In this document: positions 1-64,000 of the stretch, in pieces | How the letters are laid out: every line of letters begins with the position of its first letter | Numbering within the stretch: position 1 is the stretch's first letter | Source: Protonemura montana | Taxonomy: Eukaryota; Arthropoda; Insecta; Plecoptera; Nemouridae | DNA length: 64,000 nucleotides | Assembly: GCA_947568835.1 (NCBI GenBank) | Contig: OX387603.1 | Location: 2,767,701 to 2,831,700 of the forward strand | Direction of reading: 5' to 3' | Made by a program: the position numbers and the translations under genes | Notes under the pieces: generated by a model | What the model was told of the DNA's origin: nothing | What the model saw: only the letters and a program-made list of their open reading frames with translations | Databases searched by the model: none

Positions 1-162
1 AAGTTAACAGTCAGTGCGCAGAAGAGCACAGACGAACGCACCGACGCCTGGCGCCGACAGGATACGACGCCACGAGCGGGTATTTCTGGACGCCGATAAA
101 CGTCGCGGCGTCGGCGTCTTACGATATCGTTCGCGCGTTTTCCTGTCCAGATGCCAGGGGTA

Positions 163-236
163 GGTGAACCCAGCACTCGGAAGGTTAAGCAACACTACGC
201 GGATTTCGGTACTGGATGGGTGACCATCGATAGGTT
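163..236 (+). repeat. 5S rRNA-derived SINE head fragment
   Basis: A short stretch reads like the 5S rRNA internal control region: GGTTAAGCAACACT (A-box-like) followed about 20 bases later by ACTGGATGGGTGACCA (C-box-like). It has the same layout as the head of the SINE family found throughout the window, here on the plus strand. No SINE body follows, so this is a solo or decayed head and not a working 5S gene. Confidence 0.6.
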
Positions 237-611
237 TGGAGTGATGCAACGGTTTATAAAAATAGCGGTGATGTTAAGCAAATAAAGAGTTGAATGATAT
301 TGGATGACTGACCACCGGTTGTCACATTCTCTAGAAGAGCGCATGTAGAGTCGGGTTCCAAATGTCCCTTTGTATTTCAGATTAAATCGGACCTTCGCTT
401 GTGTACGAAGGAAGACCCACAAACAAGTTCGACTGCAACGGAACACTTCAACGTTTCACAGAACCTTGTAAAATGTTCTCGAGATAGAACTAGAGAACTG
501 GTGTTTAAAACAGAACAGACGTGACGTCATCATCAGGTCAACAATTGTGTTCCAAGTGCGTCACGGATTGACAGCTCGTCATTTGAGACATCTTTCAAAG
601 ACCTCAATAGC

Positions 612-1040
612 ACCGTAGCCTACTCCTGTCGAAGAGCACCAAGGGGACCACCGGCTTAACGTCACTTCTGAAGTATGGTACAACGCGAACAACAGGATTC
701 CTCCACAAATCCATGCTGTCGAGAGGTTGATAAGCAAGACGAGTGAAGTTGCTGTACTAACTTTCATCCCTACAACCTCTCTCCCGAACAGAACTGGTCA
801 TGTGTATGATGGTCACCCATCCAATACCTGACCCAGCGTAGTGTTGTTTAACTTTCATCCCTCCAACCTCCCTCCCGAACAGAACTGGTCATGTGTATGA
901 TGGTCACCCATTCAATACCTGACTCAGCGCAGTGTTGCTTAACTTTCATCCCTCCGACCTCTCTCCCGAACAGAACTGGTCATGTGTATGATGGTCACCC
1001 ATCCAATACCTGACTCAGCGCTGTGTTACTTAACTTCACG
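612..1040 (-). repeat. 5S-headed SINE, 3'-truncated, head triplicated
   Basis: On the minus strand this reads 5S-like head, then linker, then the SINE body with the CCTTGGTGCTCTTCGACAGG segment. The body starts abruptly at about 612, so the 3' end is missing. The head unit of about 91 bp is present three times in tandem (783-1030). Each unit holds a TTAAGCAACAC-type A box and a GGATGGGTGACC-type C box on the minus strand. Confidence 0.75.
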
Positions 1041-1671
1041 AATCTCATCAGAAGCGACATGTACTTTTTTTAAGAAATTTACACTTAGCAATTAATAATA
1101 CGAGTGATTTAGTCAAAAAAAATCTCCAAATTTACCACAAATGCTATGAAGATTTTTCCAACAGGGAAATCAGCCCGTTTATTTTCCTCAAGAAATGCAC
1201 GCAGGGATGTACAAACCAGGGATATCTGTAGTCCCAACCGACTTATCCACCCCTGCTTCTACAAGCCACGTGCCAGAGAGCAGACAACGCAAGTACGCGT
1301 TGATGTGTACACTGAATCTACATATACAAACAGAGAGTTTATAAACACCGGCAAGAGATGGAAGTATGCAGTGCCGAGCAGAGAAAGAACGTGGTCAATG
1401 TTTTCAAGTAGCGCCGCACACCAGCGTTCCTGAGGATGTAGCCGGCGATTTGAAATGCACCTACATTATAGGAAATTTATAGCTTTGGGGCTTTTGGCAG
1501 TGTCACATATTAAACGCATATTATTGGTACTTGGTTTCTACCACTGAATTTATAGGTTTAGTTCAGAGTCACCGCGCTAATCTTAACCTGTCTTTGTGGA
1601 TATCGTTGACCGTCAACTAAAATACGGCCAGAAATGGTGGTCGCCAAAAGATGGCGTCACCGTAATTTTGA

Positions 1672-2080
1672 TTGATTTATTTGTTTGTGGTGTTTAACGA
1701 CGCACTGTTTTGACATCTAGCCGAGGCACTGGTGTAATGGCGTCGGTGAATGAGTGGATGATGATGAACCTAACCTAGTCTAGAAGGGAGGAGGGGAAAC
1801 CCAGTGCCGGCACGTAGCCTACTCCAGTCCAAGACCAAGGGGACCACCGGCTTAACGTCCCTTCCGAAGGACGGTACAACTCGAACAACAGGATTCCTCC
1901 ACAAATCCATGCTGTCGAGAGGTTGATAAGCAAGGCGAGTGAAGTTGCTGTACTAACTTTCATCCCTCCAACCTCTCTCCCGAACAGAACTGGTCATGTG
2001 TATGATAGTCACCCATCCAATACCTGACCCAGCGCAGTGTTGCTTAACTTCGGTGATCCAACACGCCAAACCGTTCAGTT
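1672..2080 (-). repeat. Near full-length 5S-headed SINE with target-site duplication
   Basis: This is a single-head copy running from a TTTG-rich 3' tail beside GGTGTTTAACGACGCAC (plus strand, about 1688) to the 5' end beside CACGCCAAACCGTTC (about 2076). The flanking 11-mer CGTAATTTTGA occurs at 1661-1671 and again at 2081-2091, which I read as the target-site duplication. Minus-strand order is 5S-derived head, linker, conserved body, TGA-rich segment and simple tail. It appears to have landed in an older dispersed repeat (sequence near 2130-2200 resembles 13.2-13.3 kb). Confidence 0.82.
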
Positions 2081-2536
2081 CGTAATTTTGAGTGGGTCTA
2101 TTTTGAGATTTGTTTTCGCCAAACGAATCTTTATTTGTGCTAATCTCAACAATCTACGTGTATCGATGAGTTTGTTAAAAAGGACAGCCGCAAGCGCCAT
2201 CGGGTGGTCACTACGTATTGATGATTGAAAAACGTTTAACATTAGCACTGTGCCTCTTGACTATCTATAAACTCAATGGTGCAACTCTGATCTTGTCAGG
2301 CATGTGCCTGACACGAAGTGAACATTGAAGCAATCTGATTGGCTGTCAATGCGGCTGGCGTGTGGTCGAAAATGCCCGAAATAGGCACTTAAATTTTAAA
2401 ATGATATCACGAACACATGCAAAGCACTGTCATATCAACATCACGGCCGAAAATGCAGTGGAAAATTGTTTTTTTTTTGTTAGCCTGATTAAAATTCTGT
2501 CGAGCGCAAAAATCTGGCTATGTTTGCGTTACATTT

Positions 2537-2556
2537 CCCCCCCCCCCCCCCCCCCC
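2537..2556. repeat. Poly-C tract (20 C)
   Basis: An uninterrupted run of 20 C residues is followed by more C/T-rich sequence to about 2600. The adjoining sequence is non-coding. Confidence 0.95.
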
Positions 2557-3212
2557 TCCGTTCCACACCTTCCCATTCCCACCCCCCTCTCCCCCTCTCA
2601 CGCTCTCGTCCACTGTTGGATACAAATTGTATATACATTTTTACAAATCTTTGAATAATTACGTCCCAGCAGCAAACTGTATTTTCCTATCTTTTTTTTT
2701 CACAAATGTGTTTTATTCCCACTTTCAAGTTACATTAAGGAATTGTTGGGCCGCTCAAAACATTCCAACTGAACAAGTAAAATACTACGCGAAATACACT
2801 GGTGCTAGGTCAGAACACTGTCAACAGAGTGCACTAGTATCGCGACACGTGACACAGAGAGTTATATTTATTTAAGTCATTTACTTGTTTCATTACAATG
2901 ACATTTCTCTACGTTATAACATGCGTAATCACTCATTTTTTTTAATAAATCTTGAACATTACTTTCGAAATCTCACGACATTACTTATTAGTTTCATGTT
3001 GAGTGGAATCTGATTATAAAGTTGTACACCCTTGACCAACAATGAGTTCAGAGTGCAGGTCTTGTTTTTAAAACTAAAATACATGTCTCCATTTAGCCAT
3101 TCAGTCTAAACATAGAACCAAATGGCTGACTATTGCCAAATTTAGTGATTTAATTTATAGCCATAGTTAATTCCCAACCAAAGTAATAAAACTAATAAAA
3201 CTAATAATAATA

Positions 3213-3425
3213 TTATATGTATAATGGTGGTATAGTATCATAATAATAATAATAATAATAGTTCCTTACCGCGTACCATACCATGTACAGTTGTAAGATG
3301 AAAATAAATATAAAATACCACATTTGCTTTGCGTCTCGTGGAATGACTATGAATGTTGGTAACCAGCGTGACTTTTTGACTTGGGTTTCTGGTAAAAGAC
3401 CGTTTACAATTTTATACACAAATAC
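3213..3425 (-). pseudogene. Possible non-LTR retrotransposon remnant
   Basis: The minus-strand translation begins MYKIVNGLLPE, which resembles the YKI-NGL motif near the C-terminal end of reverse transcriptases of CR1/Jockey-type LINEs. The rest is too degraded for a family call, and a TAA microsatellite interrupts the 3' side. No RT catalytic YADD-type motif is visible. This could be chance similarity. Confidence 0.25.
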
Positions 3426-3593
3426 AATATCATATATTTTAATTCTTTGCCTAATATTCTTGCATAGCGATGATCAGAAGCAAGGGTTTCTAACGGTCGA
3501 GTTCTAAACTAAACTGTTGTGAAATCTGATTTAAATTCCAAATCCTGGCCATGGACTAAGTATATTAACCCTAATAACCCCTTATAAAATTGG

Positions 3594-3728
3594 TGCCCAA
3601 ACACAGACTCGAACCCCGATCTCCAACTATCGCAAGTGTTGCTCTAACCAAGTATTCTAATAGTTCTAATGGTCAGAGCAACACCCGCGACAGGCAGAGA
3701 TCGGGGTTCGAGTCCCCGTTCGGGCATC
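3594..3728. repeat. Inverted pair of tRNA-like sequences
   Basis: The right arm (about 3670-3727, plus) contains TGGTCAGAGCA (A-box-like) and GGGGTTCGAGTCCCC (a perfect T-arm with B box). The left arm (about 3594-3655) is the same sequence in reverse complement, with AACCCCGA and TGTTGCTCTAACCA. The arms are about 57 bp with a short AT-rich spacer. The 5' acceptor halves are missing, so neither arm is a functional tRNA gene. It is probably a tRNA-derived SINE or foldback fragment. A related scrap (GATGCCCAAACGGGGATC) lies near 4067. Confidence 0.6.
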
Positions 3729-3739
3729 AAATTATGAGA

Positions 3740-4738
3740 GATTATTAGTGTTCCTAGCAATAAAAGAGTTCCAAATTATTTTAGCTTGTGCGGAAATTTG
3801 TAAAAATTGTGTGATGGAATCTTTAACGCTGTTCTTGTAAGCATGTGTAAGCATATGTAAGCATGTGCTCGTACTTATCACATTCTTTCTCTTGAAATGT
3901 TCGCGACGATTTGTTTTAACTATCAAAACGCCCATCCTCCAACGCGATAACGATGAGTGTCTATTTGCTTCAACTTTCTGTGCGTGCAAGAAGTGCACCA
4001 CTAAAACCTACACCGACAATTTGAGATGAAATCTTATTTAAATTGCAAACGCTTGCAAAAACTGATGCCCAAACGGGGATCAATTTTTGAGACGGTTATA
4101 GTGTTCATAAAAATAAAATACCCCACCAACTCGCTGCGTGAAATAGATTTAGAAACCCTCGAATTATTGGCGTAGGTACTGAGACCAAGTGGGCAGTGAA
4201 ATTTTGAAAACACTCGCTAAATCTTCTTTCAATTGTCAGTTACAGGCCATGCTCGTATTTGCATTTGTTTGTTAGAAAAACGCGTCCTGGCGCTGAGAAT
4301 GCGTAGCTTCCCACCCTCCTCGTGTCCAACCCCTTCCATACCGGGGTGCGTTGCCATAGAGTTTCACATGTGAGCGAAAATAATAAGACCATGCATGTTT
4401 AACAACATGGCAAACATGGATCGTGCAAATTTTTTACCCCGCTAAACTGGTACGACTGCTTTTCTAACAGAATGTTGGTTGATTAGTCTGCTAGGGGGTT
4501 GGGATTGCATGCTTCGCGAACTCTTTGTTGGTCGCGTTGTCGGATGAGCGTTCGAGTGGAGTATTGTTGCGTTTTCATTCACCGAAGTCAACAATTATGT
4601 CGATCTCCGGCAAGGTTTTCCCGATGTACCTTGCGATATATATGAGCAAGCAAGTAGCAACTAATTGAATACAGAAATTACACATGTGGTCCCAATAAAT
4701 AAAGATAGAAAATGAAAGAAATAATGGAATCAGATTAA
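3740..4738. other. Gene-free stretch
   Basis: I see no gene here. The stretch contains a short GTAAGCATRT repetition near 3838-3866, a tRNA-like scrap near 4067 and an ATTA microsatellite at 4740-4758 that forms the tail of the next SINE. Confidence 0.5.
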
Positions 4739-4757
4739 TGTAATTAATTAATTAATT

Positions 4758-5291
4758 GATTTGTGGTGTTTAGCGACGCACTTTTTTGACATCTAGCCAT
4801 GCGGCACTGGTCTAATGGCGTCGGTGAATGAGTGGATGATGATGAGGATGATGATGAACCTAACCTAGTCTAGAAGGGAGGAGGGGAAACCTGGTGCCGG
4901 CACGTAGCCTACTTCTGTCGAAGAACACCAAGGGGACCACCGGCTAAACGTCCCTTCCGAAGGACGGTACAACTCGAACAGCAGGATTCCTCCACAAATC
5001 CATGCTGTCGAGAGGTTGATAAGCAAGGCGAGTGAAGTTGCCGTACAAACTTGCATCTCGCCAACCTCTTTCCCGAACAGAACTGGTCATGTGTATGATG
5101 TTTACCCATCCAATACCTGATCCAGCGCAGTGTTGCTCAACTTTCATCCCTCCAACCTCTCTCCCAAACAGAACTGGTCATGTGTATGATGTTTACCCAT
5201 CCAATACCTGATCCAGCGCAGTGTTGCTCAACTTTAATCCCTCCAACCTCTCTCCCGAACAGAACTGGTCATGTGTATGATAGTCACCCAA
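4758..5291 (-). repeat. 5S-headed SINE with triplicated head, 5'-truncated
   Basis: The 3' end (minus strand) is at GTGGTGTTTAGCGACGCAC next to an (ATTA)n tail. The body (4860-5050) is intact, followed by three head units of 91 bp (5060-5291). The array stops inside the C-box region at 5291, so the outermost 5S sequence is missing. I found no target-site duplication. Confidence 0.78.
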
Positions 5292-7877
5292 AAGATCAAG
5301 TATTTTCCCCTCGCCCTAAATCAGGAGACCCTGCATCGGGCAGGGAATGCTTCGATCTGGTCACCGCTTCGTAGCGAAGAGCGAAAATCGCGACGACCGA
5401 GGCACTTTATCAGCAAGCAAAGCTAGTGGCCAGTAGACGAAGATCCCCAATATCATCAACCTGTTCCACGATGTCGGCACGTTCAACTCAAAGGCCCAAC
5501 AAAAGAGGGAGTAATTACCTTTTGCCGAGTGGCCTTGGACGATAACGGAAATACGTCACTGGTCAAAAGAATGAAAGCTGGCGCGTGCCTTTCTCTTCCG
5601 AGGGAGGGACGCTACCAGAAAAAAAAAGGTAAAGAGTCGCCGACGAAAATCTCTCGGGACTATTTTAATTAAAAAATATATATATATAAAAAAAAAACGG
5701 TTGGACTCACGATTATATAGATTCTCTTTTTCTCTGTCGTCAAAGTGAAATGTCACTCCTGGCGCAAGGTTTAGTTTGCAGAGAGTTATTTCAGTTAAGA
5801 GGGAAGAACTTGACCACTGAAAACTAGCGTGGATGGCCGTGGTGTACGCAACCTACTCGACTGACCACTGATTATCTTTGTTTTAATTGGGATAGGCAAA
5901 ATGGCCGCCGTTAGGCTTCAGTTAATTTACATCAACTTAGTCGGGCTTTGTTAGCAGTCCATCTCAGCCCATTTACCTGCACGCACAGCTAATTAATTTC
6001 ATAATGAGTAAGCCGTAAACAATGTTTTTTCAGACAATTAAAATAGCTATTAAATATTTGCCTTTCGATGGAAACAATTTCTCGCCTTGGACACTTGAAT
6101 TTGGTGTAAATGCTAAGAAATGACAGCATCTTCGACCATAAATGCGTGCGAACAACACTCTGTGAAGAACAACGCTCTTTTAACTGGAGGTAGCCAAATA
6201 GTCTTGAAAATTCTTCTAAAATATTCACAAGTCTGGAATGACAGCCGAGGGAAATGTCAGTAGACGGCTTAGCGTCAGCTTGAGGCGTCCAATTGCTTTT
6301 CGACAGCATCATTCCTAGCGGCGCTCTTTTTTCCCCAAACACAGACTCGAGTTCGATGCTCGGTCTGCACCAAAAGACGTCAGTTTGAATTTCCTTTTGT
6401 CGTCAAAACAATCTCTAGTCATATCTAGTTACAAAATCCTCAAAAATAAACGAGTGTACACTTACCCTGTTCACATGCGATTCGATTTGAAGTCGTTTTA
6501 AAAATCTGATAGTACATGTAATGGCAATAAGTTCATGACGCGACCAGGTTTGCCATATGACTAGCAAAATAAAAAACATTATTTTGCCGCTAGGTTTGAA
6601 TAGTTCGACGCCATGTTTCAAACTACATCGATGGTGCTTCCCTAGCGGCCGCTTCGAGCAGTAGCTTTATTTCAGCGGCATGGCACACGATGGCATAAAA
6701 CTGCCGTTGCCCGACAAAGGGAGCGGAAAATGCTGTGGGGCGATTGTTAACTTGAAGACGTTTTCGGGAAAAATTCAAAAATCAACCATGCGAAAGAAGC
6801 ACTCGCCGGCTGCTCGCTCCTCAATTGTTTCTGAAATGAACCGTAGACCTGGCCGTGACAGCGACTGTGTAGTCATCACAAAATGGCCGTCGGCACACCA
6901 CGTCAAACTTTATCAGCGAATTTTTTTAAATATACATGTTTTTTTTTTTTTTATATACCGAAAGAATTACATGGTTAAGCGGTACAATCTCCCATCACGT
7001 ATGCCAGTTTCTTTTTTTTTTCGAAGTGGGCGGCGAGGGGATGGGGGGGAGCGAGTTTTAATTTCGCCAAACTTAAATTGGCATTCGTGGCAGGTAAAAA
7101 AAAAAAGCGAATCGCCCTGCGTTATATTGTTTGCAGAGTGTATTATGCCCATGAAAAAAAAACCATGGCAAATTGAAAGTCACATTGTAACGGCTTTTTT
7201 TAATATTTGATGCCAGCGTTAGCTACCTTCGGCTTAGTAGCTAGCGCACCTGGAGGGCATTTCCGAAAGCTTCGTATCACCAGTTTTCATGAAAATTGCA
7301 AATGCCAAGAGCATTTGAACGTAATATTATAATATATACGTGATATTGTGTTAATTGTGAACAGGTTATAGGATAAGTAGAATACATTTTAGTATCATAT
7401 GACCTGCAGTGAAACAGGCCTTAGGCTCAATCCCAATTAACAATCGACAGTGTGTTTGTTTAGTTGCCATTGTGCCGTTACGCCAAATCAAAATGGCGGC
7501 CACACAAAATGGCCCAGACAAAGCGTCGCTTGTTTTCGCGAATCTGGAGCCCGATGTTGTTTTAAACGCGAGCGTGCGCGCACACGTATGCGGTGATTGT
7601 CTCGTAATTTTGACACGACATGATTGCGTATTAGTCCTAATTAGTTTGTAATCACGGCAGCACAGGCTGATGTTAATTATTTGTTATAATTAAAGCGTAT
7701 TAACCGTTTAGAAGGCTGAATGGATCTCGGTAATAATGGCTCATCGTGTTGCGAACTTGTCAATCAACATGAGATAAACAGCGAGATGAAATCAAAGTGG
7801 GGAAGTTTAGGGAAGAAAACTAAGGCAAGCATTTTAATTTGCTTTTAATATGAAAATAATTCAGTGGTTATTGTGCA
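5292..7877. other. Gene-free AT-rich stretch
   Basis: Open frames here (for example 6680-7210 plus, 5989-6342 minus) show no recognisable domain, have low-complexity lysine/phenylalanine content from A/T runs, and lack convincing splice context. I see no gene. A/T homopolymers at 5620-5700 and 6937-6950 stand out. Confidence 0.5.
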
Positions 7878-8640
7878 CCATCCTCCCGAACCAACCTCTC
7901 TCCCGAACAGAACTGGTCATGTGTATGATGGTCACCCATTCAATACCTGACCCAGCGCAGTGTTGCTTAACTTTCATCGCTCCAGCCTCTCTCCCGAACA
8001 GAACTGGTCATGTGTATGACGGTCACCCATCCAATACCTGACCCAGCGCAGTGTTGCTGAACTTTCATCCCTCCAACCTCTCTTCCGAACAGAACTGGTC
8101 ATGTGTATGATGGTCACCCATCCAATACCTGACTCAGCGCAGTGTTGCTTAACTTTCATCCCTCCAACCTCTCTTCCGAACAGAACTGGTCATGTGTATG
8201 ATGGTCACCCATCCAATACCTGACCCAGCGCAGTGTTGCTTAACTTTCATCCCTCCAACCTCTCTTCCGAACAGAACTGGTCATGTGTATGATGGTCACC
8301 CATTCAATACCTGACATAGCACAGTGTTGCTTAACTTTCATCCCTCCAACCTCTCTCCCGAACAGAACTGGTCATGTGTATGATGGTCACCCATTCAATA
8401 CCTGACACAGCGCAGTGTTGCTTAACTTTCATCCCTCCAACCTCTCTCCCGAACAGAACTGGTCATGTGTATGATGGTCACCCATTCAATACCTGACACA
8501 GCGCAGTGTTGCTTAACTTTCATCCCTCCAACCTCTCTCCCGAACAGAACTGGTCATGTGTATTGTGATCACCCATCCAATACCTGACCAAGCGAAGTGT
8601 TGTTTAATTCGGTGATATCACGAGAATCGATGTTTCCAAC
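7878..8640 (-). repeat. 91-bp tandem array of 5S-SINE heads (8 copies)
   Basis: Eight copies of the 91-bp head unit lie at exact 91-bp spacing; the ACCCAGCGCA-type landmark falls at 7950, 8041, 8132 and 8223, then 8314, 8405, 8496 and 8587 in diverged form. On the minus strand each unit carries TTAAGCAACAC, GTCAGGTATTGGATGGGTGACC-type and GACCAGTTCTGTTCGG segments. The array ends in the outermost 5S-like sequence at about 8600-8655. The SINE body is absent, so this is a head-only array. Confidence 0.88.
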
Positions 8641-8655
8641 TCACCTAACCGTTCG

Positions 8656-9518
8656 ATCCCAACGAGGTTTTAGATCCTCTAAGAATCCATAGATTTTAGA
8701 CTCGAAAACCTTCTTCCGCGGATCCGCACCCGGGAAAAACATTAAACGGAGAATAAAGTGCACTTTTCAGAAACATTTCAACATTAGTTGCGAGGTGCAA
8801 TAGCTATTCCTTTTTCAAACTTACTTTTTAAGGGTATGATTGCATAATTTAGAATTCTTCAGTTTAAAAAATCGTGGTGAGGGTGATGTTGCCAAGGGGT
8901 GGAAGTAGGGGCAAGAATTGTGAACGCATTATGCCATACCACATTTTTCTCATCAAATCTTCCTGCTTTATCTCCTGCTATCCTGGATGTCCCAGTTAAC
9001 AGAGTCGATAAATCGTTAACTTCCCCGCTATAGCTACGAACAATAAAAACCGCGCAAAACAAAAACGACGTGCATGACAGTAAATAATACAGCGGCAAAT
9101 CATGAGCTCCTAACCACCGCTGTAATAAACTCCAGCGACAACCAACCACCGCGCATTCGCAAAGTTTAAATTACCAACAGGTGTGTTCGGGCTCGTTCGA
9201 CTGCGAAACTGCATTTCACTCAACCACTGATGGTCTCGTTTCCAAACTGACGTAATTCCAGTGAAATATGCAAGCCTTAGGGTTGATGCACTTTGTGTAT
9301 AGGAACACCTGTATGCGGTGAAATGGGGTGCTCGTGTATATGGGGCTGCATGATGCTTCGATGTTTAATTCAGGCAAATGGCTAATGGCGAAGCGTGGTC
9401 GAAAGTTCGGTTGCACCACAACGTTGATGTTGGATTGTGTACAGTCTGGTTTCTAGCCATGCTGATTGTTTTATCTGGAGTAGAAGCCAAGAAAAATGGG
9501 GGGTGCGTTACGTTCACT
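8656..9518. other. Gene-free stretch
   Basis: No gene or repeat is recognised between the SINE-head array and the 41-bp minisatellite. Confidence 0.4.
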
Positions 9519-10384
9519 CATCTCAAATAACCTGGATAGAGCATAGGATCCAGCCAGCTGATCTCAAATAACCTGGATAGAGCATAGGATCCAGCCAGCT
9601 GATCTCAAATAACCTGGATAGAGCATAGGATCCAGCCAGCTGATCTCAAATAACCTGGATAGAGCATAGGATCCAGCCAGCTGATCTCAAATAACATGGA
9701 TAGACCATAGGATCCAGCCAGCTGATCTCAAATAACCTGGATAGAGCATAAGATCCAGCCAGCTGATCTCAAATAACCTGGATAGAGCATAGGATCCAGC
9801 CAGCTGATCTCAAATAACCTGGATAGAGCATAGTATCCAGCCAGCTGATCTCAAATAACTTGGATAGAGCATAGGATCCAGCCAGCTGATCTCAAATAAC
9901 ATGGATAGAGCATAGGATCCAGCCAGCTGATCTCAAATAACCCGGATAAAGCATAGGATCCAGCCAGCTGTTCTCAAATAACCTGGATAGAGCATAGGAT
10001 CCAGCCAGCTGATCTCAAATAACTTGGATAGAGCATAGGATCCAGCCAGCTGATCTCAAATAACATGGATAGAGCATAGGATCCAGCCAGCTGATCTCAA
10101 ATAACCCGGATAAAGCATAGGATCCAGCCAGCTGATCTCAAATAACCTGGATAGAGCATAGGATCCAGCCAGCTGATCTCAAATAGCCTGGATAGAGCAT
10201 AGGATCCAGTCAGCTAATCTCAAATAACCTGGATAGAGCATAGGATCCAGTCAGCTGATCTCAAAAAACCTGGATGAGCATAGGATCCAGCCAGCTGATC
10301 TCAAATAACCTGATAGAGCATAGGATCCAGCCAGCTGATCTCAATTAACCTGGATAGAGGATAGGATCCAGCTAGCTGATATAA
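9519..10384 (+). repeat. 41-bp minisatellite, locus 1 (about 21 copies)
   Basis: The unit holds ATCTCAAATAACCTGG and AGCATAGGATCCAGCCAG with a strict 41-bp period and very low divergence. A second-order variant block (ACATGG / CCCGGATAAAG units near 9895-9960 and again near 10065-10120) shows that two- to three-unit segments were duplicated together. The same unit appears inverted at 31.7 and 43.2 kb. Confidence 0.95.
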
Positions 10385-10992
10385 AAAAAAAACTTAACAT
10401 AGCACGGGCTAAAATCGCAAGAGCTAAATTGACAATGTAAGCCTTAAGAGATAGGCACCCTGGCATACGGTCATGCAACACGGGCTGCCTAAGCATTCAA
10501 GCTAAGCTTGAAGGCTGATGGCAATAGGTAATTGGCATCAAACAGCTATCACCCTTCAGGGACGCGGTGCAAAACCCTTAAGAAGTTAGTGACCATCTTC
10601 CCATTGTAGACATATAAGTACTCCGTTCCTTCCCCCATCGTCACAGCCACTGTTTCGGTGGGTGAAAGACACACTGCCACTGACGAGAGGTAAGATGGTC
10701 TCTAAGGGAAACAATTGCCCTCACAATATTGACATTTCCAAGCAATTATGTTTGTTATAATTGTGGTTTCGTTTTCTTGAAAATGAGCGTCAGTTGATTC
10801 GTGAGGCTGTTTGTCTTAGGGTTATGTTAGGCGCGTTGAATTCGGTGCAGGTAATTTGTCCTGTGTGTTTGTCGAATGAATTGTTAATATTTGATTTGGA
10901 ATGCGTTCAGCCGCTGTTGACAATGCGAGTAAAGGCAAATTAAGAAGATGGAAGGTGAGAGACAGGAGGTGATTTACGCGACGCTTGTTAAG

Positions 10993-11028
<36 letters not shown>

Positions 11029-12495
11029 GGAATGCAGCCATCAAGTTGAACCAAAGGACACACAAATATCATCGCCATCAACAGGAGATAGAAAAATCCA
11101 CTGTGTAAAAATGGTCTTCTTTTCCTCATTGATTAAATTGACAACTTTCTCTACAGATATTGATTTTTATCTAATTGTATCGTGGATCTTCATTGATACT
11201 CCATTGGGACTTCATTTGGACTCCATTGGGACTCTATTGCTCCCGAAATTAAATCAGTGAACAGAAGCCCCTAACAAAAACATGTTGTAAACTAATCGGG
11301 CAGGTGAAGTTAAACTTCAAACAGCCGTGGAAATAGTCGGAAGGTACCGACAGACATTTCCTCTGCCCTCTCTGTTTGATATCACCAAAATGTCCACTCA
11401 GCAATTCCGTAATTTAGAGAGAAACAGCAAGATTAATGTGATACATAAATAAAATACAACTTAATGGCAGACTCGTTTTTACCTTGTACATTTATATACC
11501 TTCCCTTTGGCCGGTTTACCGAGTGCTGATAAATATATGTGTATGTGGCAGCTAAGAGCATTTCAGCTATTCATAGGGCGCCGACATGGAGCCCGTCTGG
11601 ATAGGGCACCCAACCTGGACTTTCAAATGGACGGTGAGTTCCCTTTTAGGGATTACGATGGCTCGGTCGGTCTCTGTCTGCAAGCCACCAGTGGCGAAAC
11701 GAACAAGAGCATTTTTACAGAGAATATCTCGTGTCCAACTATAGATGCGAACCTGACAGGGAACCGAACCACGATAACTAATGTTGGACTCTCAAAATGG
11801 CGGTCTTAGCTTCAAAGCCTCGCCATGGAAACCTCTATCCAAGTAATTAAAGATCTGTGGGCTAACTAGTCTGGAATATTTGAGGTATACCGACGACGAG
11901 GGTGGTGAAGGAGATGATGATAAACTGTATCAAAAACTCAGTTGGGTTTGTCGTTGTACCTTGATATGCTGATGAATCACCTACGTTGTACCAGAAATAT
12001 TGAAAATAACAACATGCAAGTAGGTTTTTAAGCACGGATATTGAATATATTTTCCGGTACGTCCCCTTTTGGTAGTCTGACCGACTCCTGGTTCTTCTAG
12101 ACCCGGTTCCTATGCGCGACTAAACCGGTTCCTACACTCAACACAAACGGTTCGTACACCCGAAGTGACCGGTTCCTACGCCCGAGAGCGCCACTGCAAC
12201 GCTGGATGGACTACACATATAATTGTAGCGAACGGGTCACTGGCAATTATTAATTGCGATTTAATGAAACGCACAATGCGGTGGCAAACGAATAAAAGAA
12301 CGGCGGTGTCATGAAATTAGCTACAAACTCACAGCCCGAGCAAGCAGGCGGTGGAAGAACGGGAGACAAAGCGCGGGGAAATAACAAAATCCTGTCCCCC
12401 CCCCAAAAACACGGCAATCGAGCAAGCAATCGACCCAAGCAATCGAGAGCGGTGATTATGTTTGCAGTGCTACCAAATTGTCAAAATCACACGGC
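10385..12495. other. Gene-free stretch with poly-C tract
   Basis: It contains 31 consecutive C residues at 10996-11026. Near 12105-12185 there are four spaced copies of a CGGTTCCTAC-like motif. A 100-codon open frame at 11507-11809 has no recognisable domain and is not called as a gene. Confidence 0.5.
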
Positions 12496-12496
12496 A

Positions 12497-12500
12497 ATTG

Positions 12501-12543
<43 letters not shown>

Positions 12544-12700
12544 GGTGTTTATAGCGATGCACCGTTTTGACAAAATGTCAGCTGCATTACTCTAATGGTG
12601 CCGGTGAATTCCGTCGCGCGTTAAGCAACGAAGCGGACAATGAAAGGGTGACCGCTATGCTCTGTTCGGGAGAGGGATCGGAGGGTCAGGTGCTATACAT
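12497..12700. repeat. Rearranged 5S SINE with (TTGA)n tail
   Basis: A (TTGA)n microsatellite (12497-12543) adjoins GGTGTTTATAGCGATGCAC, the 3' end of the SINE in minus orientation. About 70 bp later comes CGTTAAGCAACGAAG, then GGGTGACC and CTGTTCGGGAGAGG in plus orientation. The two SINE ends therefore face opposite ways, as after an internal inversion or a second insertion. Confidence 0.6.
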
Positions 12701-14616
12701 ACTATATGCCATGGAGCTATGATTAAACAGCTACAATCGCTACTTGCGTATATAAACCTATATTTACCACAAAAAGGTGATGAAAATGTGGACCGTCCAT
12801 CGGAAGGAGTTACGTTTAGTTGGTGATCCGACTATGACCCGATAGCTGCGTTGACCACCCTATCTCACACAAAGACACAAAGTTCAGATTGAGCAGGGCA
12901 CGCGGCTTCATCATTGGCCTGTTTCTCACAGACAGAAGCAAATAGAACAATGCCACATAACCAGTTCTACAGAACCAGAACAATTTTTGCCTATACCAAA
13001 CCTATGATATAGCTAGCGACCATCATGCCAGGGACCAACATAGCCCTAATGTGAAACTGTCTGCCAGAAAAATGACCGCCATATTATGAAAATGGAGGAC
13101 GCTTCTAGGTTGAGTCACAGTCGTTTCGAATTTTAAGGAATTTAATATCGTAAATTCTCGCAGATTACTGGCATTTAATACTAATTTACGATCAATAAAT
13201 ATTTTTTAATGCTAACCTCAACGATTGATTTATATATGTATCGATATTTTTAACCGTAATTATCTTCAATTGTTCAAAAAGTGACGGTTGCAAGCGCCAT
13301 CGAGTTACCGGCTCGTTTTCTCAGCAGAAAGTTGAACATCAACGCTGGCTCACTGCCTTCTAACTCAACTCTACCCGTGTACAAGAATTTTGAAACGACA
13401 CCATATTGTATGGGTAATATTAAAAAAGAGCATCGCCCACCGCATGTGAGCTACATTAAAGGTAGCCGTGTACGCAGTGTACACTTGCAACCCAATCGAG
13501 CTTGTAATTTGTGTAGATTGATTGAAAACAGATGAACGGTATAATTCGTGGCGCGATAGGTAAAAATAAAGCGAACACATGGTGCCCGGTCCCTTTGATG
13601 TCGAGCTCGGCCGAACGAGCGCGCGAGCGTCGAGTGTTATTGTTGAACGCATCGGAAGACGTATGGTAAACAAGGCTGTGAGTGGAGGATGGAATTAACC
13701 AGTTTGCAATTGTTGTGCATAACGTTTTGGTGAGCTATCAGTTAGGATGGTCGAACAAACGTAGCGGCGATGATAGACCTGGCTATTGTTTCTGTACAGG
13801 TTTAATGAAAAGTTGAGGGTACAGAGAGCTTTTTACCTACAATTGTTTTTAGACTCATGTCTACTTGATGTAAACTTAGCACTAGTTTTGACAAAAACTA
13901 TTTCAACTGGGTTTTGAATGCTAAGTGAAGAATAACTAAATGTCCTTGCAATTTACCTGGTTTTGATAAATGATTTGGCATTTTGCAATGTTGAAATATC
14001 TGCTTAATGTGCACCTACCCAGTGATATCTTATGACAGTTTTAGGCTAAGATTAAGGTCGTGAAGAAATAATTTTACAATTGGTTACCACGGTGGGTTAT
14101 TTAAAAAATTCCATTACAATTGGTGGCCCAGGGTGGGATTTATGTACCGAGTAATTGGCGCCCCAAAATAGCGAGTGTCGCGTCTCCTCTTCGCCTATTC
14201 GCTTACAACGGGCAGCAATTAAAGCCTATCGACAAGAACGCATTCTGCCAATACTGACTTACCAATCAAATGCGACCGCTGCATTTAGGCAACTCACGTT
14301 TTCACTGAAGAACGTGGTTCTATATTTCTAAATGGCGGATAATTGTTTGAAAAAGTGCGAAAACTCAGATTATAAAATATAACCAAAAGCACAGTTTATT
14401 TTTTTTTTAATAATCCTTGACCAAAAGTCTCTAAGCTTGCACCGCCGTTCAGCCTGCACAACTCGCCAATATTTGAATTGATTTTCACCGTTATTTGCCG
14501 ACGGTTTTTCCGACAACCAGACCTAGCAATGTGTCAGACTGAAACCAGTGACAACAAACAAATAGATCAGACGAAGACAACGCGACGACAAGACCAAGAA
14601 ATATTTCTTAATCCAC
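12701..14616. other. Gene-free stretch with dispersed-repeat fragment
   Basis: No gene is recognised. The segment 13205-13310 shares CTAACCTCAACGATTGAT with the loop of the palindromic element at 34.7 kb (reverse complement), and GCAAGCGCCATCG with 2.19 kb. It is thus a copy or fragment of a dispersed element family. Confidence 0.45.
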
Positions 14617-14617
14617 G

Positions 14618-14647
14618 TATATATATATATGTGTGTGTGTGTGTGTA
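14618..14647. repeat. (TA)n/(TG)n microsatellite
   Basis: Alternating TA passes directly into alternating TG. A simple dinucleotide repeat with no sign of coding function. Confidence 0.9.
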
Positions 14648-17012
14648 CAGATCAGTGGGAGGAAAGAGAAGAAGAGAGCAGAGAAACAATGTAACTGAGT
14701 AAAGAAAGTTTGATAACACGTTCTGAAACCGTGTTTACCTTCTATCGTAGGCAAGAATAGAGAAATGCACGGAGCACTACATTGTTGCCTAGGATCATCA
14801 GTAAGCAAAGATTGACAAACTTGATTTTATGTTAGCAAAAATGTATCTCAGGACCGCTGCGTTGTCCAAGCAACACTGGGTGGGGTTTAAATGAGAGGAA
14901 TACGAATAATGAAGCCGGCTTCTCTAGTTGTTCAACTAGAGAAATGGCCGGTGTCTATTTAGTTCATTAGAAATATAATTTAGTTAAAAAAAAACCCCAA
15001 CCGAAATCCGTCGTGGCTTTCTTCCGTTACCTCTGACAGGATCCGCAAAGAAGAGTGTAACCTTGACACCCTTAATGTTGGGGGTTAAATAGTTATCGTC
15101 ATGGAAACAACCCTTGAAAGACTGAAAACAACGTCTGTGATTGGCTGGTTGTCGTCTACTTCCGGTGATTAAGTTACGCTTGCTTTTTTTTTAATCCAGC
15201 CCGCGAGTATCACAAGCAATTCGTGTTTCAGCTGAAAAACCCCTCGTGATTTCAGACAAATCTTTTGAGAAAGTTAAAATTCTGGAAATCTAGTAAGTTG
15301 AAGACAAAATATTAAACCAGTGGCTAAAAAATTATTTTAAAAAAAAAATCCATTTGCCAAAATGAGCCCATGTAAAGGTACTTCTTAACCAAGTTCATGA
15401 TAGCGAAACAAAGTAAAATGCCGCAAGAATCTTTCCCCTTGAATCTGAGAGGTAAGAGAATACTGAAGTCCTGCTTTACCAGCAACTCGTTGTCAAAGCG
15501 GCAGTTTTAATTCTTCGCCATGGCGGCTTCCAATGCACGTGCAGGGAAATTATTACAAAAATCTGCTAAGATAGGTTCAATTGTGCATGCCTGGACGCAG
15601 CTGTGACTCACCACCATTGCTGTTTACACCTTTTCATGTGAGGAAACAAGATGTGTTGGGTGGCTGTAAGGGTGTGTGGGTAGGGCGGGAGGAGGGGGGA
15701 GCGAATCAACTCAAACTGAAATGATATAACGCTTGGCGTGTGCATCATGGGAGCGTTGAGGTTGAGAGCATCGTGTAGTGTCTGAGTCCGCCGCAAGCGC
15801 TGTTGTTCCCGAGTAAATCTTGGTGCATGGTTCCGCTCGGCTGCTCGACAACTCTGTCTTTGTGAATCTCGCCGATTCACCTCTAAGCACTAATTACTCT
15901 GCAACGCGAAAGACAACTCATTAGGAGAGGAGTTTCTCGAGATGGGAGGCGAGTCGGAGGGAGAGACTGACGAGCAAACGCATTGTTTCCCTCAAAAAGA
16001 CTGTCTTATGTACAACAAGATTTGAGATTGCCTGTAGCAAGTTTAGTGATGGGAGAAGAGAGGAAAATGTGAAGAGTTTTAGCCGGCAAAGCGACGTCGA
16101 CGGGTAGGAGAATGACTAAGAAAGTGTGGAAAAGCTCTTGAAAGTGGTGTTTCAAAAGTGGGCTTAAAGGTTTGGGAAGTTGGTATTCGCTTTCATTTTA
16201 TTGTTCCCGAGAATACGATGGCAGGGAACATTGCGCATGAATCTCGTGTTTATTCTAAAAACACAAGTCTGTGTGGAATTGACAACGTAATTTAATCCAT
16301 ACCAAAGTTTTCCGATACGAATCTGATGTGTCACCCGTCCGGCGGCTGATAGGGCGTTGTGTTGCTTAACCTTGGTGGCCTCGCTCGAACTTTGCCTCCG
16401 GTATATGAGCAAGTAATAAGACCTGATGTCAAAACAACTTGGTGCAGAGGGTCAAAAAATACCTAAGCATAGAGAAGCGATCATTTCGTTTTGCACCCCA
16501 CTGATAATTGTCAGCTTTTATAGCTGAAACTCAAGCGAGTAAAGAAAAAAAAATCGAAATTCATAAAAGGGATTAATTTGGATCAAACCAGATTGATCGT
16601 TAATGTAAGCGTAGAAAAAATAATCGTTGGTTAAAGTGTGTCATAAGGCAGGGCTTGACGGACAGTTCCTGTCGAAAGAAACCCGAATCCGAACCCAAAT
16701 CAGTATATAGGACTTACGTTCTATTGCCTAGGATTGTAATGACGGAAATGACATTTCGTCGTTACCCCCCTCCCCATACACCAAACTCTCAACAAACTCA
16801 CATCGGTATTCCTAACAGACTGTTAGCACATAACACAGGATACTCGGTGACGGAGAAGACAAGTCTAATTGGTGATTAGTCGAATCTGTCACCCTCTAAA
16901 ACCATTCACTGTGATGGGCCACGGGCGTCTCGAAAACCGCTATCCCTTGTTAACATTTCAATGGGTCGTCGATATTCCATGAGTTTTAAGTATATCGGAA
17001 GTTAAATTGTAT
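14648..17012. other. Gene-free stretch
   Basis: No gene is recognised. A decayed 5S-SINE head on the minus strand lies at about 16330-16382 (GTCACCCGTCC ... GTTGCTTAACC on the plus strand). Confidence 0.4.
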
Positions 17013-17216
17013 CCGTTGGTGTTGATAAATAATTTATAATCCACAAGTAATGACTGGGCGCTGTAATAGAAATTCTATTCATGAACCCCGCAGTGTTATT
17101 TAGGGTTTTTGGGTAAATGTGATCCTCTGGAGGTAGTACGGTCAGTGTCAGATCAGAACCGTCACAAACATTGTGTGTAAGAACTTCTAGTGCCAGTGCA
17201 ACAAATGTATTCAATA
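17013..17216 (+). repeat. Left copy of direct repeat flanking the SINA-like gene
   Basis: About 200 bp starting CCGTTGGTGTTGAT is repeated in the same orientation at 18958-19150. Shared blocks include GTTGGTGTTGAT, TATTCATGAACCCCG, GTACGGTCAG and GTGTAAGAA. The copies are diverged but collinear, with small indels. Confidence 0.75.
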
Positions 17217-17792
17217 TTTGAAACTCAATCACTCGAACGCTGTGTACCATGGCGATAAGGTAAACTTGGAAAACGTAATTCAAACAAATTTCTACCACTA
17301 TTGCTATCACGCTACAATGGAATTTGTTTTCAGCAACAAACAAATTATTGGTTTGCAGCAACAAGAACCAAAACTTGCTTCAAATGTCCATAGAAACTAA
17401 TTCCGTGACACGGCTTGAGTCAGAATGACAGCAAACCACTCTTAAAACAGTCGGCCCGTTGCAAGCCAGCAGATCCTCCGACTGAATTGAGTTACAAGAA
17501 CGTCGTACAAGAGCATAGCGACAATCCGAGGACACCGAAATAAAGACCAGCGCTGAATAGGCCACGCGTATTACCTTCAGGTACCCCAATATTTCCCAGG
17601 TAGTCCAATTCTAGGCGTTCTTCACAGAATGGCACCAAACAAGAAGCGAAGTTTTTCACAAGCACGCTGGTAATGAAACACACGGACAACTCACTACGTT
17701 ATCAAAAGTAATTGCTTATTTTCTAGTACAGTAAAACTGGTGGTACGTGAGTCAAAAGTGGGCTAACTCTGCCCCAAGGGCATTTCGTTTCC

Positions 17793-18767
17793 ATGAGCTA
17801 TGGCAATGTTTATAAACGAATGTGTAGCTTCTTTAAGATAAAACTCAAAAAAATTACAGAAAAAAACTTCTGTCAACAGCATAAACAAGAGAAGAATCCA
17901 ATGGAGCTGCAAGATCGTATACTGGCACAACTGCTGTGCCCCGTATGCTTAGAACACTGCTCGCCTCCAATCGTCCAGTGCTTCAAAGGCCACATCATCT
18001 GCTCCGTCTGTCGTCCACATATGTCACGATGCCCCGTTTGTAAATGCAAGATCTCGAACGTCCGCAACCTGGTAGCCGAGCAATTGTCAGCGCAGGTACT
18101 GTACCCATGCAAGAACAGCGGGGACGGCTGCAAAGGGATGGTCTTGCAAAGCGCGATGGATCAACACGTTCAAGTGTGTACGTTCACGGCTCGCTGCCAG
18201 ATCAAGATGCAATCGAAGACGAATCCTGACTGGTTCGTCCCTTGCTCGTGGTACGGAACGAGCACAGAACTGCGGGAACACGTGAAGAAGAGCCACGAGA
18301 AATTCAATTTCAAAATCGGACCGAAAGTGGTTCACGCGTATCCTCTGACACGGAAAGTCAGCGCTAAACTGATCTTGTTTCATCATCGGTTGTTCTGGTC
18401 GATCTTGAATTACGATTTTAAAGAGAGGACGATGAAAGGTCTGGTTTACTGCCTGGCACCGAAAGAAGTCGCTGCACTTTATGAGTTCGAGTATTCGGTG
18501 ACGTGCCAGGAGCAGCCGAGTCTAAGTCGTGGTCACGTCTTGAGCACGATGGAACTGCCAATGAATCTGAAGGACTACGCAGCTCTGCACGGCGTTGTGG
18601 TCTTCCAGGGGCAAGAGACTTTGAGGAAAGTAATTTCAAAAGGAGTTATCACTTGCTGGCTAACTCTCAGTCTGAAAAATTCAAATACTTCTTGCCAGTT
18701 GGCGAAGACTGTCGAACTTTTTCCGACGAGTCAGGAGGATGTACTTCCAAAAATGTTCTGTCCCTAA
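17793..18767 (+). CDS. SINA/SIAH-family RING E3 ubiquitin ligase, intronless
   Basis: A single open frame of 324 codons encodes a seven-in-absentia-type protein. The C3HC4 RING is complete: C49, C52, C63, H67, C70, C73, C80 and C83, starting CPVCLEHCSPPIVQC. It is followed by both SIAH-type zinc fingers (C106, C113, H125, C129; then C135, C151, H163, H168). The remaining ~150 residues occupy the substrate-binding-domain position but are highly diverged from animal SIAH1/2. The family catalyses ubiquitin transfer with an E2 partner and marks substrates for proteasomal degradation. Human SIAH proteins are about 280-325 residues, so length fits. Translation could begin at 17793 or at the internal Met of MELQDRI (17901, 288 residues), which matches the usual family start better. 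No canonical AATAAA follows; a run of ten A lies about 50 nt after the stop. Intronless form plus the A run raises the possibility of an old retrocopy. Confidence 0.85.
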   Translation: MSYGNVYKRMCSFFKIKLKKITEKNFCQQHKQEKNPMELQDRILAQLLCPVCLEHCSPPIVQCFKGHIICSVCRPHMSRCPVCKCKISNVRNLVAEQLSAQVLYPCKNSGDGCKGMVLQSAMDQHVQVCTFTARCQIKMQSKTNPDWFVPCSWYGTSTELREHVKKSHEKFNFKIGPKVVHAYPLTRKVSAKLILFHHRLFWSILNYDFKERTMKGLVYCLAPKEVAALYEFEYSVTCQEQPSLSRGHVLSTMELPMNLKDYAALHGVVVFQGQETLRKVISKGVITCWLTLSLKNSNTSCQLAKTVELFPTSQEDVLPKMFCP

Positions 18768-18957
18768 AATCGGTTACCAAGGTTTTCTTAGATTTTTTAA
18801 TTATTTAAGATTCCATAAAAAAAAAATGGTGTGGTGCTACATTCAGGTGCATTTTCGTTTGGGTCATAAAATTTGCGTTTGATTTACTTTGCTTTGTTTG
18901 TCGAGTTGCAAAACCTACAGTGCAATGTAGTTACTGTAGGTGGCCAAAAATTGGTGC

Positions 18958-19150
18958 CCGTTGGTGTTGATGAATAATTTACAATCCACAATGGATGACC
19001 GCGCGCTGTAATGGAAATTATATTCATGAACCCCGAAGCGTTATTTGGGGCTTTTAAGAATAACGCAATTCCCCGGAAGTACGGTCAGAACCGAGTGAAA
19101 CTTTACGTGTAAGAATTGCTAGTGCCACTAAAACCAAATTCATATACCTA
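18958..19150 (+). repeat. Right copy of direct repeat flanking the SINA-like gene
   Basis: This is the partner of 17013-17216, offset by 1.945 kb. It begins CCGTTGGTGTTGATGAATAA and keeps TATTCATGAACCCCG and GTACGGTCAG. It may be the upstream region of a lost tandem gene copy, or an end repeat of a mobile segment. Confidence 0.75.
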
Positions 19151-19204
19151 CACTCTTTAATGACAGATCATTTCAAAATTGATATTTCACGGGACGTGTA
19201 CTCG

Positions 19205-19515
19205 GTTTTAGTGAGATCACCGAAGTTAATCAACACTGCACTGGGTCAGGTGTTTATATGGGTGACCGTCATACACATGACCCTCTTAGGGAGAGAGGTT
19301 GGAGGATGAAAGTTAATAAAACTTCATTCGCCTTGCTTATCAACCTCTCGACAGCATGGATTTGTAGAGAGATTTGTGTTTGGGTTGTAATGTCCATTGG
19401 AAGGCAATCTTTAAAGGCCCCATCGGTACTCTTCGACTAGAGTAGGCTACGTGCCGGCACCAGGTTTTTCATTCCCATTTAAAGCTTTGCTAGGTTCATC
19501 ATCATCCTCATCATC
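19205..19515 (+). repeat. 5S-headed SINE, plus strand, diverged
   Basis: The plus-strand order is GATCACCGAAGTTAATCAAC (5S-like), ATGGGTGACC, AGAGAGGTTGGAGG, CTTATCAACCTCTCGACAGC (body), AGTAGGCTACGTGCCGGCAC and then a TCATCATCATCC segment. It contains one head unit only. It is more diverged than the minus-strand copies, with a damaged body at 19360-19430. Confidence 0.78.
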
Positions 19516-21200
19516 ACCCGCTTATTTACAGACATTAGAGCAGTGCCACAGGACAAATCAAAGAATTCAAACACATGGCGCATATAATGCGGGCCAAATG
19601 ACAGCAGACGATTTCGGCGAGACAATTAAAATGAACTAGAAACCGCTCGCTGGGAAGCTGCCATCCTAATTTCACCCCCCATTCCCCTTCACACACAAAA
19701 AAAAATCCAGACAGACCCGTTCCGGGATTGCAGGCCTCGCCGAAATCTGTCATTCACTGTCGGCATCCCCCAGGGAGCCCTAATTTAAAAATAAAACTAA
19801 TTACACTTTTTTTTTTTTGTTTCCCCGCCGCAATTAGCCGGCGATACACCCAATAAATCGCTACCAATTATCATTGGTCCGAATTCTTTCAGTTGTTTCC
19901 AAATATTTCCCATGTCGGCGACGCTTGCACGTCCGCGGCCAGAAATTACACGAATCGCGGCGCACGTCAATTGTTCCACATCGATAACCGTCAAAACCAA
20001 ACACCAAAAAACGATCAATTAAATTAGCGAAAAAAAAACATGACAATCGCTCAAAAAAACAAAAAAAAAAACAACAGCCCGTCGTGATTTGGAATATCAA
20101 TGAGCGCAAATTCCACCGGTTTCTAGTCGTCGTTTTAAACAGTGGACCGTGATGACAAAGTCCCACGAGACCGGGGAAGCCCGGTGCTGCCAACATGATA
20201 TTAATATCGTATTTTCCTGAACCCCCCCCCCCCTCCCCCCCCCCCCCCCTCTTGCGAGGGAGCCGTGGAGGGCACGTTGTACAGTGCACCAATCTCAAGG
20301 GAGCTGAAAACGTTGAATATTTGATGGTTGGTATTACGTTTCCCGATGTTAAGACCCGTGTTTATGTCCGGAGAGTTGGTAGTCGTGTGTGGGCTGAGGT
20401 AAAACGAGGGAGTGGGTGGGCGACGGACGTGGGGTTTTTGGCCAAGTTGGGTAGGGTTGGCAACAGATTATAGCGAGTAGAGGTAGAGCTTGTGCCTGTG
20501 AGGACCCTTCTTGGTAAGGGGTGGAAGGCGCTGAGGTAACGCCCAATGACAGGTTATTGGTACCTACATGTGTGACTACGACATGAGGGCCATCGCTTAC
20601 ATAATTTCATTAAAATGTGGTTTTAATCGACCAAACTCTCAAGCGTGTGGCATCACACGTGGCTACAGTACAATTATCACTAAGACTAATTGTATTTGCC
20701 ACTAAGCAATCCAACTTCTGTACTTCCTCAGTACTTTCCTCGGTTGTTAAATGTCTAGCTTTGGCGGCATCTAGTTTTACACTTTGAAAACTTGCTATCA
20801 AAATGCGTACATTATTGATATGTTTCTCATTTGCCACCCCATCAAACGAAGTGTGCAATGTAGGTACTTTTAATCAATAAAATTACTTAACTGCAGTCAT
20901 TAGGTTGCCGATTCTGCTTCAAGGGAAAAAATAAAACAGCAAACGATCTCCGAAAATGTCGACCGAAAAATCCATTTCCGGCCGGCGTTGCGTCCGGAAA
21001 ACACGAAAACAAAATGGGCACAAAGCCGCGTCATCGGCGACCGGAAATGACGTGGGCGAAACAAATGACAATCAACAGTGATTTCCAATCAAAATGCTTG
21101 CGCATATTTTAGCTGATTGGACGGACGCTGTCCTAATGGCATGGAGCTAGCGTGGACAGTTGGCTTCGAGGACGAAGTCAAAGAAGAAGCCTTAATAAAG
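19516..21200. other. Gene-free stretch with poly-C tract
   Basis: It contains an interrupted poly-C run at 20222-20249 (12 C, T, 15 C). Open frames around 20195-20550 on both strands are GC-skew shadows of this tract, with no recognisable domain. No gene is called. Confidence 0.45.
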
Positions 21201-22098
21201 CACTGGCTTGGAAACCAGCCCACGGTATGCGCTATCCACGCAAGTGTGTACATACCAGTGAGGTACACAGGTAGAATAGGGGAGATCGAAGACCCCACTG
21301 GCTTGGAAACCAGCCCACGGTATGCGCTATCCACGCAAGTGTGTACATACCAGTGAGTTACACAGGTAGAATAGGGGAGATCGAAGACCCCACTGGCTTG
21401 GAAACCAGTCCACAGGATGCGCTATCCACGCAAGGGTGTACAGACCAGTGGGTTACACAGGTAGAATAGGGGAGATCGAAGACCCCACTGGCTTGGAAAC
21501 CAGTCCACGGGATGCGCTATCCACGCAAGGGTGTACAGACCAGTGGGTTACACAGGTAGAATAGGGGAGATCGAAGACCCCACTGGCTTGGAAACCAGTC
21601 CACGGGATGCGCTATCCACGCAAGTGTGTACAGACCAGTGGGTTACATAGGTAGAATAGGGGAGATCGAAGACCCCACTGGCTTGGAAACCAGACCACGG
21701 GATGCGCTATCCACACAAGTGTGTACAGACCAGTGGGTTACACAGGTAGAATAGGGGAGATCGAAGACCCCACTGGCTTGGAAACCAGACCACGGGATGC
21801 GCTATCCACACAAGTGTGTACAGACCAGTGGGTTACACAGGTAGAATAGGGAAGATCGAAGACCCCACTGACTTGGAAACCAGATCACGGGATGCGCTAT
21901 CCACGCAAGTGTGTACAGACCAGTGGGTTACACAGGTAGAATAGGGGAGATCGAAGGCCCCACTGGCTTGGAAACCAGACCACGGGATGCGCTATCCACA
22001 CAAGTGTGTACAGACCAGTGGGTTACACAGGTAGAATAGGGGAGATCGAAGGCCCCACTGGCTTGGAAACCAGTCCACGGGATGCGCTATCCACGGAA
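21201..22098 (+). repeat. 95-bp tandem array (about 9.4 copies, no indels)
   Basis: Unit starts (CACTGGCTTGGAAACCAG) fall at 21201, 21296, 21391, 21486, 21581, 21676, 21771, 21866, 21961 and 22056, an exact 95-bp spacing. Each unit can form two short hairpins: ACTGG/CCAGT around an 8-nt loop, and GTGTA/TACAC. The period is not a multiple of three, so it is not a coding repeat. The family is unknown. Confidence 0.95.
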
Positions 22099-23194
22099 GC
22101 ACACGAATCGGGGATCTTCGGGGGAAAAAAGAATAAATTAAAATAGTCTAAAGTTTCGCCGGCGAGGAAAATTTATGCGCGAAATATTATTGCCGCCATC
22201 GAATCGTTAATTTCCTGACTTCATTCCGACAAGTCTTTTTCAATTTTTCCGTTAATTTTCACCGAAACTTTAATAATTTCGAAGGGAAAAAAAAACACGA
22301 GAACCGAGACGAGTTTCGAAAAAGTTTTTTTTTTTTCAATCTTTTCGCTTTATTTTTCTTTTAATTGGCGCCGCGAAGCACAGATGTCATTTGCGTGGAA
22401 TTAAAATTTACGTCGCTTTTCGCTCCCGTTTTTTTTTTGTTTTTGTATCACATAATCTTAAACCGAGGAGCTTCGCTAGTTCGCAATGTGTACCGACGCC
22501 GACTGGGACAAGATTATTACGACGCACCAGTCCATCAAAATGTCATCAACTTAGGTTTAAATGCACAATAACTTGTTTGCTCCTTCAGTCAATTTGCCTA
22601 ACAAATAGGCAAACGGAAATGCGCAAACTGAACGCAGAAAAATTCAAATCAATTCTGCGGTTCCGTGCCAGTGCAATCCGTGGGCTCAGCATAAAACAGC
22701 CGATAAGCTCATCTTTCAGCACGAAAGAAAAATTCGAATCCCAAAGTTAAGTTCTCCTAACCTTGAGCCACAAAATGTCCCCCCAAATATCATCCATCTT
22801 GAACACCCCTGACAAGGTTTCTCCAGACAAGCTTTGGACGGCCAGGTCGTAGTACCTCTTTACCCCGCAATACACCGCTTCCATCCACCGACTAACTTTA
22901 AACAAATACACACGAGCACATTTCTCTCAAACCAAATTACCTTGCACTGTACCAACGAATGTCTTTTGTTATTCTTTAATTTTGCTCCATGTTAATTATA
23001 TGAGCCCGAGAGAGAGAGAGAGGGGAGAGGGGGGGAGAGAGAAGCAGACGCAATGTTCCCTTTATTCTGTGAAATTGAAAGATTAGCAGAACATAGCAGA
23101 AACCGTGCCCTGATGCTCTGATGTTTGCACCGTTGACACACAGTTCGCTCGGTGGAAGAGTGGCGGTCTTTGACTGCTACGGGAGGTAGCTAGG
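22099..23194. other. Gene-free AT-rich stretch with (GA)n
   Basis: No gene is recognised. A GA-rich microsatellite lies at 23008-23043. Confidence 0.5.
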
Positions 23195-23455
23195 TGTGAT
23201 CCTGATCTCAAATAACCTGCGTTGAGGTTTGAAGCTTTGAAGCTACGGCAGCCATATTGAGGGACTTTGAGTTCTCTCAAAGAGTCTGTGCTATGTAAGT
23301 GTTTTACATCAGTAGTTTCTGTGGATTTCGTTGATTTTAACCACTTAAATGGTCAAAATTGATTGAAAACGCTTGTCAAAATAAAACCATGACCGCCTTG
23401 TGATTAGCGACCTCTACCTGTTGCCAACAATGGCATGCTGGACTTCAATTTTTCA
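23195..23455 (+). repeat. Dispersed repeat, copy 1 (related to 31.43-31.71 kb)
   Basis: Collinear blocks shared with 31432-31712 include CTCAAATAACCTGC / CTCAAATTATCTGC, TTTGAGTTCTCTCAA, and a closing CAACAATGG ... CTGACTTCAATTTT-like stretch. The first block is also the core of the 41-bp minisatellite. The element is unclassified and non-coding. Confidence 0.6.
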
Positions 23456-26400
23456 AGTATAGGTTTCGTTAGAACCACCAATATCATTTCCGTTTCCATT
23501 TCAGTTTAAAGTTCAGATTTTTTATTTTTCTAAACGAGCTACTGCAGTCTTTAGGATTCTCTGAAATTAATTTTCCTTTACACATGACTAGAGCTGGACT
23601 GTCATTGGCTGCTACTAGTCACGTGACGTCGGGTAGCCAATAGTGATCGAGTGGTGAAGGCCATTTAGACCAAGGATGCAAAGAAAGTTGGGAAATCTTT
23701 CTTCTTTGTGTAAAAATTGCACAGCCTACAGTTTTTATGTTCGAAATCAATTTCACAATAACCTAATAATAATAAAAGTGCGTGATTTTCTAAATGATTT
23801 TACTTTTGGCAGCCTTTGAAATGCTTTACAGCCGGAAAAACAACAGTGGCCGAAAGATACCGAGAGTTCTGCGTTTGTGTTCGACTACAAATGACTTTTG
23901 CCAAGAAACTTGAAGGTGTCTAAAACAACGACATAGACAGACACAGCTGTCCACTCAGCAACAGAGTGCCAATCAACAGGTCAGGGGTTCGAATCTTCTC
24001 GTGACTGCGTTGGGGCTATTTCCAGAAGTAACGGTCTTGCCGTTCTCCTAAAACTCGTTTGAGTGGTCCGGCACCCAAGCTAGGTTGGGGAAAAATTGGT
24101 AAGATTCTCAAAAAGGGACCCAAGCAGTGAACGATGTTAAGTCACAGTGTTTTTCGAAGACGGAACCAACAATTTTAAGCAAAATAGTCTTTGGGAATCG
24201 CTTTGTTCACCATGGCAATCATTGCCCTAAACAAAGACAGTCGGGAATTTGCAAATCGCGTTGGTTAAAGTTAAAAAGCTAGTACGATTGAATTCTGAAA
24301 TATGATTGATTACTGCCAAACTGCGCTGAGACGTTAGATATCCTAAAGAGTGTGTAGCCCCCGGGTTAGGCAACACACTCCTGCGTTGTAGTCAAAGTGA
24401 CGTGGTGACCAGCTCTTGGTGAGGTTTATCCCGTCCACAGAAGGTCCAAGTTCACCCTCGTCTCCCTTCTCGCCCAGGGCTACTCTCACAGACCACCTTG
24501 TCTAATTAGTTAGGGAAATGTAGCGACAGTGGGTACCCGTAGGTGCTATTCTTAAGCTGCACCAACTGTACGCCACGTTGCCACCCCGGCATTTTGTTTG
24601 CATTGTAGAAAAACCGCCCTGCAGATTTATATATTCATAACTAACTTATGCCCGAAGTTAGATTGCTTTTAAAAGTTAAACAATTGCCTTTCTTTCTCTA
24701 GCTAGTTGTACGCCGTGCTTTTGTGGAAATCTTTGCAACTCTCTGCAGGTAATTTTCAGCGTACACCGACTGAGCCATTCAACTCCAGGAAAAGCCGCGG
24801 AGGTATTTCATGCACATTTCCACCGCGGTGCGGATTCTCTTCTAGTTTTTTTTTTGCATGGGTGATTTTCCTCGAGGCTGATTATGTGAGGCATTGTAAA
24901 TTGTAACAGAAAAGTTCAATGTTTAGCGCAATTTTTCATGATTTTTTGTATTTTTAACGGTAATAACACGGTCTTAATGCTCACAATGCATCATTAAATA
25001 CTTAGATGATATTGGTTGGCACAAAAAGATCTTTAAATCCATTTTCGATCAAACTCTGTGACTTCAAATGTACACAACTTGGATTAGCTTTGCCATTATC
25101 TATAGCTGAAAAAAATTTCTTACACGATGGATCTTAAAATTAATGGTTTCTGATGGTGTTATGCATTAATTATGATCCAGGTATAGGCATCAAAACGGGA
25201 AGTGTTCATCAGATGAATAATTAAAACAATGAGAAATAAAGGTGATGCTGCCAGTAAACGTGTATGTACGCATATATAGCCGGGAAGGAAATGACTGGTG
25301 GCTGGGTAGATGGGTGGGTGGCCATGCAGGGGGCTGGGGGCCATCTTTAATGCAGGCTAATGCTTTCGCCTGCTGGCATCGGATCCGCGGGAAATTCGGC
25401 CGGACTTTGCTCCATGGAAAATGAATGAGTGTTCATAATGAGCCGGAAGGAGTCGGAAAATTCAGCTTTTCACGGTGGAAAAGTGATCCCATATGACGCG
25501 CGCGTGTTTCTGTGCTGGTGTTTTGTAGGGAAACTTTGTGAATATACTACACGTTGAATACGGATGAACAAAAAAATATTTTTTTTCATAACTGGTACTA
25601 TTTGCTTTTTTCCCTATATCAGATTCTTGACCATGCTATCATTTTCTTAGTCTAGGGCAGTTTATGTAGTTTTTTTTTTAAAGACGTTAAGTTACGTTTT
25701 GATAGGTAAGTGCTGTGGGTCTCCAATGAGATGGTCACCCATCCAAAACGTAAATCAGCATGAGGCTGCTTAACCTCGCGACGAAAATCAGTGGAAAAAA
25801 GCGCGAAATCGTTCGGTATTCGCCGAAACGTTGATGCCATTTCAAGTTGCATAAGTTGTACACTAATCTGAGAGGACTCGATTCGAAGTTCGCTTTTTCT
25901 TATAGAAATAACTCTATCAGTTAGTTTCAATTCAGAAACGCAATACACTTTGAAGTACACCTGGAGGGCACAAATAAGTCACAACAGCTCTTAGCAAAAC
26001 AACGAAGAGCGAATAATTATTCAGTCTCAAGCCACCAACAAGTTGGGCAAATATCGTCTTAGCAAACCGAAACTATGAAGCTGTTTAAAATCACTCCAAA
26101 TACAAGATCTTATCTCAAGTAACTTCACCACTTCAGTCTCACCGAATTAACATAATGGATATCAAACTTTCCGAGCGTTTTTAACATTTCTTGGCATGAC
26201 TCTTAAACTTGCTTGTTTTCAAACCGCTTTTCTCAAATATGATTGGCCACTCTTTTTACGAAGTGTGTATTGAAATGGCAAACATTAAAACAGAAAGGCA
26301 CCGTGAAATTTCAGTCTATCGCAATCAAATTTTTTATTTTAGCTGCCTGGAAAAAGCAGGAAAGTACTCCAGGAGTTGACAAACCCTTCGTGTATTTTCA

Positions 26401-29400
26401 ACAAAATCCAGAATTAAGAATTCAGATTTCGTGACGAGCAAGTATCAGATGCGTTGCACAAAACTCGGGACATTTGCAATAATTTGTCTCAAGCTTTACA
26501 ACTTTCCAGACGTCGTCAACAACTTTTTGCTTGCTCACTTGCGTTGCTAAATGGCAATATACATTTCACAAAACTTATTCCAGTTACATTAAGTTTGGGA
26601 AAACTAGAAAATATGTTTATTTTATGCTCGAACGATTTACAGCGAATTAAAGCTATGTATAGCGAAATTTGTTTGGCACACAATCTAGTTTTTGCAGAAG
26701 TTCGCGCTATGCAAATCCCGGGACACGTGTCCACAATTTTATGCAGAACACCTTCAGTCCAGACTTTGTTTCCAGAATTTTAAGACCGAAACGTCTGCAG
26801 AAGTAACTGGTAGCGGTATTTCCAATTAAAATCAACTGCGGTCAGCTGGCCTTGACCTTCAGTCGTGACCTTCAATGTGTGACCTTGAAGCTAATACATT
26901 TTTTATCAAATTTATCTGTCAATAGATTATGTCATTTACTTGCAACTAGAAATTAAGTAAGCTCGCTGCAAAAAAATTGCCAGAATCATTTACTCCAACC
27001 ACACCATTTGGTAGCGGTTGTCAGAGCTGCCGTCAGTTCCAAAAATATGTGCGTTATTTCAGTAGCTCCGAGAAATATTGTAGTATTCCCTAAAACTCCG
27101 TATGTACTCTTGGTTCGCTTTTTAAAAGTAATATCTGTATTTTCACATCGTTTACTACCCAATGTCCACGTTATCCCTCGTGCTCTGTGGCGCTAACAAA
27201 GCCATACCAGTGGTCATTCGTCCGGCGGTCCATACAAGGGGCATACGTTTGCCAAACATTACAGAAGAATGACAAAAAATGGTTCGCGAACATGAGACCA
27301 CGAAAAAATTAAAAACTGAAAAACGAGCCACAACTTCAATGGACGATTTTTAATTAATATGGAAAAAAAATTAATATCTTCTAAATTACAAATTATTTTT
27401 ATATGTAGACGATCAATGCGTTTTTTGCTTCTTTCATATTGCCAAGTTTTTTGTAATAATTATCCCCCGGGGCAGGCCTATACAAGACCGCGACTGAAGT
27501 AAGGGTAATACCAATCCGGACCCCGTAATGCAGAGGAGCAAAGCGCGCGGTAACCCATCCAATACTTGACACACGCATACTGTTGCTTAACCTCGTTTTC
27601 TGTGGATATCTTCCTTACTATTCAGTGCAAATATATTTCATTCTCACAGATTTATACAATTATGTACCTTTTCGCTTTAACTTTTCAATTCACATCCCCT
27701 CCTTCACCCATTTCCTAAAACTTTTGATATTATTCATCTTATTTTCATTCATATTTGAGAATGTTACGTTCAACTGTACACAACAAATCTATTCAGTCTC
27801 AAAGATAAGTTTTCAAATGAAATACAATCGGTGAACGGTTTTTTGAAAAGCACATACAAATTACACTCTTGTATTCTTTGTCCATGACCATGCAAAACGC
27901 AAACTAACTCTTGCACCAAACTAACTTCTGCACCAAACTAACTTCTGCACCAAACTAACTCACTCAAGACTGATAAATTGTTGTTTAGATGTCGGCTATT
28001 AAAGTACATATCAAGCACACAGACACGCAGGTTGGGCACTGATTAAATTTTGATAAAAACATCATATAAAACATATCAAAAATCAGGCCACGTAGAGGAG
28101 CGAACATAAAAATGAGGTGAACCAACCGAGCTGGAATGAATATACGCGGGCAATGCGCTAAGTAAACGTGGAACAGGCTGAATATTTCAGGTCAATCCGG
28201 CTAAAAGCAAAAAATCAGAATTCAGGGCGAAAATCTGTTATAAATTCAGTGCCCATACTTGCCGCAAGTTCCCGAGTTTACAGCGGATTAGATTCGGTCG
28301 GGTACTACCGCTCCCTGCCTCGGTAGTTCGCTTGATTTGAAAAGCAAGGTGGGTCGCGGTGTTCCCATTCGAATGGGGCAAAAATATCGGTGCTAATATC
28401 ACAGAAATCCGTGGACAGAGTTCGCTAGCATCGCGATAAATAGGTGCCTGGCGATTTTCGGCAGCATGAGTGAGATGGACTAAATTACTATCAACGCCAT
28501 CTCTCGGACGAGTTCCAAAATATGTACGCGGTTGTCGAAGGAAGCATCGAAACTTGCGGTGCTTTCAGTCATATAACAATGTCTAGTTAAGAAGATCGAC
28601 TGCCACTTACATATCATCGTGGTAACTGCCAATCACAGAAATATAATTTATATCAATTTCAGGTTATTTTTAAACCTTTACGCTCCTTACGTATTTAACG
28701 TTCAATATACGTTCCTCGCATTTAACCATCAACAATTAAGCTATAATCTCGACCAAACCCCCAACCCCCAGCCACTGGGTGGTCATCTGCAACGAGGATG
28801 CTCGCCGCTAGAGAGGGAAGGTCAACATTTGTTGTGCCCTCCACTAGCCATGTCCGCTCTGAGTGACGCGAAACACTCGACGCACCCTCGGTCGGCGTCG
28901 TCCGAGGCCGGCCATGACGGCAATCGCGAGCTATCGACGTCCGAAACAAGTGCCCCAACATAGCTTCCCGGCGCTAGCCTCGAGCAAACCCCAGCGATTT
29001 CTTACTGAAAACCCCTTATCTTTGACTATCTCTTATCAAGAAATACACCGTAGAGTCACCCGCATTAGTAACTCCTCGAATGGAATGCAAACAACACCCA
29101 TCAGTGCATCCCCTTGCCCTTTCAGTACCAGTTTTTAAGGTGACTAACATTTAAGGGCCACAGGATTTCGGGTGGCCTAATTCCATTTGCAATACGCGTT
29201 GAACACCTTTGCCCCAAAGCCTCTCATTGATTGGCTGAAATGTTCGGTAGCCATGGAGAAACCACCTGCCCAAGCCTCGTAGTTCAGCTATCATAATTAT
29301 GTTCCCGCAGATACATATAAAGAATATTTCTAAATTAGCAGTATTTTTAAAAGATGGCAAGCGACTGAAAACAAACAGACACACAGAGAAACCTGGAAAA

Positions 29401-31431
29401 ACTACGATACCTGGAAAAGTTAAGAGAGTGCAAATAAAATGGTTCACGGGCTACGTGACAACGCATGCTTGAGTACCTATGTAATATGATGTGGCATGTA
29501 CTGTGGTGTTTTGATTGTTGTTGTGTTTTAATTGATTCTCCATGTAGAGTGTGTGACCTACCTTGGTTCCGCTGAGAAGGAGGTCCCTGGAAGAGAGAGA
29601 GAAGAAAACCAAACAGTGAGTAAAGAAGTAGAAAGAGATAGAGAGATAGAGAGACAGATGGATAACAAGGGGAGAGGGGTGAACAATCTAGCGGTGATTT
29701 GTTTACTTGTTCGGTGAGGGTTTTGGATGGAAGTTACGTTTTTCTCAAAATAGAAAAATGACAGCAAAACTAGCGGGAAATTTAAATTAAACAATTTTTT
29801 TTTTGCCACAAAGTAGTTTCTAAAAGTTAAAGAAGTTATTTTTCACTGACGGCTCACTAATAATGACGCCCGGTCGCTTGACCAGAAGCACCATTAGGAA
29901 CATTCAGGCAAAACCACCTCAAGTTGCGACAGGTTTCAGAGAAAAACTAAAGAAATTTTGAGAAAAGTGTCACAACCACCACCTCAATTGATGGTTAGGT
30001 TACTGATGGCCAGATATAGAAAGCAACCAAAATCACAGCTGGATTGTCCCCGAATTCTCCAAGAATCTCTAAACATTCGGTGTGAATTGCTTAAAAAAAC
30101 TGTCGAGTGCAGACAAAGAACACAGTTTATGTTTCAGACACTACCAAGTAGATGAAAGACGGTAAATAGGTTTTTAGACAGAACGAGTAGCAACAACAAT
30201 ACAACACTACTAAAGTAACTATTAAGTAGGTAGGTACGTAAACAGTATCTATAAGAAAAGTAGGTAATAACAGTTATGTTACGAACAAAGTTCTAGAATG
30301 CAGAGGTTGTGTAAATGTAAGTAGGGTCAGTATCGACAATCAGATGGCATTGTTGCACATAAGTGTGGTAAAGTTTAACACAGGTACACAATAATTAGAG
30401 AACACAACTCGACAACGAAATGTACAGAGGTTTTAGGTGTGGATTAAATCTGTGACGCTCTCCTCTTTTCAGGGTAAATCTAAGTGGATATGACATTATT
30501 TATAAGATATTTGATTATCCTAAGTGCATGAGAAAAGGGGTATATGCAGATTTTTTGTAACGAAAAATATACATATGCAGATAAACTCGAGTTTTCAAAT
30601 GCGATTTGACATTTTAATTAAAATAATGCTAAAGCTCAGGTGTAATAACATGATATTTTCTATGCAGTATAAGAGAGAATATTGAAATAGACTCGAATGT
30701 GTCTACGGATATTATTCAAGTGCTCATCAGGGAAAGATCAAACAGAGGTGCGTACTTAGAGAAAAACTAAATAAAAAAGTAGTGTGTTAATCAGAAAAAA
30801 ATTAACGAACGACGTTGCCGTTCGTAAAAAAATAAATTCAAATCGTGAGCGAGTGAAATCCTACCAGAATTAATTGAAAACTTCCATTAAGATCCTCTCT
30901 GTCGAATGAAATTAAATCGAGACGAAGATCAAAGCGAGGTGAAATAAACATGTCCGAATGTGTGTCTGATAATTGACTCGAAGTAGCTCGGTGCAAGCTT
31001 TATAGACGAGGCATGGCATCAGATAAAGATACTGAATAGTGCCTCAGAGAAATACAAGTTCAGGACACCTAAGCCACAATCATCCTAAGCATGACTCCTC
31101 TTCGCATTTGTCCAGAAAGGAGCCTGAAATGTTAAAGCATTCCCTAAAACTGAATTAAATCTGTAACTCAAGGGCTCACATAAGACCGCCTGGGGCTTGA
31201 AGGGTTTCAAAATGTGTTTCCTCTGACATCAGTATTGTAAATAATTGGGGACTTATTAATAATTATTTCCTTTTCTGAGTTCTAGAGACGTATCTCTAGT
31301 GTAATGCATTTTATGCCTATATTTCAATACAGGTGGTGCCCCTGTATACGACAATATTACCAATATTTGCATACATAAACGTACGGCAATCACATCTTGG
31401 ATTTATCGATCCAGTCTCGTGATACACAACT
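23456..31431. other. Long gene-poor stretch
   Basis: No gene is supported. Noted within it: a tRNA-like segment near 23960-24060 with GGGGTTCGAATC; decayed 5S-SINE heads on the minus strand at 25727-25790 and 27548-27600; a 19-bp triplet repeat of TGCACCAAACTAACT at 27913-27960; and a GC-richer island with open frames on both strands at 28740-28990 that has no recognisable domain. Confidence 0.5.
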
Positions 31432-31712
31432 TATCTCAAATTATCTGCATAGCAATTGCCAAGGAGAGACTTTTGAAGCCATGACCGCCATCTTGAGAGT
31501 CCCTAATTTTGAGTTCTCTCAACGAACCCGTGATATTTTAAGTGTTTTTATCGGTGCTTTTTATGGTTTTCGTAGTTTTGACTGCTTTCATGATCAAAAT
31601 TGGTTCGCAACGTGTTTTAAAACTAACAATTTTAATTTTAATTTTAGGGACACCTCGGATTTGGAGACTCCTTCCTGTTGCAAACAATGGATTACCTGAC
31701 TTCAATTTTGAT
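31432..31712 (+). repeat. Dispersed repeat, copy 2, leading into 41-bp array
   Basis: This is collinear with 23195-23455. It ends in CTGACTTCAATTTTGATCAG and passes straight into the 41-bp array, so the array looks as if it grew at the edge of this element. Confidence 0.6.
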
Positions 31713-32449
31713 CAGCTGGTTGGATTCTATGCTCTATCCAGGTTAGTTGAGATCAGCTGGCTGGATCCTATGCTCTATCCAGGTTATTTGAGATCAGCTG
31801 GCTGGATCCTATGCTCTATCCAGGTTATTTGAGATCAGCTGGCTGGATCCTATGCTCTATCCAGGTTATTTGAGATCAGCTATCTGGATCCTATGCTCTA
31901 TCCAGGTTATTTGAGATCAGCTGGCTGGATCCTATGCTCTATCCAGGTTATTTGAGATCAGCTGGTTGGATTCTATGCTCCCAGGTTATTTGAGATCAGC
32001 TGGCTGGATCCTATGCTCTATCCAAGTTATTTGAGATCAGTTGGCTGGATCCTATGCTTTATCCAGGTTATTTGAGATCAGCTGGCTGGATCCTATGTTC
32101 TATCCAGGTTATTTGTGATCAGCTGGCTGGATCCTATGTTCTATCCAGGTTATTTGAGATCAGCTGGCTGGATCCTATGCTCTATCCAAGTTATTTGAGA
32201 TCAGTTGGCTGGATCCCATGCTCTATCCAGTTTATTTGAGATCAGCTGGCTGGATCCTATGCTCTATCCAGGTTATTTGAGATCAGCTTGCTTGACCCTA
32301 TGCTCTATCCAGGTTATTTGAGATCAGCTGGCTGGATCCTATGCTCTATCCAGGTTATTTGAGACCAGCTGGCTGGATCCTATGCTCTATCCAGGTTATT
32401 TGAGATCAGCTGGCTGGATCCTATGCTCTATCCAGGTTATTTGAGATCA
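31713..32449 (-). repeat. 41-bp minisatellite, locus 2 (about 18 copies, inverted)
   Basis: This is the same 41-bp unit as at 9.5 kb but in opposite orientation (plus strand reads GGATCCTATGCTCTATCC, AGGTTATTTGAGATCAGC). A short unit lacking TCTAT (about 31975) and several point variants mark individual copies. The apparent peptide repeats come only from a 41-nt period cycling through all frames. Confidence 0.95.
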
Positions 32450-34545
32450 GTGACGTGTACAGAAGACAGAGAGTGCAAAAATAAGGTGCAAGATGTGGAT
32501 GCATTCAGGCTCCTTAGAGTAAGTAAGGGACAACTCATCAGATAGCACCAGTAAGCACACAATCTTGGCAACTTCTCTCTATGTAGATACAGTACTTGTT
32601 GTATCGCAAATAGAGATGGATGAATTAAGCTAATTATTCGGTGATTCCCGAGCAAGGGAGATAGCATCTGCGCAAGCAATCGCCTTAAGTAATTGATTTT
32701 CGAAATCCAAACGTTTGGCATATAATTCTGAGATGACCAAAGGATTTGCTAATTGCGAGTAATGCATTGAGATTGGCAATCTTGCCAGCGTGGTTTCTTG
32801 CAACTTCATTACCTAGCTTCCTGGGGTCCTGGGTCCTGGGGTCCTGGGTCCTGGGGTCCTGGGGTCTTGGGTCCTGGATGTACATTTACTCTGGCAGTGT
32901 TTCTGGGATCTACAGGACGCTTTTGGGGTATTTTTCAAAAAAATTTTTTTTTTTAACGGGCATTTCTTTTAATGTATGCAGATAATTTGAATGTTTTTTT
33001 AGCCGGCACGAGTGTTGGTCACCATCCTATTAATTTATTAATGATAATAACTAGAATTGAACAGAGACAACGAATTCGTAGCTAAATGACCAGCTGTATT
33101 ATGTACGCGATACGGTACAATTATTTTAATTTAGAGTTTATTGCATAAAATGATACGCGTGGATTCGTTTTTGACAGCGGATTCTAGCCGATGTCGAAGT
33201 GATCGGCGATTTTAAATGACTTTTAAACTTTTTTCTTTATTTATTATTATTAACAACGCTATAAGTTTGTTAAAACATTGTTTGGCAGCTGCAAGAAACG
33301 TCCCAGTGTTACATCGCGGCCTTGAACCGCGTCTAGCGATAACCTTTATGTTGACATTTAGCAAACCTAATTCGACTTAACATTGGGGACGCAGACCCTT
33401 GAGCGGTCACACTTTTGGAAGGTAAAGATCTCGTCCACATTTTTTAAAAAACAAAAGTACATACGGAAATGCAAATGGTCGTATATATATTTTTAGGGTA
33501 AGGTTTGGCCAAATAAAATTGTAGCGTGTGGACATGTTGGCCCTTTTTTTTAACTCGCCTCGTCCCATTTTTTTGAAAAATATCGAAATGCTTAAAATTT
33601 CCAATACTAAATACCGATTACTTTTCTTAAGATTGGAATAATTGGCAATGGTTTGAATCTCTGACTGTGTGGACCTTTGGTGCGTACATAAGGACTGGAG
33701 TTTCCTTAACTTGCACCTCGCCAAACCATGCAGTGAATTCCCAGTGAATATTTATCCAGCAATATAAATACATGTACTACCTATAAATTTATAAAAGTAT
33801 GTACCGACTGTACTGTATAATGTGAAGATAAAATGACTTCAATTATAATATAATCCTTTGTTTTAAGTAAATCTTGTAAAAATATTTATCCCTTTATATG
33901 ACCGCGTCTATACAAATGAGCTGCCGAGCATCGGAGCTTGCAGAAAAATCTACAGAACCCGAAGCGGCAAAAGGAGTCTGGAGAGAAAAAAATAAAAACA
34001 AGGAATACAATAGCGCGTGTACACCGAGCTATGAGCCAGATCTGCGATCATTTTAATTGCATTAAGTCTTTAGAGACGCAATTAATGCGACTGGCAATAC
34101 ATCCATCAAACTTACATCAAAGCGAAGCGAAACGAACGAAACCTTCCTCGGGGGGGCCTTTTGGGAAATTACTCCGCTGAACAATGATAAATGTATTGCT
34201 GTGATTTAATTAACGAGAAACTTTTAAAACTCCATTTATTTGAGAGTGTTACCCCTTTTTTTTCTGTGCAGGTATTTTCGACTCGGTATCGCGTTGAGGC
34301 GAAATAATCGACTTTCTCCCGAAATTAGCAATCGAGTGGCTACGAAATGCTTTTCACAAGGCGCTGCTCTGGTAAATATTAATTAAATAGACAGTGAAAT
34401 ATGTTTGACGGCGTTCAATCACTGACAATCTTCAGGATTCTCTCATCAAGTGCGCGTTGTTATTTCAAATTACATCGTCTTTTCTGCCTCACAACTGGTG
34501 GAAACCGTTGAAGAAAACGACAGTTGCGACTTGCTCGATTCTTAA
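32450..34545. other. Gene-free AT-rich stretch
   Basis: No gene is recognised. A short GGGTCCTGG-type repeat lies at 32820-32876. Confidence 0.5.
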
Positions 34546-34999
34546 CCGAAACAAAAGTTGAGTGTATAGGTTCTAGGTAGAGAAACAACGTCAATATTAC
34601 AGTCTCTGCGTGAAAGATGGCCGCCAAATGACTGCCTTACCGACAATAATGCAGAGTACCGGAACATCACGTCAAGTGGAGCCACTGTCGTATGAAATTT
34701 AATTTCGATATTTCTCGTAGGTTAACTCGCTTTTTAATATCGTTACGTGTTTATCAATCGTTGAGGTTAACATTGATGGAGATTTTTTGAGCATGAAAAG
34801 TCTCAAAAGCGAGTTAACCTACGAGAAATATTGAAATTAAAATTCATACGACAGTGGCTCCACTTAACGTGATGTTCCGGTACTCTGCATTTTTGTCGGT
34901 AAGGTGGTCATTTGGCGGCCATCTTTCACGCAGAGACTGTAACATTGACGTTGAAACTCTACCTAGAACCTGCACACTCAACGCCGAAACAAAAGTTGA
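34546..34999. mobile_element. Palindromic (foldback/MITE-like) element with ~180-bp inverted arms
   Basis: The left arm (about 34557-34735) and right arm (about 34800-34983) are near-identical reverse complements. Shared landmarks are GAGTGT, GGTTCTAGGTAGAG, ACAGTCTCTGCGTGAAAGAT, TACCGGAACATCACGT, GGAGCCACTGTCGTATGAA and GTAGGTTAACTCGCTTTT. The spacer is about 60 bp. The direct repeat CCGAAACAAAAGTTGA flanks it (34546-34561 and 34984-34999) and looks like a target-site duplication, although the left one overlaps the arm start by 5 bp. It has no coding capacity. This fits a non-autonomous DNA transposon or foldback element of unknown superfamily. Confidence 0.88.
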
Positions 35000-37900
35000 A
35001 ATACCCAATTTTCATTGTCTTTTCTGACGAGAATGAATGAAAATTGACTGCGTACAAACTAGGATTTTGTTAACTCATACATTAGTCTGCAACGAATTGA
35101 AATCTCGACCTCTCAAAGTCCTAATCAAGAACTTGTACAAGTAGTGAATTCACCTCAGAATAGCGGGGCTCTGTACGCATCATACAGCAATTAATTTGCT
35201 CAGTACATAGGGCACTTTGAGTACCTAATTATCCAATACGTTACAGACAGCAGACGATCGCAGCCAGAGACCCCTTGAGTGAAACATGCCGGACTAGTTA
35301 AAACCAAAGCCTACTTGATCAAGTTGAATTTCCCTCGCTTAAATAATATCGTAGACTAAATAATATCGAGCCTTGAACTTAATTATTTGATTTGTCGCTT
35401 CGGCAGCACCGTCGGGTATTCGGCACTAAACCGTGTGCTTTTTTAATCAACACGCCCGGTCGTTCCGAGTCACGCTCCTTGATGGCCCAGTTTCAGAAAC
35501 GCATGCATATGTGTATCTTTAGAAATATCACGATAAATTAGAATTAGCGGATTGAATAACCGATTTCCAAGGATGTTTTTGTTCATTAAAAATCCGCCGA
35601 GTCTGTGCATGATCGTAAAATCAAACTACTTGGCAATGTAACAACAAAATCAAAATGCAATGTGCATGCAGTCGGGAGTTTTGCGATTGTGCCTCAAACG
35701 AGCGGAAGACGGAAAAGGGAAATATCAGAGGGTCACATTGTTCGATTATACGAGCGAGCATTTGCATTTTTCCAGGTAAAATCTGGAATAAAAGTTGATT
35801 GTGATAACTGGGAGCGCGGTGCGGCGAGGCGCGGTAGCTGGAGCTCGCCGACGAGCACACTAACGACGAGGTATACGGAGCGCAAACAGCCCGTGGCAAG
35901 CATGGGACATGAACCAAAAGTTACCGAGGAAATAAAGGGAAAAAACCCATCGCCTGAGCAGCCAGGCATAAAATCGGATGGAACTGAGGGTAAGAATCAA
36001 AAAACATAAAAACCACAATAAAATTATGATGCCAATTATATAGCTAATAGTCAGGATATGAAATGACAATGTTATTTTTCCAGGCGTCTTGCGGTTTCTA
36101 TATCTGTGGTGTTTTTGTACTCTGCTTATAGTGACAACGATGATAAAGGAGGCTTCGGCATGCTTTTCCGCGCCGATCCATTCAATGAAAAGCATATCTG
36201 GCCGTGCTAATCTTCAGAACAAACGAGTTAAGCCAAGATGGCCGGTCAGACGCAATTTGAGCCACGTGTTCTCGTTGAAGATTGTATCTTGTCCTTGCCT
36301 CGTGAATGTACCTACCTCATACCTATATTAGGCAGAATGATCAAAGGGGGCTTGCATTTGGACTCTATAGAGAACTGAAATCTTAGAGATTAGAAACCCC
36401 GGGGACGCTATTCGAGATTCAGACGAACGGTAATATCAATGGAAACATCGTCAGCATCGTCCTTATTTTGTCGAATCGAGAAAACAGCAAAAAAACAGGT
36501 CGATAGTTTGGAGCTATGAGCACTCGGTATATTGGACGATAAAACATGTTCTCGGCGCAAAGTGTGCCAATAAGAACTGGTGGTACCAAGAAGCCCGTTC
36601 GGTGGTCACCCACCCGTTGCCGATTCAGCGCTGTGTTGCTCAACTTCGGAGACCATCAGCGCAAATCTTCCGTCTCCTGAGCGCAAAATGCGTGCGGTGG
36701 TCATCGCGCGTCTGAATTAGCACTCGCAGTGCGTCGTTCAGTAAAAGAATGTTCAACCTTTGGTTATACAAGACACAGAAAACTGGCAGGGTTCAAAATT
36801 CCCCATTAAATTTTCAAAACTCTTCCCGATTGACTTGCAAATTTTCGCGCAAAACCCGACTAGGAGGTCCCCACTCCCCTTCTGCCACCCTCGTAAGATG
36901 AACGAGCACCCCTTCGTTGTCCACCCCCTTCCCTAAAACCGCGCAAAACCCTAGGACATGTATTTACTTGCGAGGATGGCGGACATAGGGGCATGTTTTC
37001 AAGCCAATGGGAAATAGCCCGTCAATGTCTGTAATACGGCTACAGTTTAAAACAAAATGGCCGCTCAGATCGGCTACCCGCGGTGATTTATAGAGATCGG
37101 TAGCTAACCACTAGACCCGTTAATTAATTCTCTTTGCGTTGTCAGCGCGCGCCCGTGAAGGCCTTCGCCAAAACGTCTAAATTAATTACAAAATTATGAT
37201 ACGCGCGGCAGCAATTTCAGATTGCACGGCGGGTCGGGGCGTTGCTCGCGTGTATCGCCTTGTTAAAGACTATATGGTCACTGAAGCCGGCCATCTTTAC
37301 TTGGGCACCCCTTTCGGTGGACGACACTAGCGGCCGGGCGGTAGGAGGTGGCAAACCCCTCGGGATATGCCATGGCGACAATGACATGGAATTTTTGATC
37401 GGTGCTAATATCAGCTATGCGCTTGTCCCTCCATCCCACTCTTCCTGCATTTGTTTTGCTGCATTTGTTTTGCTGCATTGTCCCCAATTAAGAAGTGAAC
37501 TCGTCCAGTTTGCAGTTTTCAGGGATGAAATAAAGCTGGGACTTGATGACTTGGCAATTTTTTTGGTAGAAATTACTTTTCGGGAGCAGAGAGAAACACG
37601 TGATGTCTCCTTGGTTTGGCCGCGCGATGCCATAAGCCACCTTTAAATTATAGACGACACTAAATCCATGGCAAGTTAATCCTATGACGGGAGTCGAAAT
37701 GGATTCATAAAATGGAAATGAGTCCATCTAATCTCCCCCCCCCCCCACCCCCACCCTCCCCGCCATCTGCCCATATCCCCGTCGCCGATTCAACTCTGCC
37801 GCGTGCCACCCCACATTTTAATTCTGGAAAACCGGAAGCAATCAGCCAGAACGGAAGTTGAACCTGACGAACGTTTCATTAGCGCCCGGCGACGGCGACG

Positions 37901-38468
37901 ACTACGGCGTTGTCTCAATTAGTGTTGCTCCTAAATGGACAGGAAATTGCGAGAATGAACTCGACCTATACCTTGCCTGCTCGGACCTATTTGCTCGGGG
38001 CCATCGCTTTACGGCCCGGTTGAGCTATGCCCTGCCCGGCCTGTTGGGAAGCAGCAGAGTTAAGCAACACTGCACTTGTCAGGTATCGGTTGGGTGACCG
38101 AACGTTATGAGGCAGACCTTGCGATGCTTGCGACTAGAACCGTACTAACCCCACGAGACGTGGTTTAAGTCATAGGGGTACCATATAGGGGGACAGAGTC
38201 GACTGCAAGACTTTTAAAACCCAAGAATCCACGTACTTTTTTTATTGAAGTACATGGTTCAGGAAGCTAAACGGTTTAGGTCGGGACCGTGTGTGTGGGA
38301 CCCGCAACATATCACAAGTGTAATTGAGATAAATTGTTAACTTGCGAGGTCAAGCCATCAAAAAAGTATTGCTGTGACTCAGCGTCGACGAACTTGGTTA
38401 GTTCAATTGATGTGATCTTCATCTCCGAGCAGAAGGAATCGCTGGAGACCTGGACCTTGCCATGGTTG

Positions 38469-38506
38469 CCCCCCCCCCCCTCCCCCCCCCCCCCCCCCCC
38501 CCCCCC
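38469..38506. repeat. Poly-C tract (12 C, T, 25 C)
   Basis: A C-homopolymer with a single T interruption. It generates glycine- and proline-repeat open frames in several registers, which are not genes. Confidence 0.95.
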
Positions 38507-39378
38507 GCTTAGCACCCATGTGAGGCGTTTTGTACCAGCCTGTACGCCCGCCCGTATTGGACGGCTCGTTTACTGTCACGGGCGAAAAATTAACGGCAAT
38601 TAACAATTCCGCCTTTGATCTGGCCGTCATTTTGCAAACAATTAAACCCAGTTGAGTTAGCTGGGGACGGGTCATTCGGGTGCCGACCAAACACGAGCGT
38701 GCGTTCGAGGGGAACGAGAGACGAACTCGCATCGCGTCGCGTGAAATAGAGGGCACGTTTTAGAGGAACATGCACGAATACTTCCCAACTTTACCAACCA
38801 TCTATAATACAATTATTTTGTTATTTTAGCGTCTGACGTAGCATGACATCCTTCTGGAGTTACTTTTTCAAACAATCATCAGGTGTAAAGGAACGCGTCG
38901 ACAACGACGACCGGCAATCGCCACGATCTCCGTGTGAGGATTTCAACACAACTTATGTAAGACCACCTAGCAATTGGCTTCCAATCCAATTTCAAGCGAA
39001 TTAGCTACTCGATGGGTGTTACAACACGTCTGGAAATGTGGCTTTCTGTTTTACGCGCGTTACCTAACTCTGAAAATGCTTATTGGAATTCTTTATTTTA
39101 AGGCAATTTTAGGTCTGTTAGGTTAGTACCAATCCACCCTCTTAAATGAACCACTACCGAACTGGGCAGGTTTATTTTAAGATGCCTTTTTTTGCTGAAA
39201 CGCGTCTGTGACTTTTTTACTTTGTTAAGAATGGTCCTGTTAAGCCTGGACCAGGAAGAGAGTGGAAATATGTCATACTCATATGGATTGAACCTGGGAC
39301 CACCATAAAGCAAGGTAGAAGTCCTGGTACGTGATATTGGCAAGCATTAGCGGTAGATTTAGACGTATAGGTAACATC

Positions 39379-39379
<1 letters not shown>

Positions 39380-39460
<81 letters not shown>

Positions 39461-39466
39461 TAATAA
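39380..39466. repeat. (ATA)n microsatellite
   Basis: About 28 uninterrupted trinucleotide copies ending in ATGATAATAAG. Confidence 0.95.
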
Positions 39467-42235
39467 GCTATTTATAGGTATTTTCACTGCCATTAGAGAA
39501 GGAACCTACAGGTCTATAGATTTTTACATTACTGGGTTCAGTAATTGTAATCTACCCTTATGTGTTGGCTTGATGGACCATCCATCTATATTAATATTGC
39601 ATTCCAGAACCAAAAGTACCTAATAATAATGGATATTCGTCCTATGTTCAACGTTTGATACCATGGTAATCAAAAACTCTACCATTCAAAGTTATTTGAG
39701 AATTAAATCTGGTAAAATAGTCACTCATATTGCAATACTAAATGGGGTGATCTAGTGATAAATCAGAGATGATTTCATTTCCCTTTGGTACAAGTACCTG
39801 CTAATAAATATCAAACAAAATCCAGAAATCGCCGTTTCCATGTATCTCGATACTCTTGTATGCGGAGTTATTGCAAAGCTGTTGGTACGTTTCTAATTTG
39901 TAACACGGTACGCGTACACCTTTGTGAAATGTGAATCACCATTTGCGTCGATCATTATTTTCCGATTGTGCCCCCCGATGGTGAAGACCCGAGTTACTCT
40001 TTCCAGTTGACGTACTGTGTTTGAAATTCGAATGAACACGGGAGAGTATTCAATACTCATGACCGGATGACAAAAGAAATTTACATATGAACTGTCAGGT
40101 GATAAACATATGCAAATGATACAGTAGGTAAAATGGCATAATGTGCTACTAACTGCTCTCTATTGTATAAATGGTAAAACATGGATAGAATACATTTTTT
40201 GTTTTGAAAATAGAATCATATTTTAATATTTCTATACTGTAATGTCATATTTTTTGTACGATGCTTTGCTTTGTACTGGATGGCAGAAGTAGGTACTACG
40301 TTATGTTTCACGTGAAAAGTTACGGCATTGTGAATTTTATATAGATGCAAATGCAATGTTTAAATTTATGTGTATTTATTATAAAAGAATTGTGTTAAAA
40401 TTTTACTAACTAACTAGATTTTTCTATTTGCTGAAATATATTTTGATAAATAAATATCTCTACCTCACTGTTCTCTACTTTTGCTAAAAATTTGAGAGTG
40501 CAGCCAAAAATTGTTTGGTACATAGATTAGGTTCAATAGGGTCTTTAATAATCCTACCATACTGGGCGCAGAGCACAAAATGACGGAAGAATACTGACTA
40601 TCGGTGATGAAGTGGGCAGGGAAGTGTTCAAAGAGATAACCACTTTGTTTTCATATAATCAATATATACAATGTAGCATAGGCAAAAGCATTAGGAGGAT
40701 ACCTAGTCAAGTATAAAGTATACATTTGACTTCTAGTCAAGACCATTTGAGTAATTAGGTAGTGTTGTGCTGATAGTTAATTATTTTTACCCTACAAAGC
40801 ATGCATATTCGATAGCGATTCATACATTTTCAAATTGTAACAAGTAAAATTCACTTTCCTGATTACTACCTACAACCAGGCTTGTTATTTGTTAGTAGAA
40901 GCAACTGGCAAATAGGCCACCACTCACAAATTAAAATCAATATCGATGAGTTTGTGAAAAACACAGCAATAATATAGAAATGTGCACAATTTCTTTCGTT
41001 TTTAGTTCATTCGATAGTTCTGAACGGTATAATATAGAAATATAACTCTAGTTCTAGTAACATTAAACTGTTTAATCATAGTAAGTTTGCTCCATCTACT
41101 TGACAAGCCTCTTCGATGCCGCTCTGCTGTGTTTCTCAAAGCTTTGCAAAAAGAAGCGATCACTTTACATGCTAGTGAAAAATGTAACGAACCGGGCATT
41201 GTGTAGGTACTGGCTAGTAACATCGACGAATGTAAATCCTAACCTGCAATCTGTCATTTGACAATGGCTCCTATGTGAAGATATCAAGTTTATTAATACT
41301 AGGTGCGAAATCTTTCAAATAATAGTAACCACAATCTAGCCGCCAATCTGGTTGACGTTAGATAAAAAGTAGGCGTGTGTCGGATAGCTAGGCCTAAAAT
41401 AAAAACCCGTATGTCAACCTGTGAATCATGACTTTCGATCGGCGAACGCAGGGCAACCAATAAGAGTTACCCTGATGACATAAATGAAAAAATAACTTAC
41501 CCGTTCATGGTGTTAACGGCGACTGAGTTTTTGGCTAAAAAATGCACAAATATCACGTTTATAACAGCACACACACGGCACACGAACGGACAACAAGTGG
41601 TCCCCTACCGATATGGCAATATGGCTGACAGATGACCAACTCCTTTCAACGTTGAATGTCACATACAAAACACCAGCTTACGATTCGAACACACTCGGAT
41701 AGTCGATTGATTTGATCGCTTATTGTTTGGGCCACGTTTTTCAGTCAGTCTTTTTTACCTTGTACCTGAATTTGGTTGCTAGAAATTGGTCGAAACACAT
41801 GCCTTTCGTTTTAGGCCTTCGTTGGTGAGAAATGAAGTTGGTGCTTGGCAGCCGAATCGCAGACGGCACTGCCATCTAGCAGCTAGTGTTGAACTAAATA
41901 CACTGTTATTCCTTATCTGGCTACCAGTCGGAAAATAGAAGGGCATTTTTATTCTTTTCGCTAAAATTAATTATAATCATTCCATTAAGCAAAATATATT
42001 TTTTATTTAGCTACTGTTTTTTTAAATAAACACTGAGTAATTTAAATATTACAAACTATCAAAAGAGCTTTTGCACCAATTTCTTTTTCAGCTGTTCTGC
42101 ATTTTAATGATCCAAAATGCTCTGCAAATGAAAACACAAAACAAAATCTCTTGAGAGATTCTTTTTCTGAGTTGTTTTCTAGAAGAATTTTGCAATAGAT
42201 CTGTTTAGTATCGATAACTTATCTAAAATTCTAAG

Positions 42236-45200
42236 ATGGAGGAACCTCCTCAAGATGCCGATTACTTCGTCCAGCTCAATGAGTTGTACTTAAAATTCAA
42301 GCTCGTGACGAAGAAAATGAATCAAGCAGAAGCTGTCGGCGATGAAAACCAAGAGAAGGAAGATGTTGAGCTAACAGAGTGGATTCAGGGATCACAGAAA
42401 CTGACCGACGCAATTCTGGGCAGCTTGGAAGCAAAACTCGACGGGATGACGCCGACAAACCTTCAATATTACCGTCTTCTAGCCATGAAAACCTCAATCT
42501 TGACTGAAAGATCAAAGATCGTTGCATCGATGGACGAAGACGAAGAAAGTTTCAAAATCCTAGACGAAGCTTTGGCTATAATGGTAAGTACATTTGACAT
42601 CAAACTGGATGACGTTTTGTTGGTCAAGATTCAATTCCAGATGCCTGCAACAGCCCTAAAAAGAATATAGCCGCTAGTTTAACTTATTGCCTAGTTCCAC
42701 CTATCACAAACTTTCAAACTACTTTAGACCCAGACAAAACTGTAATTTCCTTTTTTTAAAAAGCTCCCAAGCTATCCACAAACATAAGCACTAGAACAAA
42801 AACGCAGAAAATGGCCAAAACATCGAGTAAAGAGAAACTAATCAAGTCTGTCGCCCCTCCAGCTAAGTCTTCCTCTGAGACCGGAAACGTCGTACTTGAC
42901 GCTGCGCCTCGTCAACCACTTTGCGTACGCCCTGTCGGTGGACGAGCAGTTCTCAAGAGCCAAGGACGTGCTGCTTGAGGGAGAACGCATCTACACGCAG
43001 ATAGACGAGGACGCCATACACGCAGGATTCCTCGCCACCGATGACCTGTTCATGCCGGTAAAACTGACAGGGTGCAGAAATCTGGCGGGAATTAGGGGGT
43101 AGAATAGGGAACAGGTCTTTGCTATAAGTTTTGAAAATCTAGATCCATTTCTTTATTCAGGTTATTTGAGATCAGCTGGCTGGATCCTATGCTCTATCCA
43201 GGTTATTTGAGATCAGCTGACTGGATCCTATGCTCTATCCAGGTTATTTGAGATCAGTTGGCTGGATCCTATGCTCTATCCAGGTTATTTTTGATCAGCT
43301 GGCTGGATCCTATGCTCTATCCAGGTTATTTGAGATCAGCTGGCTCGATCCTATGCTCTATCCAGGTTATTTGAGATCAGCTGACTGAATCCTATGCTCT
43401 ATCCAGGTTATTTGAGATCAGATGGCTGGTTCCTATGCTCTATCCAGGTTATTTGAGATCAGCTGGCTGGTTCCTATGCTCTATCCAGGTTATTTGAGAT
43501 CAGCTGGCTGGATCCTATGCTTTATCCAGGTTATTTGAGATCAGCTGGCTGGATCCTATGCTCTATTCAGGTTATATGAGATCAGCTGGCTGGATCCTAT
43601 GCTTTATCCAGGTTATTTGAGATCAGCTGGCTGGTTCCTATGCTCTATACATGTTATTTGAGATCAGTGGTTCCATTCATTCAGGAGTGCACGACGCCCG
43701 TGCCCCGCGCTGAGACTACCGACTACCTGGAGCGCCTGGCCACCAACAATATGCAGATGTTGGGCTTCGTCCACGGTCGCCTCGGGGACTGGACGCGCTT
43801 CGTGAGTTGCGGACACATCGCGTTGCGCCGGCAGCTGGAGCGACGTGAAGGGGAGGCGTTAGCTTGGGCAGCACGCGCAGCTCGCCTCGCCCAGAACTTC
43901 TTGACGCGCAGCCGATACCGGTTCGTGAACAGGTGGTCTCTCTCCCGAACAGAACTGGTCATGTGTATGATGGTCACCCATCCAATACCCGACTCAGTGC
44001 AGTGTTGCTTAACTTTCATCCCTCCAACCTCTCTCCCGAACAGAACTGGTCATGTGTATGATGGCCATCTATCCAATACCTGACCCAGCGCAGTGTTGCT
44101 TAACTTTCATCCCTCCAACCTCTCTCCCGAACAGAACTGGTCATGTGTATGATGGCCACCCATCCAATACCTGACCCTGCTTAACTTTCATCCCTCCAAC
44201 CTCTCTCCCAAACAGAACTACGTTTTAAAGGATTGAAATATGTTTATGAACTAGCTCACTCACTTGGCTGGACTGAAAGTTTCTTCACATCCCACGATAG
44301 CAGTCTCTCATCGTCAACCTCTCACCCACGCCACGCCTTGCAGTGAGAGGATTGACATTCATGCAGCGTGTTGTGATCCTAACGCCATCACGTGTGTGTG
44401 TTCTTCCTTAGCGAGGCCCGCACACACTTGGCCGCCGCCACCTTCGTCCTAGAGGCCTTCGAGGCTGACCTCCGAAACATCGTGTCCGACGAGGAGGTCG
44501 AGGCAAAGTGAGTTCACTTTAACACGGAACACCTTTCGCATGATAGATTCTGCTATCTTAGTTTTTAGACTCATTGTACACTTTACCTTACCCTAGCAGA
44601 TCCTCATAATATATCTTAATATAAGAGCAGAGATTTCAGCCTGTAATGGTCTTCGTGTGAGAGGTCCGGTCCTCTTATTCCATAGGTAGCTAGCGTGGTA
44701 GAGGACCTCTCGAGCTTGCCCGGATTGGATAGTAAGATGCGGCTGTCAGGGGATCGATTTGCAAGCACTTTGAGTGGATTTCTGTCTGTTTGTGTGAAAA
44801 CCTCGATACTGCGTTTTTTAAACAATCATTTGCTAAAACGTACTATCGAGAGTTTTCTTGTGAACCTGATATTCCGGACCGACTATCGAGATGCATTGCT
44901 GACAATAAGCATCTGCTGAGACAGGCAAAGTACGCTCTTAATGCCCTGTCCACCCTCATCACCCTCGTCACCCTCATCACCCTCATCACCCTCATCACCC
45001 TCATCACCCTGGCTACCCTCATCACCCTCATCACCCTCATCACCCTCATCACCCTCATCACCCCGGCTGCCCTCATCACCCTGGATACCCTCATCACCCT
45101 GGCTACCCTCATCACCCTGGCTGCCCTCATCACCCTCATCACCCTCATCACCCTCATCACCCTCATCACCCTCATCACCCTGGCTGTCCTCATCACCCTG

Positions 45201-48200
45201 GCTTCCCTCATCACCCTGGCTACCCTCATCACCCTGGCTTCCCTGTGTGCCCAGGATGTCCGAGGTGGAGCTCCGTGCCGGCGACATCGGCCGAGCGTGG
45301 ATCAAGTACGCGTTGCACCTGCTCGAAGCCTCTTCAAAGGTAGACCCTGTCAAACTAATGCATCTTATTGTTACACTTGACAGAATAGAGGATGCAAAGC
45401 AAGTCACTAAATGGGTCGCATTGCTCTTGGCAAGGTACGGGGCTAAATTGCACTGGGTCCACTCTCTACTCACTTCTAAGCTAGGCTAACAATTGTAACG
45501 TCATTCACCGGCAAGTTTCCACAGTCTATTCTCTGCTACTCAGAACGGGGACGGGAGTGATTCAAGCTCATCTTCGTCGTCGTCGTCTTCCGAGGCTGAG
45601 GGCGATGATGGTGTTGAGGTAAGATCGATCTGTTCGAATTGATAACACCAATGATTTGGTAGACAATGTTTTAGTACCTCGACGCTTGAATTGCATTGCC
45701 ATATCTCCAAGAAAGTTGCCAGTGGGTCTGCCAATGTTGGTTGTGGACGAGATCAGCTTGGCCAGTATTAGCTGTTTCAAGTCGCCAAGATGAACAGACT
45801 AAAGTTCTGGCTGACATCGGAATCTCCTAAATGATGGCTGATGCATAAATTTGAGTGCGTTTTAGATTTGAAATACATGTGTAGACGAGATTCCTAGAAG
45901 ATGTTCAGCCTGCATAAAACAGCTGTAGCTCTGACGAGACCTGAACCCATTGCATTGGCTTTGGATTAAGGTCAAATTATTTTCTTGCCCATGATCACAA
46001 ATAAGGCAATCAAATGGTAGCCACATATGTTAAATTTAAAAATAAAATGTTTTAAAATAGTTCCCTATTTGGTGTGGCTTTAAGCAAGTGTGTAAAGTAA
46101 AACCTGGTGGACTTGCGACTTTATCAGCAGCGGGTCTTCAAGAAGGATCTCCAAGAGCAGGGTGACGTCGTGGTCGAGACAATCAAAGACCACGTTGTCG
46201 GCGTTGTCGAGGTTCCCGTCGATGAGGAGGGCGATCACATGCCTCTAGACGTCCAGGACAAAGTCGAGAAGGTAACGCCTACACCTTGCCAGTTGTCTGA
46301 GTATTACAAAACTTAGCTTTTAGTGGCTTTAGGTGCTTACTTAAGGCTGGACGAACTGACTTTCTCAATGGTCTCAGACTTTCTTGCTTGTACAAATATC
46401 TTCCATCTAACACTGGAACATGAATTGTGTCACAGCTTTCATCCAAGGAGAACCTTCAGGAGCAGGGGGACGTCACGGTTGAAACAGCCAAGAACTCCGT
46501 CGATGTTGTGGAGGTTCCCGTTGACGAGGAGGGCGATCATAAGGCTCCAGATATCCAGGGAAAAGTCGAAGAGGTAATCCATTGCGTCTAGATAATTATT
46601 TGACTTAATTAATTGTGTTTGCCGTCTCCCTTCAAAAACATAAACAAATATTGGGGCATGTACCCAAACTGGTCTGGAGAGAATATTTGTGTCAGGAGTT
46701 TTGTCCCATAAGGAGAGCTGTCTCTGGATTGTAAAATATTCCATAGCAATAATTGTCATGAAGAGATTGCAATGGACTAAATGTGAAATAGGTCGACGAC
46801 GCGAAGGAAGAGATTGCAAAGGAAAGCGAGGTTGTTGAAAGCCACGCCGAGATCGTCGAGGTGATGGAGGAGAACAACGAGCTCGGAAGACCCGTGGACT
46901 CCTGTGGCCTACACGTGGCCGGCGAAGACAGCGACGAAGACGACGCCGACGACTACGCGTTCCCCACGCTGGAACTCAGCTATATCTTCGACGCCGTCCC
47001 CTGCGAACCGATCGAAACTGCAGAGAAGGTGCTGAAAGAAATCATACACAGAGCAGTCAATCAATCTTGATCTTGATATTCATGTGTTCCTTCTCACAAT
47101 TAGCAAAGTTCAGAAGCCACTTTCTGTCTGAGTGAATCTTCTTTTAGGGAATTTTATATCCGTGGCTATTATTCACGGCTTTAAGACGTTTTTACGAGAA
47201 TACCTAGATTTTGGGAGCACGCGGTCTTGGACAGAGGCTTTCTGTGTCCATTAAAGTTTCAATCCTTTGGTAAGGTAAAGTGGTTCAGAGCTTTGGTTGG
47301 ATAGAAACCAAATCCACACAGAGCAACACTTCCAAAATTCATACGTTTGGCATGCTAATCCTGTTACGCATCGTGAATTTAGCAATTATTATTATTTACT
47401 TATTCTCCTACTTAGGCATGGTACATGTTCTTATGCAAGTTCTTAGAGTAATAGGAAAGTACATTTCTGTTAAATCTTGATTGCCGGTTGTATGGTGTAC
47501 AGTTAGTATTACATTAAATTTAATTTAGTAATACAGTGAAGTTAGCTACGTTATTTACAGGACTAGTCTTTGGGATTGTTCCTTCTTTGGTTTTATTTCA
47601 ACTGGCGTCTAAATTCCTTTGCGTTCTTGGGGAAAAGGGACATTACCATGGCAGGAAGTTCGTTCCACAGCCGTATTCCGTGTGCCACCAGAGAGAACTT
47701 AGTCAAGTTTAGATTGGAAATAGTGTATGAAAGGACTTTTGAAGATTTCTACTCAATCAACTCTCCGAGAATTTGGTTTTTGCAATTCATACCAAAGCAG
47801 TGAGGTGGTAATTACCACCTATTCGAGGCAAGACATGCGGTCCGTTGTCCCTGTCCTCTGAGCTTCGTGTGCTTGCCGCCAGGCGCGCGCACTAACGCAG
47901 TACGTGACGGGCTGGAGCGAGCGTGTGCTTGGAGTGTACAACGTGGCGATTTACCCCGAGATGCACGTCTCCAGCGCCATGGACCACGCCGAGCTGCTAC
48001 GATATCTGGCAAACTATGCACCGGTCGAAGCAGCATATGTAATACATCGCACGCGCTGCGACGTACTCGAGCAGGTGGGCGATCACAGCATCTGTACCGT
48101 TGAGTGTGCAGGCTCTAGGTGGAGACAGAACGTTAATGTTAAACCGTTGAGTGTGCAGGTTCTAGGTAGAGGCAGAGCGTTAATGTTAAACCGTTAAGTG

Positions 48201-50218
48201 TGCAGGTTCTAGGTAGAGGCAGAACGTTAATGTTAAACCGTTGAGTGTACAGGTTCAAGGTAGAGACAGAACGTTAATGTTAAACCGTTGAGAGTGCAGG
48301 TTCTAGGTAGAGGCAGAGCGTTAATGTTAAACCGTTGAGTGTGCAGGTTCTAGTTGGAGACAGAACGTTAATGTTAAACCGTTGAGTGTGCAGGTTATAG
48401 GTAGAGGCAGAACGTTAATGTTAAACTGTTGAGTGTACAGGTTCTAGGTAGAGACAGAACGTTAATGTTAAACCGTTGAGAGTGCAGGTTCTAGGTAGAG
48501 ACAGAACGTTAATGTTAAACCGTTGAGTGTGCAGGTTCTAGGTAGAGACAGAACGTTAATGTTAAACCGTTGAGTGTGCAGGTTCTAGGTAGAGGCAGAA
48601 CGTTGATGTTAAACCGTTGAGTGTGCAGGTTCTAGGTAGAGGCAGAACGTTAATGTTAAACCGTTCAGTGTGCAGGTTCTAGGTAGAGACAGAACGTTAA
48701 TGTTAAACCGTTGAGTGTGCAGGTTCTAGGTAGAGACAGAACGTTAATGTTAAACCGTTGAGTGTGCAGGTTCTAGGTTCGAGGTTCAGGGTCGAGTTAA
48801 TATAGATCAGGAAGATAAGGGGAGCGAGGGAATACTAGACCAATGGTGGTTTAAATTTTAAACCGCTCTTCGAGTTCACAGAAAATAGTCGTAGACAAAA
48901 TAGTAACGTTTTTATACATCATTAGTATATAATATTACTAGCCTACTCCTGTCGAACAGCACCAAGGGGACCACCGGCTTAACGTCCCTTCCGAAGGACG
49001 GTACAACGCGAAAACCAGGATTCCTCCACAAATCCATGCTGTCGAGAGGTTGATAAGCAAGGCGAATGAAGTTGCTGAACTAACTTTCATCCCTCCAACC
49101 TCTCTCCCGAACAGAACTGGTCATGTGTATGATGGTCACCCATCCAATACCTGACCCAGCACAGTGTTGCCTAACTTTCATCCCTCCAACCTCTCTCCCG
49201 AACAGAACTGGTCATGTGTTTGATGGTCATCCATCCAATACCTGACCCAGCACAGTGTTGCCTAACTTTCATCCCTCCAACCTCTCTCCCGAACAGAACT
49301 GGTCATGTGTTTGATGGTCATCCATCCAATACCTGACCCAGCACAGTGTTGCCTAACTTTCATCCCTCCAACCTCTCTCCCGAACAGAACTGGTCATGTG
49401 TTTGATGGTCATCCATCCAATACCTGACCCAGCGCAGTGTTGCCTAACTTTCATCCCTCCAACCTCTCTCCCGAACAGAACTGGTCATGTGTATGATGGT
49501 CATCCATCCAATACCTGACCCAGCACAGTGTTGCCTAACTTTCATCCCTCCAACCTCTCTCCCGAACAGAACTGGTCATGTGTATGATGTTCACCCATCC
49601 AATACCTGACCCAGCGCAGTGTTGCCTAACTTTCATCCCTCCAACCTCTCTCCCGAACAGAACTGGTCATGTGTATGATGTTCACCCATCCAATACCTGA
49701 CCCAGCGCAGTGTTGCCTAACTTTCATCCCTCCAACCTCTCTCCCGAACAGAACTGGTCATGTGTATGATGTTCACCCATCCAATACCTGACCCAGCGCA
49801 GTGTTGCCTAACTTTCATCCCTCCAACCTCTCTCCCGAACAGAACTGGTCATGTGTATGATGGTCACCCATCCAATACCTGACCCAGCGCAGTGTTGCTT
49901 AACTTCGGTTATCTCATGAGAACCGGTGTTTCCAACACGCCAAACCGTTCGGTCAAACAATCGATGCAAGCACCATCACATCTTTACAGGACTTTTAGAC
50001 TTGTTGCTAGTAGTTACAGGTCGTCCTTCCATCACCTTCTGCAGGTGTACGACTCGGTGAAGGAGGCCAACTCTGAGGCGTACGAGGCGACCAAGAACGA
50101 TCTCTACCGGGAGCTCGCCGACGTCCAGCTGGAGATGATGACGTTGAATCTGCGAAGACTGGACGCAGCCAACGCAGGGATTGACAAGCAGGAGTCTGGG
50201 CAGGAACCTGTCGAGTGA
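42236..50218 (+). CDS. KIFBP: KIF-binding protein (KIFBP) homologue, 11 coding exons
   Basis: Exons: 42236-42583, 42863-43057, 43685-43932, 44412-44507, 45255-45339, 45544-45618, 46131-46271, 46436-46573, 46792-47028, 47883-48074 and 50045-50218. All junctions are GT/AG and phase-compatible, giving about 642 residues. Identification rests on family landmarks: GDIGRAWIKYALHLL (exon 5; KIFBP has a GEIARCWIKY segment), the TLKRQLE-like IALRRQLER stretch and EARTHLAAATFVLEAF (exons 3-4), and DVQLEMMTLNL (exon 11). KIFBP is a TPR-like protein that binds kinesin motor domains and affects microtubule transport and mitosis. Oddities: exons 6-9 add an acidic, serine-rich insert; exons 7 and 8 are a duplicated pair; and the protein stops about 25 residues after the QLEMM region, lacking roughly the last 150 residues of vertebrate KIFBP. 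The start ATG has A at -3 and G at +4. Non-coding first exons are not excluded. Confidence 0.85.
43159..43668 (-). repeat. 41-bp minisatellite, locus 3, in KIFBP intron 2 (about 12 copies)
   Basis: This has the same unit and orientation as the 31.7-kb array. It fills more than 80% of the 627-bp intron and ends 16 bp before the exon 3 acceptor (CATTCATTCAG at 43684). Confidence 0.95.
43937..44220 (-). repeat. 5S-SINE head array in KIFBP intron 3 (3-4 copies)
   Basis: The 91-bp head unit is repeated, the third copy carrying a deletion near 44174. The repeat begins within about 5 bp of the exon 3 splice donor (CAG at 43932, then GTGG). It has no SINE body and no outermost 5S sequence. Confidence 0.88.
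44945..45240. repeat. 9-bp minisatellite in KIFBP intron 4
   Basis: Plus-strand unit CCCTCATCA with CCCTGGCTA/CCCTGGCTG variants, about 33 copies. The G-rich strand (TGATGAGGG units) has evenly spaced GGG runs and could form G-quadruplexes. The array ends 14 bp before the exon 5 acceptor, and the repeat frame is open into exon 5. Confidence 0.95.
48097..48786 (+). repeat. 47-bp minisatellite in KIFBP intron 10 (about 14.5 copies)
   Basis: The unit contains CCGTTGAGTGTGCAGGTTCT and AGGTAGAGACAGAACGTTAA with an exact 47-bp period. It matches the last ~45 bp of the palindromic element at 34.55-34.98 kb (GAGTGTGCAGGTTCTAGGTA in both), so the unit probably derives from that element's end. Confidence 0.95.
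48940..49955 (-). repeat. 5S SINE with nine-fold amplified head in KIFBP intron 10
   Basis: A SINE body truncated at its 3' end (48940-49080) joins nine 91-bp head units; landmark positions are 49154, 49245, 49336, 49427, 49518, 49609, 49700, 49791 and 49882. The outermost 5S-like sequence and CCAAACCGTTCGG end lie at 49890-49952. Neighbouring units share private variants (GTTTGATGGTCATCC in units 2-4; ATGATGTTCACCC in units 6-8), the mark of step-wise block duplication. It is antisense to KIFBP and lies about 90 bp before exon 11. Confidence 0.92.
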
Positions 50219-50428
50219 AGTTTGGGAAGTAAGGATTCCAGGAGGGTTTTCTTGGAAGGGTTAAGTGAGTCATGGGTGCTGGGTTCTTATCGTGACTGTG
50301 GTTACTGCGTACATGTGCGTGACATGAAATTCTCGAGGAACTTTGAAGCTTGATGAAGTATTTCATCTTTTGGGTGTGAAAGAGTGAGAATGTTTTTTAT
50401 ACAATTTGAATATTTGTGCGAAAACGGT

Positions 50429-50586
50429 AATAAAAAAATCCTGTGGGAAACTTGTGTGATCTGTCAGGTAGTTTTTCAGTGTCATTTTTTGTTGTTTTTG
50501 AGCTTTTTCTCTGTTTTCTAACTTTAAATTTCATCAAAATCTGAAGATTTTATTTAAGATGTTCTTTTTATTAAATGTCAAATAAA
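50429..50586 (+). promoter_or_regulatory. Polyadenylation signals of the KIFBP-like gene
   Basis: Canonical AATAAA occurs at 50429-50434 and again at 50581-50586, 211 and 363 nt after the stop codon. Both are plausible 3'-end signals. Confidence 0.6.
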
Positions 50587-51234
50587 TATATCCGTTACAA
50601 AAATGCAGTGCATGTAATGTATGATTAAAATCCATACTTTATTGCAGTCTGAAACGTAAACCGTCATAAAATTGCACCGCGATCATTGCATAATAAAATT
50701 GCACCAAATTGTTGCACATTTAGGCTCTAGGCCACAGTCTCCTTAGGAAATCGGAGGTAAAAATAGCATAAAACAAAAAACAATAAAAATATATAGAGAA
50801 AAATAATAATAAAACTCAAAAATGCATGCGTGCAAATCTCTTCCAAAAAGAATTATTGGTGGAAAGAATTTTGAACATTCGTCTAGTACTTGTTCCTCGA
50901 AAATCGTTGATTATATGTTCTTGGAAATATTCATCCATTATCACAGTAGAGACATTCTTGCGGCATGCCCTGAAAAACAGAAATATATCAATAAAGTAGT
51001 GTAGGAGCCCTGAAGAAACCTACACCTCCGCGTGGACAAGGTGAGAACTACAAGTTGGCGATGCTTCTCTGCCCCAGGAAGAAGCAGACACTCGCCAACG
51101 CCCCTGTAATAACTGGCAAAATACCAGCAACAAGGTCCTTGCGAGTTTCTAAGAACTAGTCCATACGAGTCGCCTCGGCTTCTTCCCCCTTGAGGGGATC
51201 TCTTATCCCACCCCGCGAAAGCTGGAATATGTGT

Positions 51235-51309
51235 GTCCGGATAGCTCAGTTGGTAGAGCTCCTGGGCAACTGGGAGGTCCCGGGTTCGTATCCCAATTTG
51301 GTTACACAT
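51235..51309 (+). repeat. tRNA-like sequence, probably a tRNA-derived SINE head
   Basis: GGATAGCTCAGTTGGTAGAG is a near-perfect tRNA D-arm with A box, and CCCGGGTTCGTATCCC carries a B-box-like T-arm with TTCGT. The anticodon arm pairs poorly (loop GCAACTG lacks U33) and the acceptor stem relies on several G-U pairs with mismatches. There is no intron and no CCA. The upstream sequence (51120-51225) looks element-like. This is a pseudogene or SINE rather than a working tRNA. Confidence 0.55.
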
Positions 51310-51394
51310 TTTTCCTGTATAGCTAACTTTCCAACGTCAGTAAAGCCAACCTCTTTAGGCCGCAAACAAATCTTGTAGCACATCAGTCTGCTAA

Positions 51395-51486
51395 TGTGAT
51401 GCATAAGCAAATGCCACAAAATGCTAATGTGACAAAATGCTAATTTGACAAAATGCTAATGTGACAAAATGCTAATGTGATGCATC
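51395..51486. repeat. Short tandem repeat, ACAAAATGCTAATGTG unit
   Basis: About five copies of a 16- to 17-bp unit with minor variants. Confidence 0.85.
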
Positions 51487-51774
51487 AGAAAAACAACCAT
51501 TCAACCAAACTTACAAGTGCTTTAAAAAGATACAGATATCTCAAGTGGACCAATTATTATTTGTCGTAAGAGAGAACCAAAGACAGAGCCACAGTTCACA
51601 GTGCATCTTTTTCAAAAGCTGATTTGCAAAAATAATCTTTATCAAAGAAATATTAATAACTTCACTAATTTGCAGGATAAAACATCCTGCCTGAAGGTCC
51701 AGAACCTATAAATGATTTAGCTAGGTATTGTCGACTTGATAGAATGAGGTTATGACGCGTTTTTTCACCTCCAA

Positions 51775-54700
51775 TCACCGCTTATTGCGTCCCTTGATCG
51801 TGAACCGCGACCAGAAGCTGGTCTTCCTGATGTCACGGGTATCCTCATCGTCGTCATCGCCACCCCCGGAGGTGGAGGCAGGGGTGGGAACGGCGCTTGA
51901 CCCCCCTCGAAGCATGTCCAGGAAACTGGGGTCTGTCTGGGTCTTCTTGCCCCCAGCCTTTGCGTTGAAGTTCAGACTTGTAGCGTTCAGCTCGGCCTGC
52001 AGAGGGAAGGTCATGGTGCGATTAGTGGTTATCGAGTACCAATTGTGGCTTCTTGGGTTTCCCTGGTGATTTTCAGGGTCGCAATTACAAGCTAACTTTG
52101 AACAAAGATTGCAACAAAAATTGACAGTAAGATTCAAATTAAGACAATATGACATCGCTAGATAATTCAAATACAAATTGGTATCTTTGCTGACAGAGCA
52201 ATTTTCCTCATATTTTCCACAATTTGAGTGAGATTTCTCAATAGATTTCATCGTTTCTATATCACAACAGAGTCCCCACATGTTTTGCAAGTGGGTCGTG
52301 TGGAATTCAATGTTGGTAAATCCAATGGAAAATGATAGAGGTGAACCTGGCCGCGCCTAGAAGGGAGGTCTGGGAATCCCAATGCCGGCACAAAAACCGT
52401 ATCTTAGCCTAAAAAGAAGCCAAGATATGGTAAACTTTATAAGCAAGATGAAATTAGTTTTTTACTGGATTGAAGAGAATTAGACATGGGGGATGGCCAC
52501 CTGCCTATAACAACCACTTAGCGAAATATTTATTAAGTTCGGTTATCACGCTGGAAAGGAAATCACAACTTTAAATTGGAAGCAATCTGGGTGTTCCTAA
52601 TTTGTATAATTAGAGTAAAGAGTAGACGTAAAGAAACCTTGAGTTGTTCGTGAGAAATATCTTCGACGCGGAACTCGCTGGGGTCCTCAACGAACGCCGT
52701 CTGCAAATCTCGCATGATCTTCTTGCGGATCGTCTTCTTCATTGAAAGGTGGCGCTCGAGGTGCTTGACGTCACGGTCAGTCAGCGTCCGCGAGTTGTCC
52801 CTACGTTTCTTCTTCTTCTTGTTCACCACCTGTCAAAACCAAGACGTTCCATTACAAACAAACTCCGGGTTATTTATATCTCTTGTAAATCGAGGTTACT
52901 ACAAATTGTGTGTTTAGGGAACCGCAATTGACCTTCACCTTTGGCAACATCCAAACCGCAAAGACCCGGGGATCGGTGATCACAGTCCACATTTTTACTG
53001 ACTATTTATTTTTTATGGCGCCAGGAATAATAAGTCTACTGGTTTTATATGTGTACTGGTTATATCTGTGTACTGGTTTGATCTGTTCAAGACATGATCG
53101 AAGCATTGTGTGAGTGTTCTCGCTTTGGTGCCTTTAAGTTCCTAGATTCGCTACAAAGCTATCATTCCAGCCGCGAATGGAAGGAAAATGGTAGTGTGTA
53201 TTCATATGTAGGAATCTAATGCTAATGCCCCAGACACCTTATTCACCGTCAAAGTTGCCGATACTACTACACAATATGGCCACTCTGCCATACAACCTGG
53301 ACCATCTATATGGCTCTTGATATCAATATATCCTGACCTGTTTCGGTTGCTCGTCCTCCGAAGTGGATCCTATGGAAGAGATCGCACTGTCATGTCCCGG
53401 AACTTTGGAGTCTCCACCCTTGGGCCCTGCATCCCGGTCTGGGTCTGGGCCTGCTGGGATGTCACCGGGACGGTAGCCCGGCGAGAAGCCGAAGATGTCC
53501 CGGAGATGCGGTATGCCACGATCCGAAGACATCGTTGCTGCTGCTGTCGGGAGAAGGGCGAGACAGCAATTAGTTTCAAACATTTAATTAAAAGTATAAT
53601 TGCTAACCATTCAAATTAAAGCTTTTTGCTTGAGTCGCCAAATCACTAAGTAAAGTCAGCAATCCGGAAATATGGTATTTGCTGGTCAAAGCAAAGCAAC
53701 ATTCGAGTTACCACCAATAAGACTACATTTATTTTAAACTATATAAGATTTTCGCACCAAATAGCTCAATTCTGCCAAACCAAAGTTCCATACTATGTGC
53801 CAATCCGGACCATCTAGGCGCCACTAACCCATCTGCAGAAAGCCATTTCAAAATAACAAAACCCGCTCGAGTGGTAATTTACTTTAAGAACAACTAACAA
53901 GCATTCGAGTCAATGCTCTAATACCGCGTCCACCCAACTTAGCAGGAAAATACAAATATTGGCCGCCATTGATGATAGCGATTTGGTTGAAGCCAGCTGA
54001 TTCCCAACGCCGTGCCCAGGGTGTGCGCCTATGTAGCATGGTACGACGCTGAGCCAGCCAGCTGATGGTGAAATCATCTCGGCGCTCGTGGGCGGCGAAT
54101 CGAAAGCAGTGCACAGTCACGAAGTGAATGTGTTTCGTGGGCTCGAACCAAGGACCTCGCCCGACACCAGATCACATGGACGTGGCTTGTTTCAGAGATA
54201 CGGATTTCAGTGGCTCTAAGGTTGGCTCTACCGATGTTTTGCTAAGGTGGCCATGATGGTTTTATTTTCCTCACGGATTTATTTAAAAGCACAAATGCAA
54301 TTTAGGATCTTTGTCGGTGTCATGGCATCATATGCCACGACATTGTTGTTAGACGAAATAAATATGTACCTTAATCAAGGCTGGTATAATTTGATATTTT
54401 TACTGTCGATTTCGTCAAAAACCAATTATATTCTCGTTTTCAACGTTTGGTTCTTCACAACGAGTTGGGCTGGAAAAAAATAGCTACCAAAGATCGCATG
54501 GGCTCAAAAATCTATCTCACCCTCTCGAATAATCTGTCCGCTCGTCCGATCCATCCATACTTCAGTGCTTCAACTATTAATTTTTTCTCTTATGGTCGTG
54601 TTTCAAACCTAACAGGACCTTCTGGACCAGTAAGCACATCTTTATATCTTACTCTTTCTAATTCCACAATCACAAAAGTGTTTTGTTCTGGTAGTCCCGG

Positions 54701-55130
54701 TACTTTCTTGTATACCGGGAGTTACTGGAGCTAGTAAATCCAGTGAGTTTCAAAATATAACCTAGACTCTGCATTGGGATAGCCGCCATGACAATCCACC
54801 TCCATCGACATAGCATCTCTCCGAGCGACAGTCCGCCTCCATCCACCGCAACTCCACGCCGTCTCTCAGCACGGATGGCGGTGCCTATCACATCTCGGCT
54901 ACCAATTACATTCGGATTTGGAGCCAGCGTCATTACCTCGGTACATTGTACGTGCTGCCGCCAGATTGCGTCGCTCGGGACGTGGGACGTGTAGCTTTTC
55001 GGCAACCACGACATTCGATGGCAAATTCTCCACGCACTTTATGGCCGAACAGTAATTCTTGCTGTACATCCTGGTACTCAGTTCTGTACGGGTGAGATGT
55101 TGGACGACGTGATGTTGGTGAATTGGTGCT
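51775..55130 (-). CDS. Unidentified basic protein, four coding exons (5' end open)
   Basis: Proposed minus-strand exons: 55130-54937, 53543-53338, 52829-52638 and 51996-51775 (stop TGA at 51777-51775). Donors and acceptors are GT/AG and phases agree: exon A ends one base into a codon, exon B starts with the other two, and the later junctions are phase 0. The order is an N-terminal segment with VENLPSNVVVAEKLHVPRPE; a Gly/Pro/Asp segment with IPHLRDIFGFSPGYRPGD; a Lys-rich start then a helical segment with LERHLSMKKTIRKKIMRDLQ and AFVEDPSEF; and a Gly/Asp-rich tail ending in SFWSRFTIKGRNKR. No enzymatic motif, signal peptide or membrane segment is visible. The conserved-looking helical block and WSRF tail suggest a real conserved protein, but I cannot name it. 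Met at MYSKNYC in the first listed exon could be the start, or more exons may lie upstream. Confidence 0.6.
52350..52475 (-). repeat. Diverged fragment of the 5S-SINE body
   Basis: CGCCTAGAAGGGAGG and AATGCCGGCAC match the SINE body, followed by a degraded TTTATAAGCAAGATGAA stretch. It lies in an intron of the minus-strand gene and has no head. Confidence 0.6.
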
Positions 55131-55327
55131 CTGTACCAACAGCGACTCATATATTATCCATTCCACTCTCAAATGAGGTGCACGTGTTTGGTGTAAGTCT
55201 TGAGTCTCTTCGCCTATGTTTGGCAGTAGTGGGCATTCTCAGCGGACCATTGCTTTTGTGGAATGATGAAAATAACGCTCATTGTTACATAAAAAACTTG
55301 TCATTCAACGACATATAGACCAGTGCC

Positions 55328-55915
55328 ACAGGAGCAGCCAACACAGTGTGTTAAAGAGACAAGGCTAAGCGGTGGCCGGTCCTTGGTGCTGTTGGACAGG
55401 AGCAGCCAACACAGTGTGTCAAAGTGACAAGGCTAAGCGGTTGCCGGTCCTTGGTGCTGTTGGACAGGAGCAGCCAACACAGTGTGTTAAAGGGACAAGG
55501 CTAAGCGGTGGCCGGTCCTTGGTGCTGTTGGACAGGAGCAGCCAACACAGTGTGTCAAAGTGACAAGGCTAAGCGGTGGCCGGCCCTTGGTGCTGTTGGA
55601 CAGGAGCAGCCAACACAGTGTGTTAAAGGGACAAGGCTAAGTGGTGGCCGGTCCTTGGTGCTGTTGGACAGGAGCAGCCAACACAGTGTGTCAAAGGGAC
55701 AAGGCTAAGCGGTGGCCGGTCCTTGGTGCTGTTGGACAGGAGCAGCCAACACAGTGTGTCAAAGTGACAAGGCTAAGCGGTGACCGGCCCTTGGTGCTGT
55801 TGGACAGGAGCAGCCAACACAGTGTGTCAAAGTGACAAGGCTAAGCGGTGACCGGCCCTTGGTGCTGTTGGACAGGAGCAGGCTACATGCCGACACCGGG
55901 TTTACTCTCGGCTTC
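55328..55915 (+). repeat. 68-bp tandem array derived from the 5S-SINE body
   Basis: Unit starts (GTGCTGTTGGACAGGAGCAG) lie at 55386, 55454, 55522, 55590, 55658, 55726, 55794 and 55862, an exact 68-bp spacing. The array exits into GGCTACATGCCGACACCGGG, the next part of the SINE body in plus orientation. The unit itself holds the body segment AAGCGGTGGCCGGTCCTTGG. The array is therefore an internal expansion of a SINE. Confidence 0.92.
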
Positions 55916-57720
55916 CTCCTACTTTAAAAGCACTAATCACGTGCCTAAAAATCCCCACAAGCATTTCTCTATTCAACTGATGGGAATAAAACACAAACTA
56001 TCGGGTGAAGATCGAGTACGGGCCGTCGCACGGAGGAAGATGCCTACACTATAAATAATATCCCTTTCTAATGTACTTTTACTCATCTCTAATTTCAATG
56101 TAAACTCAATATCAGACGCGGTTCAGAATGCTTTCATTTTCGGTATGAGCTCGGTAAAGTATATACATTGCGCTGGCATTCACTGCAGATAGTTCCAGCT
56201 GGAGCATGGGTTCCCATGCAGCTAAAACTAATTGGCATACGGTTCAGATTTCCACCAAGAGAGTCGAGAGATTCAACGGGGAGAACCGTTTTTTTTTGTG
56301 CGGTAGAGGAGAGAGGAGAAATATTCTTGAGATATTCAAACATTTTGTCATGAATCGGTTTTTTTGGCTTCTGATGAACAAGATGTTCCTCTGTGAGGGC
56401 CGATTTTCAGGATAGAATTTGATCAGCCAATAGGAAGTTCAAAGTTCAAACGCATGCTTTTCCCTATTGTTAATGACAAAGATCGAGATAAGCATATAAC
56501 TATCATTTTCCGATTCAGGAAAGCCGTCAATAGCACGTCTGAATTAATATTTATCAACAGAAATCAGCAACGAATCTGATAATCAACGTCAAGCATTGTC
56601 TTCTATTTTCTCTTTAACGGTAAGCAAGTACAATGCCCATTATCAAGCCAAGATCGGAGAATTACAAAATGCGCGTTGAATTCACGAACTGTGGTTTCAA
56701 ATGTATCTAGATAAAAATGTGCATGTTCAGAAAAATGGTTTGCAGTGCAATGATGACACCACGACCTCAGGATGTGAAATCCCTGGCAATTCAAACCGTG
56801 GCTCCAATATTTTATCTTGACGCCTGCAGGTTGCAATCGATTGATTTTTTAACGACCTAACTACGGATGGTCTATTTATGTCTTATCGTTCGGTGCACTT
56901 CCCGATATTGTGTCAAAGTAGGAGTTGGTAGGGCGTGGTTGTTCTTGTGCTTTGGTCCCACTTACAGGTAATGTCGGCTCTATCAGACCATTGAGTGGCA
57001 CTTGCAGCTAGAGCCGCGGGAATCCAAGTTCCCAATCGATTAGTTCATACAGGCCCACCAATTACCCAATTATAATTACCCACTAGAACTTGCTAGTGGT
57101 AGTACCTACGTTTAGCATGTCCTATTTTGAAAATAATGTGTGGTGAATTTTTAAAATAAAAATGAACGCAGTTCTATGTTTCTTGTAGGGCTGTTTGTTA
57201 ATTTGGATTACTTCACAATTACCTATCTGATGTAGTCAGGGGCAACTCAAAGAAAGGTAGCTTGTTAAAATACAAAAACTAACATAATTGTGTGTACTTT
57301 ATGTTAATTGCAAGATAAAAAAACGATAATACTTGTAATGTTATCAAAAAATGCTGCAACCGCGCCGGTGTTTCACAAAGAAAATATTAACTATTCATTT
57401 ATTCGTCTTTGATTAGTTCGAGTCTTCTTCAGTTGAATGTCCCCACAAGGTAAATAACCACAAAGAAACATGAAAGAAAGTTCCTCGTGTTGTCGCTGTC
57501 CTTTTTTTGCCCAAAACCAATGCCAACCTCAAACACAAAACGAGCTTAATTTGAACCGCGAATAAAACGGCAAGTCACAGATCGTCCAGCTGAAATCCTT
57601 GCAGATCTCGGCACCTCACCACCAACATCGACCCATAATGGGTCAAGTCATTTAATTCAAGCGCAGGATCAAAACCCAAAGTCAGTACAATATACCAACA
57701 AATCCAGTTTATGTCCGTGT
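55916..57720. other. Gene-free stretch
   Basis: No gene is recognised. Short open frames on both strands at 56134-56415 and 56603-56836 have no recognisable domain. Confidence 0.45.
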
Positions 57721-57721
57721 G

Positions 57722-57727
57722 TTTATT
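57722..57727 (-). promoter_or_regulatory. Polyadenylation signal of the downstream membrane-protein gene
   Basis: AATAAA on the minus strand about 40 nt after the stop codon at 57768, in the expected place for that gene. Confidence 0.6.
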
Positions 57728-57767
57728 CGATTTTCTATTGTTCTTAACCTAATAACCTAAGTGTAGT

Positions 57768-58229
57768 TCACATGGTTTCTTCCAATGCCTTTAACCTCTC
57801 ATGCAGGTCACTTTTCAGTGTCGTCCACTCGAAAGAAACGAGCCCACTCTTATTTTCCTTGACTTCCCCCTTATTTTCCAACTTCTTAGACATCTCTCCC
57901 TCAACTTCACCATAAGCTTGATCCTTCAACGCGTCCTCAAGATCTTCCAGCCTGTCGACACCCTCCATAAACTCGGCGTCACTCTCCTGATCCCCGTTCA
58001 GAGCTGCCAAACACGGCCCGGGCGCAGGCGTGGGCGCAGGACTGCGCTTGGTGCGTGCTCGAGAGCAGCATGGCGCAGCCTCGAAGAGCAGGTAACTAGT
58101 GGAGTAGACAACGAACCCCAGGCAGGGTACAACGACTAACCCCACGAGGCCGATCACCATATTCTGGCTGGTACTGAACAGCGTCCACACGGAGTTGACC
58201 ACGGAAAAAACTGGCAAGTTGAATATCAT
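57768..58229 (-). CDS. Small single-pass membrane protein (paralogue A)
   Basis: An intronless frame of 153 residues. A hydrophobic N-terminal stretch is followed by a strong membrane segment (about residues 25-49, VIGLVGLVVVPCLGFVVYS). Next come a Cys/Arg patch (CCSRARTKR), a Pro/Ala linker, an acidic stretch (ESDAEFMEGVDRLEDLEDAL) and a C-terminal LVSFEWTTLKSDLHERLKAL helix. The ATG has A at -3, and a poly(A) signal follows 40 nt after the stop. The upstream neighbour (58604-59116) shares the layout and short motifs (a Q-N-hydrophobic start to the membrane segment, a GF in it, SFEW/SLEW near the C-terminus). The family is not recognised. Likely topology is a short N-terminus outside or in the lumen with a cytosolic acidic tail, as inferred from the positive residues after the segment. 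Confidence 0.65.
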   Translation of the reverse strand: MIFNLPVFSVVNSVWTLFSTSQNMVIGLVGLVVVPCLGFVVYSTSYLLFEAAPCCSRARTKRSPAPTPAPGPCLAALNGDQESDAEFMEGVDRLEDLEDALKDQAYGEVEGEMSKKLENKGEVKENKSGLVSFEWTTLKSDLHERLKALEETM

Positions 58230-58603
58230 TTTGTAACTTCAGGGAATTGCTGCTTAATGTTCTGTGTTATGATTTTGTGCGTTTGCGGTAATTTCTAAAC
58301 CTTGCTGTGTGTGGGATTTGTATGGGAAAGGACCGAATCGGTATTTCTGTCGAATTTTGTAGCCTAAACTGGTCGGAATATGAATATTTTTTTGTTACCA
58401 GGACAATAACTCTTTCTTTGGGTCAGCTTGTTGCCTGTGTTGACAAATAATCACATATTATCAAAAATTAGGGCCATTACGACCCAAAACTTGACCCGAG
58501 ATCTTTCACAGATCTTGTAAATTCTTCGTCTCTTCACCGATTCTTTGTTTAGCCATGGAAATCAAACTTGTTGCCCAATTCTCCTCACCCTAATCTGGTC
58601 CAC

Positions 58604-59116
58604 TCACAGAGCTTTCGCGCCCATTCTTTGAACCGCGCTTGCAATTTCTTCCATCGGTCCATCACCCTCAATGGCCATGTCACCTGCTCGACCGGGCCGG
58701 TCTAAACTAAACGACAGACGCTCCTGCCCCTTCTTCCGGTCGCCTGCCACACCTTCCACTAGCTGCCATTCCAGACTGCCAACCTTCAAGATGAGCTCTC
58801 CATTTTCCTGAACTTGGCCCTTGTCTTCCTCGCCGTCTCCTGGCTCTAGGTCCTTGTTCTCCTCTCCGTCGCCGGACGTTGATGAGGTACCACAACGTGA
58901 GCGACTGCGCTTCCTCTTTGGTGTCAGCCGACACTTGCTGGCTGATTGTCGCAAAGCGCAAGCCGCTGGGTCCTCCTTGATGTAATGTTGATAGATCTCG
59001 TGGCCGGCAAACCCCAGCAGAGCTAGGACGACCAGGAGAGCGACAACCAGTTGGTTTTCACACAACACGGTGCAGGTGTAATGAATAATCGCTAAGATGG
59101 GCTTGCAGAGACACAT
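58604..59116 (-). CDS. Small single-pass membrane protein (paralogue B)
   Basis: An intronless frame of 170 residues from MCLCKPILAII. The membrane segment is NQLVVALLVVLALLGFAGHE (about residues 21-40), followed by KEDPAACAL, a Lys/Arg/Ser-rich patch (TPKRKRSRSR), an acidic EENKDLEPGDGEEDKG region and VGSLEWQLVEG. The tail is longer than in paralogue A and ends in AVQRMGAKAL. The -3 position of the ATG is T, a weak context. It lies 374 bp upstream of paralogue A on the same strand, which suggests a tandem duplication. Function unknown. The cysteine-rich N-terminus could be lipid-modified, but that is inference. Confidence 0.65.
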   Translation of the reverse strand: MCLCKPILAIIHYTCTVLCENQLVVALLVVLALLGFAGHEIYQHYIKEDPAACALRQSASKCRLTPKRKRSRSRCGTSSTSGDGEENKDLEPGDGEEDKGQVQENGELILKVGSLEWQLVEGVAGDRKKGQERLSFSLDRPGRAGDMAIEGDGPMEEIASAVQRMGAKAL

Positions 59117-62110
59117 GGACAAGCCGGATGAAGATTCTTTGTGTCAGGTTATTTCTTGCTTCTGGTAGTTTTGTCTTTAGTTTGTATTGTTATGTGTAAT
59201 TTTCACGTCCAAATGGGGTGTGTTTGTGATATTTTGGAGTAGGATTGGCTGATTTAAAATTTGGTGGCCTAAATTTGGGTGGGTTTGGTTGTCCTGAGTT
59301 TGTAACCTACGTAACTTGCGAAGTAGCATTGTTATCAGGGGCTACACTTTTAAATTGTTGTGTTATACTTCAGATTTTGAGCGCAAACGTGCAAAGATTG
59401 AATTGAAATAAGAAATAAAATTGAAATGCTTCGGCATTTCAAAGTAATTGACTTGGTTGCCATGACAAAAAAGCGAAGATTAAGGACCTAAGATGAGTCT
59501 AATAGCTTGTTAGTCAACGACTTTTCCCCCGTTTCCGTATGGGACGTCAGAGCAATTTATCCTCAGTCCAGAAGCCAGAGAAAAGAAGAAGAGAAAATCG
59601 TTGGACCCAAAAATCATTCGGTTTTCTTAAAAAATTCTGAAAAAATTGAAAAAAATCCATGACATTGTTCTCAAATGTAGCCTCGTTACCGTGTTCGCTT
59701 TTCCCGGAGGTCGTGAGTTCTTTGCCCGGAGGCTGTGCTCGTAGCATCAAAGAAATCACCCTTTACTTTCGTGTCTGCACCACCAAGTTGGTACCCGTAC
59801 AAGCCGCTAAGTCGGTCTCTGGTCCGTCATGAACTCGACGCAAACAATCTCGGTTGGGTTGAGGTAAGACAATGCAGTTGTACTTGCATTAGCACCGTTA
59901 GCCATGTCTGCTGCACTGTTTTACCGAGAAAATTATACAAAAAAAAAAAACTCAACGCCGACTTGCATCGTGAGTTCAAATAAACAAGTTGCTCTGTCAC
60001 ATATATATCTCTGACATTGTGACACCAATGGTCGAGAGCATTCCGTGGTAAATCATCATAAGCACAAACAATTTATATCCTTGTTGTTTATTATACCTGT
60101 GTTTGAATGCAGCCGTAACTAAACTCAACGTCAAATGGGATGAGAGGGATGTGAGTCTACTGGCACAAAGCGCTGATGGGTGAAGTATGGTTTTGAACCC
60201 ACAACACCGAGGTCAGGGGTTGTATATGTCATACTCTGAGAATATCATGGATGCAATGAAAACTATTAGAGCTTTAAGCCCCATTCTCATTCTGAATGTT
60301 CAACTAAGTTTGGTGGAAGCCAACGTGATATGCAGTCACATTCCAATGCACAGAGATTGACCTCTATGATTCAAAATTTCAAATTAATCAGCATTTGTGA
60401 ATTATATTCCAAGAAGACTTGAGACTGTAGGTAGTCGCCCGCGACCTGAGATCTGCTGCCGTCTTGAAATTACGACGAAACGTTTCCAATTCGGTCCGCC
60501 ATGTGCTGCTTTCCCTGGCGCATTGTCTTCGAATCCGAGGTGGAAAAAAAGCAATTTGAAAAGTAAAACCATGAAACACTGGTCCGCCAACGGAAATCAT
60601 GCATCCAATTACCGAATGACTCACACGCGCGCGTGGTAATGCACGGTACACCTTCGCTTCTTGACTGTCTATGTTCTGACGAGAGGGGTCAACTTCTTTG
60701 CACCGATTGATTGAAGGTCGCGGTCTTTACCGAATTTTTAAATTATATCTCTTCACAATTTAAGTGAAATGTATTGGATAAAATCCATTACCCTTATTTT
60801 GCCCTGAGTTTTCAAGCCAATTCAAGTGACTGTAATAAATGTACGACTTAATTCTTGTAAAGCTGTCATTTAATAGGATGAACGCAGTGACAACATCCCA
60901 TATGATGACAAAATTCGCCGTCTTAAATTACTCATTTTTTTACCTCGAGCCAAACGTAACTATATTGGGTTGTGTACATTTGTGTTGGCCTTTGTTGACT
61001 ACTCCTTTTTAATACCTGGAAGACCATAATACATCCACAACAATTCCAAAGTGACCTCCGAAACATAAAATATCCTATAAATTATGTAAACAATCCTAAG
61101 CTTAAGGAAAACCGAGCCGATCTTCACCACGTCGTCGTCCTAGCCTTGTCTGGAGGTCGCTGGATGAATCATACCTTGGATTAAAACAGATCTTATTGCT
61201 TACCAAGGATTTATCACTTACCATCTTCTACCCGTGAATCCCTGCGAGTCTCGTTACGTGAGATTCCCTTGTTGATTGTCTTAAGCTACCGTTCTCAACG
61301 AAGACAAGAAGAACGTACGAGACCGTTAAAAAAACACGTTTATTGCCAGAGAAGACAAAACGTTACGCCTCTCTAAGGTGCCTAAGACAGCGTTAATTGT
61401 CTTCCGCTAAACGCTATTAATTACACATAAACGAGGTGGCCAAACAAGCCCGTGAAAATAAGACCAATCAGTTTTGGCTTGCCTTTTGTTCAAAAGTTGG
61501 TCTTAGCTAAAAAAAAGCGAATTTGATCTGTTCCATTGTAGCTTTGGGGTTGTCCAATGTGATTTCTCTTGCGTTTCTTATGATACGATTCTGTGCCAAG
61601 TTTATTTTATAGACTAGAGCAATGAGACAATAGCCAAGCAGATTGAAAATTTACCTTGAAAATGACATATTTTCAGTTTACTCTGTCGTCCAACACCAGT
61701 TTGGATTCAAATGTGGTGTGGTTCACCTCCATACCACCAGCATCAAAATAACAAATGCCCTGTTCTTGCATTTCATTACATTTTCAGCTTACAGCGACCA
61801 TTATTTATATCCGTTGATGTCGCATGCAAACATTTTTGCATGAGACAAACACGGCTCTACGCAGAGATTCGATCACTGCAGATGCATGTCGATGGCATCA
61901 CCACCACAAAGCAGTGCATCTCGCCGGGTACGACGTCGTTGTCGACCGGCTAAAGGTAAACGAGTAGCTCTTTGTCTTGTCTTTCCTGTTTCCGTTACCG
62001 AGAAATCTCGGCGCTGTGTTGGTAAGATTCCGTCGCAGACCGTGTCTGCAACTGGAAGTGCCTGCTACCTCTGAAGATGGCCCTTGATATCATCACCGAC
62101 ACTGGGATCC
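59117..62110. other. Gene-free stretch
   Basis: No gene is recognised. Open frames around 60390-60650 and 61640-62070 show no domain or convincing splice structure. Confidence 0.45.
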
Positions 62111-62123
62111 TATTTCTTTATTA

Positions 62124-62662
62124 TTATTTTATTATTATTATTAGTGGTGTTTAACGACGCACTGATTTGACAACTGGCCCTGCGGCACTAGTCTAATTGC
62201 GTCGGTGAATGAGTGGATGATGATGAGGATGATGATGAACCTAACCTAGCCTAGAAGGGAGGAGGGAAAACCCGGTGCCGGCACGTAGCCTACTCCTGTC
62301 AAAAAGCACCAAGGGGACCACCGGCTTCACGTCCCTTCCGAAGGACGGTACGACGCGAATAACAGGATTCCTCCACAAATCCATGCTGTCGAGAGGTTGA
62401 TAAGCAAGGCGAATGAAGTTGCTGTACTAACTTTCATCCCTCCAACCTCTCTCCCGAACAGAACTGGTCTTGTGTATGATGGTCATCCATGCAATACCTG
62501 ACCCAGCGCAGTGTTGCTTAACTTTCATCCCTCCAACCTCTCTACCGAACAGGACTGGTCATGTGTATAATGGTCACCCATTCAATACCTGACTCAGCGC
62601 AGTGTTGCTTAACTTCGGTGATTTAACGAGAACCGGTGTTTCCAACACACCAAACCGTTCGG
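62124..62662 (-). repeat. Full-length 5S-headed SINE with 13-bp target-site duplication
   Basis: This is the best-preserved copy. TATTTCTTTATTA occurs at 62111-62123 and 62663-62675, flanking the element exactly. On the minus strand it runs from CCGAACGGTTTGGTGTGTTG, through a 5S-like head (CACCGAAGTTAAGCAACACT, GGATGGGTGACC-like), a second partial head, and the body to a TCATCATCATCC segment and a (TAA)n tail. The 5S match covers about the first 115 bp, extending past the A box into the sequence equivalent to the 5' half of 5S rRNA. The head-proximal unit is duplicated once. Confidence 0.92.
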
Positions 62663-62675
62663 TATTTCTTTATTA

Positions 62676-64000
62676 CCTTTAAATTTTACTTATAAACAAT
62701 AACTAACAAACATGTCATCGATATCATGTTATACATAAGGTAATCAAATGGCAATGAACAGGCAATCAGTCAGAGGTATACGCTTTAAACAAGTCAAATT
62801 CCACTGAATTAAAGATAAACAACTTTAATCAACAACCCTTATGAGCATGAACTATGATTGAACGAAGATATCACCAATATTTAAATTGTTTTCGAATACA
62901 AACTCATGTCTATGCATGCAAATCATTGATCTTCCTCAAATATAAACTACATCTCATAGGTTCTGTGCGTTGTTTAGTGAAATATGTCTACTAACATCGA
63001 TTAGGTCATCTTTTGGTTTGTAGCTACCTTTAGGTGGAAAATAAACAATTCTCTCCAGCTGAAATCGCGACCCAGATGTAGCTGGATTGAGTTTCGTCTA
63101 TCGGTGTAGAATTTCATCCAGCTGCTTAGTACCCACATAAACAAGATTGAAAATTTAGATTGTGGATGCTCTTAACCAACCAACAGAATTCAAATTTTTA
63201 GATATCTATGCCAAAGGAAGTAGTTTTTCTTAACGCCGTGCCAAGTTAATTTCCATTTATTTAAATTATACTCTAAAAAAACGGAAAATTTTTTAGTATT
63301 GCGGTATCTTTCGAACGTTGTCTCTTGTATTTCACATTGGAGAGGGCCAACTTCTACCAATCTTTTTGAGCGCATTGTTAACCAACCCGATCCCTTGGAA
63401 CGGTGAAACTCAAAAAGATGGTCACCCATCAATATGACGAACCAGCTCTGTGTTGCTTAACTTCTACCTCCACTTGGCAATACAAATTTCAACCCAATAA
63501 AAACCGTCGACATGTAGCAACCATAAGACCATGCTATCAACACACCCGATACCGGCACAAACAAACGAAATTCCTGAGCCAATTTCAACGCAAATTCCAT
63601 GATATTCCACAAGAACCGGATAGAGATAAAGATATCTTGTGCAGTGTAATTTAGGCGCACGAAATCCTAGGCACAGGGAATCGAACCCAGTTGCTACAGA
63701 CCGGCGCTCTAGGTGTAGAGGAAGCTCGTTGGGTGAAACTCGGGTGTGTTTCCTCCTCGTAGTTTGCCAAGAGTCTCGCTTCGTCTAATATCTCGACCAT
63801 CGTCTGCCTGCTCTTCAGCAGCCGTCGCCGCGTCGATCCATTGCCAAACCGGACGTGGCCAAACTCGAGCAAACTTGCTGGCTGACTTTAAACTAGACGA
63901 TTTTCATCTGGATTTCACTCGCAGGTCGTTTTCAAAACATGGCTATCAGCTATTCGACATCTGGGTACTGCAATATTTTATTTGTTTTCTACGTAATAGG
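62676..64000. other. AT-rich stretch; possible exon at the window edge
   Basis: It contains a 5S-SINE head fragment (minus, 63417-63470) and a tRNA-like sequence (minus, about 63660-63725, with GGGTTCGATTCCC). A minus-strand open segment at about 63725-63872 (reading SRQTMVEILDEARLLANYEE) has coding-like composition but no identifiable family. Confidence 0.35.

Follow-up and report, generated by a model that had tools for sequence, protein, structure and literature searches.

The tandem arrays of a 91-bp unit in the genome of Protonemura montana are probably minisatellites that derive from a SINE, occupy the subtelomeric parts of the chromosomes and were amplified locally. As arrays, these sequences most likely have no function for the cell, and the Pol III promoter boxes contained in their units are most likely passengers. 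The window, i.e. the whole stretch of 64,000 nucleotides that was analysed, lies in contig C2 of an assembly comprising 258 Mb in 34 contigs.

By means of a 20-base probe (ACAGAACTGGTCATGTGTAT, at most three mismatches), the unit was marked 29 times at seven loci of the whole window, which agrees with the seven loci and about 30 units counted in the initial annotation; in dinucleotide shuffles, the same probe yielded 0.01 matches on average. The tandem amplification of the unit is likewise borne out by six TRF arrays, namely the one at 7891-8607 and further ones at 758-1036, 5048-5281, 43938-44219, 49080-49905, and 62428-62615. All seven arrays of the window share one orientation. The copies of the element and its relatives are:

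614-1036, minus strand: three units and body, no head (TRF, BLAST).
1684-2079, minus strand: single-unit SINE with partly deleted 5S head, one unit, body and tail; 11-bp target-site duplication.
4760-5290, minus strand: approximately 2.6 units, body and tail; the 5' end lies inside a unit (TRF, BLAST).
7891-8607, minus strand: array of 7.9 units of 91 bp (TRF); the RNA reads right to left.
8610-8655, minus strand: diverged 5S head (85% to the head consensus) that belongs to the array at 7891-8607 and lies on its 5' side.
19223-19467, plus strand: diverged single-unit copy consisting of unit (85%) and body (79%) (BLAST).
43938-44219, minus strand: approximately 3.2 units, no head and no body (TRF, BLAST).
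48939-49953, minus strand: nine-unit SINE with a complete 5S head and a body; the tail is missing (TRF, Rfam, BLAST).
55328-55881, plus strand: array of 8.1 copies with a 68-bp unit that resembles positions 97-166 of the body (76-84%).
62141-62663, minus strand: complete SINE with head, two units, body and tail; 13-bp target-site duplication.

Judged by its resemblance to the body, the 68-bp array is apparently a second array that was built from another part of such an element.

Mapping of heads, units, bodies and tails at each locus yielded a common layout on the RNA strand: a 5S head, a variable number n of units, a body, and a 3' tail. The body contains CCTTCGGAAGGGACGTTAAGCCGGTGGTCCC and carries what we take to be the Nin type of SINE domain; the tail ends near GTGCGTCGTTAAACACCACAAA and a short A+T-rich run. 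According to BLAST, the SINE body follows the units at five of the seven window loci, and four loci retain at least part of the 5S head; the locus at 7891-8655 consists of head and array without body. Each unit forms an inner section of a longer SINE and comprises part of the 5S head plus the linker. The notion of head-only arrays was discarded for this reason, and the proposed origin from a SINE is corroborated by the head-unit-body-tail anatomy and by the target-site duplications of short copies. End units reach the SINE termini at 48939-49953 (head end) and at 62141-62663 (both ends).

Target-site duplications were checked at 23 elements or cut elements, many of which are cut or truncated. 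Duplications longer than 10 bp flank only two of the 23, the single-unit copy at 1684-2079 and the two-unit copy at 62141-62663. Three others have candidates of 8-9 bp, including one of 9 bp at the seven-unit copy of locus L015; the six-unit copy in L014 has a weak 7-bp candidate, and the remaining elements checked have at most 7 bp or none. At 48939-49953 a duplication was searched for and none was found. Single-unit copies also occur in L019, L021, L023, and L033, which are samples chosen by position. With a 5S-derived head that contains promoter blocks and with dispersed copies flanked by target-site duplications, the element is a 5S-headed SINE (SINE3). As in a SINE-derived satellite (sSat), the unit of the arrays is a portion of a SINE that occurs elsewhere as an ordinary single-unit SINE.

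On its minus strand, the unit corresponds to 5S rRNA from approximately nucleotide 49 to the end, followed by a linker of about 18 nt. The Rfam model RF00001 (gathering score 38) matches the minus strand at 49833-49953 with 63.8 bits and at 62543-62663 with 60.1 bits, in both cases over model positions 1-120, so that the 5S origin proposed for the unit rests on a significant alignment. The matches at 1978-2079 (28.5 bits) and at 8539-8656 next to the 7.9-unit array (24.6 bits) are below the gathering score. Comparison with L001, a 5S gene of this same genome, shows identity at 36 of the 45 positions in the head and at 53 of the 69 in the unit. Boxes A, IE, and C match this gene in 13 of 15, 4 of 6, and 15 of 18 positions, respectively, and keep their order and spacing; their limits in the unit are assumed ones. 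The three promoter-like blocks noticed initially are present in the given order on the minus strand. Among the 25 full-length units of the window, the exact consensus form is found for the A block in 11, for the intermediate block in 23, and for the C block in seven; only three units possess all three blocks in this form. Inspection by eye confirmed that the consensus unit lacks TTTT, and no T run is listed inside 7891-8655. Runs of at least four T on the RNA strand were found 35-104 nt downstream of four of the seven window elements and inside two of them; one element has none within 200 nt.

Short matches (76-88%) that cover only unit positions 1-47, the part containing the promoter boxes, occur at 184-228, 25730-25774, 27549-27591, 36603-36646, 38058-38099, and 63417-63463; they are probably the heads of other 5S-headed SINE families. 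5S genes recur at the start of C11 (C11:1-105743) in a unit near 9.5 kb, with three genes per unit and in both orientations. In L005 (C11:706-3824), one of them adjoins reading frames that resemble histones H2A and H2B (named by eye).

A genome-wide count of tandem units, suggested in the initial annotation as a check, revealed 24,155 unit-to-unit junctions, which at 91 bp each correspond to approximately 2.2 Mb. In addition, 7,248 unit-to-body and 8,002 head-to-unit junctions were found; at most one mismatch was allowed in all cases, and each reversed control gave 0. In 106 arrays, the last unit and the start of the body match the consensus exactly. Of these arrays, 100 are listed, in a list that stops in C15 and does not reach C16, and their positions are biased: the distance to a chromosome end is less than 3 Mb for 75 of them, less than 4 Mb for 88, and less than 5 Mb for 98, compared to 27%, 35.5%, and 44% expected for a uniform distribution over the 11 large contigs. 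Likewise, 37 of the 40 best-scoring arrays are located within 4 Mb of an end. The listed arrays thus exhibit the subtelomeric preference known as a trait of sSats. Their orientation relative to the chromosome end is unbiased (51 of the 100 listed arrays). Of the 44 single-unit copies with no or one mismatch, 28 are within 4 Mb of an end, and their end distances do not differ significantly from those of the arrays (p=0.064). Since these near-consensus copies are end-biased too, the bias is in part a property of consensus-like SINEs themselves, which counts against our preferred interpretation.

Contig C1 was used for a comparison of arrays with SINE bodies, based on the exact entries among the first 100 of each junction list, which reach 25-29 Mb. 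Among the exact matches listed, 22 array loci are located in 0-2.4 Mb and 12 in 2.4-25.1 Mb; the corresponding numbers of body junctions are 19 and 56 (Fisher p=1.2e-4). Beyond 2.4 Mb, 14 of 16 head-body pairs contain approximately one unit, 12 of them at spacings of 93 or 96 bp and two shortened (0.67 and 0.89); the other two pairs contain five and six units. The eight pairs within 2.4 Mb contain 1, 1, 2, 2, 3, 5, 6, and 8 units. One further pairing in this region, of 22.4 units, was omitted because it probably represents two elements.

The chromosome ends harbour a belt of minisatellites. At 30 loci chosen by position, to the exclusion of the terminal window, minisatellites (period at least 30, at least 2.5 copies) cover 21,550 of 90,000 bases (24%; 10 of 14 loci) less than 3 Mb from an end and 1,664 of 160,000 bases (1.0%; 1 of 16 loci) further in (p=2.8e-4 between zones). 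The periods include 30, 31, 41, 47, 52, 58, 68, 72, 78, 84, and 91 bp. As minisatellites of other periods occupy the same belt, no explanation specific to 5S sequences is needed. In the sample sequences examined, isolated relatives were found for the 91-, 52-, 47-, 68-, and 41-bp units and none for the other unit lengths; the broader proposal of a belt arising from mobile elements therefore rests on five unit lengths. In a masked self-comparison of nine array loci (matches longer than 80 bp), the shared non-SINE flanks were other repeats, and no common carrier was found.

A 41-bp minisatellite occupies 9520-10380, 31710-32450, and 43154-43667 of the window, the first being inverted relative to the other two, and its unit has a short single-copy relative in L019 (2567-2601). 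A 47-bp minisatellite lies at 48096-48778, with isolated relatives at 34557-34599 and 34940-34983. For a 95-bp array of 9.5 copies (21201-22099), no single-copy relative was found in the examined sequences. Nearly the entire 5-kb sample L041 (C15:400001-405000) is one 30-bp array of 165 copies. The window further contains, at 17751-18767 on the plus strand, a frame of 338 codons with Sina RING and Sina zinc-finger domains.

In the mechanism we propose, a 5S-headed SINE consisting of head, linker, conserved body, and 3' tail would insert as a single-unit copy. The segment of 91 bp begins near the middle of the 5S head and ends where the body begins. It is flanked by the short direct repeat AAGTTA; in single-unit copies this repeat is present at both edges, within CCGAAGTTAAGC where the unit starts and within ATGAAAGTTAGT where the body starts. 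The segment would be duplicated by slippage or by unequal exchange involving both AAGTTA repeats, and later unequal exchange between units would extend and rearrange the array. Most of this growth would occur less than 5 Mb from the chromosome ends, amid minisatellites of many other sequences. We infer that slippage or exchange takes place, that AAGTTA has a part in it, and that the end bias is caused by recombination.

The units show a pattern that local amplification would leave. Identical non-consensus units were found in 30 of 675 pairs within arrays and in none of 1,810 pairs between arrays; this comparison is based on 71 units of six arrays of at least three units from the window and from position-chosen loci, and L037 contributes 528 of the 675 pairs. 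The position-chosen loci L027, L033, and L037 were combined with the window for repeating the unit tests, because L010-L016 had been picked by their likeness to the query. Adjacent units are more alike than expected after shuffling their order, both in the six arrays (p=0.038) and in a set of 13 arrays (p=0.0014) that includes the query-picked loci L010 and L012-L016 and from which L009 and L011 were dropped because they duplicate other loci of the count. With the array labels shuffled, the divergence per array is below expectation (p=0.0008, six arrays), and the pooled divergence within arrays is only slightly so (0.0574 versus 0.0621, p=0.021), which speaks less clearly for local growth. In L033, a block of three variant units is repeated, and in L027 variants alternate. 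L037, with 33 units the longest array, does not rank with the most homogeneous of the 13. In L016 (C2:997011-1000192), the array has at its 5' end a nested repeat of 15 bp made from part of the 91-bp unit, and runs of head junctions spaced by 92 bp occur on C1 near 0.92 and 1.23 Mb; both suggest that arrays were also born with other edges.

A change at position 72 was considered as an array-specific variant and rejected. It was found in 15% of 135 units, but in a genome-wide count of exact copies its frequency is 1.4%, irrespective of whether a head (2 of 142) or a unit (28 of 2,057) precedes. The value of 15% is inflated because L010-L016 were picked for likeness to a query that carries the variant.

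Local minisatellite growth does not explain four convergent inverted pairs of arrays in the interior of C1, which count against our preferred interpretation. They were deduced from the exact-match junction lists:

C1 8952434-8952525 (plus strand) with 8955807-8956267 (minus strand): inverted pair 1.
C1 20983982-20984619 (plus strand) with 20988065-20989157 (minus strand): inverted pair 2.
C1 22423575-22424121 (plus strand) with 22427464-22428015 (minus strand): inverted pair 3.
C1 23320507-23320600 (plus strand) with 23323981-23324709 (minus strand): inverted pair 4.

The innermost unit junctions of the pairs near 8.95, 20.99, and 23.32 Mb are 3469, 3446, and 3474 bp apart. For the pair near 22.43 Mb, the closest minus-side mark is that of a body junction at a distance of 3343 bp, and the partner is known only as a six-unit head-body pair. 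Among the matches listed, the four pairs include seven of the 12 interior array loci of C1 (2.4-25.1 Mb). It is conceivable, albeit tentative, that besides local growth there exists a composite, foldback-like mobile element bounded by two array-bearing 5S SINEs in inverted orientation to each other. Such an element would carry 5S promoter arrays away from the chromosome ends.

Alternatively, SINE RNAs containing several units might have been retrotransposed: additional copies of the Pol III promoter would raise transcription, and the array-bearing SINE would be the active form that spreads together with its array. The 13-bp duplication flanking the two-unit copy and the 9- and 7-bp candidates flanking the seven- and six-unit copies are equally expected from such a process, which counts against local growth alone. 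Moreover, several arrays begin inside a unit, as expected of 5'-truncated reverse transcripts. Last units that match the consensus exactly are preceded by a unit in 106 cases, i.e. in arrays, and by a head in six, i.e. in single-unit copies; hence young copies could arrive already with several units. However, derived units that are identical recur within arrays but, in the six arrays compared, never between them, the position-72 variant is equally rare after heads and after units, and nearly all of the complete interior pairs on C1 (14 of 16) contain about one unit. We therefore consider a spread of multi-unit copies unlikely and regard local amplification of a SINE segment as the probable origin of the arrays.

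The initial annotation had further proposed that the arrays could act as Pol III or TFIIIA binding platforms or sinks. If they were maintained for that purpose, the boxes should be the best-kept part of the unit. Boxes A, IE, and C do keep their order, their spacing, and most of their matches to the 5S gene, and the consensus unit is free of a T4 run. In nine arrays with 77 units from the window and from position-chosen loci, however, box positions differ from the consensus more often than the remaining positions (0.048 versus 0.025). The permutation P for the boxes being more conserved is 0.99, and it is still 0.96-0.97 if up to three sites, beginning with the most variable one, are omitted. 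Furthermore, few units of the window retain all three blocks, and minisatellites of other periods share the same belt. Beyond the sequence likeness, nothing positive speaks for a platform or sink function, which is therefore not supported and appears very improbable. A literature search on a TFIIIA decoy and on the Pol III satellites of Hydromantes and Xenopus yielded nothing further of use. An origin of the arrays from 5S rDNA clusters by decay, to which the 5S similarity of the unit might point, can practically be dismissed: the 47 scored 5S genes of this genome reach 108.7-117.5 bits, one 5S gene on C11 adjoins histone-like reading frames, and the units contain a linker and are connected to a SINE body, with target-site duplications on complete copies.

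The driver of array growth thus appears to be position rather than promoter function, since the process is tied to a belt at the chromosome ends that contains many unrelated minisatellites. This also cautions against taking 5S-like boxes for binding sites by default, even where a genome contains thousands of them. A single genome displays every stage, from single-unit copies and a two-unit copy with a clean target-site duplication to arrays of three to more than 30 units. SINE3 families are not known to carry more than one head; in contrast, internal arrays of n units are common here.

The element resembles 5S-headed SINEs (SINE3) in its 5S-derived head with A, IE, and C blocks and in its dispersed copies with target-site duplications (PMC10886601). 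Cassandra TRIM arrays also contain a 5S promoter sequence that is tandemly repeated within a retroelement, but Cassandra is a plant LTR element in which the LTR forms the unit and the internal domain the spacer (PMC7215508). Comparable, too, are the Nin-SINE of Lottia and the PcH-sat satellite of Patella: 118 of 179 bp of this mollusc satellite match a SINE, but the type is SINE2/tRNA and the satellite is pericentromeric (PMC11121367). Xenopus satellite 1 and Hydromantes Hy/Pol III are likewise listed as satellites derived from SINE-like elements, albeit with a tRNA-related region instead of 5S (PMC9659126).

The arrays were initially called unusual, which holds in part. Among the matches listed from the open-access literature, to which most subscription papers do not belong, no tandem array derived from a 5S-headed SINE was found; however, arrays of a SINE promoter segment have been published for reptiles (PMC10702118). 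The conversion of such a segment into a minisatellite thus apparently also occurs outside reptiles. The squamate sSats derive from tRNA-headed Squam SINEs, have a unit of 67 nt including box B in snakes, and are present at thousands of loci in most snakes. Longer arrays are reported to be more homogeneous in squamates, a trait that is not defining (PMC10702118). The stonefly arrays differ in their 5S-type head and in having all three promoter blocks within the unit. In both systems, the unit consists of the 3' part of a Pol III head plus some of the body, longer end units match the SINE termini, the arrays are subtelomeric, and locus-specific subvariants alternate (PMC10702118). Being alike in structure, location, and alternating variants, the squamate SINE-derived satellites are the nearest published case.
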